From Tomitella cavernea (GTDB lineage: Bacteria; Actinomycetota; Actinomycetes; Mycobacteriales; Mycobacteriaceae), in the NCBI RefSeq assembly GCF_016599145.1, contig NZ_JAENKO010000002.1, forward strand, positions 62,001 through 126,000: DNA of 64,000 nt. Direction: 5' to 3'. Shown piece by piece: positions 1 to 64,000 of this stretch (the stretch's first letter is position 1; each line of letters opens with the position of its first letter). The translations under genes were made by a program, and so were the position numbers. The notes below the pieces were generated by a model, which did no database searches, was not told where the DNA came from, and was given only the letters and a program-made list of their open reading frames with translations.

Positions 1-320
1 TCGATGAATCGCGCGCTGATCACCGAGGGGTTCATCACGTAGGCGTTCACATCGGCGGACAGCACGATGTCGTCGCGCAGCGTCATCGTGACGCGCACCA
101 TGCCACCGCGCGGCCGCACCGATTCGACGTGGCCCAGCGGCACGCCGAGCACGTCCACCTTGCTGCCCGGGTGGACGCCCTCGACGTGCGTGAAGTCGGC
201 GACGACCCGGCGCGTGTCCGCGCCGCGGAGGAACACGAACCACACCGCCGTCGCCGCCAGCGCCAGCACGCACAGCAGCGCCGCGGCGACGCGCCACGGG
301 CGCCGCAAACCGGGGGTCAC
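1..320 (-). CDS. Mce family protein, fourth in operon (MceD-like), truncated by window edge
   Basis: Only the first 106 codons are inside the window. Translation from the GTG at 318-320 gives a short basic N-terminus, one hydrophobic segment (about residues 12-30, probable membrane anchor) and then the start of an Mce/MlaD domain, including GVHPGSKVDVLGVPLGHVE, the usual beta-rich entry to this domain. The GTG overlaps the stop of the upstream mceC gene (GTGA), so the two are translationally coupled. Mce proteins form the periplasm-spanning lipid channel that delivers sterols, fatty acids or other lipids to the YrbE permease pair in Mycobacteriales. Calling it the D subunit is inferred from order only. 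Confidence 0.85.
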   Translation of the reverse strand, partial: MTPGLRRPWRVAAALLCVLALAATAVWFVFLRGADTRRVVADFTHVEGVHPGSKVDVLGVPLGHVESVRPRGGMVRVTMTLRDDIVLSADVNAYVMNPSVISARFI

Positions 321-1408
321 CGGCAGCCCTCCATCACGCCGAAAACGCACAGAAGCGTGTCGGGGATGGGCCCCGCCGGAGCCGACACGTCCACCCAGTT
401 GCCGTTCCCGCTCGCGTCGACCACCGCACGGACCTCGGCCGGCAGCCGGTCGACGATCTCGCCGATGCGCGCCGAGTCGCCTTCCAGGGTGTCGAGTACG
501 GAGTGCAGGTCGCCCACGAGCCGGTCGAGTCCGCCGGCCCCGTCCGGCCCGGCCGCATCCGCAGACGCCAGAACCGAGTCGGCCGCGCGGAGGATGGTGC
601 GGAGGTCGTCGGTGAGCCCGCTGAGCGCCTTCCGTCGCGCGGCGAGCGACCCGAGCAGCGTCTGCGCCTCGGCGGAGACGGTGTCGAGCGACTGGTCTTG
701 CCGCACCAACAGCCCGGTGAGCGTCTTCCCTGCGTCGAGCAGCGCTCCGAGCTGCGCGGAGTTCTCATTCATGGCCTCCGCCGCCGCGGACACGCCCGTG
801 ACCGCCCTGCGCAGGGTGTCCGGATTCTGCGGCAGCGCATCGCGCAACGCGTCGACCATGTCCTCCACCGCACCGACGTCGATGCCTTTCGCGGTGTCCA
901 TGGCCGACCGTGACGCCGCGTCGAGACTGTAGGGGACGGTGGTGCGCGCGAGCGGGATCGTGCTGTCCGGCCCCACCGCGCCGCCGCCGGCCGGGTCTAC
1001 CGCCAGGTACCGCTTGCCGAGTATCGTCGCGAGTTGCACCGAGGCCGTCGTCCCCCCGCCCAGCGGCCGGCCTTCGTCCAGCCGGAACCGCACCTCCACG
1101 TGGTCCCCCGCGAAGTCGATCGATTCCACCTGGCCCGTGGGCACGCCCGCGACCAGTACCGGATCGCCGGTCTCGAGTCCCGCGGCATTGGCGAGTTCGG
1201 CCGTGTAGGGGTCGGTGCGCAGAAGATACCGTCCGTGCGGCAGCGCCACCGCCGCCAGCAGCACCAGGACCGCTGCGACGATCCCCGCGGCGCCGACGAG
1301 GACGAGTGCGCGCGAGCGTGCACGCTCCGATCCGCGGCCCGCGAACGCTGCGGCGCCGGCATGCCGGGCGCGCTCCGCCCACCGCCGCGCGGATCCGGCG
1401 CGGCTCAT
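317..1408 (-). CDS. Mce family protein, third in operon (MceC-like)
   Basis: This 363-residue protein has a basic cytoplasmic N-terminus, a single transmembrane helix near residues 30-55, an Mce/MlaD domain at about residues 60-145 (VLVAGVPTGQVESIDF region), and a long helical C-terminal part with many Leu/Ala repeats, the part that builds the needle of Mce complexes. The start ATG at 1406-1408 overlaps the stop of the upstream gene in an ATGA, so I chose it over an upstream in-frame codon inside that gene. It is one of the hexameric subunits of the lipid-import machine energised by an MceG ATPase encoded elsewhere. The substrate cannot be read from sequence. Confidence 0.88.
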   Translation of the reverse strand: MSRAGSARRWAERARHAGAAAFAGRGSERARSRALVLVGAAGIVAAVLVLLAAVALPHGRYLLRTDPYTAELANAAGLETGDPVLVAGVPTGQVESIDFAGDHVEVRFRLDEGRPLGGGTTASVQLATILGKRYLAVDPAGGGAVGPDSTIPLARTTVPYSLDAASRSAMDTAKGIDVGAVEDMVDALRDALPQNPDTLRRAVTGVSAAAEAMNENSAQLGALLDAGKTLTGLLVRQDQSLDTVSAEAQTLLGSLAARRKALSGLTDDLRTILRAADSVLASADAAGPDGAGGLDRLVGDLHSVLDTLEGDSARIGEIVDRLPAEVRAVVDASGNGNWVDVSAPAGPIPDTLLCVFGVMEGCR

Positions 1409-2478
1409 CGGCACACCTCGCTGTGCTCCGGGCCCAGGAGGTTGGCTTCGAGACCGCCCACCTTCGCGGTGAGCGTGCACGGATACAGCTGCAGCCAACC
1501 GCCATAGTCGGTGATCCGGCCGACGGATCGGGTGAAGGGGACGAGCAGCTCCATCGTCCGGTTGAACTCGTCGGTGTTGTCCACCCACGAGTCGGCCGTC
1601 TCGCCGAGCCGCTGCAGGGCCTCCGCGAGTGTGTCGACGCGGCCCTCCAGAAGCGCCGCCGCCGCACCGGCGGCCCGGGCGCCGTCGTCGAGTATGCCGA
1701 TGAGCTCGTCGTTGCGGTGCGCCATCGTGCCGGAGATCCGCGCAAGGCCGTCGATGAGTCCGGTGATCTCGGTGCCGCGCCGACCGGCCGCCTGCGCCAG
1801 GCCGCCGAGGTTGTCGACCACGCGGGCAATCGTCTCGCGGTGGCCTGCCAGGTTCTCCGTCACGTCGGCGACCCTGCCCACCAGTACTTGCACCCCGCCT
1901 GTTCCGCCGCCGAACGCGTCGACGATCGACCGTGCCAACGCGTTCACCTGCGCGGGGTCGAGCGCGTCGAACAGCGGCTTGAAGCCGTCGAAGACGGCCG
2001 TCAGGTCCAGCGGCGGGCTCGTTCGCCCGAGCGGTATGCGGGCCCCCGCCGGCAACCGCGTCCCCGATTCCGCAGGCGGTGCCGTCAGGGCAAGGTAGCG
2101 CACGCCGAGCATGTCGCCATAGCGGACGGCCGCGTGCACCTGCGCATCGAGCGGGACATCGTCGCGCACGGTGAACACGACCACGGCGTGCGCGCCCCCG
2201 TCGGCGGTGTCGGAGCGGGTCACCGATGCGACGCGGCCCACCCGCACGCCCGCCGCGGTCACCGCGTCCCCGGGAGCCAGCCCCGGCACCGAAGTGAATG
2301 CCGCGGAGTAGTCCCGGGTGCCGCCGGGCACGGGCACCGTGAGGGTGTTGGCCACGACGACGACCGCCGCGACCCCCAGCGTGACGAACACGGCGACGAC
2401 GACGAGCGGCCCGCGCAGCCCGCCCCTGCGGCGCACGCCCGGCCGGAGACTACTAAGAAGCCTTGCGGACGCCGTCAT
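1405..2478 (-). CDS. Mce family protein, second in operon (MceB-like)
   Basis: A 357-residue Mce protein: short N-terminus, a strong hydrophobic anchor at about residues 20-45 (rich in Val/Ala), an Mce/MlaD domain at about residues 50-140 (GVRVGRVASVTR segment), and a long helical C-terminal domain. The ATG at 2476-2478 overlaps the preceding stop by one base (TGATG). A small C-terminal extension contains two cysteines (YPCTL and EVCR), a feature shared with several Mce proteins and possibly a disulfide. Together with neighbours it forms the secreted/anchored channel part of the mce lipid importer. Confidence 0.88.
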   Translation of the reverse strand: MTASARLLSSLRPGVRRRGGLRGPLVVVAVFVTLGVAAVVVVANTLTVPVPGGTRDYSAAFTSVPGLAPGDAVTAAGVRVGRVASVTRSDTADGGAHAVVVFTVRDDVPLDAQVHAAVRYGDMLGVRYLALTAPPAESGTRLPAGARIPLGRTSPPLDLTAVFDGFKPLFDALDPAQVNALARSIVDAFGGGTGGVQVLVGRVADVTENLAGHRETIARVVDNLGGLAQAAGRRGTEITGLIDGLARISGTMAHRNDELIGILDDGARAAGAAAALLEGRVDTLAEALQRLGETADSWVDNTDEFNRTMELLVPFTRSVGRITDYGGWLQLYPCTLTAKVGGLEANLLGPEHSEVCR

Positions 2479-3581
2479 CAGTCGCCTCCCCCGCCGCAAT
2501 TCGCACCCGCGAGCCCGCCGTAGCGCGGGCAGTCCGCCGCCGTGTACGGCGTCGGGTCGCTGAAGCTCGGCACCGCAGTGATGTCGAAGACCCCGGTGTC
2601 GAAGGCGGCGACGCCCTTGTCGGTGAACCGCCGGAGCGCGTCGAACGTGCCCGGCAGGCCCTGGCGCCCGGCGTCGACGGCCGCGAGCGCCGGGCCCGCC
2701 TGGTCGACGATCCGCCGGAGGGCGCCGGTGGTGTCGCCGGCGATCGCGGCGGTGGACGACGCGGCGGCCCCCGCGGTGCGGAGGAACGCGGCCAGGCTGT
2801 CGGGCCTGTCCGTGACCGCCTGCGAAAGCGCCGTGAGGTCGCGCAGCACGCCCAGCCCGTCGGCTGCGGCCGCGTCGGCGGATTCCGCCGCGGCCGCGAA
2901 TTGCGGGGCGTGGGAGATAAGGCGCCGGGTGGTGGGCACGAGCGTGTCTGCGGTTCGCGAGAGCCGGTCCAGCGATCGGCCGAGGTCGGCGCCGCGCCCC
3001 CGCAACGCATCGGCCATCGCTGTGAGCGCCGTCTGCAGGTGCTGCGGCTGCAGACGATTCATCGTCTCCACGGCGCTCTCGTAGACGTCGTAAAGGCGGA
3101 CCGCCTCCGGCGACGTGTCGGCGCGCAGAACGTCTCCACCCTGCAGGGCGCGTCCGGTCGCGGCCCGTGCGGGGTCGGGGACCAGTTGCAGGACCACGTC
3201 GCCGAACAGTGTCTTCGGCGCTACGCGCACCTTGACCGCCGCCGGAATGCGCCCGATCGCGTCGGGGGCGATGCGCAGGTGCACCGTCGATTCGGCCGTG
3301 CCCGCGTCGATGTCCGTCACCTCGCCCACCGGCACGCCCCGGAACTGCACGCCCACAGAACCGGTGAGCAGCCCCGCCTCTGCCGGTAGGTCGACGGTGA
3401 CCTCCGGGTGCCCGGCGAGCGCCCCGTTGCCGAAGGCGACGAACGCGGTCACACCGACGACGACGAGGACGGCCGCCAAGCCCCGCAGCGCAAGGACCGC
3501 CTTCGACGGTGTGCGCCGCCGCGGCGCGGCGCCGCCGCGGGGGCGCGGCACGTGCCCGCGCGGCGCACCGAAGCCGCTCAC
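2478..3581 (-). CDS. Mce family protein, first in operon (MceA-like)
   Basis: The product has 367 residues from a GTG start at 3579-3581, which overlaps the yrbEB stop (GTGA). It has a basic N-terminus, one transmembrane anchor near residues 30-50, an Mce/MlaD domain around residues 55-145 (GVQFRGVPVGEVTDI), then a helical region. The C-terminal region contains cysteines (AADCPRYGG and GANCGGGG), as typical for MceA-type proteins. It is shorter than the usual 400-450 residues of mycobacterial MceA. Position directly after the second YrbE gene is the conserved place of MceA. Confidence 0.88.
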   Translation of the reverse strand: MSGFGAPRGHVPRPRGGAAPRRRTPSKAVLALRGLAAVLVVVGVTAFVAFGNGALAGHPEVTVDLPAEAGLLTGSVGVQFRGVPVGEVTDIDAGTAESTVHLRIAPDAIGRIPAAVKVRVAPKTLFGDVVLQLVPDPARAATGRALQGGDVLRADTSPEAVRLYDVYESAVETMNRLQPQHLQTALTAMADALRGRGADLGRSLDRLSRTADTLVPTTRRLISHAPQFAAAAESADAAAADGLGVLRDLTALSQAVTDRPDSLAAFLRTAGAAASSTAAIAGDTTGALRRIVDQAGPALAAVDAGRQGLPGTFDALRRFTDKGVAAFDTGVFDITAVPSFSDPTPYTAADCPRYGGLAGANCGGGGD

Positions 3582-4438
3582 GAGAGCCCCAGACCGGGTA
3601 CCGAGGGCTCGATGCCCCACAGAGCGAACGTCATGGCCACGTCGACGATGCCGATGACGAGGATGCTCGTCCGCAGCGCGCGGCCCGCGGCGCGGCCCAC
3701 CCCCTCGGGGCCGCCGGACGCATGGAAGCCGTAAGAGCAGTGCACCAGCGCGACGATCATCGCGAATACCAGCGCCTTGGCCAGCGACAGCCACAGGTCC
3801 GAGGCCCCCAGCCCCAGGTGGAAGTAATAGTCGTAGGTTCCGGCGGACTCGCCCGCCATGGTCACCACAGTGAACCGCGTCGCGATGTAGGCGGCGAGCA
3901 GCCCGACCATGTAGATCGGCACCACACACACGACCGCGGCGACGAGGCGTGTGCTGGCCAGGAACGGGATCGACCGCACCGCCATGGAGTCGAGGGCGTC
4001 GATCTCGTCGGAGATGCGCATCGCGCCGAGCTTGGCGGTGAAGCCCGTGCCCACCTTGGCCGCGAGCGCGATGCTCGCGACCACCGGCGCCAGCTCGCGC
4101 GTGTTGGCGATGGCCGAGAGCAGGCCGCTGAGCGAGGTCATCCCGATCAGCTCCAGGCCCCGGTGCGTCTCGACGCCGACCATGATCGCGGCGACGCCCG
4201 ACATGGCGAACACGATCCCGATGGTGCCGCCGCCGGCGAGCAGCGACGCGCTGCCGAAGCTCACGTCGCCGATCTCACGCAGGATGTGCCGCCAGTATCT
4301 GCGCAGAGCGAAGGGGATGCCGGCGATGACGTGCACGAAGAACGTCACGTGCTCGCCGAACCGGGCGAATCCGTCGTAGGCGCGTCGCAGCGGGCGCCCG
4401 GCGCGGCGCACCCGGCCGACGGTCCCCGTCCCGATCAT
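3578..4438 (-). CDS. MlaE/YrbE-family permease, second copy (YrbEB)
   Basis: This 286-residue integral membrane protein has five to six hydrophobic segments and the MlaE family signature in its central part (TRELAPVVASIALAAKVG followed by an EIDALDSM cytosolic loop). YrbE proteins are the permease half of an ABC-type lipid importer and contact the MceG ATPase through the Glu-rich EI(D/E)AL loop. The ATG at 4436-4438 overlaps the stop of yrbEA by four bases. The pair of YrbE genes before the mce genes is the canonical layout of mce operons. Confidence 0.9.
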   Translation of the reverse strand: MIGTGTVGRVRRAGRPLRRAYDGFARFGEHVTFFVHVIAGIPFALRRYWRHILREIGDVSFGSASLLAGGGTIGIVFAMSGVAAIMVGVETHRGLELIGMTSLSGLLSAIANTRELAPVVASIALAAKVGTGFTAKLGAMRISDEIDALDSMAVRSIPFLASTRLVAAVVCVVPIYMVGLLAAYIATRFTVVTMAGESAGTYDYYFHLGLGASDLWLSLAKALVFAMIVALVHCSYGFHASGGPEGVGRAAGRALRTSILVIGIVDVAMTFALWGIEPSVPGLGLS

Positions 4439-5247
4439 GCGTAGGCCCCCGGCATCGGGACGATCACCGAGTACAGCTGCGAGAGCACCGTGTTGACGAC
4501 GAACACGACGACGAAAGCGAGCACGACGGTCTCGTTGACCGCGTCCGCCACCCCGCTCGGCCCGCCCTTGGCGTGGAGCCCCTTGAACGAGGCGATCAGC
4601 GCGGAGGTCAGCCCGAACGCGGCGGCCTTGATCATCGCGGTGGTGAAGTCGGACAGGCGCCCGTACTCCGCGAACGTCGACAGGAACGCTCCGGAGGACT
4701 GGTGCTGCACGTACACCTGGTAGAGCAGGCAGGTGAGCACCCCGGCCAGGGTCACCAGGGCGCACAGCAGCGCCGAGACCAGTACGGCCGCGACGACCCG
4801 GGGCACGACCAGGCGTTCGACGACGTCGATCCCCATGGTCTCGAGTGCTTCGATCTCCTCGCGGATGGTCCGCGAACCGAGATCCGCACAGATGGCGGAG
4901 CCGCCGACGCCGGCGAGCATGAGCGCGCACACCAGCGCCGCGGCCTGCCCGACCACGACGAACGCGGTGACCGCGCCCGAGTAGCCGCCCGCACCGAGCC
5001 GCGCGGCGAGGGACCCCACCGATACGGCGATGAGCACGCCGATCGGCAACATCAGCAGCAGCGCCGGGCCGCTGCACACCCGCGCGAGGAACGCCGTCTG
5101 CTCGACCGTCTCACGCAGCGGCAGCCGGCCGCGCGCCGCCGCACGCGGGCCGGCCGCCAGCACGCGCACGGAGAACGCGACGAGCCCCCCGAACTGCAGG
5201 GCGAGGTCGTGCAACGGCCCCCGCGCCGCGGGCAGGCTATACGTCAC
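4435..5247 (-). CDS. MlaE/YrbE-family permease, first copy (YrbEA)
   Basis: A 270-residue multi-pass membrane protein of the MlaE/YrbE family with the conserved loop REEIEALETMGI, which contacts the ATPase in this class of transporter. The GTG start at 5245-5247 is chosen because an AGGGG ribosome-binding sequence lies just upstream and the preceding fadD5-like gene stops 10 bases before it. The upstream in-frame region lies inside fadD5. It forms the membrane pore with the next gene product; lipid substrate unknown. Confidence 0.9.
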   Translation of the reverse strand: MTYSLPAARGPLHDLALQFGGLVAFSVRVLAAGPRAAARGRLPLRETVEQTAFLARVCSGPALLLMLPIGVLIAVSVGSLAARLGAGGYSGAVTAFVVVGQAAALVCALMLAGVGGSAICADLGSRTIREEIEALETMGIDVVERLVVPRVVAAVLVSALLCALVTLAGVLTCLLYQVYVQHQSSGAFLSTFAEYGRLSDFTTAMIKAAAFGLTSALIASFKGLHAKGGPSGVADAVNETVVLAFVVVFVVNTVLSQLYSVIVPMPGAYA

Positions 5248-5257
5248 CGGGAGCCCC

Positions 5258-6880
5258 TCACCCCGTGTGCGCCGCCGGTGCGCTCTCCCGCAGCTCCCCC
5301 TTGACGACCTTGCCGCTGGCATTGCGCGGAAGCGCCTCGACCACGACGACGTCGTGCGGGTGCTTGTAGCGCGCGAGCCTGTCGCCCAGCCACCGGCCGA
5401 GCGCCGCCGCGTCGAGGTCCGGACCGTCGCCCTGCAGCGCGACGACGGCCACCGGGACCTCGCCCCACTTGGGGTCCGGCCTTCCGACCACCGCCGCCTC
5501 CCGGACGCGGGGATGCCCGTAGAGGACGTTCTCCACCTCGGCGCAGTAGATGTTCTCGCCACCGGAGATGATCATGTCCTTCTTGCGGTCGACCACGTAG
5601 ATGAAGCCCTCGTCGTCCGCGCGGACCATGTCCCCCGAGTGGAACCAGCCACCGTCGAACGCCGCGTCGGTGGCTGAGCTGTCGTTCCAGTACCCCTGCA
5701 TCAGGGTCGGCCCGCGGTAGACGATCTCCCCCACCTCACCCTGCGGGACGTCGTTCATGTCGTCGTCGACGATGCGCGCCTGGATGGTCGGTATCACCCG
5801 GCCGACGGAGCCGATCTTGCGCAAGGCGTCCGCGCCGTCGAGCACGCAGGTGATGGGCGACATCTCGGTCTGGCCGAACACGGCGACGTTGAGGGCGCCG
5901 GGGAAGGTCTCGGCCATCGCCTCGAGCACGGTGTCCGACGCGGGCGCCGCACCCCAGGAGATGGTGCGCAGGGCCAGGTCGCGGTCCTTGACCGTCGGAT
6001 CGGCGCACACGGCCTGCCACTGCACCGGCACCATGAAGGTGGACGTGATGCGTTCGCGTTCCCAGGTGTCGAGGATGTCGGTGGTGCTGAACGCGCCCAG
6101 CGGGTGGATCACGGTGGTGGTGCCCAGCTGCAGCGCGGGCGCGATCGAGCCCAGCGCGGCCACGTGGAACGTCGGCGCCGCGAGCAGTCCCACGCCGTCC
6201 AACCCCATCTGCAGGGCCCGGATGCAGGTGAACGACTGGGCCGCCATGTTGGAGTAGGTGAGCACCGCACCCTTGGGCCGGCCGGTGGTGCCGGAGGTGT
6301 AGAGGATCAGGCACGGCGTGTCCTCCGGGACGTCCCGCGGAGCGTAGTGTTCGCCGTCCTCGGCGATGAGGTCCTCGAAGCCCTCGAACCCCTCGGCGAC
6401 GGGGGCCGAGGAGTCCGCCGCACCCGCCCCGTCGGGCGCCATCGTGACCGCCAGGCTCAGCGCCGGGACCAGCGCCCGGACCGCCCTCACCAGGGGTTCG
6501 AGGGCCGGTTCGGTGACGACGGCCCGGGCGCCGCAGTTCTCCGCGATGTACGCGCACTCCGGCGGCGTGAGGCGGAAGTTCACCGGCACCGCGATGGCCC
6601 CCAGCGCATTCACCGCCAGGACCGCTTCGAAGAACTCGGTGCGGTTCAGGGTGAGCAGCAGGACTCTGTCGCCCTGGACCACCCCGCGGCGGGACAGCGC
6701 CGACGCCATCGCCTCCGCGCGTGCGTGCAGCACCGCCCAGGTCGTCGGCGTCCCCCGGTAGCGGAACGCCTCGGCGTCCGGCCGCATCACCGCGTGGCCG
6801 GCCACCCAGTTGTTCCAGGTGTTGCGGGTGAAGCGCCGGGGCGCCGCGGCGGCCCCCGCGCCCGGAACGTCCACTGCCAT
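5258..6880 (-). CDS. fadD5: Acyl-CoA synthetase (FadD5-like), head of mce operon
   Basis: This 540-residue member of the ANL superfamily activates fatty acids (or lipid side chains) with ATP and CoA. The P-loop-like A3 motif YTSGTTGRPKG lies near residues 190-200, the A5 region GQTEMSP follows, and the C-terminal hinge and lysine are present (DRKKDMIISGGENIY; catalytic Lys in NASGKVVKG). In Mycobacterium the mce1 operon begins with fadD5 followed by yrbE1A, yrbE1B and mce1A-F, and the same order holds here, supporting the name. The ATG at 6878-6880 has AGGGGC upstream; a GTG 13 codons upstream (6919) is an alternative start. Probably activates lipids released or imported by the Mce transporter. 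Confidence 0.87.
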   Translation of the reverse strand: MAVDVPGAGAAAAPRRFTRNTWNNWVAGHAVMRPDAEAFRYRGTPTTWAVLHARAEAMASALSRRGVVQGDRVLLLTLNRTEFFEAVLAVNALGAIAVPVNFRLTPPECAYIAENCGARAVVTEPALEPLVRAVRALVPALSLAVTMAPDGAGAADSSAPVAEGFEGFEDLIAEDGEHYAPRDVPEDTPCLILYTSGTTGRPKGAVLTYSNMAAQSFTCIRALQMGLDGVGLLAAPTFHVAALGSIAPALQLGTTTVIHPLGAFSTTDILDTWERERITSTFMVPVQWQAVCADPTVKDRDLALRTISWGAAPASDTVLEAMAETFPGALNVAVFGQTEMSPITCVLDGADALRKIGSVGRVIPTIQARIVDDDMNDVPQGEVGEIVYRGPTLMQGYWNDSSATDAAFDGGWFHSGDMVRADDEGFIYVVDRKKDMIISGGENIYCAEVENVLYGHPRVREAAVVGRPDPKWGEVPVAVVALQGDGPDLDAAALGRWLGDRLARYKHPHDVVVVEALPRNASGKVVKGELRESAPAAHTG

Positions 6881-7065
6881 GTCGGTGCCCCTGTCGTCGC
6901 CGTCGGATTCCCGTCCCACACCAGGGCCGCAGCCCCGGCGGGTGTGGCGAGTATTACACAGGCAGTACCCGCGCAGGTGCGTTTTGTTAACGACGATTCC
7001 GCGTCGGCGGTGACGTCCGGCAGCCGCCTGATGACATCGCCGACGCCGTCTGTTCCACTGGTTGC
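6881..7065. promoter_or_regulatory. Divergent intergenic region between mce operon and PBP-like gene
   Basis: This 185-bp gap must carry the promoter of the whole mce operon on the minus strand and that of the PBP-like lipoprotein on the plus strand. It is relatively AT-rich around 6950-6990 and includes a minus-strand TAATAC hexamer at 6951-6956, a fair -10 candidate, without a good -35. In M. tuberculosis a GntR repressor gene (mce1R) lies here; no such gene is present in this window. Confidence 0.35.
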
Positions 7066-8928
7066 ATGCCGACTTCGCCCCGCAGCGGACGCCGCACCGC
7101 TCGCGCCGCTGCGGCGTTCGGCGGCGCCGTCGTCCTCCTGTGCGCCTCGGCGTGCAGCCTGTCCCTCGGCTCCCCGACAGACCCGATGCGCGAGTTCGTC
7201 AAAGCCGTCAACGACCACGACCTTGCGGCGGCCGCGGCCATGACCGACGACCCGGACACCGCCGAGCAGGCCCTCACCGCGACCTTCCGGGGCATGGGCA
7301 ATGCCACCGCGCACCTGTCGACGCTCGAATCGCTGCGCGGCACGCTCACCACCCACATCGCCTGGAAGCTGCCCGACGGCAACAAGACCGAGACCACCGG
7401 CACCATCGGCCGCCTCGAGGACGGCAAGGTGCCGTGGTCGCCGCACATCATCGACTCACGGCTCCAGCCCGGCGGTCGGCTCGTCTACTCGCGGGACCTC
7501 GACCTCGAGAGCCCTGTGATCGACCGGAACCGCAACGACATCATGAAATGGCAGACGGTCACCGACGTCGCCATCGCGCTCGACGCGCCGCCCGGCGACG
7601 TCGCCGCGCTGGCGGACGTCCTGCACGGAATCGACCAGACCATCACCGCGGAGTCGATCGCCGCCGGGATCGCGGAGACGGAGCAGGAGTTGTCCGCGTC
7701 GACGCGCGACGCCGCTGCCGGAGTGCCTGCAACGCAAGCATCGGGCCGGTACGTGGTGATCACCCTGCGGCCGGCGGACGTCGACCCTCTGCGCGCAGAC
7801 CTCGACGCCATCGCCTCCGTCGCGCTGCCCCAGCGCGGCCGATTGCTCACCGTGGACCCGGCGGTGCACTCCCCCGCCCTGGACGGTATCCCCGAGGTGT
7901 GGCGCGGCATCCTCGCCGAGTCGGCGGGGTGGTCCGTCGATATCGACAACCCCGGGCACGACGACGATGTTCGGGTGCAGGCGAAATCGCCCGAGGACGT
8001 CCAGAACATCCCCACCACGATGGATCTGGAAGCGCAGAAGGCCGCCCAGTTGGCCGTGGATTCCGCCACGCGACCGGCGGCGATCGTCGCGCTCACCCCG
8101 TCGAAAGGCGGGGTGCTCGCCGTGGCGCAGAACGCCGCCGCCTCTGCCCGCGGCCCCGTCGCGCTCAACGGGCTCTACGCCCCGGGCTCCGTTTTTTCCC
8201 TGGTGACTGCCTCCGCGGCGCTGGACAACGCGGACATCGGCCCCGACGACATCGTCGGCTGCCCCGCACAGGTCACCGTCGACGGCCGCACCGTGTTCAA
8301 CCCCGATGACCTGGACCTGGGGCCCGTGACACTCACCCAGGCCTTCGCCGCTACGTGCCTCACCACGCTGGCGACCCTCACCGGCGCGTTGCCGGACGGC
8401 GCCCTCCCGGACACGGCCGAAGCGCTGGGCGTCGGAGCCGATTTCGACACGCCGGGGCTGACGACGCTCACCGGTTCAGTGCCGCCCACCGAGCCGGGCG
8501 CCGCACGGGTCGAGGCCGGCATCGGCCAGGGCCCGGTGGCAGCGAGCCCGTTCGGCATGGCCGTGGTGGCGGCGACGCTCGCCAACGGCGGCGACCGCAT
8601 CGCGCCGATGCTCGTCGTCGGCAAGAAGGCCACCGCCGCCGACCCGCCGACCACCGTGTCCAAGGACACCGCCAACGCGGTGCGCCTGATGATGCACGAG
8701 GCCGTCGCCATGGGCAATGCGTCCGCGCTGCGCGACATCGACGGGCTCGCAGGCGTGGCGGGCACGGCCGAGGTGACGGACCGGCGCGCGCACGGCTGGT
8801 TCGTCGGAATCCTCGGCGACATGGCGTTCGCGGTGTTCGTCCAGGGCGCCGGGTCCTCACAGCCCGCCACCGACGTCACCCGCGTGTTCCTCGACGCCCT
8901 GGGCGCCACCCCCGACGACGGCTCCTGA
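7066..8928 (+). CDS. Penicillin-binding-protein-like lipoprotein with degenerate active site
   Basis: The 620-residue product begins with a lipoprotein signal peptide (hydrophobic stretch, then lipobox-like CASAC, Cys about residue 30). An NTF2-like N-terminal domain of the MecA/Rv2864c type and a class B transpeptidase fold follow. The family landmarks are all present as sequence context but the catalytic residues are changed: SxxK is S375-V-F-S378 (Lys missing), SxN is T430-C-L432, and KTG is V564-A-G566 within VAGTAEV. The surrounding segments (YAPGS, LTQAFA, IGQGPVAASPFGMA) align well with active PBPs, so the fold is probably intact. The likely role is a non-enzymatic, envelope-located beta-lactam-insensitive PBP homologue, perhaps a scaffold. 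The ATG at 7066 precedes the signal peptide; no strong ribosome-binding site is visible. Confidence 0.85.
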   Translation: MPTSPRSGRRTARAAAAFGGAVVLLCASACSLSLGSPTDPMREFVKAVNDHDLAAAAAMTDDPDTAEQALTATFRGMGNATAHLSTLESLRGTLTTHIAWKLPDGNKTETTGTIGRLEDGKVPWSPHIIDSRLQPGGRLVYSRDLDLESPVIDRNRNDIMKWQTVTDVAIALDAPPGDVAALADVLHGIDQTITAESIAAGIAETEQELSASTRDAAAGVPATQASGRYVVITLRPADVDPLRADLDAIASVALPQRGRLLTVDPAVHSPALDGIPEVWRGILAESAGWSVDIDNPGHDDDVRVQAKSPEDVQNIPTTMDLEAQKAAQLAVDSATRPAAIVALTPSKGGVLAVAQNAAASARGPVALNGLYAPGSVFSLVTASAALDNADIGPDDIVGCPAQVTVDGRTVFNPDDLDLGPVTLTQAFAATCLTTLATLTGALPDGALPDTAEALGVGADFDTPGLTTLTGSVPPTEPGAARVEAGIGQGPVAASPFGMAVVAATLANGGDRIAPMLVVGKKATAADPPTTVSKDTANAVRLMMHEAVAMGNASALRDIDGLAGVAGTAEVTDRRAHGWFVGILGDMAFAVFVQGAGSSQPATDVTRVFLDALGATPDDGS

Positions 8929-9009
8929 CGGCACCTTCTGATGTCGGCGGGTCGTGGCATCCCGCCGATACGACCCTGCAGCGCCGGAACTGAGGTTTAC
9001 TTTCTAGCC

Positions 9010-10182
9010 ATGTCGGCACAGGTGCGTCCCCGCGATCGCAGGCAACGGATAGCCGTCGTTGCGGCCGAGGCATTCGACGCGCACGGTTACCACGGGGCCG
9101 GTATGGATGAGATCGCTGCCGCAGTGGGAATATCCGGCCCCGCGCTCTACCGGCATTTCCCGAGCAAGTACGCGTTGTTCCTGCACTCCGTCGAGTCGTT
9201 GGTGTCCGCGCTCGACGCAGCGACAGACCTTCCGCCGGATCCGGCGGCGCCCCCTCGCGCCCGTCTCACCGCGCTCCTGGCATCGCTGGCCGCCACGTCG
9301 ATCGAGCACCGGCGCAGCGGCGGGCTCTACCGGTGGGAGGCGCGGATGCTGCGCGACGAGGACCGGCGCCGGGTGGTGCGGACGATGCGCACCATCACGG
9401 CACGCCTGGCCGCCCCCGTGCGTGCGATGTATCCGGCGCTGACCGACGTGGAGGTGCAGATGCGCACCACTGCCGCGCTGAGCGTGCTCGGGAGCATCAC
9501 CGGTCACCGCGCGCCTCTGGCGCGGCAGCGCATCGCATCGGTGCTCGTAGACGGCTGCCTCGCCGTCGTGGACTGCCCGCCCCCCGTGCCCGTGCGCACT
9601 GCGGACGCCGCAACGCAGCGGCCGGCACCGGCCGACCCGCGCGAGGCGTTGTTGACCGAATCGATCCGGCTTTTCGCGCGTCACGGATACCACGAAGCGA
9701 GCGTCGAGGAGATCGCCGAGGCCGCGGGAATGACGGCGTCGGGCGTCTACCGGCACTTCGGCGGCAAGCCGGCCCTGCTGGACGCGGCATTCCGCCGGAT
9801 TGCGGAGGGGTTCGGTCCCGCCCAACATGCCGCGGCGGCGTCCGCGGCCGACCCGGCGGCGGCGCTGCGCATGCAGGCGGAGCTGTACATCCGCCGGTCT
9901 TTCCGGCACCCCGACCAGCTCACGCTGTACTTCGCCGAGGTGTCCAACCTGCCGCCGAGTCGACGGCGCATGCTTCGCGCAGCGCACCGGCGCCTGGCGG
10001 AGTGCTGGGCGGACACGCTGCTCCGATCGCACCCGGAGACGCCCCGGAACGAGGCCGTCTATCTGGCGCACGCGGCGTTCGCCCTGATCCTCGACGTGGG
10101 CCGGGCGGTACGGTTCACCGCGGACCCGGGCACGCAGGCGCAAATCGAGGAGATGGTGCTGGCGTTGCAGCCCGCCGGGTAG
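9010..10182 (+). CDS. TetR-family regulator with two HTH domains
   Basis: In 390 residues this protein carries two complete TetR N-terminal DNA-binding domains. The first (about residues 10-55) has AAEAFDAHGYHGAGMDEIA...GISGPALYRHF and the second (about residues 215-260) has SIRLFARHGYHEASVEEIAEAAGM...GVYRHFGGK. Each is followed by a helical ligand/dimer domain, so the gene looks like an in-frame fusion or duplication of two TetR units. I use the ATG at 9010-9012; an in-frame ATG at 8941 would add 23 residues unlike the family. It lies alone between the PBP-like gene and a convergent nitrobindin-like gene. Targets unknown. Confidence 0.85.
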   Translation: MSAQVRPRDRRQRIAVVAAEAFDAHGYHGAGMDEIAAAVGISGPALYRHFPSKYALFLHSVESLVSALDAATDLPPDPAAPPRARLTALLASLAATSIEHRRSGGLYRWEARMLRDEDRRRVVRTMRTITARLAAPVRAMYPALTDVEVQMRTTAALSVLGSITGHRAPLARQRIASVLVDGCLAVVDCPPPVPVRTADAATQRPAPADPREALLTESIRLFARHGYHEASVEEIAEAAGMTASGVYRHFGGKPALLDAAFRRIAEGFGPAQHAAAASAADPAAALRMQAELYIRRSFRHPDQLTLYFAEVSNLPPSRRRMLRAAHRRLAECWADTLLRSHPETPRNEAVYLAHAAFALILDVGRAVRFTADPGTQAQIEEMVLALQPAG

Positions 10183-10193
10183 CGGAATGCCGC

Positions 10194-10697
10194 TCAGCCG
10201 TGTCGGCGCAGGACAGCGCTGAGGTGGTGCGTCATGGGGGTGTCGGCGTGCGCCATCCACAGCTCGTAGGAGAGCCCGTCGCCGTCCACCGTGAACCGCC
10301 TGCGCACGCAGTGCACCGGCTTGGCGCCGGGCGAACGGGCGATGTGCAGCTGTTCCGGGGCGAAGACGACGCTGCCGCCCTGCGCGGCGTCATCGGGCTC
10401 CACGGCGCCGCGGTGGAGCTCGGTGAACCCCGTCGGCTGGGTGACCAGAAGCTCCGCCTCCCCGCCACCGACGTTGCGCAGAAACCCGGTCTCCGTGTGC
10501 ATAGGGCGGGAGCGACCGGGCGCCCACGTGCGCGACAGGTACGTCAGAAACGGCCGGCCGTCACCGGAGAACTCGATCTCCTCCTCGTAGGTGAAGTCGT
10601 CGATCGTCGGATAGTGCCCCTCGCCCCCGCCGACCCAGCGACCGGCGAATCCGGCCAGCGGCCCTAGGAGGTCGCGCGCGGCGTTCTCGTCGCTCAT
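10194..10697 (-). CDS. Nitrobindin-like haem-binding beta-barrel protein (FABP-like)
   Basis: A 167-residue protein of the nitrobindin/THAP4-like family (lipocalin-fold, DUF1794). The N-terminal signature FAGRWVGGGEGHYPTI corresponds to the family's G-x-W-x-G-x-G-x-G-x-Y motif, and the C-terminal HHLSAVLRRH supplies the histidine that ligates ferric haem in characterised members. Those bind haem and react with nitric oxide or peroxynitrite, so a link to the nitrate reductase cluster 7 kb away is conceivable but not shown. The start ATG (10695-10697) lies inside a 23-bp tandem repeat that duplicates the start region. Confidence 0.82.
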   Translation of the reverse strand: MSDENAARDLLGPLAGFAGRWVGGGEGHYPTIDDFTYEEEIEFSGDGRPFLTYLSRTWAPGRSRPMHTETGFLRNVGGGEAELLVTQPTGFTELHRGAVEPDDAAQGGSVVFAPEQLHIARSPGAKPVHCVRRRFTVDGDGLSYELWMAHADTPMTHHLSAVLRRHG

Positions 10698-10727
10698 CGG
10701 TTCAGGTTCTCGTCGCTCATCGGTTCA
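10683..10727. repeat. 23-bp tandem repeat duplicating a start codon region
   Basis: A 22-base sequence occurs at 10683-10704 and again at 10706-10727, giving a 23-bp period, with a shorter third partial copy (gtgtcgctcat) next to it. On the minus strand each copy encodes MSDEN at a start codon, so the repeat duplicates the translation start of the nitrobindin-like gene. The upstream copy starts a short frame that reads MSDENLNR and then stops. Confidence 0.9.
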
Positions 10728-10752
10728 CGCTCGTGTCGCTCATGACCCCAGA

Positions 10753-11718
10753 CTACGACGCGGGCCCCGGCGGGGCGGGAGCGTCCGCGATCGTGCCGGA
10801 TGCGCCTGCCGCCGCCGGGACGACGCCGCGGAGCCTGCGCGCACGCCCGTGCGCCCGCTCCACTCCCAGGTCGCGCGGGCGGTAGCCGTCCGGGTAGCCC
10901 GGATACGTGCGGTTGCGCGGGTCGCGTGTGGTGCGTGAGACGCGGCGGCGCGGCAGGAACCGCACAGCGGCGCTGCGGGCGTGCAGCGCCGTCTCGATCA
11001 GCGCCCGCAGCCGCGGCGACCCCGCGGGGAATCCGAACGCGTCGGACATCCGCTGGTCCAGCATCGCGTACACCCCCCGGGCGACCAGCGGCCGCAGCGG
11101 TGCGGGGAACCAGGCGCAGTAGAGGTCGCGCGTGTAGCGGCCGATGGCGTTGTTGGTGTCCGCGTAGCGGAAGCGGTCGCGCTCGTATTCCAGTTTGAAC
11201 CGGGCGAACGACTCGAAGTCGGCGGGGATGTCGCGGACCGCCATGTGCCGGCCGATCTCCACGTAGTAATGGTAGGCGGCCAGCCGCTCCACCGGGTCCA
11301 GGCGGCGCCACCCGTACCGGTCGATCCAGTCGATCGGGTCGTAAATGAAGGTGGACAGCACGTAGAGCATGTCGTCGTTGGCGATGTCGTACATCCCGTG
11401 CATGCGGTTGATGTTGCGCACCGACTCGTGTCCGCGTTCGGAGTCGACGCCGTGTTCCACCATTTCGGCCATGAGTATCGCGGTGTCGTCGTAGCGCTTC
11501 TGCGGTCGCCCGGCGAACTCCCCCGATTCCGCGAGCACCGCCGAGACGGACGGCACGCAGTACGTGCGGAACAGCGCGAACTCCAACGCCCGCTGGTAGT
11601 CGAACGGAAACTCGAATCCGGCGGTGAGCCGGTGGATCTCGTGCCGGTCCCCCAGCGGATCGAGCGTGCGGATGTACGGCAGCCAGCTGAACGTGCCGGG
11701 CGCAGTCCTGATCCTCAT
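10753..11718 (-). CDS. MpaB/rubber oxygenase Lcp-type oxygenase (DUF2236)
   Basis: This 321-residue protein belongs to the oxygenase MpaB family (DUF2236), related to latex-clearing protein Lcp, which binds b-type haem. Family hallmarks visible are the D-x-x-x-L-Y-V-L-x-T-F-I-Y helix around residues 125-140, the conserved RFRYADTNNAIGRYTRD segment, and several conserved His/Arg residues (AAYHYYVEIGRHMAV). The ATG at 11716-11718 has an excellent AAAGGGG ribosome-binding site; a GTG 8 codons upstream overlaps the aldehyde dehydrogenase stop. It follows that gene closely, so both are likely co-transcribed; the substrate may be an alcohol, aldehyde or isoprenoid lipid. Confidence 0.78.
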   Translation of the reverse strand: MRIRTAPGTFSWLPYIRTLDPLGDRHEIHRLTAGFEFPFDYQRALEFALFRTYCVPSVSAVLAESGEFAGRPQKRYDDTAILMAEMVEHGVDSERGHESVRNINRMHGMYDIANDDMLYVLSTFIYDPIDWIDRYGWRRLDPVERLAAYHYYVEIGRHMAVRDIPADFESFARFKLEYERDRFRYADTNNAIGRYTRDLYCAWFPAPLRPLVARGVYAMLDQRMSDAFGFPAGSPRLRALIETALHARSAAVRFLPRRRVSRTTRDPRNRTYPGYPDGYRPRDLGVERAHGRARRLRGVVPAAAGASGTIADAPAPPGPAS

Positions 11719-11738
11719 GGCGTACCCCTTTCGCGCAT

Positions 11739-13184
11739 TCACCGGCCGTGCCGAAGCCGCAGCATGAGCCGGGCGATGCGCACGTCGCGCCGGCGCCGCC
11801 GCATCGTCATCAGTTTCAGCGGAGCGGCGAACCTCGTCACCGTCATGGATTTGACCGTCGCGAACTCCCGGAGTCCGTCGTCGCCGTGGATGCGGCCGAA
11901 TCCGGAGTCGCCCGTGCCGCCGAACGGCAGCGCGGGCACGCCGGCGAACCCCAGGACGGAGTTCACCGTGACCACGCCGCAGTCGAGCCGTTCCGCGACC
12001 GCCCGGCCCGCGTCGGTGTCGGCGCTGAACACCGATGCGCCGAGCCCGTAGCGGGAGGCATCGGCCCGGCGCACGCCCTCGTCGAGATCCGCCACCGGCT
12101 CGATGACCAGCACAGGGCCGAAGGTCTCGTCGGTGACGGCCGTCGAATCGGGCGCGACACCGGTGAGCACGACCGGCTCGACGGTCCGGCCCCGCACTGA
12201 GTCCTCCCCACCGGCCAGCGCCCGCCCACCGCCGCGCAACGCGTCGGCGATCTGCGCGCGCACGATCTCCGCCTGTCCTGGCATCGTCATCGCGCCGTAG
12301 TCCACCCCCGCCCGCACCGCGCGCACACGGGCGGTCACCGCGGCGACGAACTCATCGAACACCCCCGCCGCGACGTAGATCCGCTCGACTCCCGCACAGG
12401 TCTGCCCGGCGTTGCCGAACCCGCCGAACACCGCGTACTCGGCGGCGGCATCGAGGTCGGCATCGGCCGCCACCAGCATTGCGTCTTTGCCCCCGCACTC
12501 CGCGACCAGGGGCGTCAGGCTCTCCGCGCAGGTGGCCATGACCCGCTTGGCGGTGGCCGTCGAGCCGGTGAAGGCGACCTTGTCCACGCCCGCGCGGCAC
12601 AGCTCGGCCCCCACCGCACCGTCGCCCGTGATCACCTGGAGCACGGGCTGCGGCGGTGCCAGGCTCTGCCACGCCCGTGCCAGCCACTCACCGACGCCGG
12701 GCGTGAGCTCGCTGGGCTTGAAGACGACGGCGTTGCCGGAGGCCAGTGCGTAGGCGATGGAGCCCATCGGCGTGTAAAGCGGGTAATTCCACGGGCCGAT
12801 CACCCCGACGACGCCGTACGGGCGGTAGCCGACCGACGCGGCCTGGTCGATACCCACCACCCCCGACGGCACCGACCGCCGGCGCAGCACCCGCTTGGCA
12901 TTGCGCGACGCCCAGTCCAGGTGCTCGACGGCGAGCATAACCTCGAGCAGCGCGTCGTCGTCGGGCTTGCCGGTCTCACGCGCGATGACCCCGGCCAACT
13001 CGTCCGCACCGCGCGCAAGCACCCGGGCGAAGTCGCGGAGCCAGCCGCGCCTGCCCCGGAAGTCCTGCGCGTCCCACCATCGGGCGGCGGCGCGGGCGGC
13101 GGCGACGGCCGCGCCCACCTGCCCAACCGTTCCCACCTGTGCGGCCGTGTCGTCCGTCCTCTGCCCCTGTTCGGTCTGCGTCAT
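11739..13184 (-). CDS. NAD(P)-dependent aldehyde dehydrogenase
   Basis: The 481-residue product shows the complete aldehyde dehydrogenase signature: PWNYP near residue 130 and KPSE near residue 155 for cofactor binding, the general base Glu in AECGGKDAM (about residue 235), the catalytic Cys in GNAGQTCAGVERI (about residue 267), and the ETFGPV motif near residue 365. The C-terminus carries a basic extension (KLMTMRRRRRD). It oxidises aldehydes to carboxylates. The ATG at 13182-13184 is chosen because GGAG lies 9-12 bases upstream. It is divergent from an acyl-CoA dehydrogenase gene with a shared operator-like palindrome, suggesting a lipid or alcohol degradation module together with the following MpaB-type oxygenase. 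Confidence 0.88.
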   Translation of the reverse strand: MTQTEQGQRTDDTAAQVGTVGQVGAAVAAARAAARWWDAQDFRGRRGWLRDFARVLARGADELAGVIARETGKPDDDALLEVMLAVEHLDWASRNAKRVLRRRSVPSGVVGIDQAASVGYRPYGVVGVIGPWNYPLYTPMGSIAYALASGNAVVFKPSELTPGVGEWLARAWQSLAPPQPVLQVITGDGAVGAELCRAGVDKVAFTGSTATAKRVMATCAESLTPLVAECGGKDAMLVAADADLDAAAEYAVFGGFGNAGQTCAGVERIYVAAGVFDEFVAAVTARVRAVRAGVDYGAMTMPGQAEIVRAQIADALRGGGRALAGGEDSVRGRTVEPVVLTGVAPDSTAVTDETFGPVLVIEPVADLDEGVRRADASRYGLGASVFSADTDAGRAVAERLDCGVVTVNSVLGFAGVPALPFGGTGDSGFGRIHGDDGLREFATVKSMTVTRFAAPLKLMTMRRRRRDVRIARLMLRLRHGR

Positions 13185-13317
13185 GCCGACTCGCGCTCCT
13201 TCCACCCCGGTCGCTGCGTGTCCCCGTCACCGGCACCAGCGCCCTGGCCCTGGCCCGTCACCACAGTGCGCCCATGCCCGTCGACGCAGTATCGCATCAC
13301 ATATATTTGATCTGATC

Positions 13318-13339
13318 TACTGTGGTGGACACCACAGTA
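13318..13339. promoter_or_regulatory. Perfect 22-bp inverted repeat, probable operator
   Basis: TACTGTGGTG and CACCACAGTA are perfect reverse complements separated by GA. The site is in the divergent intergenic region between the aldehyde dehydrogenase (minus) and acyl-CoA dehydrogenase (plus) genes, in an otherwise AT-rich promoter-like segment (atatatttgatctgatc, 13301-13317). A further half-site CACCACAGTG lies at 13259-13268. The best candidate binding protein is the GntR/FadR-type regulator encoded just downstream (14614-15369). Confidence 0.7.
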
Positions 13340-13424
13340 TGCGTCGATCCGCGGCGCGACAAGGCGCGGGTACGACCGCAGTCAGCACTGCGCGGGAACG
13401 GCGCGACAACAGCGAGGAGGCCGC

Positions 13425-14609
13425 ATGACGAAGGGGATCACCGACGTATCGACGGGGCTGCAGCCGGAGGCGATGGGTTTCACCGACGAGCAGGCCGCGT
13501 TCCAACGCGCCGTCGCCGACATGTGCCGGCGCGAGTGCGGCACCCGCGCGCAGCGGGACGCGCTGACCGAACAGGGCACGGTCCACCACAACACGTGGTT
13601 CTACGGCCGGATGGCGGAGCTCGGATGGCTGGGACTCACCGTGCCGGAGGAGTTCGGCGGCTCGGACGGTTCGATGGTGGACCTGTGCATCCTGCTCGAA
13701 GCCACTGCGCGTGGCATGGCACCCGTCGGCGGGATCGGGCCCACGCTGATCACGGGCGCCGCCTACAAGAAGTTCGGCACCGACGCGCAGAAGAAGGACG
13801 TCCTCGGCGGCGTCGTCGGCGGCCGCAGCTACTCCATCTCGATGTCCGAACCCGAGGCCGGATCCGACGTGGGCAACCTGTCCTGCAAGGCGGAGCGCAC
13901 CGCAGACGGCTGGGTGATCAACGGCCAGAAGACCTGGTGCTCCAATGCCCACATCGCCGACGCGATCCTCCTCGTGGCGCGCACGTCCCGCGGCGAGGAC
14001 AAGCACCGGGGCCTGACGATGTTCCACGTGCCGTCCGACACCCCGGGCCTGACCATCAAGGGCATTCCCACGATGGGCGGTAACGACGTCAACGACCTCT
14101 ACTTCACCGACGTGCGTCTTCCGGTCGACGCAGTGATCGGCGAGGTCGACGCCGGCTGGGGCCAGCTCATGACGGGCCTGAACATCGAGCGGCTCATCCT
14201 CGGCGCGATGATGCTCGGCACCGCGCAGCGGGCATTCGCGGACGCAGTGGAGTTCATCAGCGAACGTCGGCAATTCGGCCGGCCCGTCGGCACGTTCCAA
14301 AGCCTGCGGCACCGCGTCGCTGACCTGGCCACGGAGATCGAGTGCACCCGCCTGCTGGTCTACGGGCTCGCGCGGATGGTCGACGACAACCCCGGCGCGC
14401 TGTTCCCCCGCGAGGCGTCGATGGTCAAGCTCAAGGCCACCGAAACCGCCAAGAAGGTCGCGCTCGAGGGCATGCAGATGATGGGCGGCTACGGGTACGC
14501 CACCGAGTTCGACATGGAACGCCACGTCCGCGCCACGCTGGTCTCGTCGATCTACGGCGGCACCAACGAGATCCAGCGCGACGTCGTCGGCAAGACCTAC
14601 GGGCTGTGA
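13425..14609 (+). CDS. Acyl-CoA dehydrogenase family protein
   Basis: A 394-residue flavoprotein of the acyl-CoA dehydrogenase family: N-terminal helical domain, middle domain with SYSISMSEPEAGSD and GQKTWCSNAH (FAD/substrate contacts around residues 135-185), and C-terminal helical domain ending in IYGGTNEIQRDV, where the Glu is at the position of the catalytic base of medium-chain enzymes. It should dehydrogenate an acyl-CoA at the alpha-beta position. The ATG has a strong GAGGAGG upstream. It forms a two-gene unit with a GntR regulator starting 4 bases downstream. The substrate cannot be told. Confidence 0.87.
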   Translation: MTKGITDVSTGLQPEAMGFTDEQAAFQRAVADMCRRECGTRAQRDALTEQGTVHHNTWFYGRMAELGWLGLTVPEEFGGSDGSMVDLCILLEATARGMAPVGGIGPTLITGAAYKKFGTDAQKKDVLGGVVGGRSYSISMSEPEAGSDVGNLSCKAERTADGWVINGQKTWCSNAHIADAILLVARTSRGEDKHRGLTMFHVPSDTPGLTIKGIPTMGGNDVNDLYFTDVRLPVDAVIGEVDAGWGQLMTGLNIERLILGAMMLGTAQRAFADAVEFISERRQFGRPVGTFQSLRHRVADLATEIECTRLLVYGLARMVDDNPGALFPREASMVKLKATETAKKVALEGMQMMGGYGYATEFDMERHVRATLVSSIYGGTNEIQRDVVGKTYGL

Positions 14610-14613
14610 CTCC

Positions 14614-15369
14614 GTGACCGCCACCCCCGATACCGCCACTGGACCCGGCACCACCGCCTCCCGCGCGACGCAGCGGCGGCTTCGGCGACGCCCCCAACTC
14701 TCCGACGACGTCGCCGACCATGTGCGCGGCCGGATCATGTCCGGGCAGGTCCGCCCGGGTGCATTCATCCGCCTCGACGAGACGGCTGCGGATCTGGGCG
14801 TCAGCGTCACTCCCGTGCGCGAGGCGCTGTCGAAGCTCCGCGGCGAGGGGCTGGTCGAGTCGGTCCCCCACCGCGGTTACGTAGTCAACCCGCTCAGCCG
14901 CGAGGACGTCGTCGACATCTTCTGGCTGCAAGGGAGGATCGCCGTGGAGTTGTCGGCCCGCGCGGCCCGCCGCGCCACCGACACCGATCTCGCCGACCTG
15001 ACCGCGCACTGCGATGCGCTCGAGTCCTCCCTCGCCGGGGCGGACGTGGAGACCGTCGCGCTGCGCGAGTTCGAGTTCCACCGCAGACTCAACCGGATCG
15101 CCGCTTCCGACAAGCTGGCATGGTTTCTGCACAACGCCGTCCGCTACACCCCGTATGCGCTGTACGCCGCGGACCCGGACTGGGGCGCCACCGCGGTGGC
15201 GGGCCACCGCCGGCTGATCGAGGCGCTGCGCACCCGCGACCGTGCGGCGGTCGAGGAGGAGACCCGACTGCAGTTCACCGACGGCGCCCGGCGGCTCGTC
15301 GCCCACCTCGACGCGGTGCACATGTGGGACGACTCCAATGAGGACGACCCCTTGGGAGACGACCGCTGA
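14614..15369 (+). CDS. GntR-family (FadR/FCD subfamily) transcriptional regulator
   Basis: The 251-residue product has an N-terminal winged helix (about residues 28-95; VRPGAFIRLDETAADLGVSVTPVREALSKL is the typical GntR recognition helix region, ending GYVVNPLS) and an all-helical FCD effector domain (residues about 105-230) with the metal/ligand residues RRLNRI and HRRLIEAL. The GTG start at 14614 follows the acyl-CoA dehydrogenase stop by four bases, so the pair is one operon. FCD-type regulators usually sense acyl-CoA or organic acids, fitting control of the adjacent lipid genes through the palindrome at 13318-13339. Confidence 0.85.
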   Translation: MTATPDTATGPGTTASRATQRRLRRRPQLSDDVADHVRGRIMSGQVRPGAFIRLDETAADLGVSVTPVREALSKLRGEGLVESVPHRGYVVNPLSREDVVDIFWLQGRIAVELSARAARRATDTDLADLTAHCDALESSLAGADVETVALREFEFHRRLNRIAASDKLAWFLHNAVRYTPYALYAADPDWGATAVAGHRRLIEALRTRDRAAVEEETRLQFTDGARRLVAHLDAVHMWDDSNEDDPLGDDR

Positions 15370-15394
15370 CGATCTACGCGCGACCCGACGGAAG

Positions 15395-16033
15395 TCACCC
15401 GCGGATCAGCGGTACCAGGAGCGCAGTGGCGAACGCGCGGAACTCCTCGTCGTCGTCGAGCTGCGGCGGGCCGTCCGTCGTGAGCAGCAGCGACTGCGTG
15501 AGCCGGGCCAGCACGGCCGACAGCGCCTCGACGTCGCCAAGGCGCGCATCGCCCCCTTCTGCGCCCGCGTCCCGCGCGCGCAGAGTCCTGATCTTGTCGG
15601 CGAGAAAAGCGGTCGCGAGGGTGAGCACGTCGCCCGCACCGACGGTGAGCGACCGCAGCGTCTCATCGCGGTCCACGCGCAACATCCGCTCGAGCAGTGG
15701 GTTCCCGCGGACCGCACGGACGGTGACCGTGAAGAAGGTGACGACGTACTCCTCCAGCTCGTCGATGCCCGCCACCGCACGTTCGATGTGCGCGAGCACC
15801 CGCGCCGCCTCGTAGAGGTACGCCGCACGCACCACGTCGTCCTTGGTGCCGAGCCTGCGGTAGAGCGTCGCCCGGTTCACGCCTGCCCGGTGCGCGATGT
15901 CGTCGGTGCTGGTTTTGCGGACCCCGGTGAGGGCGAACTGCTCGAGCGCGGCCTCGAGGATCCGCGCGTCCGCCTCCGCAACACCTGCGCCCGCCCCCAT
16001 CAGCGCTCGCACACCGTCATCCGTCACGCCCAC
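15395..16033 (-). CDS. TetR-family transcriptional regulator
   Basis: A 212-residue TetR/AcrR protein: HTH at about residues 20-65 (ILEAALEQFALTGVRKTSTDDIAHRAGVNRATLYRRLGTKDDVV) and an all-helical C-terminal ligand domain. The GTG at 16031-16033 is used; internal GTG codons at positions 3 and 8 are possible alternatives. It is divergent from the second MpaB-type gene, with an inverted repeat between the two, so autoregulation and repression of that oxygenase gene are likely. Confidence 0.83.
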   Translation of the reverse strand: MGVTDDGVRALMGAGAGVAEADARILEAALEQFALTGVRKTSTDDIAHRAGVNRATLYRRLGTKDDVVRAAYLYEAARVLAHIERAVAGIDELEEYVVTFFTVTVRAVRGNPLLERMLRVDRDETLRSLTVGAGDVLTLATAFLADKIRTLRARDAGAEGGDARLGDVEALSAVLARLTQSLLLTTDGPPQLDDDEEFRAFATALLVPLIRG

Positions 16034-16065
16034 AGGTTAACCACGCTTGCGGAGCCGACGGCCAC

Positions 16066-16094
16066 ATGCAACAGTTAGAGTCACATTGTTGCAT
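16066..16094. promoter_or_regulatory. Inverted repeat between divergent TetR and MpaB-type genes
   Basis: ATGCAACA at 16066-16073 and TGTTGCAT at 16087-16094 are perfect reverse complements with a 13-bp spacer. The repeat is located between the TetR start (16033) and the oxygenase start (16169), the usual place for a TetR operator. The separation of half-sites (21 bp centre to centre, about two helix turns) fits a dimer or dimer pair. Confidence 0.6.
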
Positions 16095-16168
16095 CGGCGC
16101 ACGCCCGCATCGGACGCAACCGGCAACGGAAACGCCCTGCAACGGCGACGGCACGGATCGGAGACGGC

Positions 16169-17017
16169 ATGGCACGGACCGGACACGGCGCGGCACCGCA
16201 CGCGACGGACCTGGCGACGGAGGCCGACGGCGCACCGACGGTGGGTGTGGCGGACTACGTCGACGAGGCGTACGTGTTCCTGGGTGCCGGAGCCGCCATC
16301 CTGCTGCAGCTGGCGATGCCCGGCGTGGGTCACGGCGTGGCCGATCACAGCGACGTCCTGCATCACCCGCTCAGTCGCCTGCGCACCACCATGAGCTACA
16401 TCTACGCCGTCGCACTGGGCACGGACGACGAGCGCCGCGAGATCGTGCGCATGGTCAACAAGGCGCACGTGCCCGTGCGATCGGAGACCTACAACGCGTT
16501 CGACCCGGATTTGCAGCTCTGGGTTGCTGCCACGCTCTATCACGGCGGGGTCGACCTGCACCGACGGTTCCGCGGCCCGCTGAGGCCTGTGTCGGCCGAG
16601 CGCGTCTACCGCGAGTCGATGGCCTACGGCACGGCACTGCAGGTGCACCCTGAGATGTGGCCGGACACCGTCGCAGGATTCGACCGCTACTGGGCCCGCA
16701 CCATGGACACGCTCAGCGTCGACGATCAGGTGCGCGCATTCACTCACACGCTTCTGGCGACCCGGAGCGCCCCCTGGTTCCTGCGGCCGCTGATGCCGCT
16801 GAACCGGTTCGTCACGAAGGGGCTGCTGCCGCAGCAGGCGCGCGACGCCTTCGCGCTGCCGTGGAGCGCCCGGCATCAGCGGGCGTTCGATCTGCTCTTC
16901 CGCATCCTGCCGCTCGTCTACGGCGTGGTGCCGCGGTTCCTGCGCACGATGCCGGCGCGGCTCTACCTGGCGGACATGCGCCGACGGTTGCGGTCCGGCC
17001 GCGGGCTGGCGCACTGA
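16169..17017 (+). CDS. Second MpaB/DUF2236-type oxygenase
   Basis: This 282-residue DUF2236 protein shows the family-typical N-terminus DYVDEAYVFLGAGAAILLQLAMPGVGHGVADHS, a central TMSYIYAVALG segment and the AHVPVRSETYNAFDPDLQLWVAATLYHG stretch with the conserved Asp-Leu-Trp and Tyr/His residues of the haem pocket. It is more like the classical short MpaB-type oxygenases than the copy at 10753-11718; the two share only the family core. GGAGA lies 6-10 bases upstream of the ATG. Control by the divergent TetR is likely. The physiological substrate is unknown. Confidence 0.8.
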   Translation: MARTGHGAAPHATDLATEADGAPTVGVADYVDEAYVFLGAGAAILLQLAMPGVGHGVADHSDVLHHPLSRLRTTMSYIYAVALGTDDERREIVRMVNKAHVPVRSETYNAFDPDLQLWVAATLYHGGVDLHRRFRGPLRPVSAERVYRESMAYGTALQVHPEMWPDTVAGFDRYWARTMDTLSVDDQVRAFTHTLLATRSAPWFLRPLMPLNRFVTKGLLPQQARDAFALPWSARHQRAFDLLFRILPLVYGVVPRFLRTMPARLYLADMRRRLRSGRGLAH

Positions 17018-17063
17018 CCCAGGCGCCGGGACCCTTGCTCACACGCGGGCCCGACGGGCGGCC

Positions 17064-17837
17064 TCACCAGCGGGCCGGCGCGTCGCGGCTCCAACCGCGG
17101 CGCTGCGGGTCCGAACCCAGCAGGTGGTCGTCCTGGGCGGCGCTGCGGCTGCGGTAGACGATGTACGGGCGGAACAGGTACCACACCGGGGCGCTGAACA
17201 CGTGCACGAGACGGGTCAGCGGCCAGATGGCGAACAGCACCAGTGCGATCGCCACGTGCACCTGGAACTGGACGGGGGCCGCGGCCATGAGGCTGCCGTC
17301 CGGCTGGAGACTCCAGAAGTCGCGAAACCACGGCGAGACGGTCTCGCGGTAGTTCGCGTCCGGCGCCCGGCCCGACGGGGTCATGCCGATGACCGTGGTG
17401 GACAGCCCTGCCACCAGCGTCGCGACGAGGAGCACGTACATCCACTTGTCGTTCCACGTGGTGGCGATGAACACGGGCCCCGTGCGGCGCCGCCGGTAGA
17501 TGAGGATGCTGACGCCGACGAGCGTGGCCAGGCCCGCGATGCCGCCCGCGCCCAGCGCAACCCAGTGGTAGGCGGCCTCGGAGATGCCGATCGCGTCGGT
17601 CCAGCTCTGCGGGATCACCAACCCGATGATGTGCCCGAGGAACACGACGATGATGCCGTAGTGGAACAGGGGGCTGCCGATACGCAGGAGCCGGGACTCG
17701 TAGAGCTGAGAGGACCGGGTGGTCCACCCGAACTTGTCGTAACGGTACCGCCAGATGAGTCCGACGATCATCATCGCCAGCGACACGTACGGGATCACAT
17801 CCCAGAAAACCTCCAGCGCGCCATTGCTGCTGTTCAT
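17064..17837 (-). CDS. narI: Respiratory nitrate reductase gamma subunit NarI
   Basis: A 257-residue membrane protein with five transmembrane helices that binds two b-haems and passes electrons from menaquinol to NarH. The conserved histidines are in LFHYGIIVVFLGHIIGL (helix 2) and VHVAIALVLFAIWPLTRLVHVFS (helix 5). Start ATG at 17835-17837 overlaps the narJ stop in an ATGA. It is the last gene of the nar operon and converges on the MpaB-type gene. Confidence 0.94.
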   Translation of the reverse strand: MNSSNGALEVFWDVIPYVSLAMMIVGLIWRYRYDKFGWTTRSSQLYESRLLRIGSPLFHYGIIVVFLGHIIGLVIPQSWTDAIGISEAAYHWVALGAGGIAGLATLVGVSILIYRRRRTGPVFIATTWNDKWMYVLLVATLVAGLSTTVIGMTPSGRAPDANYRETVSPWFRDFWSLQPDGSLMAAAPVQFQVHVAIALVLFAIWPLTRLVHVFSAPVWYLFRPYIVYRSRSAAQDDHLLGSDPQRRGWSRDAPARW

Positions 17838-18535
17838 CGGGATCCTCCCACCGTGCGGAGCGACGCGGCCAGCGCATCCACCGGCACTGTCACCGAATAG
17901 GGGTCCAGGCCCACCGATTCGCTCGGCGGCCCCTCCTGCGCGATCCGCTGCGCCTCACGCCGGGTCTGCTCGGGGTCCGGTTCCGGCACCGTCGCCAGTA
18001 CCGCCTCCACAGCCCCGGCGTACGGGGACCCCATCTGCCCGAGCGCGTCCTGCAGCAGCGCGAGCGGCGCACGGTACCGCCTGAGCAGCGCCATGCCCGC
18101 CTTGAACTCCACGGTGGCGCCGAACTCGAGCACCACGGCCAGGTGGTCGGGCAGCTCGCCGTCCGGCGGCTCCACCCCGGCCTCGCGGTACGCGTCCGCG
18201 AACTGCAGCATGGCGTTCCCCCGGTTGCGGGTGTCGCCGTCGGTCCAGTAAGTGAGGAACAGCGACCGTCGCCGGCGCAGGTCGAAGGTCTCGACATACC
18301 GCTGCGCCGCCTCGTGCACCTCAGACCCGGTCAGCCCGTCGACGCAACTCCGCAGCGGCCCGGCCACCGATGGCGGCAGATCGTCGATCACGCCCTCCAC
18401 CAGCGCGAGCCGGTCGGCGTAGCCGGGCATGCCCTCCGCATCGTTCTCCGGGTAGGCGAGCAGCAGCGACACTGACTGCCACACCAGGCGGCGGTGGCTG
18501 TCGGCGATGCCGGTGGTACGTCGGAAGAGCCTCAT
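17834..18535 (-). CDS. narJ: Nitrate reductase assembly chaperone NarJ
   Basis: The 233-residue product is a NarJ/TorD-type molybdenum-cofactor insertion chaperone: SVSLLLAYPEND near the N-terminus, and the family motif YVETFDLRRRRSLFLTYWTDGDTRNRGNAML around residues 85-115. It is needed to mature the NarG apoprotein and is not part of the final complex. The start ATG overlaps the last base of the narH stop codon (TGATG). Confidence 0.93.
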   Translation of the reverse strand: MRLFRRTTGIADSHRRLVWQSVSLLLAYPENDAEGMPGYADRLALVEGVIDDLPPSVAGPLRSCVDGLTGSEVHEAAQRYVETFDLRRRRSLFLTYWTDGDTRNRGNAMLQFADAYREAGVEPPDGELPDHLAVVLEFGATVEFKAGMALLRRYRAPLALLQDALGQMGSPYAGAVEAVLATVPEPDPEQTRREAQRIAQEGPPSESVGLDPYSVTVPVDALAASLRTVGGSR

Positions 18536-20232
18536 CACACGTCCTTTCCGACCGCTCCGCCTTCTTCGGCGTTTCCGCCCTCCCCGTGGTCCACGGCCCC
18601 CGACGGGAACAGTCCGGGCGGGCTGCCCAGTCCGTCCCAGTTGAGCAGGTTCACGCGGCTGCCTGCCGTGTGTTCGCTGGTCTGCCGCTGTTTGAGTGCG
18701 TTGAACGTCTCCACCGCGACCGGGGCCGGCGTGCCGGAGGTCTCGCCGAACGGCCCCGAGCCCGCCATGTACATCCCGGGCCCGCCCTCGAAGTCGAGCG
18801 GGCACTCGGTGGCCGTCTCCTCCAGTTTGTGGCCCTCGTTCTGGTACGCGGTGGGGATGACGTACCGCTCGTCGTACTTGGCCAGCGCGAGCAGCCGGTA
18901 CATCTCGTACATCTCCTCCTCGCCCATGCCGACGGCGGCGGGGATGTGCGCCTGCGGATCACGCCCCAAGTTGATGTCGCGCATGTACGAGCGCATGGCG
19001 GCGAGCTTGTGCAGCACATCGTCGATGACGTCGGTGTCGCCGGCGGTGAACAGCCCCGCCAGGTACTCCTTGGGGATGCGCAGCGCGTCGATGGCGCCGA
19101 ACAGGTTGCCGACGTCCTCCGCGTCGTGTCCGTCGCGCGCGACCGCGTCGACCACGGGCGACAGCGGCGGGATGTACCAGACCATGGGCATGGTCCGGTA
19201 TTCCGGGTGCAGCGGCAGCGCCACCTTGTACTTCTTGATCAGCGAGTAGATCGGTGATCGCTGCGCGCCCTCGATCCAGTCGTCGGAGATGCCCGCCGCG
19301 CGCGCGCCGGCGATCACTTCGGGGTCGTTGGGGTCAAGCAGCACCCGCATCTGCGATGCGTAAAGATCCTGCGGGTCCTCGGTGCTGGCGGCCTCGAGTA
19401 CGGCGTCCGCGTCGTACAGCATCAGTCCGATGTACCGCAGGCGGCCCACGCAGGTCTCCGCGCACACCGTCGGCAGGCCCACCTCCACGCGCGGATAGCA
19501 GAACGTGCACTTCTCCGCCTTGCCCGTGCGGTGGTTGAAGTAGACCTTCTTGTACGGGCAGCCGGAGACGCACATGCGCCAGCCGCGGCACTTGTCCTGG
19601 TCAACCAGCACGATGCCGTCCTCGGAGCGCTTGTAGATGGCGCCCGAGGGGCACGACGCCGCGCACGACGGGTTGAGACAGTGCTCGCAGATGCGCGGCA
19701 GGTAGAACATGAAGGTCTGCTCCAGCTGCAGCTTGACCTCCTCGCTGACCTGGCTGAGGATCGGGTCACCGGGGACGATCTCCGGGGATCCGCCCAGGTC
19801 GTCGTCCCAGTTGGACGACCACGTGACCTTCATCGGCTCACCGGTGAGCAGGCTGCGCGGTGCGGCGACGGGGATGTGCTCGCCGGCCGGCGCCGTCGTC
19901 AGGTTCTCGTAGTCGTATGTCCAGGGCTCGTAGTAGTCCTGGATCGACGGCAGCTTGGGGTTGGAGAAGATGTTGACGAGCTTCTTGACGCGGCCGCCGG
20001 CCCGCAGCCGCAGCCGCCCCTTGCGGTCGAGAACCCAGCCGCCCTGCCACTTGTCCTGATCCTCGTAGGTGCGTGGGTACCCCTGGCCGGGCCGGGTCTC
20101 GACGTTGTTGAACCAGACGTACTCCATGCCCGCCCGGTTGGTCCACGCCTGCTTGCACGTGACCGAGCAGGTGTGGCACCCGATGCACTTGTCGAGGTTC
20201 ATCACCATGCCCATCTGAGCCATGACGCGCAT
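18535..20232 (-). CDS. narH: Respiratory nitrate reductase beta subunit NarH
   Basis: A 565-residue iron-sulfur protein with four cluster-binding motifs: CIGCHTC...CKQAW near residue 16, CEHCLNPSCAASCP near residue 183, CRGWRMC...CPYKK near residue 217 (Trp replaces a Cys, as in the 3Fe-4S cluster of NarH), and CTFCYPR...CAETCVGR near residue 244. It wires NarI to NarG. The start ATG overlaps the narG stop by one base, and a near-perfect GGAGGTGA ribosome-binding site is embedded in the last codons of narG. Confidence 0.95.
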   Translation of the reverse strand: MRVMAQMGMVMNLDKCIGCHTCSVTCKQAWTNRAGMEYVWFNNVETRPGQGYPRTYEDQDKWQGGWVLDRKGRLRLRAGGRVKKLVNIFSNPKLPSIQDYYEPWTYDYENLTTAPAGEHIPVAAPRSLLTGEPMKVTWSSNWDDDLGGSPEIVPGDPILSQVSEEVKLQLEQTFMFYLPRICEHCLNPSCAASCPSGAIYKRSEDGIVLVDQDKCRGWRMCVSGCPYKKVYFNHRTGKAEKCTFCYPRVEVGLPTVCAETCVGRLRYIGLMLYDADAVLEAASTEDPQDLYASQMRVLLDPNDPEVIAGARAAGISDDWIEGAQRSPIYSLIKKYKVALPLHPEYRTMPMVWYIPPLSPVVDAVARDGHDAEDVGNLFGAIDALRIPKEYLAGLFTAGDTDVIDDVLHKLAAMRSYMRDINLGRDPQAHIPAAVGMGEEEMYEMYRLLALAKYDERYVIPTAYQNEGHKLEETATECPLDFEGGPGMYMAGSGPFGETSGTPAPVAVETFNALKQRQTSEHTAGSRVNLLNWDGLGSPPGLFPSGAVDHGEGGNAEEGGAVGKDV

Positions 20233-23200
20233 CAGTAGGTCACCTCCTGGGAGCGGCGACGGACGAACGTGACCTCGTCACGCTGGTTGCCCGTGGGGCC
20301 GAGATAGTTGAACGCATAACTGTTCTGGCCGTAGCCGCCGGCCAGGTGCGAAGGTTTTACCAGCAACCGGGTGATCGAGTTGTGAATGCCGCCGCGCCGG
20401 CCGGTGGTCTCCGAGAGCGGGGTGTCGATGGTGCGCTCCTGGACGTGGTAGACGAACACCACCCCCTTGGGGATCCGGTGCGAGACGATGGCCCGGCACA
20501 CGAACACGCCGTTGCGGTTGACCGCCTCCACCCACTCGTTGTCGGCGGCCCCGATGGTGGCCGCGTCGTCCGGCGACATCCACATGGTGGGGCCGCCGCG
20601 GGAGAGCGAAAGCATGAACAGGTTGTCCTGGTACTCCGAGTGGATCGACCATTTGGAGTGCGGGGTCAGGTAGCGCACGGCCAGTCCCAGCTCGCCGGTC
20701 TCCCCCAGCTTCGGTTCGCCGTAGAGCGCGTGCAGGTTCATCGGCGGACGGTAGACGGGCATCTGCTCGCCGATCTCCTCGAGCCAGTCGTGGTCGAGGA
20801 AGAAGTGCATGCGGCCGGTGACGGTGTGGAACGGCTTGAGGTGCTCGATGTTCTGTGTGAACGGCGCATAGCGACGGCCGCCGGTCTCGCTGCCGGACCA
20901 TTCCGGGCTGGTGATCACCGGCACCGGGTGCGCCTGGGTGTCCTGGAAGGTGATGTGCCGTTCTTCGGACCCCTCGGCGAGTTGCGCCATGCGCTGCCCC
21001 GTCTGACGTTCGAGATCCTTGAACCCCTGCACCGACAGTCGGCCGTTGGTGGTGCCGGACAGGCGCAGCACCGCCTCGCACATCTTCACCGCGGTGTCGA
21101 TCGCCGGCCGCCCGGCACCGGCCCCGCGATCCATCACCCCGTGCAGGGCGGCGAGCTGCGCGACCTCCTCGTCCGGATGGAAGGTGACGCCCTTGGTCGT
21201 CATCCCGAGCGTGTCCACCAGCGGGCCCAGCGTGGCCCACTTGTCCGCGATGGCGCCGTAGTCGCGTTCGACCAGCGTGATGGGGCCCATCGTCTTGCCC
21301 GGGACCGGCGTGGCCCCCGTCTCCAGCCAGTTGTCCTCGGCCCCGCGCGGGTAGGCGGTCTCGCCCGGGGTGTCGTGCTGCAGCGTGCCCAGCACGACGT
21401 CCTTGCGCACCCCCAGGTGTTCGGCCGCGAGCCTGCTGAACACCTTCGCAATCGTCTGAAATGCCTCGAAGTCCGAGCGCGACTCCCACGGGTGGTCGAT
21501 CGCGGGGCTGAAGGCGTGCACGTAGGGGTGCATGTCGGTACTGGACAGGTCATGCTTCTCATACCAAGTGGCCGCGGGCAGCACGACGTCTGAGAGCAGC
21601 GTGGTCGAGGTCATGCGGAAGTCGATCGACATGACCATGTCGAGCTTGCCCTCGGGCACCTCGGCGCTGCCGTCCTCGCGTGTGGGCACCCGCACCGACA
21701 CCGGCCGCACGTCCTCCGGCATCGGCTCGGCGCTCATGTTGGACGACGTGCCCAGCAGGTGCCGCAGGAAGTATTCGTTGCCCTTGGACGACGATCCCAG
21801 CAGGTTGGAACGCCAGACGCTGAGCACGCGCGGCCAGTTCTCCGGCGCGTCGGGATCGGTCACCGCCAGCGTGAGGTCGCCGGAGGCGAGCCGGTCCGCC
21901 ACGTAGCCGGGCACGTCGTCGCCGCGACCTGCGGCCACGGCTTCGTCGGCGACGTCCAGGCTCGAGCGGCCGAACTGCGGGTAGAACGGCGACCAGCCCA
22001 TCGCGGTCGCCGCCGAGACCACGTCCATCGTGTGCTTGCCCGCGAAGCGCCCACGCCCCAGCGGGGTGGACAGGGCATCGGCCCGGTAGTTGTCGTAGCT
22101 CCACTGGTTGGTGTGCGCGTACCAATAGGTCGTGCCTGCCATCACGCGCGGCGGACGCGACCAGTCCAGTCCCATCGCCAGTGTCGAGTACCCGGTGAGG
22201 GGCCGCACCTTCTCCTGGCCCACGTAGTGCGCCCAGCCGCCGCCATTGCGGCCCATCGCGCCGGTGAGCAGCAGCAGCGACAGGACGGCGCGGTAAGTAG
22301 CGTCGCCGTGGAACCACTGGCAGATTCCGGCGCCCATGATGATCATGGTCCGGCCGCCGGACTCGATGGAGTTCTCGGCCATCTGCCGGGCCACGCGCAC
22401 GGCCTGCTCGGCGCTCACGCCGGTGATCGGCTCCTGCCACGCGGGCGTGCACGGAACCGACGGGTCCTCGTAGCCGGTGGGCCACTGTCCCGGCAGCCCC
22501 GGTCGCGACACCCCGTACTGGGCGAGCATCAAGTCCAGCACCGTGCACACCAGGTGGCCGCCCACCCGCCGCACCGGCACCCCGCGACTGTGCACCTCCG
22601 CCCGGCCCTCCACGGTTTCGAACCCGGTGATCAGCACCTCGACGGACTCGGGCGCGTCGCCGGCCCACGAGTGCCCGCCGCCCGGTGCGTCCTCGCGGCC
22701 CACGGTGAGCAGGGGGGAGATGTCGCCGAGGTCGAGGTTCCACGCGCCCTCGTCCGACTTGGCGTAGCGGTGGCCGAGGCTGCCCCGCGGCACCGCGTGA
22801 CTGTCGGTGACCGCGTCGAGCAGCACCGGCTTGAATTCGGCGAGCTCCTGGTCCGCCTCCGGGCCGGGCAGGTCGGCGGCCACCAGGCGCTTGCCCGCGA
22901 TGTAGGCGCCGTCGCGTTCCTCGAGCCTGATCAAGTAGGGCAGGTCGGTGAAGCGCTTCGCGAAGTCGCTGAAAAACGGAGTAGAACGGTCCACATAGTG
23001 CTCGCGCAGCATCACGTGCCCCATCGCCATCGCGAGCGCGCCGTCGGTGCCGGCAGCGCAGGGCATCCACTCGTCGGCGAACTTGGTGTTGTCGGTGTAG
23101 TCGGGGCTGATCGAGACGACCTTGGTGCCGCGGTAGCGGACCTCGGTCATCCAGTGAGCGTCGGGCGTGCGCGTGATCGGCACGTTCGATCCCCACATCA

Positions 23201-24020
23201 GCAGGTACGATGCGTCCCACCAGTCGCCGGATTCGGGCACGTCGGTCTGGTCGCCGAACACCTGCGGCGACGCGACGGGAAGATCCGCGTACCAGTCGTA
23301 GAACGAGGTCATGACTCCGCCGAGCAGTTCGATGAACCGCGCCCCCACCGCATGCGAGATCATCGACATCGCGGGGATCGGCGAGAAGCCGGCGACCCGG
23401 TCCGGCCCGTACTCCTTGATGGTGTGCACGTGGGCCGCCGCGACCATCTCCGCCGCCTCGTCCCACGAGATGCGCACCAGCCCGCCCTTGCCGCGGGCCT
23501 GCTGGTAGCGGCGCCGGCGCTCCGGGTCGGCCTGGATGTCCGCCCAGGCCAGCACCGGGTCGCCCAGGCGCGCCTTGGCCTCGCGGTACATCTGCACGAG
23601 CACTCCGCGACCGTAGGGGTAACGCACCCGCGTGGGCGAATAGGTGTACCAGGAGAACGCCGCGCCCCGGGGGCAGCCGCGGGGCTCGTACTCGGGACGG
23701 TCCGGCCCCACCGAGGGGTAGTCGGTCTCCTGCGTCTCCCAGGTGATGATCCCGTCCTTGACGTAGATCTTCCACGAGCACGAGCCGGTGCAATTCACCC
23801 CGTGCGTGGAGCGGACCACCTTGTCGTGGCTCCAGCGGTCGCGGTAGAAAACGTCGCCCTCGCGCCCGCCGGCGAGGCTGACGGTGCGCTTGTCCGCGGA
23901 GAACTCGGCGCCGCGGCGGAAGAACCTGCCGGTGTCCAGCAGCACCTCCGCCAACGGCCCGTCGGTCTGCGGCCTGCCGTGTCGCGGAGCGCCGGTCCGA
24001 GGAATGTCGGTGGAAGTCAC
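20232..24020 (-). CDS. narG: Respiratory nitrate reductase alpha subunit NarG
   Basis: The full-length 1262-residue catalytic subunit reduces nitrate to nitrite at a Mo-bis-MGD centre. The N-terminal 4Fe-4S motif with a His ligand is seen in HGVNCTGSCSW (about residue 73), and the Mo-ligating Asp is in SFYDWYADLP (about residue 240), followed by the QTDVPESGDWW segment typical of NarG. The start is a GTG (24018-24020) with AAGGAG seven bases upstream. There is no Tat signal, as expected for NarG facing the cytoplasm. Its layout with narH, narJ and narI is standard. Confidence 0.96.
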   Translation of the reverse strand: MTSTDIPRTGAPRHGRPQTDGPLAEVLLDTGRFFRRGAEFSADKRTVSLAGGREGDVFYRDRWSHDKVVRSTHGVNCTGSCSWKIYVKDGIITWETQETDYPSVGPDRPEYEPRGCPRGAAFSWYTYSPTRVRYPYGRGVLVQMYREAKARLGDPVLAWADIQADPERRRRYQQARGKGGLVRISWDEAAEMVAAAHVHTIKEYGPDRVAGFSPIPAMSMISHAVGARFIELLGGVMTSFYDWYADLPVASPQVFGDQTDVPESGDWWDASYLLMWGSNVPITRTPDAHWMTEVRYRGTKVVSISPDYTDNTKFADEWMPCAAGTDGALAMAMGHVMLREHYVDRSTPFFSDFAKRFTDLPYLIRLEERDGAYIAGKRLVAADLPGPEADQELAEFKPVLLDAVTDSHAVPRGSLGHRYAKSDEGAWNLDLGDISPLLTVGREDAPGGGHSWAGDAPESVEVLITGFETVEGRAEVHSRGVPVRRVGGHLVCTVLDLMLAQYGVSRPGLPGQWPTGYEDPSVPCTPAWQEPITGVSAEQAVRVARQMAENSIESGGRTMIIMGAGICQWFHGDATYRAVLSLLLLTGAMGRNGGGWAHYVGQEKVRPLTGYSTLAMGLDWSRPPRVMAGTTYWYAHTNQWSYDNYRADALSTPLGRGRFAGKHTMDVVSAATAMGWSPFYPQFGRSSLDVADEAVAAGRGDDVPGYVADRLASGDLTLAVTDPDAPENWPRVLSVWRSNLLGSSSKGNEYFLRHLLGTSSNMSAEPMPEDVRPVSVRVPTREDGSAEVPEGKLDMVMSIDFRMTSTTLLSDVVLPAATWYEKHDLSSTDMHPYVHAFSPAIDHPWESRSDFEAFQTIAKVFSRLAAEHLGVRKDVVLGTLQHDTPGETAYPRGAEDNWLETGATPVPGKTMGPITLVERDYGAIADKWATLGPLVDTLGMTTKGVTFHPDEEVAQLAALHGVMDRGAGAGRPAIDTAVKMCEAVLRLSGTTNGRLSVQGFKDLERQTGQRMAQLAEGSEERHITFQDTQAHPVPVITSPEWSGSETGGRRYAPFTQNIEHLKPFHTVTGRMHFFLDHDWLEEIGEQMPVYRPPMNLHALYGEPKLGETGELGLAVRYLTPHSKWSIHSEYQDNLFMLSLSRGGPTMWMSPDDAATIGAADNEWVEAVNRNGVFVCRAIVSHRIPKGVVFVYHVQERTIDTPLSETTGRRGGIHNSITRLLVKPSHLAGGYGQNSYAFNYLGPTGNQRDEVTFVRRRSQEVTY

Positions 24021-24075
24021 GCCGGTCTCCTTGTTGTCGTCGGTGCGGTGGGTATGGCTGCTGCAGCAGTGCCGG

Positions 24076-25329
24076 TCACGGCCTCGCCTCTTCCTTCGGC
24101 AGGGAGCCGGGTCTGCTCACGCGGCGCGTCGGATCGGCGGCCGGCACGAGCATCGCCGTATACACCAGGATGATCACCGCGGTGATCACCAGCAGTGTCA
24201 GTCCGAGGTGGTAATTGTTGCCGGCCGAGTCGAACGTGGCGCCCATGATCAGCGGCGGGAAGTAGCCGCCCAGGCCGCCGGCCGCGCTGACGATGCCGGT
24301 GACGCTGCCCACGCGATGCGTAGGGGCCAGCTGGGACAGCCACGCGAACACGCCGCCCGCGCCGATGCCGAGGAAGAAGGCGAGACCGCCGAACACCAGG
24401 CCCGCCTGCCACTCCGGCTTGGGCTGCATGTTCACCAGCGCCGCGAACACCGCAGTGCCCGCCACGGAGACCAGCACGACGTTCTTCGGCGGGACACGGT
24501 CGGAGAGCATGCCGCCGATGGGCCGTGCGATCACCGCCGCGATCGCGAACGCCGCGGTGCGGCTTCCCGCCTGGATGGGGTCGAAGTCGTAGACGTCGAT
24601 CGTGGCGATATAGGTGGGCAGATAGCTGGAGAACGCGACGAAGCCGCCGAAGACCAGGCCATAGAGTACGCACATGTTCCAGGTGACGGGCAGTTTCATC
24701 GCCGCCCACGTCTTGGGGACGAACGGCTCCTTCTGCGGCTTCCACTGCGGCGCGTCCGAGGCGCACAGGAACACGATCACGGCCGTGCCGGCGAGGACGG
24801 CCGCCAGGATGACGTGCGTCTGCATGCCGCCGAACCAATTGTCGAAGCGCGGCGTGAAGAACGCGGCCACAGCGGTGCCCACCATGCCCGCGCCGAAGAC
24901 GCCGGTGGCGAAACCCTTGCGCTCCGGCGGGAACCAGGCGCTGACGAACGGGATGCCGACGGCGAACACCGTGCCCGCCACGCCGAGCAGCAGTGCCGAC
25001 GCCAGCAGCGCGCCGTAGCTGCCCGAAGAACCGAAGTATCCGACGAGCAGGATCGGGATGATCGACGCGATGGTGACCACCAGCAGCATCCGCCTGCCGC
25101 CGTACCTGTCGGTGAGGGCGCCGACGGGGATGCGGCCGAGCGAGCCGACGAGCACCGGCATCGCGACCATGATCGCGCTCTGCGACGACGACAGCGCCAT
25201 CGACTCGGAGTACCGCGAGGACAGCGGGCCGAGGTCGTTCCAGACCCAGAAGTCGATCATCGACACGAACGTGGCCAGCAACAGGTTGCCGCGTGCACCC
25301 AATCGAATGATCACGGGCCTTCTCCCCAT
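24076..25329 (-). CDS. narK: Nitrate/nitrite transporter NarK
   Basis: This 417-residue major facilitator has about twelve transmembrane helices and the nitrate-porter signatures: an N-terminal FWVWNDLGPL like FWAWNLIGPL of NarK, and the glycine-rich motif GVFGAGMVGTAV. It exchanges or imports nitrate/nitrite for the downstream NarGHJI. The ATG at 25327-25329 fits the family start; in-frame TTG (25413, with GAGGGG upstream) and GTG codons further upstream would add up to 28 residues of low-complexity sequence. It precedes narG by 55 bases and is likely in the same transcript. Confidence 0.88.
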   Translation of the reverse strand: MGRRPVIIRLGARGNLLLATFVSMIDFWVWNDLGPLSSRYSESMALSSSQSAIMVAMPVLVGSLGRIPVGALTDRYGGRRMLLVVTIASIIPILLVGYFGSSGSYGALLASALLLGVAGTVFAVGIPFVSAWFPPERKGFATGVFGAGMVGTAVAAFFTPRFDNWFGGMQTHVILAAVLAGTAVIVFLCASDAPQWKPQKEPFVPKTWAAMKLPVTWNMCVLYGLVFGGFVAFSSYLPTYIATIDVYDFDPIQAGSRTAAFAIAAVIARPIGGMLSDRVPPKNVVLVSVAGTAVFAALVNMQPKPEWQAGLVFGGLAFFLGIGAGGVFAWLSQLAPTHRVGSVTGIVSAAGGLGGYFPPLIMGATFDSAGNNYHLGLTLLVITAVIILVYTAMLVPAADPTRRVSRPGSLPKEEARP

Positions 25330-25660
25330 CGCGTCGGCTGCGCTGCGGGCCCGGCCGTTCCCGTCGTGCGCATGCCACCGAATACTGCCTCGTTCGTCCA
25401 CAACGTAGCCCAACGGCCGGCCCCTCGTCAGCGATCCGCACTAGTCCGATCGGGCTAATAGCCGGAATCCGGGCAGGCGCCCCGCGGACGCGCGCCCACC
25501 GCTATTACGACACAGCGTCGTAGCTGATTTCCGGGCACGTGCGGACACCCTTCGGCCCCCTGACCGTGTCGAACGCGGCCAAGCGCTTGCTAGGCTACGC
25601 AGAATCGTGTCGTTGGACACATGCCCTGGAGAACCCGAGAGAAACCGTGGTGATCGCACA
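25330..25660. promoter_or_regulatory. Divergent regulatory region between narK and mcr
   Basis: This 331-bp gap has no convincing gene. It contains a near-perfect 16-bp palindrome, TAGTCCGATCGGGCTA, at 25442-25457, and a shorter inverted repeat TACGAC-acagc-GTCGTA at 25506-25522. Both lie upstream of the nar operon and are candidate regulator sites; the classical FNR box was not recognised. The promoter of mcr must lie in the right part. Confidence 0.5.
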
Positions 25661-26776
25661 GTGAACCCCAATCGGAACACGCCCGCCGACCCCGCCGAAA
25701 CAGCTGGCCGGAGAGGCCCGCTGCACGGGGTGCGCGTGGTCGAGCTCGCGGGCATCGGCCCCGGCCCGCACGCGGCGATGCTCCTGGCCGACCTCGGCGC
25801 CGACGTCGTCCGCGTCGACCGCGCCGGCACGTCCCCCTCCGTCGACCATCTGCAACGGGGCCGGCGCGCCGTGGCCGCGAACCTCAAGGACCCCGCCGAC
25901 GTCGAGAAGGTCCTGCGGCTGGTGGCGCGGGCGGACGTGCTCATCGAGGGCTTCCGCCCCGGCGTCACCGAGCGGATGGGCCTGGGCCCCGACGAATGCC
26001 TGACCCGCAACCCGCGGCTCGTCTACGGGCGGATGACCGGCTGGGGCCAGGACGGCCCGATGGCGGAGCGCGCCGGACACGACATGAACTACATCAGCCT
26101 CACCGGCGTCCTGCACGCGATCGGCCGCCCGGGCGAGCGTCCGGTGCCCCCCCTCAACCTGGTGGGAGACTTCGGCGGCGGATCGATGTTCCTCGTCTTC
26201 GGCATCCTCGCCGCGATGCACGAAGCCACCGTCTCCGGCCGCGGGCAGGTGGTGGACGCGGCGATGATCGACGGGTCGACGCTGCTGGCGCAGATGATGT
26301 GGTCGTGGCGCGGCCGCGGCATGTGGAGCGACGAGCGCGGCGCGAACCTGCTCGACGGCGGAGCCCCCTTCTACGACACCTACGAATGCGCGGACGGCGG
26401 CTACTTCGCGGTGGGCGCCATCGAGCCCCAGTTCTTCGCCCAGCTGCTCGACGGCCTCGGCATCGACGCCGAGTCGGTACCTGCGCAACAGGACCGGAAG
26501 CGCTGGCCGGAACTGCGTGCGGCGCTCGTCGGCGCCTTCGCCACGAAGACCCGTGATGAGTGGGCCACGGTGTTCGAAGGCACCGACGCCTGCGCGACCC
26601 CGGTCCTCAGCTTCGGCGAGGCCGCCGGCGATCCGCACGTCGCCGCCCGCGGGATCCTCACCGAGCTCGACGGCGTCGTCCAGCCCATGCCCGCCCCCCG
26701 GTTCTCGCGCACGCCTGCACCGGCCCCGTCCACGCCTCCGCGCGAGCACACCGACATCGACTCCGTCTGGGACTGA
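25661..26776 (+). CDS. mcr: Alpha-methylacyl-CoA racemase (CoA-transferase family III)
   Basis: The 371-residue enzyme aligns with alpha-methylacyl-CoA racemases from its N-terminus ([20 protein letters not shown]). The catalytic residues of M. tuberculosis MCR are present in context: His in RAGHDMNY, Asp in VGDFGGGS and Glu in YDTYECADG. It racemises the alpha-methyl centre of branched acyl-CoAs, needed for beta-oxidation of methyl-branched fatty acids and sterol side chains, consistent with a mycolate-type actinobacterium. The GTG at 25661 is preceded by GGTGAT; an upstream GTG at 25607 is an alternative start adding 18 residues. Confidence 0.88.
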
Positions 26777-26782
26777 CAGGCA

Positions 26783-26805
26783 CCGTCCGGGCCCGGCCCG
26801 GACGG
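26783..26805. terminator. Hairpin downstream of mcr, probable terminator
   Basis: CCGTCCGGGC and GCCCGGACGG form perfect 10-bp arms around a 3-base loop, six bases after the mcr stop. There is no run of T, as is common for actinobacterial terminators. Confidence 0.65.
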
Positions 26806-26934
26806 CGGACCGTCGCACCACCCGTACCGATCTCCCGTCCGCCGTACGATGAAGGGGAAGCGCGCCCGCCGCGGCGTCACCGTCGCGAGGGTCGGCACCA
26901 TCGCGAGAGTCGTCATCACGAGGGGACGGACACT

Positions 26935-27444
26935 ATGGCTACACCGGCTTCCGCAGCTCCCGCACCACAATCCGGCGATGCGGGTGCCAAGAGCGGCCCA
27001 CGCCCCCTGGCCGCCGCCCCGCAGGCGGGCTCCGCGTCGACGCAACTGGTGACCGACCAGGGCCGCACCATCCTCACCGACACGGTCGTCTCCAAGATCG
27101 CGGGTACCGCGACCCGGCAGGTGGACGGCGTGCACGCGCTGGACGGCGGCACCGCGCGCGCGGTCGAGGCGCTGCGCGGGCGGATCCCCGGCGCCCGCGT
27201 CAACCATTCGCAGGGCGTGGCCGTCGAGGTGGGCGAACGGCAAACCGCCATCGACATCGGCATCGTCGCGGACTACGGGGTGCCCATTTACGACCTCGGC
27301 GCCGCCATCCGGCGCAACGTCATCGACGCCGTCGAACGGATGACCGGGCTCGAGGTCGTCGAAGTCAACGTCACCGTCTACGACGTGCACATCCCGGGGG
27401 ACGACGAGGGGCTCGAGGCCACGCCGTCCTCGCGTGTCCAGTAG
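26935..27444 (+). CDS. Asp23/Gls24 family envelope stress protein
   Basis: A 169-residue protein with a disordered Ala/Pro-rich N-terminus (about 40 residues) and an Asp23/Gls24 domain (about residues 42-155), showing TILTDTVVSKIAGTATRQVDGV and the C-terminal GLEVVEVNVTVYDVHIP. Members are peripheral proteins that polymerise under the membrane and respond to alkaline or envelope stress, anchored by AmaP-type partners. It is first in a five-gene unit with DUF2273 and AmaP-like genes. GAGGGGA lies upstream of the ATG. Confidence 0.87.
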   Translation: MATPASAAPAPQSGDAGAKSGPRPLAAAPQAGSASTQLVTDQGRTILTDTVVSKIAGTATRQVDGVHALDGGTARAVEALRGRIPGARVNHSQGVAVEVGERQTAIDIGIVADYGVPIYDLGAAIRRNVIDAVERMTGLEVVEVNVTVYDVHIPGDDEGLEATPSSRVQ

Positions 27445-27448
27445 AGCG

Positions 27449-27637
27449 ATGGCGTCTGCTGACAGCGCGCCTGCCGACACCGACAGCGCCGGCATCGGAT
27501 CCGCATCGGCGATGCCCGACGTGCGTGCCGCTGCCGCCGAGCACCTGGGATTGGCGCTGCCGAAGGTGGTGGTCACCATCGCCGACCTCGCCCACCGCCG
27601 GCCGCCGCCGGTCGCACAAACACAGGAGCGATCATGA
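27449..27637 (+). CDS. Small hypothetical protein in Asp23 cluster
   Basis: A 62-residue frame from the ATG at 27449, four bases after the asp23 stop, to a stop that overlaps the next start (ATGA). The N-terminal half is Ala/Ser/Asp-rich and disordered; the C-terminal half is helical (DVRAAAAEHLGLALPKVVVTIADLA). No known domain is recognised. The overlapping context with both neighbours argues that it is translated. Confidence 0.55.
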   Translation: MASADSAPADTDSAGIGSASAMPDVRAAAAEHLGLALPKVVVTIADLAHRRPPPVAQTQERS

Positions 27638-27813
27638 GCACCGCAGCAGTCGGCCTGATAGCGGGCCTCCTCCTGGCCATCGCCGCCACCACCGGCGGGA
27701 TCGTCGGGTTCATCGTCGCGGTGATCCTGGGCGCGATCGGGCTGGCTGTCGGCGCGCATCACGACGGGGCCATCGACATCACGGCCGTCTGGCGGGGCCG
27801 CGGCCGTGGCTGA
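27634..27813 (+). CDS. DUF2273-like small membrane protein
   Basis: This 59-residue protein has two hydrophobic segments (about residues 5-19 and 21-40) separated by a Gly-Gly turn, ending in a short polar tail. DUF2273 proteins of this size are regularly encoded between Asp23 and AmaP genes and are thought to anchor that complex in the membrane. The ATG overlaps the upstream stop; its own end overlaps the GTG start of the next gene. Confidence 0.75.
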   Translation: MSTAAVGLIAGLLLAIAATTGGIVGFIVAVILGAIGLAVGAHHDGAIDITAVWRGRGRG

Positions 27814-28876
27814 GGCCGCCCCGCAGGCCGCCCGCCCGCGCTCCGGGGCCGCCGGCTGTGAGGCACAGGCGGGCGGTCGCACCCCGCCGGAAGAACGGGG
27901 CACGCTGACGATCCGAAACCGCGTGGTCACCCGGATCGCGTGCGCGGCGGCGGGCGAGGTCGCCGGGGTGTCCCCGGGCTCCGCCGACACCGGCCGGCGC
28001 AGCGGAGGCGGCATGCCGCGCGCCATCGCCGCGGTCAGGAACGGCAGCGCAGTGGTGGGCATCCGCATCGCCGTTCACCGGGCCGAGTCGCTGCCCGATG
28101 TCACCCGGGCGGTCCAACAACGCGTCACCGAGCGCATCCGCGAATTGACCGCCCTTGTTCCGATCCGCGTCGACGTCACCGTCGGCCGGCTGTCCGCCGC
28201 GTCGGGAGCCGGGGCGGCGCACACCCGGCCGTCGGAGCCTTCCGGCTCCGGGGGCCGTTCCGGGGGCGCGATGACGGGGCGCAGGGTTTCCGCCCGCGAG
28301 CCGCGCGCGGCCCCCGCGTCCGCCGCTGTTTTCGTCGTCATCGGTTTCGCACTGTTCGCGATCGGTGCGCTGTGCGTGCGCGAGGCGCTCCTGTATTACG
28401 AGGTGATCGCAGGCGACCCGTGGCTGGCGAACACCGTCGCGTGGGTGGCCCGGCTGACCTGGCGCGATTGGATGCGATATGCGGCGCCGGCGTGTGTGGC
28501 GATCGGAATCGCCCTGCTCTGGAGCGCGCTACGCCCCCGTCGCCGCACCCACCTGCGGCTGCACGCCGACGTCCCCGTCTGGCTCACGCCCACAAACGTG
28601 GCACGCGCCTGCAGCGCGCGCGCCAAGGACGCCCTGCCGCATTGCAGAGTCGCGACCATCGCATCGCGCAGGAAGATCACCGTCACGGTCTCCATGCCCT
28701 CCGAAATGCGCGCGGAAGCGGAATCCGCCTCCGCGGATCAGAAAACTCCGATGCCGGATCTCGAGCGGAGCGTGCGCGACGCGGTCCTGCCGTTGGTCGG
28801 CGACTTGACCCCCCGGCCGCGCGTCAATGTGCGCACCGCCCTCCTGCCGGACGGCCCCCGACAGAGGGTGCGATGA
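27806..28876 (+). CDS. Asp23-domain protein fused to a DUF6286-like membrane protein
   Basis: A 356-residue product with two parts normally encoded separately. Residues about 25-135 form an Asp23-type domain (LTIRNRVVTRIACAAAGEVAGV ... VPIRVDVTVGRLS). A Gly/Ser-rich linker of about 20 residues leads to a second part (about 155-356) with two transmembrane helices (VFVVIGFALFAIGALCVREALL and APACVAIGIALLWSAL) and a soluble C-terminal domain like the DUF6286 family. The GTG start at 27806 overlaps the end of the DUF2273-like gene, and its stop overlaps the following ATG. No frameshift is evident; a true fusion in this strain or a sequencing-joined pair are the alternatives. Confidence 0.75.
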   Translation: MAEAAPQAARPRSGAAGCEAQAGGRTPPEERGTLTIRNRVVTRIACAAAGEVAGVSPGSADTGRRSGGGMPRAIAAVRNGSAVVGIRIAVHRAESLPDVTRAVQQRVTERIRELTALVPIRVDVTVGRLSAASGAGAAHTRPSEPSGSGGRSGGAMTGRRVSAREPRAAPASAAVFVVIGFALFAIGALCVREALLYYEVIAGDPWLANTVAWVARLTWRDWMRYAAPACVAIGIALLWSALRPRRRTHLRLHADVPVWLTPTNVARACSARAKDALPHCRVATIASRRKITVTVSMPSEMRAEAESASADQKTPMPDLERSVRDAVLPLVGDLTPRPRVNVRTALLPDGPRQRVR

Positions 28877-29451
28877 ACGTCGGTCGCGGACTCGGCGGGG
28901 TCGGCCGTGTGGTCGTCGCTGCTGTCGGCCTCGCTTTGATCGCGGTCGGGGGCTTCGCCATCGCGTTCTGGGCGGGGACCAACCTGTCCGAGCGTTGGTC
29001 GATCTACCCTGACCGGCAGTGGATCTACGCCGTCCCGTCAGCCCCGGCGTGGCACTGGGGTCTGATCGGCGCGGCCGTGGTGCTCACTATCCTGGGGGCG
29101 GCGGTCGTCGGCGCGCATCTCCGTCCGCGCCGGGCACCGGACTCGCGCTGGGAACACGCCGCCCTCGGCCGCATTTCCGTCGCCCCGTCGGCGATCGGCG
29201 ATGCCGCAGCGCAGGAGATCGCATCGCTGCCGGCGGTGGACGACGTCCGCGCCCGCACCCGCACGGTGCGCGGGCGACCCACCCTGACGTTGACCGTACG
29301 CACGACTACGGATGCGGACCTCGATGCTCTGCGGGCCCGCCTGTCGCACGTCATCGCGGATTTGGCGGACACCGCCGGCGGGCACCTCCCGGATGTGCGG
29401 GTTCTCCTGGAGCTGCGCCACCCGGACCGCCCCTCGCGGCGGGTGGAATAA
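28873..29451 (+). CDS. AmaP-like alkaline shock response membrane anchor
   Basis: A 192-residue protein with two transmembrane helices (about residues 10-30 and 55-77) followed by a soluble alpha/beta domain (about 95-185). This topology and gene position match AmaP, which tethers Asp23-type proteins to the membrane. The ATG overlaps the preceding stop (ATGA), so it is the last member of the translationally coupled unit. Confidence 0.75.
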   Translation: MNVGRGLGGVGRVVVAAVGLALIAVGGFAIAFWAGTNLSERWSIYPDRQWIYAVPSAPAWHWGLIGAAVVLTILGAAVVGAHLRPRRAPDSRWEHAALGRISVAPSAIGDAAAQEIASLPAVDDVRARTRTVRGRPTLTLTVRTTTDADLDALRARLSHVIADLADTAGGHLPDVRVLLELRHPDRPSRRVE

Positions 29452-29467
29452 GGACGACCCCCGCCCC

Positions 29468-29497
29468 CCGGCCCGCACCTGTGCGCATGCGGACCGG
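29468..29497. terminator. Hairpin after the Asp23/AmaP cluster
   Basis: CCGGCCCGCA pairs with TGCGGACCGG (one mismatch) across a 10-base loop, 17 bases after the last stop of the Asp23 cluster. A second small hairpin (CCGGG-cacg-CCCGG) overlaps its right side. It separates the envelope cluster from the alpha/beta hydrolase gene. Confidence 0.5.
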
Positions 29498-29525
29498 GCA
29501 CGCCCGGGATGAGACAATCACCCCT

Positions 29526-30326
29526 ATGCCGATCACCGAACTCAACGGAATCCGTCTGAGCTACGCCGAGCAGGGTTCCGGCCCGCTGGTCGTCATGGTC
29601 ATGGGCACGGGGAGCCCAGGCCGTGTGTGGGGCGCGCACCAGGTTCCGGCGCTGACAAAGGCCGGGTATCGGGTGGTCACGGTGGACAACCGCGGCATCG
29701 CCCCCACAGACGAGTGTGCCGAGGGGTTCTCGCTCGACGACATGGTCGGTGATATCGCCGCGTTGATCGAGCACCTCGGCGGGCCGGCGCGCGTGGTGGG
29801 CACGTCACTGGGAGCCCGCGTCACCCAGGAGCTTGCACTCGCGCGCCCCGATCTGGTATCGCGGGCCGTCATGCTCGCCACGTACGGGCGGCAGAGCGCC
29901 TTCCAGGCGCGCTTGGGGGCCGGCGAGCGCGCGTTGGCGGACCAGAACGTGCAGTTGCCCGCGGAATACCGCTCGGCGGTCACGGCGGCACTGAACCTGT
30001 CCCCCGCCACGCTCGCGGAACCGTCCGCCGCCCGCGACTGGCTCGACATCTTCGAGTTCTCCGCCCCCGAGCAGACGCCGGGCCTGCGCGCGCAGATGGA
30101 GGTGGACCGCGGGGAGGACCGCACCGCGCACTACCGGCGCATCAGCGTGCCGTGCATGGTGGTGGGATTCGCAGACGACCGCATGGTGCCGACGGACTTG
30201 TGCCGCGAGGTGGCCGATGCGATCCCGGGCGCCCGCTACGAAGAAGTGCCGGACGCCGGCCACTACGGCTACCTGGAGCGCCCCGACGCGGTCAACGAGC
30301 TGCTCATCGACTTCCTGCAGCAGTGA
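29526..30326 (+). CDS. Alpha/beta hydrolase
   Basis: The 266-residue enzyme has the complete alpha/beta hydrolase triad in context: nucleophile Ser in VVGTSLGARV (about residue 93), acid in FADDRMVPTD and His in DAGHYGYLERPD near the C-terminus. No signal peptide is seen, so it is cytoplasmic. It lies convergent with the MbtH gene at the left border of the NRPS island and could act as a type II thioesterase or lipid esterase for that pathway, but the family also includes unrelated hydrolases. The substrate is unknown. Confidence 0.8.
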   Translation: MPITELNGIRLSYAEQGSGPLVVMVMGTGSPGRVWGAHQVPALTKAGYRVVTVDNRGIAPTDECAEGFSLDDMVGDIAALIEHLGGPARVVGTSLGARVTQELALARPDLVSRAVMLATYGRQSAFQARLGAGERALADQNVQLPAEYRSAVTAALNLSPATLAEPSAARDWLDIFEFSAPEQTPGLRAQMEVDRGEDRTAHYRRISVPCMVVGFADDRMVPTDLCREVADAIPGARYEEVPDAGHYGYLERPDAVNELLIDFLQQ

Positions 30327-30348
30327 CCGCGGCTGCTCCCCGGGAGGC

Positions 30349-30579
30349 TCAGGACCCTCGGTTGCGCTCGTCCTCTTCCATCGCCTTGATCAGGCTGTTC
30401 GGACGCATGTCCGTCCAGTTGGCCTCGATGTACTCGACGCAGGCCTCCCGGCTGTCCTCACCGAAGACAACCTTCCAGCCCGCTGGGACGTCCGCGAACA
30501 CCGGCCAGAGCGAGTGCTGTCCCTCGTCGTTGACCAGCACCTTGAACTTGGCGTCAGCGTCGTCAAACGGATTGCCCAC
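30349..30579 (-). CDS. MbtH-like NRPS accessory protein
   Basis: A 76-residue MbtH-family protein, from VGNPFDD through [29 protein letters not shown] to [12 protein letters not shown], with the conserved Trp and Pro residues. MbtH proteins bind the adenylation domains of NRPSs and are often essential for their solubility and activity. The GTG at 30577-30579 is chosen because AAGGAG lies just upstream; starting at 30597 would put that site inside the gene. It is 17 kb from the NRPS gene, which it most likely serves. Confidence 0.93.
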
Positions 30580-30950
30580 TGCTTCGTTCTCCTTCACTTA
30601 CCCGCGTTGGGGTGAGTATGTGTGTCCGGCGGGCCCGCGGCCCTGCGCGCAGCCCGCGCCGCCAGCCCATGATGCTACCTGCCGAGCGCCGCTCGCTCAG
30701 TATCGCCCGAACCGGTATGCCCCCGCGACCACGGTTGTTCGCCGCACCCGGGCCACCCGCGCCACATCGGTGCGCTGCCGGGTAACCTTCAGGCCCGGTC
30801 GGGCGATGTCCACACACGTGCGCCGGAACCGAACGATCTGCTGCAGGCGGCCCGCAGCATGAGAGACTGGCGGCTACACACCGCCGGGCGGCCAGGCTTC
30901 TGCCGCCCCGGCGGATTCCCGACAACCACCGACGACGCAGCGGAGCACCC
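30580..30950. promoter_or_regulatory. Divergent mbtH-drrA intergenic region with leader ORF and hairpin
   Basis: This 371-bp gap contains the promoters of mbtH (minus) and drrABC (plus). Near drrA an imperfect hairpin, CCGCCGGGCGGC (30881-30892) with GCCGCCCCGGCGG (30902-30914), lies inside a 31-codon open frame starting ATG at 30859 and ending with a TGA that overlaps the drrA ATG. It may act as a translated leader or attenuator. No other gene is visible here. Confidence 0.4.
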
Positions 30951-31952
30951 ATGACCGAACCCGACGCGGGCGTACTCGTCGAGGACATCACCAAGTCCTT
31001 CGGCGATGTACACGCGTTGCGCGGCATCAGCTTCCGCGCGGAGCGCGGCGAAGTCCTGGGGGTTCTGGGTCCCAACGGCGCCGGCAAGTCCACCGCCGTG
31101 AACGTGCTGTCGACGCTGATCAAGCCGACGAGCGGCCGCGCCGTCGTCGCAGGCCACGATGTGGTGTCCGATGCCGCCGGGGTGCGCCGTTCGATCATGC
31201 TCACGGGCCAGTCGGCGGCGTTGGACAACCGGCTCACCGCCCGCGAGAACCTCATGCTGTTCGGGCGCCTCATGGGGCTGGACAAGAAGTCCGCGGTCCG
31301 CAGGGCGAACGCGCTGCTCGAGGAGTTCGATCTGGTTTACGCGGCCAATCGACGCGTGGGGCAGTATTCCGGCGGGATGCGTCGGCGCATCGATATCGCC
31401 TGCGGGCTGGTGGTGCGCCCGGAAGTCGTGTTCCTCGACGAGCCGACCACCGGCCTGGACCCGCGCAGCCGGCAGGCGGTGTGGGATCTGGTGAGCCGTT
31501 TGCGCGATCAAGGCATCACCACGATCCTCACGACGCAGTACCTCGAAGAGGCCGATGTGCTCAGCGACAACATCATCGTGATCGACAAGGGCACGGTGAT
31601 CGCGGAGGGAACGGCGGACGAGCTCAAAGCCCGCACCGGCAGCAGCTACTGCGAGGTGGTCCCCTTGCATCCGGACGATGTCCCTCGGGTGATCGAGGTT
31701 CTTGACGACTTTCTGCCTCCGCAATCGCGGCCGAATGGCGAGGACGCGCCGACGGCCGTCGCGGTGCCGGCTCCGAAGGGCGCGCAGACATTGGCCGAGG
31801 TCCTGAGGCGACTGGATCTGGCGAGCATCGAACTCAATGACATCGCGCTGCGGCGCCCGTCGCTGGACGAGGTTTTCCTCAATCTCACCAAACGCATTCC
31901 GGAAACCGCGGAGTCCGACGCTACGGGCCTCGGCGGCGAGGCGGCATCATGA
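30951..31952 (+). CDS. drrA: Daunorubicin-resistance-type ABC transporter ATPase (DrrA-like)
   Basis: A 333-residue ABC ATPase with Walker A GPNGAGKST (about residue 42), signature QYSGGMRRR (about 140), Walker B VVFLDEPTTGLD (about 160) and the DrrA-type C-terminal region ending in PSLDEVFLNLT. It drives the DrrB/DrrC membrane pair, which in mycobacteria exports complex lipids such as phthiocerol dimycocerosates. GGAG precedes the ATG. It is the first of three coupled genes and fits an exporter for the lipid-modified peptide of this island. Confidence 0.88.
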   Translation: MTEPDAGVLVEDITKSFGDVHALRGISFRAERGEVLGVLGPNGAGKSTAVNVLSTLIKPTSGRAVVAGHDVVSDAAGVRRSIMLTGQSAALDNRLTARENLMLFGRLMGLDKKSAVRRANALLEEFDLVYAANRRVGQYSGGMRRRIDIACGLVVRPEVVFLDEPTTGLDPRSRQAVWDLVSRLRDQGITTILTTQYLEEADVLSDNIIVIDKGTVIAEGTADELKARTGSSYCEVVPLHPDDVPRVIEVLDDFLPPQSRPNGEDAPTAVAVPAPKGAQTLAEVLRRLDLASIELNDIALRRPSLDEVFLNLTKRIPETAESDATGLGGEAAS

Positions 31953-32776
31953 CGATCGTCGCCCCCACCGATCCGCCGCGCAGCATCGACCGCGGTTACG
32001 TGGGCCGTCGCCGGCGGCCCACCCCCGACTCCCTGCAGCAGTGGTGGGCACTGAGCTTGCGGCTGATCAAACCTGCACTGCGCAACGGCGAGATCATTTC
32101 GGCGATCATCAGTCCCATCGTCTTCACTGTCGGCTTCTACTTGCCGCTGAAGTTCGTCATGAGTTTCCAGGGCGTCGATTACGCCCAGTTCCTCATGCCT
32201 ATCATCGCGCTGCAGGCACTGTCGTTCACCGCACTGTCTGCTGCGATGAATGCCGCGTTGGACCGCACCGAGGGAATCACCGACCGGTTCAAGACGATGC
32301 CGATCCGTTCCGGCGTACCACTGGCCGCTCGCATGTCGGCGAACCTGTTCCGCCTGGTGGTCTCGTTATCGGTCGCCATTGCGTGCGGATACGTCATCGG
32401 ATTCCGGTTCCACCTGGGATGGACCAACTCCGTCGGCTTCTGCGCGCTGGCACTGCTGGTGGGTTTCGCACTGACAATGGGCGGGGACGCTATCGGCACG
32501 TTGTCGAAGACCCCAGAGGCCACCACACAGGCCCTGACGCTGCCCCAACTGATCCTGGGCATGCTCTCGACGGGGTTCGTCCCCATCACCGGCTTCCCTG
32601 AATGGATACAGCCCTTTGTACGCAACCAGCCGATCTCCGTGATCGCGACAGCCATGCGCGATATGACCTCCGACGGCGTGGACTGGCCCACTCTTTGGCC
32701 GGCCTTGGCATGGTCGTTCGGGGCCCTGCTGGTCTTCGCCCCCATCACGATCTGGGCGAACGGGAGGCGACAGTGA
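31949..32776 (+). CDS. drrB: ABC-2 type transporter membrane subunit (DrrB-like)
   Basis: This 275-residue membrane protein of the ABC-2 type has about six helices, with FLMPIIALQALSFTALSAAMN and the C-terminal PLASTGFVP-like segment LGMLSTGFVPITGFP typical of DrrB/DrrC. The ATG overlaps the drrA stop (ATGA). It pairs with the next gene to form the membrane channel of the exporter. Confidence 0.87.
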   Translation: MTIVAPTDPPRSIDRGYVGRRRRPTPDSLQQWWALSLRLIKPALRNGEIISAIISPIVFTVGFYLPLKFVMSFQGVDYAQFLMPIIALQALSFTALSAAMNAALDRTEGITDRFKTMPIRSGVPLAARMSANLFRLVVSLSVAIACGYVIGFRFHLGWTNSVGFCALALLVGFALTMGGDAIGTLSKTPEATTQALTLPQLILGMLSTGFVPITGFPEWIQPFVRNQPISVIATAMRDMTSDGVDWPTLWPALAWSFGALLVFAPITIWANGRRQ

Positions 32777-33732
32777 GCACGGAACCCGTCATGGTGAACA
32801 GGCGCGCCCGCCACGCCGCCACCGGTCCGGCTGCGCCTGCGGTTGTGCCGACCGGCAACGGGCCCGAACCACCGGCGCGCCCGGCTGCAGACGACGCCTC
32901 CGGTGCGCGCGAACGCGTACTGACGTTCATCGAGCCCGCCCACGCACGTTCCGAGCGTTCGATGAAGGCCTTGGCACTGCACAGCCTGCTGCACGCGCAG
33001 CGGCTGCTGATCCGGTGGTCCCGCGATCCGCTCACCACAGTCCAGGTGCTGTTGTATCCGGGCCTCATGCTGGTGATGTTCAAGATCGTGCTGGGCGATT
33101 CGATCGGGGACGCCACCGGGCAGTCTGCGATCTACGGCCAGGTGGCGATGATGGCGCTGGTCGCTTCCATGGTCGGCTCCATGGCGGGCGCGATGGGCCT
33201 GCAGCTCGAGAGGCGCGAAGGTCTGCTTTCACGGTTCTGGGTGCTGCCCGTGCACCGCGCCGCCAGCCTCGTGGGCCGCCTGCTTGCGGAGACCTGCCGG
33301 ATCCTGATCACCACCGCCGTGATCATCGCCGTGGGGTTCGGCCTGGGATTCCGGTTCCAGAACGGTGTGGGCGCAGCGATAGGAATGTTCTTCGTCCCGC
33401 TGCTATACGGGATAGGGTTCGCGGTCGCGGTCACGGCCGCGGCCGTGTACGGCGGTCGCGCGAAGCTGATCGAATTCATCTCGCTGGTCACATCGCTACT
33501 GATGTTCTTCAACACTGGATTCGTGCCGCTCGTGGCCTATCCGCAGTGGTTGCAGACGGTCGTGGAATACCAGCCGATGAGCTGTGCGGTCGAAGCGATG
33601 CGCTCCCTTGCCCTGGGCACCGAGATGGGCAACAACTTCTGGTACGCGCTGGGCTGGGCGGGCGCGCTGATTTTACTCTTCACGTTCCCTGCCATCCGCG
33701 GTTACCGCCGCGCCGCGCAGCCGGGCGGGTAA
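32773..33732 (+). CDS. drrC: ABC-2 type transporter membrane subunit (DrrC-like)
   Basis: The 319-residue protein is the second ABC-2 membrane subunit: a Pro/Ala-rich cytoplasmic N-terminus of about 75 residues, then about six helices with VQVLLYPGLMLVMFKIVLG and the LLMFFNTGFVPLVAYPQWLQ hallmark near the C-terminus. The GTG start overlaps the drrB stop (GTGA) and has GGGAGG upstream. Together with drrA and drrB it makes a complete heteromeric exporter. Confidence 0.87.
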   Translation: MSTEPVMVNRRARHAATGPAAPAVVPTGNGPEPPARPAADDASGARERVLTFIEPAHARSERSMKALALHSLLHAQRLLIRWSRDPLTTVQVLLYPGLMLVMFKIVLGDSIGDATGQSAIYGQVAMMALVASMVGSMAGAMGLQLERREGLLSRFWVLPVHRAASLVGRLLAETCRILITTAVIIAVGFGLGFRFQNGVGAAIGMFFVPLLYGIGFAVAVTAAAVYGGRAKLIEFISLVTSLLMFFNTGFVPLVAYPQWLQTVVEYQPMSCAVEAMRSLALGTEMGNNFWYALGWAGALILLFTFPAIRGYRRAAQPGG

Positions 33733-34217
33733 ACAGTTCCATTGGCGGGGGATTTCGGGCTGAATGTGTGAGGTCGGGCGTCGATGAGAATGATCTGCAA
33801 CAGCCGGTCCGCCCGATTTAACGTCTCTTCAACATTCTGCGTGCGTTGATGCGTTCGATGAGTCGGCCGTAGCGCAGCAGTGGGTCTCCCCTCGTATCGT
33901 GGAGGTATCGCCTTTGAGGAGATGAACGGCGATGACGAGGAAGTACCTGAAACTCGAAAACAGGCTGGTCAAGGCCGTCAAGCGGTCTGCTTGCGGCTTC
34001 CGGAACACGGAGAACTCCCGCCGCCGGATACGATTCCACTGCACCCGTCGACAGCGGGCTGCCGCACACCAGTTCTAATACTGATAGCCCGCTCAACCTC
34101 GAAGAGCCCCCATACTCCCATAGATGTAACATAGCGAACCTGGGGCGCGGCAGGCTCCACAGCGTGCCGCACGGCCGCAGCCTTGACGGTTTTTATGCAC
34201 AACATCAGGAGTAGCGC
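33733..34217. other. 485-bp gap carrying a transposase remnant
   Basis: Between drrC and the WS/DGAT gene no intact gene is found. Its centre holds a short frame that resembles the tail of an ISL3-type transposase (33932-34078). The flanks show no recognisable insertion-sequence ends. The right part is AT-rich (tagatgtaacatag around 34121-34134) and may carry the promoter of the following genes. Confidence 0.6.
33932..34078 (+). pseudogene. C-terminal remnant of an ISL3-like transposase
   Basis: A 48-codon frame reads ENRLVKAVKRSACGFRN, TENSRRRIR and FHCTRRQRA. From memory this resembles the C-terminal tail of ISL3-family transposases, in which N-x-L-x-K-x-x-K-R followed by G-F-R-N is common. 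The rest of the transposase and its terminal repeats are absent, so it is a decayed fragment. It marks the left edge of the segment with unusual base composition. The identification needs a similarity search. Confidence 0.5.
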
Positions 34218-35636
34218 GTGCAGCAACTCGACCCCACCGATGCCGCGTACGTCCACCTGGAGCACGGGGCTCTACCGCTGCAGATCGTCGCCGTGTTCGT
34301 ATTCGAGTCCGCGCGGGCAGAGACGGACGACGCAGCGGCGACACGTGCGCTGACGGCCCGCCTCGCACACCGGGCGGCGATCATGCCGCAGCTACGTCGC
34401 CGGCTCCGCCGCGTCCCGTTTGACCTGGACTACCCGTACTGGATCGAAGACCAATCCTTCCGGCCGGCGCGGCACATCCACGCGCGCAATGCGGGCGGCG
34501 CAGACTGGGAGTATCTGCGTCACCGTCTCGAACGCCTTGCCACCACGCAATTGGACCTCGACGCCCCGCCATGGGAGCTCCATGTGGATACGGGACTTCA
34601 CAACATCGACGGCGCGGAGTATGCCACCGCCATCACGCTGAAGATGCATCACGCGCTGGGCGACGGCTTGTTCAGTGTCTCAGTGCTACGCGACTTGTTG
34701 GGAACAGCCGGCCCGGACGGAGCGGGGGACGCACCTCGCACTGACTCTTCCAGCACTAACGCTTCACGCCGTCACCTCCTGCGGTCCGCACTGCGCCGTC
34801 AGCCGGAGCAATTGGCACGACTGGCCCGCGGGGCGAAAGACATCGCCGCGGCATCACGCACTGTTGCACGCCTCGATGCCGAGGGGGCAATCACCCTCCC
34901 CCAGCACAAACGCCCGCGCACACGCTTCAACCACAAGCCTCGGCCCACCCGCATGTTCGACGCGCTCTCCGTCTCCGTACTCCAGATCCGCGCAGCAAAG
35001 GCGGCGGTACCGGACGTCACCGTCAACGATTTTCTGCTGACCATGATCTCGCGCGCGATGGAGCTGTATCTCTCCGATCACGGCGAACCGATTCCTTCGA
35101 ACCTCGCCGCACTGGTACCCATGTCTACCCGCGGGAAGATCGACAAGGCCTCGGCCAACCAGTTCGACGCGCTCGTCGTCGATCTCCATAACGACGAACC
35201 CGATCTGCATCGGCGTTGCATCGCCATCAGCAACAGTGTCCGCACTGACAAGTGCCGGGACCTCAATGCGGCGGTTCAGCGCTCACGATCGCTACTGCAA
35301 TACCTCCCGTCCACCATGCTGGCGGTCACTTCGCTGATAAATCGACACTGGCCGGACATCGGAACGCAAGTAGGCTTATCGAATACGATGATCACAAACG
35401 TGCGGCGCGGTGCCGATGATTTGACCCTCGACGGCGGCCGGGTCGTGTCGAGCTATGGACTGCCGGCGTTGGATTCGAACACCGCCCTTAGCCACGGGAT
35501 CTACACAATCGGCGACTCCCTCACCATATGTTTCGTCGCCGACCGCGACGCCGTGCCCGACGCTGCCGCCTACAAGTCCTCTCTCCAATACGCCTACGAA
35601 GAGACAACTCGGGCGTTGACGCACGTCGGTTCCTGA
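34218..35636 (+). CDS. WS/DGAT (wax ester synthase/diacylglycerol acyltransferase) family acyltransferase
   Basis: The 472-residue enzyme begins with the family-typical LDPTDAAYVHLE and has the catalytic HHxxxDG motif as H144-H-A-L-G-D-G150, plus the conserved P-L-W-like PPWELHV segment and the NDFLL stretch (about residue 270). WS/DGATs transfer acyl groups from acyl-CoA to alcohols or glycerol; relatives (PapA-type proteins) acylate surface glycolipids and lipopeptides. The GTG start has AGGAG upstream. It is 57 bases upstream of the first PP-loop gene and likely co-transcribed; acylation of the NRPS product is plausible. Confidence 0.87.
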   Translation: MQQLDPTDAAYVHLEHGALPLQIVAVFVFESARAETDDAAATRALTARLAHRAAIMPQLRRRLRRVPFDLDYPYWIEDQSFRPARHIHARNAGGADWEYLRHRLERLATTQLDLDAPPWELHVDTGLHNIDGAEYATAITLKMHHALGDGLFSVSVLRDLLGTAGPDGAGDAPRTDSSSTNASRRHLLRSALRRQPEQLARLARGAKDIAAASRTVARLDAEGAITLPQHKRPRTRFNHKPRPTRMFDALSVSVLQIRAAKAAVPDVTVNDFLLTMISRAMELYLSDHGEPIPSNLAALVPMSTRGKIDKASANQFDALVVDLHNDEPDLHRRCIAISNSVRTDKCRDLNAAVQRSRSLLQYLPSTMLAVTSLINRHWPDIGTQVGLSNTMITNVRRGADDLTLDGGRVVSSYGLPALDSNTALSHGIYTIGDSLTICFVADRDAVPDAAAYKSSLQYAYEETTRALTHVGS

Positions 35637-35692
35637 CCGATCCACCTCGATACAATCGCCCTCCTGCTCATACCGTCAACACGGAGTCACCA

Positions 35693-36880
35693 ATGACCGC
35701 AGAGACCTTCACCGTCAATGTTTTAGACCGTCCCGATCACGAGGCTGCGGCAGAATTTTCGTGGGGCGATAAGATCTACACGATCGAGACGAGCGCAAAC
35801 GTCACGCTTCGCAACACTGCGACCGCATGGCTGCCCCCGGCCACGATCATGGCGATGAAAAAAGATCTTCCGCTGCACATTGACTCGACTGTCGACCCTA
35901 AAACACTCAAGGGCGCCAACGAAGCACAACAGCTACTCCACAGTTGGTGGCCAGAGGAATTGCATGAAATTAATATCGACGCAACAGCCAATACGCCGTC
36001 CCCCAAAAGCAGCCGCGGGATCGGCTGCTTTTTCAGCGGAGGACTCGATTCCTTCTATTCGGCAATAACAAACGCGCCAAAGATTACGCACCTAATCTTC
36101 GTGCACGGATTTGATATTTTCCTAAACAGTACAGAACATTACAATTCCGCATTGGACGCCATGCGCGCTACAGCGGAGGAAATGGGTAAGACCCTGATCG
36201 AAGTCAGGACAAATATCGTCCACACGGTTGGGCACGGTCGCGATTGGATGTTGGCACATGGCGCCGCCATGGCGCATGTGGCACTACTTCTGTCCGACCA
36301 CCTGAACAGCGCAATAATACCGGCATCACATTACGTAGATAATATCGTCCCCCATGGTTCGCATCCAGATCTTGACCCACTTTGGTCAAGCACGTCTTTG
36401 AGCTTTGTATACGATGGAATCGAAGCAAACCGCGCAGAAAAGGCATTACGCGCGTCTACGAGCCGCACCGCGCTCAAACATTTGAGAGTTTGCTTCTGGA
36501 ATCGCAGCGACATTCAGAATTGCGGCGAGTGCGAAAAATGTGTTCGCACGGCTGTGAATATGCGAATAGCCGGCGCTTCCGACAAGTTTACGGCTATCCC
36601 GACAACGGATTTGATAAAATCGATTTCTCGCGTAGAATTCAAACGCGACAACGAAAAATACTTCCTGGCAGAGAACATTCGCGCCCTGGAACAGTCCGAT
36701 CGCGCAGATCCCGATCTCTTAAACGCTCTTGTGACGGCAAGCAGTCGATCCACAAGTCAAAAGGCACGGGCACTTCTATGGTCGAACTATATTTACGCGA
36801 AAATGACCTGCATTCTAATCGGGCAAAAATCACGGGGCAGCCTTTCAGGTCTTCATCAACGGCTAGGCAAAGTCCAATAA
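35693..36880 (+). CDS. PP-loop ATPase-like protein, paralogue 1 (function unknown)
   Basis: A 395-residue soluble protein with an N-terminal beta-rich part (about residues 1-105; AWLPPATIMAMKK), then a PP-loop ATP pyrophosphatase core with S115-G-G-L-D-S120, followed by HLIFVHGFDIF and LIEVRTN strands, a HGSHPDLDPLW motif (about 221) and a cysteine triad C277-G-E-C-E-K-C283 expected to bind Zn. PP-loop enzymes (QueC, AsnB, ThiI, TilS type) adenylate a carboxyl or carbonyl group for amide, nitrile or thio transfer. Two paralogues follow. Its GC content is far below that of the window, indicating horizontal transfer. ACGGAG precedes the ATG. The substrate is unknown. Confidence 0.75.
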   Translation: MTAETFTVNVLDRPDHEAAAEFSWGDKIYTIETSANVTLRNTATAWLPPATIMAMKKDLPLHIDSTVDPKTLKGANEAQQLLHSWWPEELHEINIDATANTPSPKSSRGIGCFFSGGLDSFYSAITNAPKITHLIFVHGFDIFLNSTEHYNSALDAMRATAEEMGKTLIEVRTNIVHTVGHGRDWMLAHGAAMAHVALLLSDHLNSAIIPASHYVDNIVPHGSHPDLDPLWSSTSLSFVYDGIEANRAEKALRASTSRTALKHLRVCFWNRSDIQNCGECEKCVRTAVNMRIAGASDKFTAIPTTDLIKSISRVEFKRDNEKYFLAENIRALEQSDRADPDLLNALVTASSRSTSQKARALLWSNYIYAKMTCILIGQKSRGSLSGLHQRLGKVQ

Positions 36881-36899
36881 TACATCACACGGAGAAGCA

Positions 36900-38078
36900 A
36901 TGAACCAGCGCACGATAGTCACCCCCCTGGAATGCCAGTCTGGCTCTGCTGCCGCTCACTTCGACTGCCCCGACGGAGAGTTCACCGTCAACGTTTCTGC
37001 AAACGTCGAGCTCGCCGGCGATGCGACAGCTTGGCTGCCTCCTGCGATTTTTCTATCTATGAAGACCTGCACTCCCCTATATGTTTCCGGGCCATTAGAT
37101 GAGCAGATCTGGCGGAACGCAAAGGACGCGCAACATGTTATCAATTCATGGTGGCCTCACTCCATGCAGACTGTGGATGTAGATTCGGCATCTACGGCGA
37201 CTCCAACCCCGGGACACGATCGTGGAGTCGGCTGTTTTTTCAGTGGCGGACTCGACTCATTTTATTCAGCGGTCAAAAATAGTCCGGCGATTACGCATCT
37301 GATATTTGTTCACGGTTTTGACATATTCCTGAACAGCCACAGCAAACGGCATTACGATAAGACAATATTCGAGATACGACACGCTGCCGCTACCATGGGA
37401 AAGCAGCTGATCGAAGTGCGTACGGATTTAAGAACGAAGTTTCATCGCCTCGGTCGATGGGATGTCGGCTACGGGCTCGCGCACGTCGCGCTGTTGCTTT
37501 CGGAGCATCTGCACACGGTATACATACCTGCTTCCGCACACTGCGGAGACGCGCCCCCGCGAGCAACGCATCACGAGTTGGATTATTTGTGGTCCAGTGG
37601 CGCGGTCCAGATAATTCATGATGGCCTTGAGGCAGACCGCGTACAGAAGGCTGAGACCGTAAAGAGCAGCCCAGCGGCCATGGAGAGCATTCGGGTGTGC
37701 TTCTGGAACCGCGCCGACCGACTCAACTGCGGAGAATGCGAGAAATGCGTTCGTACAGCGATCAATTTACGGATTGCAGGTGCTCTACCACTCTGTACCG
37801 CCCTGCCCCCGATTAACCCAATACGAGCGCTAACAAGAATCCCCGCCGATGACCCAAGCACCGTATATTTCCTTAAGGAGAACCTCGGAGCACTACAAAA
37901 TTCCGACCGCGACGATCCCGAACTCGAGAGCGCGCTCGAATCGGCGCTGCACCGCTCGGCTCTGCAGAAGGCGACGGCACGCTCGTGGTACATCTTTACC
38001 GTGGTCAAAGTCCTGGGGCTGACGCTACGGGAGAAGGCCTACCAAGCCATCATTGCCCGAAGGGGCGATACCGATTGA
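36900..38078 (+). CDS. PP-loop ATPase-like protein, paralogue 2 (function unknown)
   Basis: A 392-residue paralogue of the upstream gene. All landmarks are kept: GVGCFFSGGLDSFYS, THLIFVHGFDIFLNS, LIEVRTDL, THHELDYLWSS and NCGECEKCVRT. The N-terminal domain is more diverged (AWLPPAIFLSMKT kept). It starts 19 bases after paralogue 1 ends, with an almost identical ribosome-binding context (ACGGAGAAGCA before ATG), so the pair arose by duplication and is in one operon. GC content is also low. It ends at a strong bidirectional hairpin. Confidence 0.75.
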   Translation: MNQRTIVTPLECQSGSAAAHFDCPDGEFTVNVSANVELAGDATAWLPPAIFLSMKTCTPLYVSGPLDEQIWRNAKDAQHVINSWWPHSMQTVDVDSASTATPTPGHDRGVGCFFSGGLDSFYSAVKNSPAITHLIFVHGFDIFLNSHSKRHYDKTIFEIRHAAATMGKQLIEVRTDLRTKFHRLGRWDVGYGLAHVALLLSEHLHTVYIPASAHCGDAPPRATHHELDYLWSSGAVQIIHDGLEADRVQKAETVKSSPAAMESIRVCFWNRADRLNCGECEKCVRTAINLRIAGALPLCTALPPINPIRALTRIPADDPSTVYFLKENLGALQNSDRDDPELESALESALHRSALQKATARSWYIFTVVKVLGLTLREKAYQAIIARRGDTD

Positions 38079-38085
38079 TCCCATC

Positions 38086-38136
38086 GCGCCCGGCCTGCCG
38101 CAAGCCACACAGCAGCAAGCGGGCCAGGCCGGGCGC
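38086..38136. terminator. Strong hairpin between convergent PP-loop genes
   Basis: GCGCCCGGCCTG (38086-38097) and CAGGCCGGGCGC (38125-38136) are perfect 12-bp complementary arms; an internal CCGC/GCGG pair extends the stem. It lies between the stop codons of paralogue 2 (plus) and paralogue 3 (minus) and should terminate transcription in both directions. Confidence 0.8.
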
Positions 38137-38150
38137 TCAGGCTCAACCAT

Positions 38151-39317
38151 CTACTTTTGTGACAGCTGCCCGGTGCCCATTTTCCAAAGAAAGCCGGCGA
38201 ACTGAGGTGCCAAGCCGGCCAACTGGCGAGCATGGAAGATCTGGTTCTGCCACGTGGGCCTGTCGATCGCGTCGCGTAACGCACGTTCCATCTCGGCGTC
38301 CCGGTATCCGAAATCGTCCATCGCCTTCAGATTCTCCACTGCACCGTGCTTTCCCGGCTTATTGATATACATCCGGTTGTACACATCATATGGAATATCA
38401 GCAGGCAGGGTTGCGCACTTTCCCTCTGCACCCGCAATCTTGATGTTCATCATCGTGCGAATGCACTTCTCACAGTGCCCGCAGTTGTAATCATTGTCTT
38501 TGTTCCACCAGCAGACTCGGAGGTTGTTCATCGCCGGCTCGCTGTCGGCGAACGCCGCGACCTTCATCGGCCTGTTCGCCTCGTTGCCATCGTGCTCGAT
38601 CTCGAGACCGCGGGACCCCCAATGCTTGTCGAGATCCGGGTGCGTGGCATACGGCTCCAGCTCGCCCTCGATGCGGTTCGACGGAAGATACAACTTGCCA
38701 ATATGGTCCGTTAGCAGAAGCGCGACATGCGCGAGGAGCGACCCGTGCGAATGCGATTCCCAATCAAGCCCCAGCAGCGCATGAACCTGCCGCAGATTCG
38801 TTCGGACCTCAATGAGGGGTTTTCCCAGATCCTCAGCCGCCTTGCGGAGGGTGCGCAGCGTGCGCTCGGCCAAGTCTTCATTGTCCAGCGGAATATCGAA
38901 CCCGTGGATGAATATGAGGTGCGTGATCTCGTCGATGTGTTTGACGGTGGAATAGAACGAATCGACCCCGCCTGAGAAGAAGCATCCGACCCCTCTGCCA
39001 CCGGCGAGGGTCTCATTCGTGGTTTCTTGTTGCAGAATGGCAGTGGCGTGCATCTGTGCCGGATACCAGTCGCTCATGATCCGCTGGACCTCCTCGGCAC
39101 CGGTGAGCGCCACTGAGTCCAGGGGCCCGTCGATGTCCAGAGCGGCATTCTGGCGCATCGCCGCCAACAGCCCCGGCGCAAGCCACGGCGTCGCGCCGGA
39201 GGCGAGTGAGACGTTCGCCGACGTGCGAACCGTGAAGCTCTTCTTACCTACTGAGAAACGTGCCGATACCTCGTTCCCCGAAGGCGGGTTCACGCGGACG
39301 GCGAGTGTGGAGGACAT
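38151..39317 (-). CDS. PP-loop ATPase-like protein, paralogue 3 (function unknown)
   Basis: The 388-residue third paralogue, on the opposite strand, keeps SGGVDSFYS (about residue 116), THLIFIHGFDI, LIEVRTNLR, ATHPDLDKHWGS and NCGHCEKCIRTM. It is more divergent from copies 1 and 2 than they are from each other, and its GC content is closer to the window average. Convergent orientation and divergence suggest an older copy or a separate acquisition. Upstream (39318-39494) there is no gene. The catalytic chemistry is expected to be ATP-pyrophosphatase type; the substrate is unknown. Confidence 0.75.
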   Translation of the reverse strand: MSSTLAVRVNPPSGNEVSARFSVGKKSFTVRTSANVSLASGATPWLAPGLLAAMRQNAALDIDGPLDSVALTGAEEVQRIMSDWYPAQMHATAILQQETTNETLAGGRGVGCFFSGGVDSFYSTVKHIDEITHLIFIHGFDIPLDNEDLAERTLRTLRKAAEDLGKPLIEVRTNLRQVHALLGLDWESHSHGSLLAHVALLLTDHIGKLYLPSNRIEGELEPYATHPDLDKHWGSRGLEIEHDGNEANRPMKVAAFADSEPAMNNLRVCWWNKDNDYNCGHCEKCIRTMMNIKIAGAEGKCATLPADIPYDVYNRMYINKPGKHGAVENLKAMDDFGYRDAEMERALRDAIDRPTWQNQIFHARQLAGLAPQFAGFLWKMGTGQLSQK

Positions 39318-39494
39318 GGGTTCGTCCTAACTCGGCGTGCAAACACCCGGTGAACTCAGCCCGGGGTGGTCACGCCGTATGTGCGTACAGCTTCTTCCGA
39401 CACTGTAAGCGTGAGCGACGCACTCCGCGCATACGGGCGAGCAGGCGATGCACGACGACACCTGCGTGCCGTTAGTCTCCGGCGATCGTCAGTG

Positions 39495-40649
39495 TCATCT
39501 CAGCCACACGAAGTCCGGATTCGGCCGCCGGCCGCGTTGACGTGCGCGGCGGGCTGCTATGCGCTGCGTAAATCGTTCCGCCATGCGGATCATCCATCCG
39601 GACAGGGGGCGTCCGGACACCTGGTAGCAGCCGAGGTAGTCTGTGATCTCCCGGCTGAAGGATTTCTTGAACTTGCCGATCCGGTGGAACGGGTGCGTCG
39701 GATCGTGAATGTGTGCGGTGGATGGTGTGACGTCCATGTCGTACCGCGTACAGCCCCTCTCATGCGCCCACTTCATGCACTCCCACTGCAGTGCGTATCC
39801 GGCTCCGGACGTGCCCAGCCCCGGATGCTCCGCGTCCCCCGGCGCCTTGCGGACCGATCCCCCCACCATGCACATGGCGTTCTCGCCGAATACGACCGCG
39901 AAAGCGGCCGCCACGACCCGCCCCCCATGCCACGCCATGAACATCTGCCCTGCACCGTCCGCCGAGAGTGTGCGGTAGATATCGGTCAGCACATGGTCCG
40001 GCGGTGTGCTGAAACGTTCATGCCGCGTCTGCTCGACCAGGCGGTTCATCGTCACGCAGTTCTCGGACGTCGGCTCGACCCGGCGCACCTGCACGCCCTC
40101 GCGCACCGAACGGCGCAGCGCATGCCGCGTCTGCTTTTTGAACCGCGCATAGACCTGCTGCTGTGTGCCGGAGAGATCCACCACGGCGATATGGTCCGAC
40201 AGCCACGACGGCACCCGCACCAGACCGCTGTCACGCAGGAATCGGGCGGCTCCTTCATCCTCGCGCAGCTGGGGGCGGACCCGAACCGCCGAGACCCCGT
40301 GCTCGGCCGCGAAATCAGCAATCGCACACGCCGCATCGACCAGCTCCACCGCATCCGACGCGGGTGGGCCTATGAGCATCCACATCGCACCGAGCGGCCG
40401 TACGTCGACGCGGAACCCCGTCACAGCGTGTCCGCCGACGATGAGACGGACCGCCTGATACCCCTGCAACGCCATGCATGCGATGTTGACGCTGCCCCGG
40501 TATGCGTTGCCTTCATCCGGCGCGGCCAATAGTAGGTCATCCCACCGTGCAACCTCGTCCGAATCAGCGAAGCGGACCTGCACCGGCGGGCCGGGCGACT
40601 CCTTCGCGCCAAGGCGATGTGCACGCGCCCTCCACAGCGATCCCGCCAC
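39495..40649 (-). CDS. FemAB/GNAT-type aminoacyl transferase-like protein
   Basis: This 384-residue protein shows the double-GNAT organisation of FemX/FemAB (peptidoglycan bridge) transferases: an N-terminal GNAT-like half (residues about 20-175; LIGPPASDAVELVDAACAIADFA) and a C-terminal half with QTRHALRRSVREGVQVRRVE and the terminal GCTRYDMDV...HPFHRIGKFKKSFS, the most conserved Fem segment. FemAB proteins use aminoacyl-tRNA to add residues to a peptide or lipid-linked acceptor. I use the GTG at 40647-40649 with GGGAGG upstream; another GTG at 40670 is possible. It probably extends or caps the peptide of this island; exopolysaccharide clusters often carry related genes. Confidence 0.72.
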   Translation of the reverse strand: MAGSLWRARAHRLGAKESPGPPVQVRFADSDEVARWDDLLLAAPDEGNAYRGSVNIACMALQGYQAVRLIVGGHAVTGFRVDVRPLGAMWMLIGPPASDAVELVDAACAIADFAAEHGVSAVRVRPQLREDEGAARFLRDSGLVRVPSWLSDHIAVVDLSGTQQQVYARFKKQTRHALRRSVREGVQVRRVEPTSENCVTMNRLVEQTRHERFSTPPDHVLTDIYRTLSADGAGQMFMAWHGGRVVAAAFAVVFGENAMCMVGGSVRKAPGDAEHPGLGTSGAGYALQWECMKWAHERGCTRYDMDVTPSTAHIHDPTHPFHRIGKFKKSFSREITDYLGCYQVSGRPLSGWMIRMAERFTQRIAARRARQRGRRPNPDFVWLR

Positions 40650-41032
40650 GGCCCCTCCCTTCCGACTCACAGCACACCCCGTGCCAGTCAGCGGGTTCAC
40701 ACAACGATGACTGGACGCGTGTCCGAAGCACCCTCGGTACCGTAACCGATCAAGTGTCGGCAACCAGCGCTCGGCGGCCCGGCTCGGCGTCGCACGCCAT
40801 CTCACCCGACTCCACGCACCCAAGTTACGAAGGCCACAGACACCCCAAGCAGGGCGTCCGCGTTGGTACTATACGTCTGAAACAGGTCGGATTCAGTTTT
40901 CAACCGCATGACACGTTCTCCCGGGCGGGAGCATCCGCACCGACGCACGGGCTGCAGGGACGCGGAGGGCACGGAAAGGCGATAGACTGGCGATGGCTTC
41001 ACACCAGGAGCAGCGGTTTGGGGAGGCCGGTC
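40650..41032. promoter_or_regulatory. Divergent region between FemAB-like gene and alkB
   Basis: No gene is convincing in this 383-bp gap. A candidate -10 box for alkB, TAGACT, is at 40983-40988, and a very good ribosome-binding site (GGGGAGG) precedes the ATG at 41033. A more AT-rich stretch at 40860-40910 (tactatacg) may hold another promoter. The promoter of the minus-strand FemAB-like gene was not resolved. Confidence 0.35.
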
Positions 41033-42283
41033 ATGAGCAAAGACCGTCCATGGCGGGATTCTAAGCGTTATCTGTGGCCGCTGTCGCTGGTCGCGCCGGC
41101 CGGTCCGTTTTTCGCGTGGCTGCTTGCGCATCACGTATCCGGGTTGTTGTGGGGGTTCGGCGCCTATCTCGTACTCGTCGCCGTGCCCCTGATCGACGTG
41201 GTGTGCGGTCCCGACCGCTCCAGCCCACCGGACGGCGCCGTGCGTGCACTCGCCGCCGACCGGTACTACCGATGGTGCACGTACCTGTTCGTGCCCGTGC
41301 AGTACGCAGGGTTCGTCTTCGGCGCCTGGTGCCTGGCGAATGAGCCGATGACCACCGGCGAACGCGGCGGCCTGGCGATCACCATGGGCATCAGCGCAGC
41401 CGTCGGCATCAACGCTGCACACGAACTGGGCCACAAAAACACACGGTCGGAGAAGTCGTTCGCCAAGCTGGCTCTGGCTCCGTCGTTCTACGGCCACTTC
41501 TTCGTCGAACACAATGTGGGGCATCACGTCCGCGTCGCCACGCCTGCCGATCCGGCGAGCGCCCGGCTCGGGGAGTCCCTGTGGGTCTTCTACCCCCGCG
41601 CACTGGTCGGAGGGTTCCTGTCCGGCGTGCGCTCGCAGGCCGGACGCCTCCGCCGCCAGGGCCACGGATTCTGGCACCCGAGCAACGACATCCTCCAATC
41701 ATGGACGATCAGTGTGGTCCTGTTCGCCGCCGTCATCGGCGCATTCGGCTGGGAGGTGGCACCATGGCTCGCGCTGCAGGCCGTGATCGGGATGCTCGTG
41801 CTCGAGGCGGTCAACTACATCGAGCACTACGGTCTGCTGCGCGCACGGGAGCCGGACGGCAGACTCGGGCGCGTCCGCCCGGAGCACAGCTGGAACGGCG
41901 ATCACCCGGGCAGCAATGTACTGCTGCTCAACCTCCAACGGCACTCGGATCACCATGCGCATGGCAGCCGGCGTTATCAAGCCCTGCGCAGCTGCAAAGA
42001 GGCCCCGCAACTGCCCGCCGGGTACGCACTGATGGTGCTCACGGCATTGGTGACACCGCTATGGCGCGTACTGATGGACCCGCGCGTGGTCGCCCATTAC
42101 GACGGCGACGTCACCCGGGCGAACCTTCAACCGTCGAAGGCTGCGAAGCTGATCCACCGCTACAGCCCCGGCGTCCACCGCGATGGCACGGTGCATCACC
42201 CCGCGCTCCGGCCTGACGGGCCCGATGAAAACCTCACCAGAGGCAAGGCTGAACGTCGGCTGGACTCCGCCGACTCCGCGTAA
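41033..42283 (+). CDS. alkB: AlkB-type alkane 1-monooxygenase / membrane fatty-acyl hydroxylase
   Basis: A 416-residue integral membrane di-iron enzyme with all four AlkB signatures: HELGHK (about residue 128), EHNVGHHV (about 157), NYIEHYGL (about 262) and LQRHSDHHAHGSRRYQ (about 302), plus about six hydrophobic helices. Such enzymes hydroxylate terminal methyl groups of alkanes or fatty acids using rubredoxin. No rubredoxin gene lies next to it, so electrons must come from elsewhere. In this island it could hydroxylate the fatty tail of the peptide. The ATG has a strong GGGGAGG upstream. Confidence 0.93.
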   Translation: MSKDRPWRDSKRYLWPLSLVAPAGPFFAWLLAHHVSGLLWGFGAYLVLVAVPLIDVVCGPDRSSPPDGAVRALAADRYYRWCTYLFVPVQYAGFVFGAWCLANEPMTTGERGGLAITMGISAAVGINAAHELGHKNTRSEKSFAKLALAPSFYGHFFVEHNVGHHVRVATPADPASARLGESLWVFYPRALVGGFLSGVRSQAGRLRRQGHGFWHPSNDILQSWTISVVLFAAVIGAFGWEVAPWLALQAVIGMLVLEAVNYIEHYGLLRAREPDGRLGRVRPEHSWNGDHPGSNVLLLNLQRHSDHHAHGSRRYQALRSCKEAPQLPAGYALMVLTALVTPLWRVLMDPRVVAHYDGDVTRANLQPSKAAKLIHRYSPGVHRDGTVHHPALRPDGPDENLTRGKAERRLDSADSA

Positions 42284-42293
42284 TCTTTCGCGC

Positions 42294-43277
42294 TCACCCG
42301 CACGATTCCGTGCGTGTCTCCAGCGCCCCGACGGCGCCGACGGCCGCACTTCCGAGCGCCTCACGGACGATGTCAACCGCGACCTCATGCGTGCACAGCT
42401 GCATGTGGTCGACCTGAGCGGACGGATCGATGTCCTGCACCCAGATATTGCGCACTCGCGCCCCCTCCCCCGCGGCGAGGAACGTGCGCTCCGGCGGGGT
42501 GGAAACCTGATCATCCCTGCTGGCGACCACCGTGTACTGCACCCCGGGGACGGTGTCGCCGCCTTCGTTGAGGCGGTCGAGGAAGGACGACCCCACCATC
42601 TGCTGGGCCAGCGACCGCCCCAACGCGGCATCACTGAGAGCGCCCAGCGGAAGACCCAGCCTCTCCGCGGCCATGCCGATCAGCTGCATCGTCCCGAATG
42701 TGATGCCGTGGTTCGTCGCACCGAGCATGACGAGCCGGCCGACCTTGTTGTTCTCCGGCGCGGCCGGGTCGGCCCCGCCGGAGAACCGCAGGTATTGGCG
42801 CGCTACCACCCCGCCCATCGAGTGGGCGACGATGTCGACACGCTCCGCGCCCGTCGCGCGCCTGACGCTCTCGACGAACCCGGACAACTCGATCGCCGAA
42901 TCCGCGATATCCCCGCCCCCCGGTCGATCGGTCAGGTTCCCATCGAACAGACCGCGCCGCCGACCATGCTCGACCGCGAAGACCCGATATCCGTCGGCCA
43001 CGAGGGCGGCTGCGATCACATCCCACGTATCCCGCACACCGACGCCGGTGCCGTGCACCAGCACCACCGGGCGCGGACGCTGCGCCGAGAGCGGAGCCGT
43101 CCAGTCGTTGACACCGTCGATGGGCGACGGTGGAAATGGATCGTGATTCCGGCGCCGCACTGCAGAGGCCGCCGCAACGGCACCATCGACGGCGAACTCG
43201 AACGCCGCGCGTTGCCATGCACCCATGCCGGACCACATCCTCACGTCGATCGACATCGCATCGCCAACGATACGCAT
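42294..43277 (-). CDS. Lipase (class 2-like), probably intracellular copy
   Basis: The 327-residue alpha/beta hydrolase has the lipase nucleophile motif AHSMGG (about residue 155), LVHGTG oxyanion region (about 75), and the HGITFGTM and TPPERTFLAAG blocks typical of class 2 actinobacterial lipases. No clear signal peptide is visible, unlike the divergent paralogue at 43497-44435, with which it shares long matching stretches (FSGGADP...NNKV, LGATNHG). The ATG at 43275-43277 is preferred; ATG 43256 is an alternative start. It is convergent with alkB by 10 bases. It may trim or process an acyl group of the island's product. Confidence 0.8.
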   Translation of the reverse strand: MRIVGDAMSIDVRMWSGMGAWQRAAFEFAVDGAVAAASAVRRRNHDPFPPSPIDGVNDWTAPLSAQRPRPVVLVHGTGVGVRDTWDVIAAALVADGYRVFAVEHGRRRGLFDGNLTDRPGGGDIADSAIELSGFVESVRRATGAERVDIVAHSMGGVVARQYLRFSGGADPAAPENNKVGRLVMLGATNHGITFGTMQLIGMAAERLGLPLGALSDAALGRSLAQQMVGSSFLDRLNEGGDTVPGVQYTVVASRDDQVSTPPERTFLAAGEGARVRNIWVQDIDPSAQVDHMQLCTHEVAVDIVREALGSAAVGAVGALETRTESCG

Positions 43278-43496
43278 CACCCGCAGCGCCGTCACCCGGC
43301 CTGAGCCCAAACCACAGGCGCCACAGCAGAAACTTGAGCAACAGGGTAATGTGCGTTCCGGCGCATGATCGGCCACTGCTCGAGGGCAGGGGTCCATCGG
43401 CACCTTGCGCGCAGACCTCCACCGCCGCAATCCGCGTGCCCACCGACGGGCACGCCCCGCAGACGCCCGCATACAACAGCCCCGGGAGAGGCCAGC

Positions 43497-44435
43497 ATGA
43501 CCGGTATTCGCACGACCATGGCCGCGCTCGCGTCCGCTCTCACCCTCGTCGGCGCCCCCGCTATCCTCACGGCCGGCGCGGCGCAGGCCATACCGCTCAT
43601 CCCGGCTTCCGCCTCCCAAGCGCTGCCCCGCGTCAATGATTGGGGATGCGTCCCGTCGGCCGAGCACCCGCGTCCCGTGATCCTCGTGCACGGCACCTGG
43701 TCGGACGCCGAGACCACGTGGTCGACGCTCGGGCCGCAACTCGCCGACGAGGGATATTGCGTCTTCGCACCCGATTACGGCAATGACGGCAATGCCCTCG
43801 ACGGCAACCTGCTGGGTCTCGGCGGCGGGGCGAACATCGACTGGTCCGCGGCCCAGCTGTCCGCATTCGTCGACCGGGTCCTGCAGGAGACCGGGGCCCG
43901 TCAAGTCGATATGGTCGGGCATTCCCAAGGCGGGCTGGTCGCACGCCAGTACCTGCGGTTCCACGGCGGCGCGGATCCCGACGCCCCCGCGGACAACAAG
44001 GTGCGCAACCTGGTCACCCTGGGTGCTACCAACCATGGCTCCACGTTCGGCGACGTCGTCGCGATCTCCCGCGCGCTCACGCGCGTCGGCGTCCCTGTGC
44101 AGAAAATCCTCGCCCGTACCGTGGGCCCCTCCTACGCGGAGCAGATGGTCGGCAGCGAATTCCTCGATCGCCTCAACGCCGGCGGAGACACCGTGCCCGG
44201 CGTGCACTACACGGTGATCGCCTCGCACAGCGACCGCATCTCGACTCCCCCCTCGAACACGTTCCTCACCGCGGGGCCCGGTGCCACCGTGGACAACGTC
44301 TGGGTCCAGAACGGCTGCAAAGAGAACACGACAAGTCACGAACAGCTGGTGAGCAACCCCCGCTCGGTCTATCTGGTCCAGTCCGCGCTCGATCCGGCCT
44401 ACGCGCAGACCTACGAAGCCCCCTGCGCCGGCTGA
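43497..44435 (+). CDS. Secreted lipase (class 2-like)
   Basis: A 312-residue lipase beginning with an export signal (MTGIRTTMAALASALTLVGAP, cleavage likely near AQA). It has oxyanion ILVHGTW, nucleophile VGHSQGG (about residue 142), the LGATNHGSTFGD block and the TPPSNTFLTAG block shared with its divergent paralogue 220 bp away. Two C-terminal cysteines (NGCKEN, APCAG) could form a disulfide. GGGAGAGG precedes the ATG. It should hydrolyse lipids or esters outside the cell; relation to the lipopeptide is inferred from location only. Confidence 0.84.
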   Translation: MTGIRTTMAALASALTLVGAPAILTAGAAQAIPLIPASASQALPRVNDWGCVPSAEHPRPVILVHGTWSDAETTWSTLGPQLADEGYCVFAPDYGNDGNALDGNLLGLGGGANIDWSAAQLSAFVDRVLQETGARQVDMVGHSQGGLVARQYLRFHGGADPDAPADNKVRNLVTLGATNHGSTFGDVVAISRALTRVGVPVQKILARTVGPSYAEQMVGSEFLDRLNAGGDTVPGVHYTVIASHSDRISTPPSNTFLTAGPGATVDNVWVQNGCKENTTSHEQLVSNPRSVYLVQSALDPAYAQTYEAPCAG

Positions 44436-44553
44436 GCACCGCACATCCCGACGCCCCCCGCGAGCGACAGCCCCTCTGGTCCGGACCGGGAGCCACCCGT
44501 ACGGCCGCGCGCAGGATGGGCCTGCGATGCGAACGGCGTTTACCATGAGACCT

Positions 44554-44564
44554 GTTCAGTGAAC
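44554..44564. promoter_or_regulatory. Small palindrome upstream of asnB
   Basis: GTTCAGTGAAC, an 11-base palindrome with one central base, lies 50 bases upstream of the asnB start in a 178-bp gap without a gene. It could be a half of a regulator site; no partner is obvious. Confidence 0.25.
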
Positions 44565-44613
44565 GGGATCGCCGACGCGCGTACCGCCCACCTTCTGGAG
44601 AGGAGCCCTCGCC

Positions 44614-46299
44614 GTGTGCGCGATTCTCGGCTGTTTCGACCTGCCCACCGGAGACGACCTGGCCGCACTGCGCCAACGCGCCGTCGGAATGTCGAGCAGG
44701 CAGCGGCATCGCGGCCCCGACTGGAGCGGCGTCGCCGTACGCGACGGAGCGGTGCTTGCGCACGAGCGCCTCGCCATCGTCGATCCCGGCAGCGGCGCAC
44801 AGCCCATGACCTCGCGCGACGGCACACTGACGCTCGCCGTCAACGGCGAAATCTACAACCACCGCTCGCTGCGTGAGCGCCTGGACTACGAGTTCACCAC
44901 CGCATCGGACAGCGAGGTGATCAATGCTCTCTACGCTGCGTGCCGCGACACGTCTTTCGTCGGCCGGCTCAACGGCCTCTTCGCGTTCGCCCTCTGGGAT
45001 TCCGAGGCCGGACGCGCGCTGATCGCCCGCGATCCAATGGGCGTCTGCCCGCTGTATTGGGGGCGCGACTCCGTGGGCCGTCTCTGGACCGCCTCGGAGA
45101 TGAAGGCGCTGGTAGGCGTTTGCGACGACGTGGAGGTCTTCCCACCGGGGCACGTCTACGACAGTGAGATCGGCCTGGTCCGGTTCTACGCACCGGAATG
45201 GCGCGATTACGACGCCGTCGCGGGCTCGGATACCGTGCCGACGGATCTGCGCTCGGGCTTCGAAGCCGCCGTGCACCGCCAGCTCATGACGGACGTCCCC
45301 TACGGGGTCCTCCTCTCCGGCGGGCTCGACTCCTCACTCGTGGCCGCGTGTGCGGCCAAGTTCGCTCGCGACCGCATCGAGGATGACGACCGCAGCCGCG
45401 CCTGGTGGCCGCGACTGCATTCTTTCGCCATCGGGCTCACCGGGTCGCCGGACCTCGCCGCCGCCCGCGTCGCGGCCGAGGCGATCGACACCGAACATCA
45501 CGAATTCACCTACACCTTCGACGAAGGGCTCGACGCACTGCCGGAAGTGATCCGACACATAGAGACCTACGATGTGACGACCATCCGCGCATCGACCCCC
45601 ATGTTCCTTCTGGCCCGCCGCATCAAGGCGATGGGCGTGAAGATGGTTCTCTCCGGAGAGGGCTCGGACGAGATCTTCGGCGGCTACCTGTACTTCCACA
45701 AGGCGCCGTCCACACGCGAGTTCCACGAGGAGACCGTCCGCAAGCTCGACGCCCTGCACAATTACGACTGCCTCCGCGCGAACAAGGCGATGATGGCCTG
45801 GGGTGTCGAAGCACGCGTGCCGTTTCTGGACCTCGAGTTCCTCGACACGGCGATGAGTATGGATCCTTCCCGCAAGACCATCGCCGACGGGCGCATGGAG
45901 AAACACGCCTTGCGTGAGGCTTTCGACGGCGCGCTGCCGGACTCCATCCTGTGGCGGCAGAAGGAGCAGTTCTCCGACGGGGTCGGATACGGCTGGATCG
46001 ACGGACTCAAGGACCACGCGGAGAAAGCGGTCTCCGATGCCGACTTCGCCGCCGCGGCAACGCGGTTCCCCCACAACCCGCCGCGGTCGAAAGAGGCGTA
46101 TCTGTACCGCGAGATCTTCGAGCGACATTTTCCGGGCGCCGCCTGCGCCCGCACGGTGCCGGGCGGCGAGTCCATCGCCTGCTCCACCCCGGAGGCGCTG
46201 GCGTGGGATCCGGCCTTTGCCGACGCCGCGGACCCGTCCGGGCGTGCCGTGCTCGGCGTCCACGGCGGCTACACCCACGCCGGCAGAGTCCCGGGCTGA
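44614..46299 (+). CDS. asnB: Glutamine-hydrolysing asparagine synthetase (AsnB-type)
   Basis: The 561-residue enzyme starts with the catalytic Cys2 (GTG start, then TGC), followed by a class II amidotransferase domain (RHRGPD, NGEIYNH near residue 75, ERLAIVD) and a C-terminal synthetase domain with PP-loop SGGLDSS (about residue 234) and GEGSDEIFGGY (about 350). It makes an amide from a carboxylate, glutamine and ATP. GGAGAGGAG lies upstream. Its presence inside an NRPS island and 5 kb from the three PP-loop paralogues suggests amidation of a peptide or precursor, but a house-keeping asparagine supply role is possible. Confidence 0.9.
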   Translation: MCAILGCFDLPTGDDLAALRQRAVGMSSRQRHRGPDWSGVAVRDGAVLAHERLAIVDPGSGAQPMTSRDGTLTLAVNGEIYNHRSLRERLDYEFTTASDSEVINALYAACRDTSFVGRLNGLFAFALWDSEAGRALIARDPMGVCPLYWGRDSVGRLWTASEMKALVGVCDDVEVFPPGHVYDSEIGLVRFYAPEWRDYDAVAGSDTVPTDLRSGFEAAVHRQLMTDVPYGVLLSGGLDSSLVAACAAKFARDRIEDDDRSRAWWPRLHSFAIGLTGSPDLAAARVAAEAIDTEHHEFTYTFDEGLDALPEVIRHIETYDVTTIRASTPMFLLARRIKAMGVKMVLSGEGSDEIFGGYLYFHKAPSTREFHEETVRKLDALHNYDCLRANKAMMAWGVEARVPFLDLEFLDTAMSMDPSRKTIADGRMEKHALREAFDGALPDSILWRQKEQFSDGVGYGWIDGLKDHAEKAVSDADFAAAATRFPHNPPRSKEAYLYREIFERHFPGAACARTVPGGESIACSTPEALAWDPAFADAADPSGRAVLGVHGGYTHAGRVPG

Positions 46300-46311
46300 G
46301 ACCCCGCCAGA

Positions 46312-47280
46312 TCACTGCGCCCGGCGCAGCCTCCGGCGCACGATGTGCATGACGTGCCAGGTCTCCGGCAGCCACGACAAGTACATGAACGTATGGAACC
46401 CACCGCGGTATTCATGCACGCGCACGTCGACGTCCAGCCGCCGTGCCAGTTCGCTCAGACGCCGGCAGTCCGCGATGAACACCTCGTGCGTACCGATGAA
46501 CACGTCGACGGGAGGGAGCCCCAGCAAGTCTCCGTCGATAGGACTCGCCCCCACCCCGCACCGCCCCGCAGAGGCCGTCCACTCGCGCCCCAGGTGGCGC
46601 AGCACTTCCACGTCCAGAATCGGATCCTTGCCGGCCACGTCCTTGATCTCGGGGTTGTCCAGCTCGAGATCCAGCCACGGGGAGAACAGCAGCAGGTTCG
46701 CGGGCGCGGCGATCCCACCGTCGCGGATCGCTTGCGCCAGGGCGTAGGCCATGCCCCCGCCCGACGATTCCCCCGCCAGCACCACATCCGCCGCGTCGCA
46801 GTCCTCGAGCACGCGTCGGTACAACTGCAGCATCCGCTCCAGTGCCTCCGGATGCGTACCACTCGGAGCAAGCGTGTACGTAGGCACCAGCACCCGAACG
46901 TCCCCGTTGCGCGCCAGCGCGGACACCAGCATCCACTGCTGCGGCTGCAGCGGCGTGGTGAATCCGCCGCCATGCAGGAAAATCACCGTCCGCGCAGGGG
47001 ACGTGCGCCCCCGCACCGTCACGGTGTACACGGGAAGCCCGCCCCATTGCTCCATGTCCACGCGGCAGCGCCGAAGCGTCGAGCGCGGCGGTGGCGCGCC
47101 TCCCCTGGCCTGCGCCTCGTCGCGCCTGCGCAACGCCTCATCCAGGGTCAATGCCCGGTCGGCTCGCCGCAGCCACCAGGTGGACAGACGCATCGGCACG
47201 CTCGGCCACCGCGCAGCCCACACCTTGCGCGCGCCGGAGCCGACCACACCGTCCGGGACGTCCGCCCGCTCCGCATTCAC
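46312..47280 (-). CDS. HSL-family alpha/beta hydrolase, coupled to NRPS gene
   Basis: This 322-residue esterase has the HSL hallmarks: oxyanion motif FLHGGGF (about residue 105), nucleophile GESSGGG (about 162) and C-terminal catalytic His in RGGFHTFMY. Its GTG start overlaps the NRPS stop codon (GTGA), so it is translated together with that gene, and no signal peptide is seen. As the NRPS lacks a thioesterase domain, this enzyme is the best candidate for hydrolytic or ester-forming release of the chain or for editing. The inference rests on context, not on sequence proof. Confidence 0.83.
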   Translation of the reverse strand: MNAERADVPDGVVGSGARKVWAARWPSVPMRLSTWWLRRADRALTLDEALRRRDEAQARGGAPPPRSTLRRCRVDMEQWGGLPVYTVTVRGRTSPARTVIFLHGGGFTTPLQPQQWMLVSALARNGDVRVLVPTYTLAPSGTHPEALERMLQLYRRVLEDCDAADVVLAGESSGGGMAYALAQAIRDGGIAAPANLLLFSPWLDLELDNPEIKDVAGKDPILDVEVLRHLGREWTASAGRCGVGASPIDGDLLGLPPVDVFIGTHEVFIADCRRLSELARRLDVDVRVHEYRGGFHTFMYLSWLPETWHVMHIVRRRLRRAQ

Positions 47281-50200
47281 CGGGCGCCGGCCTCCGCGAT
47301 CGCCGAAAGCGCCTGCTGCCACAGGCCGAGCAGCTCACCGGCCTCGCTCTCATCGAGTACCCCGGGGGCCACCGACACGTAAGCGAGGTACTCGGGACCC
47401 TCCGCGGTTTCGGCGATCATCGACTGGATGTCCACTACCGCCTGCGCCGGCATCCGGCTGGGGTTGTCCACCCCGAGATCGTTGTCCTCGAAATCCGGAA
47501 GCCAGCCCAGGCCGCGCACCTCCTCTGGAATCTCCGAGGATTCCACGCTGCCGATGTAGTTGAAAACCACCTGAGGCTCACCATGCTGCTGAAGCTCCGG
47601 AGCCGTGCGGGGGTTGAGATACCGCAAAAGCCCATACCCGATACCTGACCCCGGCACACACTCGAGTTGCTCGGCGGTCTTCTCGACCAACTTCACCGTG
47701 GCGTCGGCCTTGCGTCCCGTACTGCCGGAGAAGACCTCGTCCACGTCCACCTCGGACAGGTCGACGCGGGCCGGGTACATCGCCGTGAACCATCCGACCG
47801 TTCGGGACAGATCCGCACCCGGCACAGCCGCCTCGTCACGCCCATGCCCCTCCAGCGTCATCAATGCGGAAGGTTCTTCTATACCGCGGTGGCGACGCCA
47901 CTGCACAAGCGCAGCAGACAGTGCGGCCGTCGCCAGCCGCCCCGGGTCGGTCCCGAACACGTTCCGCGCCGAATCGAGCAGCCCGCGAGTGACAGCAGTA
48001 CTCAGGCGCACTTCAGTACGCTGCAACGATTCGACCAGGTCGCGGCTCAGATCCAACGGCCGCCGACCCAGCAAGGGATCCGCGCCCGCGAGGGTGCGAC
48101 GCCAGAACTCCAGTTCCCGTTCGCGCTCCGGGTCCTGCGCCGCCTCGACGAGCCGGTGCGACCAGGCGCGCATCGAGGTGCCGACCGGCTGCAACTCCGC
48201 CGCCTGCCCGTGCGCGACCTGCGCGCCTGCTATGGCGAAATCCTGAACAAGGATCCGCCACGATACGGAATCGACGAGTAGATGGTGCGGGACGATGACG
48301 AGCCGGCCCGCCGTTTCCGGGTCGTCGGGCACCAACCACACGCACTGCAGCAGCGTTCCAGCAGCCGTGTCCAACCGGTTCAGTGCGCGTGTGAACTCAT
48401 CCCCGGCCACCCGTGCGTAACCGGCGCTGCCCGGATACTGCCTACCGGTCAACTCGACCTTGCGGAGGACATCCCGGACATCGAGCCCCCCGACGGGCCG
48501 CACGTACAGGGAGGGGTCGCCGTCCTCATCGAGGAGTACCGCGCGCAGCATGTCGTGCGTGTCGACCACGGCCTGCAGGGTCTCGACCACGTGCGTCTCG
48601 CTGATCCCTGCCGGAAGCGTGAGCACCATCGGCATGGTGAAACGATCGAAGTCGCCGCCCCGCTCGACCATCTTCGCCACCACGGGCACCAGCGGAGCCG
48701 CGCCGACTCCGCCGCCGGGCAATTCTTCGGCGACACCGATATCCCGACTGGTTGCAGCCGCCACGGAGGCGAGACCCGCGACGGTCCTGCGCTCGAACAC
48801 GTCGCGCGCAGTGAAGTGCACGCCCGCAGCACGCGCCCGCGAGACGAGCCGGATCGACACGATGCTGTCGCCGCCGAGGTCGAAGAAGGAATCGTCGACA
48901 CCGATCTCGTCTGTGCCGAGAACCTCTGCGAACACGGCCGCGATCGCGCGCTCGGTGTCGGTGGACGGCGCCCGGTACTCCGCGCCCGCAGCGAACACGG
49001 GTTTGGGCAGCGCACGCCGGTCGACCTTGCCGCTGGTGTTCAGCGGAAGGTACGGCAGCGTCATCACCAGCGCGGGGACCATGTATTCCGGCAGCTCGCG
49101 CGCCGCGAATTCCCGCAGCTCCCGCTCGTCCACAGTTGCGTCGCCGACGGACACGTATGCGACCAGCCGTGTGGCGGCGGCGCCCTCGGCACCGTCCGAG
49201 CCGCCGCCCTCGTGGGCGACGGCCGCCGCTTGGCCCACGCGCGGGTGCGAGGCGAGCACGGCCTCGATCTCACCGAGCTCGACGCGCTGACCGCGCACCT
49301 TGACCTGGAAATCGGCACGCCCGAGGTACTCCAACGATCCGGCACGGGTCCACCGCACCAGGTCCCCGGTGCGGTACATTCGCGCACCCGCCCCGGCGAA
49401 CGGATCGGCGACGAAACGCTCGGCGGTCAGATCGGCCCGGGCGGCATAGCCGCGGGCCAATTGCCCACCGGCGAGATACAACTCGCCCACCGCCCCGATA
49501 GGCGCCGGCTCGAGCCGGCCGTCGAGCACGTACGCCCGCGTGTTCCACACCGGCTCGCCGATCGGCGCGGTGTTGCCCGCCGTATCGGCGGGCGCGGTCG
49601 CGGTCACCGAGTTGATCGTGACCTCCGTGGGGCCGTACAGGTTGACCACGCTCGCCGCACTGACGGCCCGCACCCTCTCGACCAGCGCCGAGGTCAGTGC
49701 CTCGCCGCCGGCGAAGACCACCCGGAGCGTGGCGAGGGCGTCGGCGTCGGCCTCGTCGAGGAACAGCGCCAACAGCGAAGGAACGAACTGCACCGCCGTC
49801 ACCGATTCACGGGCCACCACGGCCGCCATCCCGGCCGGGTCGCGGTGCCCGTCGTGCTCGAGCACGACCAAGCGCGCACCGACCACCGGCGGCAGCAGCA
49901 GCTCCCACACTGACGCGTCGAAGGTCGCCGGCGTCTTGTGCAACAGCACGTCGTCCGCAGAGAAGCCGTGCTCGCTTTCCATCCACGACAGTTGGTTGAC
50001 GATCGCCCGGTGCTCGATCGCGACGCCCTTCGGACGCCCCGTCGACCCGGATGTGAACAGCACGTATGCGGCGTCCTGCGCCATGAGCGGACGGGAACGC
50101 TCGTCCGGCCGGATCGGATCGGCGGACAGCCCGCCCAGCTCGAGCTCGTCGAGCCGTACGGTCTGCGCACCGGCCTGCTCGAAGACGCTCGCGTCCGCGG

Positions 50201-53200
50201 AAGTCGTCAACACGCACACTGGGCGCGCGGACGCGACGACATGCGCGATGCGGTCGGCTGGATGCTCCGGATCCATCGGCACGTACGCGCCCCCCGCGGC
50301 GATCACCGCGTGCACGGCCACCACCATCCGGGTCGAGCGGCGCATTCCCACCGCGACGGTGGTGCCCGGGCCGACGCCTGAGGCGATCAGGTGGCGGGCC
50401 AAGCGCCGCACCCGTGCCGCGAAATCGCGATAGGACACCGATCCGTGGTCGTCCGTGAGCGCGGGCGCGTCAGGCGTCCGCTCCGCCTGCTGATCGACCA
50501 GATCGGCGAGCGTCGCCTGCGGCACGTCCCGCTCGGTGCGGTTGAACCGCTCGAGGACGGTGCGTCGCTCCTCGTCACCGAGCAGCCCCACTGCCGACGT
50601 ACGCGTCCGCGGTGCGTGCGCGACTGTGGCGAGGATGCGCGCGAGCCGCTCGGATATCGCCGTGGCGGCATCCGGCGACACCGCACCGGGAAGATGCTTG
50701 ACCGTCAGCCGCAAGCGCGGATCCGCCTCGGCGAGCAGGCTCAACGGGTAATGGGTGGCATCCTGCATCGCCACGCCCGTCAACCGCATGCCGTTGATAT
50801 CGGTCTGCTCGGCGAGCCCCGCCTGGTCGACCGGATAGGACTCGAAGACGGTCAGCGTGTCGAACAGCGCGCCCACGCCCGCAGCCTGCTGGATCTGCGG
50901 CAACCCCACGTGATGGTGATCGAGCAGATCGGCCTGCCGGGCCTGCACCCGCTCGATCAGGTCGACGAGGGCCTCGCCCCGGACCTCGTCGAGACGCACG
51001 CGTACCGGCACGGTATTGATGAACAGTCCCACCATCGACTCGATGCCGTTGACCGACGGTGGCCGTCCGGACACCGTCGCACCGAAAACCACGTCGGAGC
51101 TGTCGGTCATCCTGGCGAGCAGCAACCCCCAGGCGGTCTGCACGATCGTGTTGAGCGTGACGCCCCGGTCACGTGCCAGCTCGGCCAAGGCATCGGCGAC
51201 CGTGTCGGGCACATCGACCGCCACGTCCTGCGGATCGCGTCCGTCGTCGCCGCCGTCCGGAGCGATCAGCGTCGGCTGCTCGACCCCGTCGAGCGCCTCG
51301 CGCCACGCCCGCATCGACGCCTGCTCGTCCTGCCGGGCGAGCCACGCCAAGTAATCCTGGTACGGCCGCACCCGCGGGAGCACTGTCGCGTCGCCGCCGG
51401 CGGCGTAGAGCACCAGCAGGTCCTTGAGCAGCAGCGGCAGCGACCAGCCGTCGAGCAGAATGTGATGGTTGGCGATCGCGAAACGGTAGTGTTCGTCGCC
51501 TGTGCGGACCAGCAGGAATCGCAGCAACGGCGGGCGCGCCATATCGAACGCGGCCGTGCGGTTGTCCTCCAGCAACCGGCGGCATTCCTCGTCGCGTCGG
51601 TCCGAATCCACCGATCGCAGATCGATCTCCGCCCACGGCAGGTCGACCGAGTCGACGATCACCTGCACGGCCTCGCCGGAATCGCCGGCGACGAAGCCCG
51701 CGCGCAGATTCGGGTGCCGCCCGACCAGCGCTTCGGCCGCCGCACGCAACCCGGACGCATCGACCGTCCCTTGGAGCTCGAGCACCACCTGCGACGTGTA
51801 GACGTCGTGGCCCCGCTCGGCCAGCAGCGCATGGAAGAACATGCCCAGCTGCAGCGGTGCAAGCGACCAGACATCGGCCAGGCGCGGGTACTGCCGCTCG
51901 AGCACCTCGAGCCGTGGCTGGTCGACCGCCACGAGCGGCACGTCCGACGGGGTGAGCCCGCCGGCGCTTCCGCCGCGCGCACGCTGCGCCAGCGCGTCGG
52001 CGGCCCGGCACCACAGCCCGGCGATGGCGCGGGCGTCGTGCTCGCCGAGCGCCCCGGCCGCATGCGCGAAGTTCGCGCGCAACACCGGCCCGGCATCCGA
52101 CTCCGTGGTCACGGCGTTGATGCTCAGCACGGCCGGGGCCGCCATGCCGTCGTCGGCGGCGCCGCCCAGGGCGGCCGACTCGCCGTCCGGGAGCCAGCCG
52201 ACGCCCGACAGATCCGCCGACACTGCACTCGAGCCCATCCGGCCGAGGTAGTTGAAGCTCACCTGCGGCACCGCGAGCCGCGCCAGCTCCTCGCCCGCGT
52301 CGTCATCGAGGTAGCGCAGCATGCCGAAGCCGACGCCCCGGCCCGGCACGGCCAGCAGCTGCTCCTTGACGGCTTTGACCGCGGCGTCCGCGCCTTCCCC
52401 GGCCGCGTAGGCGTCGTCGACGTCCACGCCGGTGAGGTCGAGCAGCACCGGGTACATGCTCGTGAACCAGCCGACGGTGCGCCCCACGTCCGCGCCCGGT
52501 ACGGCGTCCTCTTCGCGCCCGTGACCCTCCATGTTGATCAATGCCGACGGGACATCGGAACCGTGCCCGCTCTGCGCGCGCCACGCAGCCACTGCAAGCG
52601 CCAGCGCGGCGAGCAGGCCGTCGTTGGCCCCGCCGCGGAACGCCGCCGGCAGATCCGTCAGCAGCGCCTCGGTCGTCTCCGCCGACAACGACACGTCGAA
52701 TCGCTCAACGGTCGCCATTACGTCGATCGCCGGATCGAATCGGCGCGAGCCCAACGCGGGATCGTCGTACCCGAGCACCGCGCGCCAATGGTCCATCTCC
52801 GCGGACCGCCCACCGGAGCGCGCCTGCTCCTCGAGCGCATGGGCCCAGCGTCGCATCGAAGTCCCCCCCGGCGCGAGCACAGGTTCTTCGCCGGCGGCGA
52901 CCTGCGACCACGCCGAGGCGAGGTCTGGCACGATCAGGCGCCACGAGACCCCGTCCACCGCGAGGTGGTGCACGAGGACGAGGAGCCTCCCGTCGTGCGC
53001 GTCCAGCCCGCCGGCCGGGGCGAACCAGACGAACCGCACCATCGTTCCGCCACGCGGATCGAGGCGGGCCGCAGCCGCCTCCTGCGCGTCTTCGGCCAGC
53101 CGCGCGAAGGCGTCGGACCCTGGTGCGTCGGTAAACTCGATGCACTCGATGAGATCGTCCACGGACACGGCACCGGGCGCGGGCACCGCGAAGCGCATTC

Positions 53201-56200
53201 CCTCGCCACCGGACCGCGCTGCGTCGGCCTCCACCCGCGCACGCAGCATGTCGTGGCGATCGAGCACCGCCTGCAGCGTGCGTACCAGGCGCGGGCGGTC
53301 GATGCCCTCCGGCAGCGTCAGCAGACTCGCCTGGGAGAAGCGATCGTAGCCGCCGCCGTTACCCACCAGCCACTGCGCGATCGGAGTGAGCGGGAACGTG
53401 CCCACCGCCCCGCCAGGCAGCTCGTCGAGGGTGCGGATGGCGTCAGTGTCGGAAGCCCACTGCGCGATATCAGCGAGGCCGGCGACGGATTTGCGCTCGA
53501 ACACGTCGCGCGCGGTGACGACGATCCCGGCTTCCTTGGCGCGCGTGACCAGCTGGATCGACACGATACTGTCGCCGCCGAGCGCGAAGAAGGAGTCCTC
53601 CACGCCCACGCGCTCGAGCCCCAGCACCTCCGCGAACACCGCGGCGATCGATCGCTCCATCGCCGTCGACGGCGCGACGTACTCGGCCGACGAGTCGACG
53701 AACACCGGCTCCGGCAGCGCCTCGCGATCGACCTTCCCGGATGGCGTGAGCGGGAACTCGTCGACGACGGTGATAGCCGACGGCACCATGTAGTCCGGCA
53801 ACGTGCCGGAAACGAATGCGACGAGCTCGGGTACGTCAATCTCGGCGCCGTCGACGGCATGCACGTACGACACCAAGGTCGTCGTCGCGCCGGTGCGTTC
53901 GTAGCCGATGGTCATCGCGAAATCGACGGCCTCGTGACGCCCCAGGGCCGCGTCGATCTCACCGAGCTCGATGCGGAAGCCGCGGACCTTGACCTGGAAG
54001 TCCGTACGCCCGAGGTACTCGAGTGCGCCCGGCCCGCCACCACCGTCGGTGATCCACCGCGCCAGATCCCCGGTGCGGTACATCCGTTCGCCGGCTCCGC
54101 CGAACGGGTTCGCGACGAAGTTCGCGGCAGTCTGCCCCTGGCGCTGGTGGTACCCGCGTGCCAGGCCCGACCCCGCGATGTACAGCTCTCCCGATACCCC
54201 CACGGGAACGGGCTGCAGCCGCTGGTCGAGCACCAGCAGGCCGACGCCGCGCACCGGTCCGCCGATAGTGACGGGCAGCGCGGGATCCAACGCGCCGGTC
54301 GCCGTCGACCACACCGTGTCTTCGGTGGGGCCGTACAGGTTGAACATCGCGCGGCCCGGGGCCCACCTCGCCATGAGTTCAGGCGGGCATGCCTCGCCGC
54401 CCACGCTGAGCACCTCGAGACTTTCGAGTCCGACCGGTTCCATCGACGCAAGCGCCGCCGGAGTGATGAAGGCATGGGTCACCGCGTGCGCACGCAGCAG
54501 CTCGGCGAGCTCCTCGCCTCCGAACACGCTCGTGGGGACTATCACGATCGTCGCAGAGGCTCCGAAGGCGAAGAGATACTCGAACACCGACGCATCGAAA
54601 CTCGGCGATGCGAAATGCAGTACACGCGACGAGGAAGTCGTACGCATACGTTCCCGTTGTTCGGTCGCCATGGTCTCGAGGCCGCGATGCGTCACGACGA
54701 CGCCCTTCGGAAGTCCCGTGGATCCGGAGGTGTAGATCACGTATGCCGCGTCTTCACCGCGCACCGGGCCGCGATCGACGTCCGTCACGGGATCAGTCGC
54801 CGCTCCGTCGATCAACGCGCGGACAGTCGGGTCGTCGAGGACCAGCCACGTCACATCGTCCGGCAGGTGCGCACGGTGCGCCGACGTCGTCACGCCCACC
54901 TTCGCCCCGCAGTCCGAGATCATGTGCGCTATGCGGTCGGCGGGATACTCGGGGTCCACAGGCACGAAGGCGGCCCCGGTCTTCACGATCGACCAGATGC
55001 CGAGCACGGATTCAAACGACCGCGGCAGACCCATCACCACCGTCGAACCGGAACGGACGCCCTGGCCCAGCATGACGCGTGCGAGCCGTGTCGATTCCGC
55101 GTCGAGTTCTCCATAGCTCACGTGACGGTCGCCGACGATGAGCGCAGTCGCCCGCGGTTCGCGGGATGCCGCCCGCGCCAGGATCTCGGCGAACGTCGCC
55201 TGCGGCGCCGGCCGCAGTCCACGCACCGGAGCCATGTTCTCGGTCTCCTCGCGGCCGAGCACGGGCAGATCCCCCACGGGCGTGTCCGGCGTGCCGACCG
55301 CCCCGGCGAGGAGGCGCTCGAAAATCTGCGCGAACCTGCGGATCGTGCCCTCGTCGAACAGATCGGTCGCGTAGATGAAGTTCGCGTCCAGTCCACCGCC
55401 GGGAGCATCCGAGATCGTCAGTTGCAGGTCGAACTTCGCAGCCGCCACATCGGTGTCGACCCCGGACACGGTCAGACCGGGCAGTTCCAGATGCGCCTGT
55501 TCGATGTTCTGGAACGCGAGCACCACTTGGAACAGGGGCGAGTGCGCCGTGGAACGCTCGGGTGCGAGTTCGTCGACGAGTTGCTCGAAGGGCACGTCCG
55601 TGTGTGTGAACGCGGCAAGGTCGTCCTCACGTACGCGGCCGAGCAGGTCGGCGAACGATTCGGCCGGATCGACGGCCGTGCGCAGCACCAGGGTGTTGAC
55701 GAACATTCCCACCAGATCGTCGAGCGCGGCCTCGCCGCGCCCCTCGATCGCGGAACCGATGGCGATGTCGCCGCTTCCGCTCAAACGGGACAGCAACACC
55801 GCCAGTGCGGCGTGGACGACCATGAACGACGAGGCGCCCCGCTCGCGCGCCAGCGCGTCCACGCCGGCGCGCACGTCCGTGTCGATGACGAAGTCGAACT
55901 GCGCGCCGCGCATCGACTGCACCGACGGGCGCGGCCGGTCCGTCGGCAGCTCGAGCACCTCCGGCAGCCCTGCGAGGGCGTCCTTCCAGAAGCCGAGCTG
56001 GCGGGAGACCTCCGAATCGGTGTCCGCCGCGTCTCCGAGCACTTCCCGCTGCCACAACGCGTAATCGGCGTACTGCACGGCCAACGGCCGCCACATCGGC
56101 TCGTCCCCCGCGGCGCGGGCTCCATAGGCGGTCATCACATCGCGTGCCAACGGCGCCGTCGAGGCCGCGTCGCCCGCGATGTGGTGCAGCACCAGCACCA

Positions 56201-59200
56201 GCATGTGCTCCGCGTCGCCGAAATGGATCAGACGCGCGCGCACGGGAACCTGCGCCGCGACGTCGAATCCGCGCTCCACCTCGGCGGCGACCAGTGCGCG
56301 AAGGTGCGACTCATCGGCGGCGTCGTCGACGGCCAGAGCGGCGCCATCGACGACGTCCAACGGCAGAATCCGCTGACGCGGGCCGGACCCGTCGTCCGGG
56401 TACACGGTGCGCAGGATCTCATGCCGCGAGACGACGTCGACGACCGCCGAGCGCAACGCCTCGACGTCGAGCTCCCCGGATAGACGCACCACCAGCGGAA
56501 TGTTGTACGCCGCCGAGGATGTGTCGAACTGGTTGATGAACCACATCCGCTTCTGCGCCAGCGACAACGGCACCCGATCCGGTCGCGCCACAGGCTCGAG
56601 CGCCGGCCGCGCCGTACCGGTGCTCTGCTCTGCGCGCTCGGCCAGCCGCGATACCGTCGGCGCCTCGAAAAGCTCCCGGACACCGATCGAGACATCGAGC
56701 GCCGCGTTGACGCGCGCGATGACGCGCGTACCGATCAGCGAATTGCCTCCCAGATCGAAGAAGTCGTCCTCGATCCCGACTCGCTCCTGGCCGGTGACGT
56801 CGGCGAAGACGCCTGCGATGATCTCCTCGACCGGAGTGCGCGGCGCGACGTACGCGCTCCGCGCGGAATCGAGGTCCGGCAAGGGAAGCGCCTTGCGATC
56901 CAGCTTCCCGTTCACGCTCAGCGGGAGTGCATCGAGCATCATCACGACCGACGGCACCATATATCCGGGCAGCCTGCGCCCGGCCGCTTCCTGCACGCGC
57001 TTGGACTCCAGCTCCGCGCCCGGGGCCGCCACGACGTAGCCGACGATGCGGGCACCGGTGCGCGCATCCTGGTGGACGACCACCGCCGTCTGCGCAACGC
57101 CGTCCTGCGCCGACAGCGCGGCTTCGATCTCGCCCAGCTCGATGCGGAATCCGCGGATCTTGACCTGGAAGTCGGCGCGTCCCACATAGTCGAGCTCGCC
57201 ACCGTCCGTCCAGCGCGCGACGTCCCCGGTGCGGTACATCCGCTCCCCCGGCCCGCCGAACGGGTCGGCCACGAAACTTTCGGCAGTCAAATCGACGCGC
57301 CCGAAGTACCCGCGGGCCAGTTGCGTGCCCGCCAGGTACAGGTCTCCCGCGACACCGGCGGGGACCGGCTGCAGGCGCGCGTCGAGCACGTACGCGCGAA
57401 CGTTCCACTCCGGACGACCGATCGGCACCGAACCGATCTCCTTTACCGCGCATTCGTGGTAGGTCACGCTCACCGCGGCCTCGGTCGGTCCGTACAGGTT
57501 GTGCATCGACGCATCGCAGAACGCGCGGAAGCGCGTCACCGTCTCCGCCGGCAACGCCTCGCCGATGCACAGCACGCGACGCAGCGAAGCGACCCGTTCC
57601 GGTTCGACGACGGCCATGAAAGCCGTGAGCAGCGAAGGTACGAAGTGCGCCGCGGTCACCCCGTGCCGCTCGATCAGCCCGCCGAGGTATTCGGGGTCGC
57701 CATGCCCGTCGGGCCGGGCGACGACGAGCCGTGCACCACTGGTGAGCGCCCACCAGAACTCCCAGACCGACAGGTCGAAGGTGAACGGGGTGCGCTGGAG
57801 CACGGCGTCGTCGGAGCTCAGCGGGTAGGCGTTCTGCTTCCAGAGCAGCTGGTTGCAGATGGCCGCGTGCGGCACTGCCACGCCCTTGGGCCGGCCGGTC
57901 GAACCCGAGGTGTAGATGATGTACGCCGTGTTGCCCGGCCGCAGCGGCGCAGTCCGCTCGTTATCGGTGATCGGCGTCGCAGCGAATCCGTCTACCTCGA
58001 GCAGTTCCACCGCAACGCACTCGACCGTATCCGGCAGCTGCGACGCCGCCGCCGCCGTCGTGAGCACGAACGCCGGACGTGCGCTGTCGAGAACGTACTC
58101 GTTTCGCGCGGCGGGGTGGTCCGGGTCGATAGGCAGATACACGCCGCCCGTCTTCGCGATGGCGTACATGGCGACCAGCAATTCCACCGATCGCGGAATC
58201 GCGAGCCCCACGATGACCTCGGGACCAACGCCCTTGTCGATCAGGCAGCGGGCCAGCCGGTTGATCCGCGCATCGAACTGCGCATACGTCAGTTCTTCAT
58301 CTTCGAAGATCAGCGCGGTCGCATCTCCGTGCCGCGTGACTGCATCGTCGACCAAGTCTGGCAATGTACGAGCGGGAAGCGGCACGTACGTGTCGTTCCA
58401 CTGCTCGATGATCCGAGCGCGTTCCGTCGATTCGAGCAGTTCCGCGTCGCCTACAGCGTGGCCCGGGCGGTCGAGCAGCTCACCGAACAGCCGCACGAAT
58501 CGTTCGGCAATGCGCTCGACCGTCGACCGCTCGAACAAGTCCTCCGCATAGGTGAAAACGCCCGCGATGCCGGCGGGATCGCCGGATTCGTCGTACTCGT
58601 CCTGCAGGATCAAGTGCAGGTCGAACTGCGCCGTGTCGCCGCCGGCCTCGAGCGGCGTGATCGTCATGCCCGGAAGTTCCAGTTCCGTGCGCGTGGTGTT
58701 CTGGAACGAGAAACCCACCTGGAAGATCGGGTGGTGCGCAGTGCTGCGCGCAGGGTTGAGCGCCTCGACCAAGCTCTCGAACGGGATGTCGGCGTGCGCG
58801 AACGCCGCGAGGTCACGCTCGCGTACGAGCCCGAGCACGTCCGCGAACGACGCGGCCGGATCCACTTGCACACGCAGCGCCAGGGTGTTGACGAACATGC
58901 CGATGATGTCGTCAAGCTCGGGTTCGCCTCGGCCTGCGATCGGCGTGCCGACGACGATGTCCCCGCCGTCGGCCAGGCGGCTGAGCAGCACGGCGAAGGC
59001 GGCATGCGCCACCATGAACGGCGTCGCACCGTGCTGCTTCGCCAGCGCTTCGATGCGCTCGTGCATCCGCCGGTCCACTGGGAAATCCACCCGGTCGCCG
59101 CGCAACGTCTGAACCGCCGGACGCGTATGGTCCGTGGGCAGTTCGAGCACGTCCGGCGCGCCGCTGAGCGCGTGGCGCCAGAAGGCGATCTGCGCCGCGG

Positions 59201-62200
59201 CGAGACTGTTTGCGTCGTCTTCGTCGCCGAGCAGGTCCCGTTGCCACAGTGCGAAGTCCGCGTATTGGACCGCCAGCGCGGTGAACTCCGGCGACGTGCC
59301 CGCGTGCCGTGCGACATAGGCGGACACGAGGTCGCGGACGAACGGCGCCGTCGATTCGCCGTCGGTCGAGACGTGGTGGATCACGGCGGCCAGCACGTGG
59401 TCGTCTTCGCCGAGCTCGAAGAGGCGCAGGCGCACCGGCACCGCCGCCGTCACGTCGAACCCCGCGGAGACCAGCTCCAGGAGGAGGCGGGGCAACTGGT
59501 CTTCATCCACGGCTCGCGCAGTGAGATCGAATGAGACATCTCCGGCCGGCAGCACCAACTGGTGGGGTCCGTCCTCGGCGTCCGGATACACCGTCCGCAG
59601 CGTCTCGTGGCGTTCCGCCAGGTCGTCGACCGCCGCTGCGAGGGCCGCCATGTTCAGCCGCCCCTGCAACCGAACGGCCAGCGGAATATTGTAGGCGGCC
59701 GAGTCCGGGTCGAACCTGTTGAGGAACCACATCCGCTTCTGCGCCAGCGACAGCGGCAGGCGATCCGGACGCGGCCCGGCCACCAGCGGGGGTCTGCCGG
59801 CCCCGGAGCCGATGTTCGGCTCGAGACGCTCGGCGAGCAGCGCCACCGTCGGCGCCTCGAACAGTTCGCGCACGCCGACCTGCGTGTCCGTGGCAGCGCG
59901 GATGCGCGAGACGGCGCGGGTGGCGATCAGCGAGTTTCCGCCCAGATCGAAGAAGCTGTCGTCGATGCCCACCTCGTCGAGCCCCAGGATCTCGCCGAAG
60001 ACGCCGGCGATCGTATGCTGCAGCGACGTTGAAGGCGCCCGATACACCGCGACGGACGATGCCGACAAGCGCGGCTCAGGCAACCGCTTGCGGTCGAGCT
60101 TACCGATGGGCGTCAGCGGAATCTCGTCGAGAACGATCACCGCCGACGGCACCATGTACGACGGCAGGGACCGGGCGACGACACCCGTGAGATCCGCGGG
60201 ATCGGCGATGTGCCCGTTCGCCGCGTGCACGTAGGAGACCAGGGCGGTCTGCCCGGACGGGTCCTCGACGCCGACGGTCACCGCGAAGTCCACGGCATCG
60301 GAGGCGGCCAGCACCGAGTCGATCTCGCCGAGTTCGACCCTGTTCCCCCGCACCTTCACCTGATGGTCCGAACGCCCGAGATGCTCGAGGACGTGATCGT
60401 CGCCCCACCGGGACAGGTCGCCGGTGCGGTACATCAGCGATCCCGGAGCCCCATGGGGGTTCGCCACGAACCGTTCCGCGGTCAAGTCGCTGCGTCCGAG
60501 GTAGCCGCGCGCCAGGCCCGGGCCCGCGATGTACAGCTCGCCGGGCACGCCCCGCGGCACGGGCCGCAGTCGCTCGTCGAGCACCAGCGCGGTGACGCCG
60601 CGCATAGGCGCACCGATCGTGACCGGCGCGCCGGGCCGCATCGGTTCGGTGATGGTGACGAGGACCGACGTCTCCGTAGGGCCGTACCCGTTGTGGAAAC
60701 GGTGTGCGCCGCCCCAGCGGGATACCAGTTCAGGAGGGCACGCATCGCCACCGACGGTGACCGAGCCGACGGTGTCGAGGCCCGCCGGGTCGACGGTCAT
60801 CAAGGCCGTCGGGGTGAGTACGACGTTGGTGATCCGGTTCGCCGCGATGAAATCCGCGAGCTCGTCGCCGCCGAACACGTCCGGAGGCGAAACCACCAAC
60901 GTGGCACCCGCGCTGAACGCCGCGAGCATCTCGCCGACTGAAGTGTCGAAGTTCGGCGCAGCGACCTGCAGCAGGCGCGCGCCCGGGTTCGCCTCGTAAC
61001 GATGCCGAAGGTCCATCGCCAGATTCGCCAGGCCGCGGTGCGTCACCACGACACCCTTCGGCTTTCCCGTCGAGCCGGAGGTGTACAGCACGTAAGCCGG
61101 ATGGTCGACGAGCAGCGTGCGAAGGCGGTCGGCATCGTCGATGGGGCCGCTCGGAGACTGCGCAAGCAGTTCAGCGGTGGCCGTGTCGTCGAGCACGATC
61201 CACTCGATCGAGTCTGGCAGTGCATCCCGGTATGCGCGCAGCGTCAGCCCGACGGCGGCACCGCTGTCCGCGACGATCTCCCCGTTGCGTTCCACGGGGT
61301 GCTTCGGATCGAGCGGAAGGTACGCACCGCCCGCTTTCTCGACCGCCCAGATCCCCACGACGGTGTGCGCCGAGCGCGGGATGGCGATCGGGACCACCGA
61401 CTCCGGCCCCACCGCGCGGGAGATCAACACGTGTGCGAGCCGGCTCGAATCCTCGTCCAGCTCGCGGTATGTCATCCCGGTGCCGTCGGCCTCGACCGCA
61501 ACGGCTTCGGCATCGACAGCGACGCCGTCCGCGTACAGATCCGGCAATGTGCGCGACGGCAAGGCGCTCGCACCCTGCTCCTCAACAAGCACAGCGCGCT
61601 CGCGGCCCGAAAGGATTTCGATGTCGCCGACAGTGACGTCGGGGTCGGCGACGACCGCCTCGAGGATCCGCAGCAGCCGGTCTGCGAATCCACGGACCGT
61701 GGCTTCGTCGAACAGATCGGTGGCGTAATCAAACGCGGCGTCGATTCCCGCGCCACGTCCCGCATCGTCGTAGCGCTCGCGCACGCTGAGCTGCAGATCG
61801 AATTTCGACACGGCGAACGGCGGCTCGACCGGAGCGATGTGCAGCCCGCCGAACTCGAAATCGACCGCCTCGTTGTTGTCGAACGACAGCGCCACTTGGA
61901 ACAACGGCTGGTGCGCAGTGGAGCGCGGCACGTCGAGCACCTCGACGAGGCGTTCGAAAGGCACGTCCGCGTGCCCCATGGCCGCCAGATCGGTCTTGCG
62001 CACCTGCGCGAGCAGATCGCTGAACGAGGCGTCGGGGTGCACGGCGGCCCGCAGCACCAGCGTGTTGACGAACATTCCTACGAGCTCGTCGAGCTGTGCG
62101 TCATTGCGGCCGGCCACCGGGGTGCCGATGGCGACGTCCGGCTGGGCGCTGAGCCGTTCGAGCAGGACTGCAAGACCCGCGTGCATGACCATGAACATGG

Positions 62201-64000
62201 TCGTGCCGGTACGCCGCGCGACCTCCGCGAGCGCACCGTGCAGATCAGCGTCGAGCGCAAACGGCACGCCCGCCCCGCGGAACGATTGCACGGGCGGTCG
62301 CGGGCGGTCGGCCGGGAGCTCGATCGATTCCGGAAGCCCTCCTAGAGCAGCGTGCCAGTAGTCCAGCTGCCGCCTCACCAGAGATTCCGCGTCCGCTTCG
62401 TCGCCGAGCAGGTCCCGCTGCCACAGCGCGAAGTCCGCATACTGGACCGGCAGCGGTTCCCACGCCGGCACCTGCCCTGCGGACCGTGCCGCATACGCGG
62501 TCATCAGGTCCGAGAACAGCGGTGCGAGCGACGCCCCGTCCGCCGAGATGTGGTGCACCACCATCATCAGCACGTGATCGGTCGCGCCCAGCTCGAAGCA
62601 CGCCACTCGCACCGGTACGGACCGAGTGACATCGAATCCCTCACCGGCCATGGCCGCCATGCGGGCCATCATGTCCTGTTCGCCGGCAGAAGCGACGACG
62701 GGCAGCTCCGCCGACGCTTCGGAGGCGTCGACGATCACCTGGCGGGGCTCGCCGTCCGAGTCCGGGTACACCGTCCGCAGCGTTTCGTGCCGCGCGACTA
62801 CGTCGCGGTACGCCTGACCCAGGGCCTCGAGATCGACAGCTCCGCGCAGGCGTACCGCGAGCGGCATGTTGTAGGCCGCCGAGGCGGTGTCGAACTGGTT
62901 GATGAACCACATGCGCTGCTGCGCCAGCGACAGCGGGATGCGCTCCGGGCGCTGCCGGGCCGTGAGCGGCACCCGGTGCGCGTTCGTCCGTCCGTCGAGA
63001 CGATGCGTTATCGCCGAGACGGTGGCCCCGTCGAAGAACTCCCTGACGCTGAGGTCCGCATCGAATACGGCATTTATCCGCGCCACCGCCCGCGTCGCGG
63101 AAAGCGAGTCCCCTCCCAGCTCGAAGAACGGCTCCGCGGCACTGACCTGATCAATTCCGAGCAGTTCCGCGAAAATCGCCGCGACGGACCGCTCCGCCTC
63201 CGTCTCGGGCGCCACATAGTCGCGCGTGAACATCGCGGGATCCGGGTCCGGCAGCGCCTTGCGATCGAGCTTGCCGTTCGCGTTCAACGGCATCGCCTCG
63301 AGCTGCATGATCGTGTCCGGCACCATGTATTCCGGCAGCGTGGCGGCGCACGCGGACATCAGCGATTCGACGTCCACGGGCGCATCGGCGACGACGTATC
63401 CGACGAGGCGCTGCCCCGACACGCCCTGATGAACCGTCACCGCAGCCTGGCTCAGCTCGTCGCGGGACAACAGCGCTGATTCGATCTCTCCGAGCTCGAT
63501 CCGCAGGCCGCGGATCTTGACCTGGAAATCGGTACGCCCGAGAAACTCCAATTCGCCGTGGTTGTTCCACCGCACGAGGTCGCCCGTGCGGTACATGCGT
63601 TCGCCCGGAGCACCGAAGGGGTCCGCGACGAATCGCTCGGCGGACAGATCCGCCCGGCCCTGATACCCCCGGGCAAGCTGGATCCCTGAAAGATACAGCT
63701 CCCCTGCGACTCCCTGCGGTACCGCCCGCAGCCGGGAATCGAGCACGTAGCCCTGCGAGTTGAGCAAGGGCACGCCGATCGGCACGGACGCACCGAACGG
63801 ATAGTCCAAAAGCGAATACGTCGCCGTGACGGTGAATTCCGTCGGACCATAGGTGTTGACCAGTTCGGCGTCACTCGTCTCACGGAACCGGTCGATCAGT
63901 TCGGGGGAGAGCGCCTCTCCGCCGGCCACGACGAAACGGACAGAATCCAGGACGTCGCCGAACTCTCCCGAAATGAACACGTCAAGCATCGAGGGGACGA
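47277..64000 (-). CDS. Multimodular non-ribosomal peptide synthetase (partial; N-terminus beyond window)
   Basis: More than 5570 residues of one open frame. Order, from N- to C-terminus, with approximate positions: A1 (cut, 64000-63240), T1 (Ser codon 63105), C2 (62960-61640), A2 (61560-60080), T2 (Ser 59931), C3 (59780-58450), A3 (58390-56890), T3 (Ser 56739), C4 (56600-55260), A4 (55210-53710), T4 (Ser 53568), E4 (53430-52060), C5 (51890-50560), A5 (50540-49000), T5 (Ser 48864), E5 (48730-47290). T domains use LGG[DN]SL before C and LGGDSI before E, as expected; C5 is of the type following an E domain. There is no thioesterase. The last two visible residues are epimerised to D. The MbtH gene and DrrABC exporter of the island most likely serve it. 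Confidence 0.95.
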   Translation of the reverse strand, partial: VPSMLDVFISGEFGDVLDSVRFVVAGGEALSPELIDRFRETSDAELVNTYGPTEFTVTATYSLLDYPFGASVPIGVPLLNSQGYVLDSRLRAVPQGVAGELYLSGIQLARGYQGRADLSAERFVADPFGAPGERMYRTGDLVRWNNHGELEFLGRTDFQVKIRGLRIELGEIESALLSRDELSQAAVTVHQGVSGQRLVGYVVADAPVDVESLMSACAATLPEYMVPDTIMQLEAMPLNANGKLDRKALPDPDPAMFTRDYVAPETEAERSVAAIFAELLGIDQVSAAEPFFELGGDSLSATRAVARINAVFDADLSVREFFDGATVSAITHRLDGRTNAHRVPLTARQRPERIPLSLAQQRMWFINQFDTASAAYNMPLAVRLRGAVDLEALGQAYRDVVARHETLRTVYPDSDGEPRQVIVDASEASAELPVVASAGEQDMMARMAAMAGEGFDVTRSVPVRVACFELGATDHVLMMVVHHISADGASLAPLFSDLMTAYAARSAGQVPAWEPLPVQYADFALWQRDLLGDEADAESLVRRQLDYWHAALGGLPESIELPADRPRPPVQSFRGAGVPFALDADLHGALAEVARRTGTTMFMVMHAGLAVLLERLSAQPDVAIGTPVAGRNDAQLDELVGMFVNTLVLRAAVHPDASFSDLLAQVRKTDLAAMGHADVPFERLVEVLDVPRSTAHQPLFQVALSFDNNEAVDFEFGGLHIAPVEPPFAVSKFDLQLSVRERYDDAGRGAGIDAAFDYATDLFDEATVRGFADRLLRILEAVVADPDVTVGDIEILSGRERAVLVEEQGASALPSRTLPDLYADGVAVDAEAVAVEADGTGMTYRELDEDSSRLAHVLISRAVGPESVVPIAIPRSAHTVVGIWAVEKAGGAYLPLDPKHPVERNGEIVADSGAAVGLTLRAYRDALPDSIEWIVLDDTATAELLAQSPSGPIDDADRLRTLLVDHPAYVLYTSGSTGKPKGVVVTHRGLANLAMDLRHRYEANPGARLLQVAAPNFDTSVGEMLAAFSAGATLVVSPPDVFGGDELADFIAANRITNVVLTPTALMTVDPAGLDTVGSVTVGGDACPPELVSRWGGAHRFHNGYGPTETSVLVTITEPMRPGAPVTIGAPMRGVTALVLDERLRPVPRGVPGELYIAGPGLARGYLGRSDLTAERFVANPHGAPGSLMYRTGDLSRWGDDHVLEHLGRSDHQVKVRGNRVELGEIDSVLAASDAVDFAVTVGVEDPSGQTALVSYVHAANGHIADPADLTGVVARSLPSYMVPSAVIVLDEIPLTPIGKLDRKRLPEPRLSASSVAVYRAPSTSLQHTIAGVFGEILGLDEVGIDDSFFDLGGNSLIATRAVSRIRAATDTQVGVRELFEAPTVALLAERLEPNIGSGAGRPPLVAGPRPDRLPLSLAQKRMWFLNRFDPDSAAYNIPLAVRLQGRLNMAALAAAVDDLAERHETLRTVYPDAEDGPHQLVLPAGDVSFDLTARAVDEDQLPRLLLELVSAGFDVTAAVPVRLRLFELGEDDHVLAAVIHHVSTDGESTAPFVRDLVSAYVARHAGTSPEFTALAVQYADFALWQRDLLGDEDDANSLAAAQIAFWRHALSGAPDVLELPTDHTRPAVQTLRGDRVDFPVDRRMHERIEALAKQHGATPFMVAHAAFAVLLSRLADGGDIVVGTPIAGRGEPELDDIIGMFVNTLALRVQVDPAASFADVLGLVRERDLAAFAHADIPFESLVEALNPARSTAHHPIFQVGFSFQNTTRTELELPGMTITPLEAGGDTAQFDLHLILQDEYDESGDPAGIAGVFTYAEDLFERSTVERIAERFVRLFGELLDRPGHAVGDAELLESTERARIIEQWNDTYVPLPARTLPDLVDDAVTRHGDATALIFEDEELTYAQFDARINRLARCLIDKGVGPEVIVGLAIPRSVELLVAMYAIAKTGGVYLPIDPDHPAARNEYVLDSARPAFVLTTAAAASQLPDTVECVAVELLEVDGFAATPITDNERTAPLRPGNTAYIIYTSGSTGRPKGVAVPHAAICNQLLWKQNAYPLSSDDAVLQRTPFTFDLSVWEFWWALTSGARLVVARPDGHGDPEYLGGLIERHGVTAAHFVPSLLTAFMAVVEPERVASLRRVLCIGEALPAETVTRFRAFCDASMHNLYGPTEAAVSVTYHECAVKEIGSVPIGRPEWNVRAYVLDARLQPVPAGVAGDLYLAGTQLARGYFGRVDLTAESFVADPFGGPGERMYRTGDVARWTDGGELDYVGRADFQVKIRGFRIELGEIEAALSAQDGVAQTAVVVHQDARTGARIVGYVVAAPGAELESKRVQEAAGRRLPGYMVPSVVMMLDALPLSVNGKLDRKALPLPDLDSARSAYVAPRTPVEEIIAGVFADVTGQERVGIEDDFFDLGGNSLIGTRVIARVNAALDVSIGVRELFEAPTVSRLAERAEQSTGTARPALEPVARPDRVPLSLAQKRMWFINQFDTSSAAYNIPLVVRLSGELDVEALRSAVVDVVSRHEILRTVYPDDGSGPRQRILPLDVVDGAALAVDDAADESHLRALVAAEVERGFDVAAQVPVRARLIHFGDAEHMLVLVLHHIAGDAASTAPLARDVMTAYGARAAGDEPMWRPLAVQYADYALWQREVLGDAADTDSEVSRQLGFWKDALAGLPEVLELPTDRPRPSVQSMRGAQFDFVIDTDVRAGVDALARERGASSFMVVHAALAVLLSRLSGSGDIAIGSAIEGRGEAALDDLVGMFVNTLVLRTAVDPAESFADLLGRVREDDLAAFTHTDVPFEQLVDELAPERSTAHSPLFQVVLAFQNIEQAHLELPGLTVSGVDTDVAAAKFDLQLTISDAPGGGLDANFIYATDLFDEGTIRRFAQIFERLLAGAVGTPDTPVGDLPVLGREETENMAPVRGLRPAPQATFAEILARAASREPRATALIVGDRHVSYGELDAESTRLARVMLGQGVRSGSTVVMGLPRSFESVLGIWSIVKTGAAFVPVDPEYPADRIAHMISDCGAKVGVTTSAHRAHLPDDVTWLVLDDPTVRALIDGAATDPVTDVDRGPVRGEDAAYVIYTSGSTGLPKGVVVTHRGLETMATEQRERMRTTSSSRVLHFASPSFDASVFEYLFAFGASATIVIVPTSVFGGEELAELLRAHAVTHAFITPAALASMEPVGLESLEVLSVGGEACPPELMARWAPGRAMFNLYGPTEDTVWSTATGALDPALPVTIGGPVRGVGLLVLDQRLQPVPVGVSGELYIAGSGLARGYHQRQGQTAANFVANPFGGAGERMYRTGDLARWITDGGGGPGALEYLGRTDFQVKVRGFRIELGEIDAALGRHEAVDFAMTIGYERTGATTTLVSYVHAVDGAEIDVPELVAFVSGTLPDYMVPSAITVVDEFPLTPSGKVDREALPEPVFVDSSAEYVAPSTAMERSIAAVFAEVLGLERVGVEDSFFALGGDSIVSIQLVTRAKEAGIVVTARDVFERKSVAGLADIAQWASDTDAIRTLDELPGGAVGTFPLTPIAQWLVGNGGGYDRFSQASLLTLPEGIDRPRLVRTLQAVLDRHDMLRARVEADAARSGGEGMRFAVPAPGAVSVDDLIECIEFTDAPGSDAFARLAEDAQEAAAARLDPRGGTMVRFVWFAPAGGLDAHDGRLLVLVHHLAVDGVSWRLIVPDLASAWSQVAAGEEPVLAPGGTSMRRWAHALEEQARSGGRSAEMDHWRAVLGYDDPALGSRRFDPAIDVMATVERFDVSLSAETTEALLTDLPAAFRGGANDGLLAALALAVAAWRAQSGHGSDVPSALINMEGHGREEDAVPGADVGRTVGWFTSMYPVLLDLTGVDVDDAYAAGEGADAAVKAVKEQLLAVPGRGVGFGMLRYLDDDAGEELARLAVPQVSFNYLGRMGSSAVSADLSGVGWLPDGESAALGGAADDGMAAPAVLSINAVTTESDAGPVLRANFAHAAGALGEHDARAIAGLWCRAADALAQRARGGSAGGLTPSDVPLVAVDQPRLEVLERQYPRLADVWSLAPLQLGMFFHALLAERGHDVYTSQVVLELQGTVDASGLRAAAEALVGRHPNLRAGFVAGDSGEAVQVIVDSVDLPWAEIDLRSVDSDRRDEECRRLLEDNRTAAFDMARPPLLRFLLVRTGDEHYRFAIANHHILLDGWSLPLLLKDLLVLYAAGGDATVLPRVRPYQDYLAWLARQDEQASMRAWREALDGVEQPTLIAPDGGDDGRDPQDVAVDVPDTVADALAELARDRGVTLNTIVQTAWGLLLARMTDSSDVVFGATVSGRPPSVNGIESMVGLFINTVPVRVRLDEVRGEALVDLIERVQARQADLLDHHHVGLPQIQQAAGVGALFDTLTVFESYPVDQAGLAEQTDINGMRLTGVAMQDATHYPLSLLAEADPRLRLTVKHLPGAVSPDAATAISERLARILATVAHAPRTRTSAVGLLGDEERRTVLERFNRTERDVPQATLADLVDQQAERTPDAPALTDDHGSVSYRDFAARVRRLARHLIASGVGPGTTVAVGMRRSTRMVVAVHAVIAAGGAYVPMDPEHPADRIAHVVASARPVCVLTTSADASVFEQAGAQTVRLDELELGGLSADPIRPDERSRPLMAQDAAYVLFTSGSTGRPKGVAIEHRAIVNQLSWMESEHGFSADDVLLHKTPATFDASVWELLLPPVVGARLVVLEHDGHRDPAGMAAVVARESVTAVQFVPSLLALFLDEADADALATLRVVFAGGEALTSALVERVRAVSAASVVNLYGPTEVTINSVTATAPADTAGNTAPIGEPVWNTRAYVLDGRLEPAPIGAVGELYLAGGQLARGYAARADLTAERFVADPFAGAGARMYRTGDLVRWTRAGSLEYLGRADFQVKVRGQRVELGEIEAVLASHPRVGQAAAVAHEGGGSDGAEGAAATRLVAYVSVGDATVDERELREFAARELPEYMVPALVMTLPYLPLNTSGKVDRRALPKPVFAAGAEYRAPSTDTERAIAAVFAEVLGTDEIGVDDSFFDLGGDSIVSIRLVSRARAAGVHFTARDVFERRTVAGLASVAAATSRDIGVAEELPGGGVGAAPLVPVVAKMVERGGDFDRFTMPMVLTLPAGISETHVVETLQAVVDTHDMLRAVLLDEDGDPSLYVRPVGGLDVRDVLRKVELTGRQYPGSAGYARVAGDEFTRALNRLDTAAGTLLQCVWLVPDDPETAGRLVIVPHHLLVDSVSWRILVQDFAIAGAQVAHGQAAELQPVGTSMRAWSHRLVEAAQDPERERELEFWRRTLAGADPLLGRRPLDLSRDLVESLQRTEVRLSTAVTRGLLDSARNVFGTDPGRLATAALSAALVQWRRHRGIEEPSALMTLEGHGRDEAAVPGADLSRTVGWFTAMYPARVDLSEVDVDEVFSGSTGRKADATVKLVEKTAEQLECVPGSGIGYGLLRYLNPRTAPELQQHGEPQVVFNYIGSVESSEIPEEVRGLGWLPDFEDNDLGVDNPSRMPAQAVVDIQSMIAETAEGPEYLAYVSVAPGVLDESEAGELLGLWQQALSAIAEAGAR

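Follow-up and report, generated by a model that had tools for sequence, protein, structure and literature searches.

Variation of O-antigen loci has been proposed to pay off through escape from phages or rivals. Among prophage genes, those of lysogenic conversion (moron genes) are a recognised category. The gtfB-drrC region of mycobacterial glycopeptidolipid loci was also considered for comparison. O-antigen loci, for instance those of Salmonella, carry low-GC segments that are attributed to transfer, and the flanking genes they share are sites of recombination, as reported in PMC3715488. Locus exchange is also described in PMC7305143. Two described enzymes with a related fold are relevant here. 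QueC turns a carboxylate into an amide and a nitrile in an ATP-driven reaction, according to the description given in PMC13329287, and Cap9 is described as making a protein conjugate in PMC13279940.

Here, we analysed 64,000 nucleotides of the Tomitella cavernea genome (hereafter, the window), in which two adjacent genes of a PP-loop family, PP1 and PP2, form an AT-rich tract. A composition dip alone is ordinary. The value of this one is that it pinpoints a segment swapped by recombination inside a non-ribosomal peptide locus. Less ordinary are the swapped genes, members of a PP-loop family that lacks a Pfam model, is found from actinobacteria to other phyla and also travels with phages.

Gene content of the locus

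To the left of PP1 and PP2 lie an ABC exporter (30.9-33.7 kb) and an acyltransferase, and to their right the genes running from a third paralogue, PP3, to a non-ribosomal peptide synthetase (NRPS). The exporter ATPase is DrrA-like (30951..31952, forward strand; Pfam ABC_tran, E 7e-31); its match to DrrA1-3_C (E 7.9e-5) lies below that model's cut-off. At the amino acid level it is 95% identical to its counterpart in G003, the genome of a closely related sister species, and 77% to that of T. biformata. It is followed on the forward strand by ABC-2 permease 1 (31949..32776; ABC2_membrane_3, E 1.8e-15) and ABC-2 permease 2 (32602..33732; ABC2_membrane, E 4.8e-17; 67% amino acid identity to G003). 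The real start of permease 2 is probably downstream of 32,602. The acyltransferase (34218..35636, forward) belongs to the WS/DGAT family (WS_DGAT_cat, E 4.3e-31; WS_DGAT_C, E 1.1e-9) and has 90% amino acid identity in G003.

PP1 (35693..36880, forward, 395 residues) is a predicted QueC-fold PP-loop protein, and PP2 (36900..38078, forward, 392 residues) is a PP-loop protein of the same family. PP3 (38151..39317, reverse, 388 residues) falls in another clade of the trees. Beyond it lie a FemAB/GNAT-type protein (39495..40670, reverse; Acetyltransf_6, E 4.9e-14; FemAB, E 8.5e-11), then a fatty-acid-desaturase-type protein and two lipases, before an asparagine synthase-like amidotransferase (44614..46299, forward; Asn_synthase, E 5.1e-86). 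The latter is 97% identical in G003 and 73% in T. biformata (G002); matches in the Tomitella genomes G001 and G004 reach only 31-42%. An alpha/beta hydrolase (46312..47334, reverse; assigned to Abhydrolase_3 by profile) has a 44% identical counterpart in T. biformata, which adjoins the NRPS of that species. Finally, the NRPS (47277..63998, reverse) reaches the window end, with five AMP-binding, seven condensation and five carrier stretches when the counts of its two halves are summed.

Composition of the AT-rich tract

GC content drops from about 69% in the surroundings to 51.3% at 36-37 kb and 54.8% at 37-38 kb. We compared these values with 200 non-overlapping 1-kb intervals of this genome, taken from 20-60 and 62-166 kb of contig C36 and from pieces of five other contigs (mean GC 69.9%, sd 3.7). 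The lowest four are 36-37, 37-38, 35-36 and 38-39 kb, with a minimum z of -5.1. The sharp drop at PP1 and PP2 (35.7-38.1 kb), first noticed in a sequence-only reading of this DNA, is therefore confirmed by the GC content of 1-kb intervals, and the composition at 36-38 kb deviates as it would in a recently acquired island.

The codon use of PP1 and PP2, which the same reading had called deviant, indeed departs from that of other genes. Codon adaptation is 0.30 for PP1 and 0.33 for PP2, against 0.63-0.79 in the reference genes, the exporter ATPase and the asparagine synthase-like gene. The reference consisted of eight genes of the window, each gene being left out of its own reference; one candidate gene with three stops was excluded. 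AAA accounts for 63% of the lysine codons in PP1 and 29% in PP2. PP1 has a GC content of 51% and a GC3 of 0.57, PP2 a GC content of 56% and a GC3 of about 0.59-0.61. Ordinary genes of the window (asparagine synthase, NRPS and genes at 13-25 kb) have GC3 values of 0.85-0.92. The dip has shoulders extending from about 32 to 40 kb, with GC3 values of 0.76 in the WS/DGAT gene, 0.75 in PP3 and 0.76 in the FemAB gene. The GC content of PP3 is also low, 59.5%.

Low GC as a general trait of the PP-loop family was ruled out. Copies in hosts other than Tomitella are near the GC content of their own host, with a largest deficit of -0.10 relative to their own flanks; the corresponding deficits are -0.18 for PP1 and -0.14 for PP2.

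A diverged core between near-identical flanks

Alignment to G003 reveals two diverged blocks. Block B (35950..37900) is a replaced segment that begins inside PP1 and ends inside PP2. On its left, the 300 bases leading up to about 35,950 are 97-99% identical (88-100% in 25-base steps). On its right, identity is 99-100% from 37,900 on. In the interior, identity is 0.42-0.74 per 150 bases and G003 has one extra PP gene. Compared in 40-residue steps, the parts of PP1 and PP2 inside block B match no copy in G003 or T. biformata above 80%. Block A (31880..33700) covers both permeases. Identity is 97-100% over the 500 bases left of 31,880 and 49-85% per 100 bases inside the block. Only the left edge of block A is clean, because its right side runs into an insert.

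Synonymous divergence follows the same pattern. The dS values of PP1 and PP2 versus G003 are 1.42 and 1.41 (whole genes, NG86, near saturation above 1), and those of their neighbours are 0.20 (WS/DGAT), 0.011 (PP3) and 0.022 (FemAB). In block A, permease 1 has a dS of 1.02, versus 0.14 in the adjacent ATPase. Thus, a diverged core lies between near-identical flanks, as in an exchangeable-core locus. The comparison, made for one strain pair of which one is a draft assembly, shows that the AT-rich PP1-PP2 core has been exchanged horizontally. The dN/dS ratio of PP1 and PP2 is 0.19; both genes are under purifying selection. A low GC content does not always go with divergence: PP3 is AT-rich, yet 99.5% identical to G003 at the nucleotide level.

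On the NRPS side, 1-kb intervals from 38 to 86 kb (coordinates counted from the start of the window) are 96.3-100% identical to G003. Other intervals with near-complete alignment are 80.6-99.0% identical, and five regions on other contigs give 90.3-93.8% for their longest pieces and up to 97.5% for shorter ones. Because shorter runs at 96-99% also exist elsewhere (about -13 to -6 kb and 26-31 kb), the long near-identical run may, but need not, reflect recent exchange of the NRPS side.

Could the tract instead consist of old, vertically inherited genes, weakly used or silenced by Lsr2, that drifted towards AT without any import? An Lsr2 gene is present in this genome, and Lsr2 is described as binding AT-rich DNA and broadly repressing expression in Streptomyces (PMC6584129). 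Moreover, sister paralogues in T. biformata range in GC3 from 0.91 to 0.56. However, drift can produce neither a dS of 1.4 next to values of 0.01-0.2 nor edges within two genes, and the dN/dS of PP1 and PP2 is not relaxed. We therefore regard drift as unlikely. Silencing of the tract by Lsr2 may still occur; it is compatible with import but no substitute for it.

A PP-loop family with a predicted QueC core

PP1, PP2 and PP3 match no Pfam family at E 0.1, and five further Tomitella copies match none at E 0.01. At the latter threshold, four of 41 family members touch DUF6395 and two match QueC (PF06508). A copy in a G003 prophage (L102) scores 17.7 bits against PF06508, whose gathering cut-off is 22. 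Profiles also give weak matches of the PP proteins to QatC and asparagine synthase. Against the NCBIfam QatC model (NF041925, cut-off 280 bits), PP1 scores 17.7 bits and PP3 13.9 bits; PP2 has no match. The profile of the PP core matches four QatC-type sequences with 92% probability, two of which exceed the QatC cut-off.

A sequence search among solved structures returned nothing significant for the PP proteins. In Foldseek, QueC ranked first among the PDB entries, none of which had an E value below 0.001. In a viral library, three matches were below 0.001, two of them named 7-cyano-7-deazaguanine synthase and one unnamed. With the AlphaFold2 model of PP1 (pLDDT 94.4), the best match by VIA-align was QatC (Z 14.0, 292 residues, rmsd 5.2 Å), with QueC at Z 12.7 and 12.5 (184 and 179 residues) and Cap9 at 10.9.

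CxxCxxC is present in all 41 members. The SGGxDS loop is found in 30, including the three window proteins, and the exact motif is missing in the other 11. The zinc motif C(x)8CxxCxxC occurs with its exact spacing in two members; 31, among them the window proteins, have C(x)9 instead. The QueC catalytic motifs YxQxHxxE, VPxRN and YPDC, as given in PMC13329287, are each found in none of the 41, and the QatC motif C(x)19CGxCxxRR given there is likewise found in none. Our literature searches on this PP-loop family retrieved no paper. Judging from the model and the profiles, the PP proteins form a PP-loop family that has no Pfam model and has a predicted QueC core. Its overall architecture is probably nearest to that of QatC, in which a QueC core and extensions at both termini make up one fold, but the superposition over 292 residues has an rmsd of 5.2 Å. 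Given the missing QueC motifs and the 11 members without an exact SGGxDS, the chemistry can only be guessed at from the fold. It also follows from these 11 members that the family need not share one activity.

The main functional alternative to surface modification is that the PP-loop genes belong to a system of defence against phages, comparable to Qat or type IV CBASS. The closeness of the PP1 model to QatC over the chain and the weak QatC profile matches point in this direction, as does the patchy, phage-carried distribution of the family. Nevertheless, PP1 falls far short of the QatC cut-off (17.7 of 280 bits) and the QatC motif is missing from all members. Across nine neighbours, PADLOC matched only the ABC ATPase (to ATPase-type models, e.g. 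mad3) and no Qat or CBASS partner, and the FemAB gene likewise gave no match. In addition, some relatives adjoin polysaccharide genes. A defence role thus appears quite improbable to us.

Distribution in Tomitella and origin of the tract

PP genes occur together with close relatives of the exporter and of the asparagine synthase in three of five Tomitella genomes, namely this one (G000), T. biformata and G003. No PP gene was found in G001 (81% complete) or in G004. Gene families and gene order are the same in G003, which has four PP genes (GC3 0.58-0.74) versus three here. T. biformata also has four, with a GC3 of 0.56 for two of them and of 0.83 and 0.91 for the others. A WS/DGAT gene accompanies the PP genes in all three genomes. 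In T. biformata, WS/DGAT plus a PP pair is found twice; one pair has a host-like GC content and the other is AT-rich, its WS/DGAT gene being split in two pieces. There too, an end of the NRPS adjoins the PP array. More widely, in a sample of 397 genomes from the order, the family was detected in 8, the present genome counted. One protein tree was built from 59 of 101 ORF matches and two viral rows, excluding the duplicates L020, L024 and L105 and matches below 140 bits. In the trees, the Tomitella copies are nested in a clade whose other members come from actinobacteria and viruses; therefore, no distant AT-rich donor is visible.

These results bear on how recently the genes arrived. The sequence-only reading had proposed a recent horizontal acquisition and had taken a transposase remnant at 33.9 kb as support. 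Horizontal exchange holds, in view of the edges inside PP1 and PP2, the patchiness of the family and its phage-borne relatives, but a recent gain of the genes by this strain does not. Indeed, AT-rich arrays with WS/DGAT are also present in G003 and T. biformata, when a recently acquired island would be absent from sister species. For ordinary inheritance, the same reading would have expected equal synonymous-site GC in close relatives together with vertical descent. GC is nearly equal (0.57 versus 0.58 for PP1, 0.59 versus 0.67 for PP2), but descent is not vertical. The supposed remnant is an insert (33740..34115) to which G003 aligns with few bases or none. Frames 33,931-34,077 and 33,818-34,132 (reverse) have no Pfam match and thus do not confirm a transposase. 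The insert is a separate event, since it is missing from G003 while the genes are there.

A scenario in which this strain gained PP1 and PP2 in one recent step, through a transposon that came from an AT-rich source, would fit the low GC, the foreign codon use and the insert close by (33.7-34.1 kb). It is contradicted by the same gene order with similarly low GC in G003, by the AT-rich pair in T. biformata, by the lack of the insert in G003 and by the trees, in which the copies group with sequences from Tomitella and other actinobacteria, and we consider it very unlikely. Equally doubtful is unequal crossing-over among tandem paralogues as the sole origin of the differing G000 and G003 arrays, which would suit the paralogue numbers (3 versus 4) and the edges inside PP genes, but would have left near-identical pieces, and block B has no match above 80% in G003 or T. 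biformata.

In a search at distant sensitivity, DNA of 35,900-37,900 had no donor match in plasmids or phages. At the protein level, PP2 and the G003 prophage copy had no match in 50,697 phage records, and plasmid matches were distant (16 records, best identity 31%).

Relatives in other genomes and in viruses

Gene neighbours of the PP family were clustered for 73 loci and 1074 ORFs, after exclusion of L020, L024, L105, L104, L064, L081, L085 and loci below 4.5 kb. A polysaccharide pyruvyl transferase is located within about 2.1 kb (centre to centre) of the PP gene in 8 of 48 non-haloarchaeal loci, of which two (L034 and L037) are near-identical in their PP protein. Members of the glycosyltransferase and flippase clusters occur somewhere in the retrieved stretch in 11 and 4 of these loci, respectively, and in 30 loci no member of any of these three polysaccharide-related clusters is present there. 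The 48 loci are not deduplicated, the counts stand without matched control loci, and class names were checked on representatives. Copies in Williamsia and in the genomes G009 and G058 are alone or in tandem, without polysaccharide genes.

G003 carries a fifth PP gene within a prophage of about 43 kb, in the order minor tail proteins, endolysin, PP, regulator, integrase. The prophage ends are marked by an 86-bp direct repeat (94%) whose copies are about 42.9 kb apart, the left one overlapping a tRNA-Lys. This PP copy is nested in the Tomitella PP1/PP2 clade. Its GC3 is 0.78, not 0.57, and phage carriage alone therefore does not explain the AT-richness of the window genes. Four viral contigs, representing three distinct viruses by their genes, also carry PP. 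In the three contigs scanned, tail or endolysin genes are near PP, and in one of them Wzy_C adjoins it. The four phage PP copies do not form one clade (AU p 2.1e-11). The presence of relatives in bacterial viruses suggests, short of proof, that PP genes change the bacterial surface. The window copies themselves lie among non-phage genes by Pfam; location in a prophage, as for a lysogenic-conversion gene, is seen only in relatives.

A proposed role in tailoring an exported molecule

The evidence leans, if modestly, towards the AT-rich tract being the exchanged core of a variable module in an NRPS/ABC-exporter locus, a module that would tailor the exported NRPS product or another surface molecule. 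The module would comprise the WS/DGAT acyltransferase and tandem paralogues of the QueC-fold PP-loop protein. Its low GC would be the imprint of repeated import, not yet ameliorated, with phages as a possible carrier. The exporter and the acyltransferase suggest a surface location for the NRPS product. As for the chemistry, the fold points to amide formation as a candidate activity of the window proteins. ATP bound at the SGGxDS loop would serve to activate a carboxylate as an adenylate. An amide or related bond would then be formed on the target, either the NRPS product or some other surface molecule, prior to the action of the adjacent exporter. A swap of alleles would thereby alter the surface, and the pay-off may be escape from phages or rivals.

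Far more tentatively, this undescribed family with QueC/QatC architecture might constitute a swappable surface-modification toolkit of bacteria and phages, which would use ATP to activate a carboxylate and so place amides on exported lipopeptides or glycans. Exchange of alleles by recombination and by prophages would keep phage receptors changing. If so, QueC-fold chemistry would operate in a third setting, in addition to tRNA/DNA bases and protein N-termini.

Comparison with known systems

The window proteins share with QueC (PF06508) the PP-loop core, SGGxDS and a four-cysteine zinc-type region. They differ by an additional N-terminal part of about 100 residues and by C-terminal helices, both seen in the model, and by the lack of the catalytic motifs and of a Pfam match; most of the family has the C(x)9 spacing. 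QatC, from the qatABCD defence system, is the best structural match over the chain and its core is matched by profile (92%). In contrast, the PP proteins miss the QatC cut-off and motif, and PADLOC found no QatA or QatD among the nine window neighbours.

Lysogenic-conversion genes of prophages resemble the relatives of the PP genes, which lie between tail genes and integrase in G003 and near tail or endolysin genes in viral contigs. However, the window copies belong to an NRPS locus rather than a prophage. O-antigen and capsule loci whose low-GC core is exchangeable differ in that the Tomitella locus is actinobacterial, combines an NRPS with an exporter and has PP-loop paralogues as its variable enzymes. 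The likeness lies in the low-GC genes, in their transfer and in recombination within shared or flanking genes. If the surface reading is true, the locus would point to a concrete class of substrates on which QueC-fold enzymes can be tested, and O-antigen switching would have a counterpart in actinobacteria.

Near-identical run shared with a sister species

Alignment of the window genome with G003, the genome of a sister species, was examined in 1-kb windows. Identity is 96.3-100% across about 48 kb, including the NRPS gene (47,277-63,998, minus strand, running to the window end). This run covers positions 38,000-64,000 of the window and continues for about 22 kb past its end (to 86 kb in window-based coordinates). 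It is the longest of such runs observed against G003, and the remaining well-aligned windows show 80.6-99.0% identity. The run may reflect a recent exchange between the two species.

Surroundings of PP-loop relatives

G003 also carries a prophage of about 43 kb (G003:C1 about 3,234,666-3,277,601; in locus coordinates from L193:10666 to L102:13602). Its 86-bp end repeat overlaps tRNA-Lys, and a PP-loop gene is located aboard, 3.4 kb inward of the right end. On the viral contig L160, a PP-loop gene adjoins a Wzy_C (O-antigen ligase) gene (L160:2805-4223), followed by a tail fibre gene.

In T. biformata, a second WS/DGAT homologue, found in two pieces (L103:11437-12344), sits between the PP-loop copies of the same genome and is probably a broken gene. 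A Nitrospirales genome contains a row of four PP-loop genes interrupted by one other gene, and an additional PP-loop gene that appears to be broken into three pieces (L029:9692-17784 for the whole).

Distant PP-loop homologues occur in haloarchaea. In 8 of 22 such loci (L086 and seven more), a member of one protein cluster lies nearby, at a median distance of about 4 kb; its FemAB/GNAT-type class was checked on L086 only (L086:12815-13822). This pairing parallels the window, where the FemAB gene (39,495-40,670, minus strand) adjoins PP3, the third PP-loop copy (38,151-39,317, minus strand).
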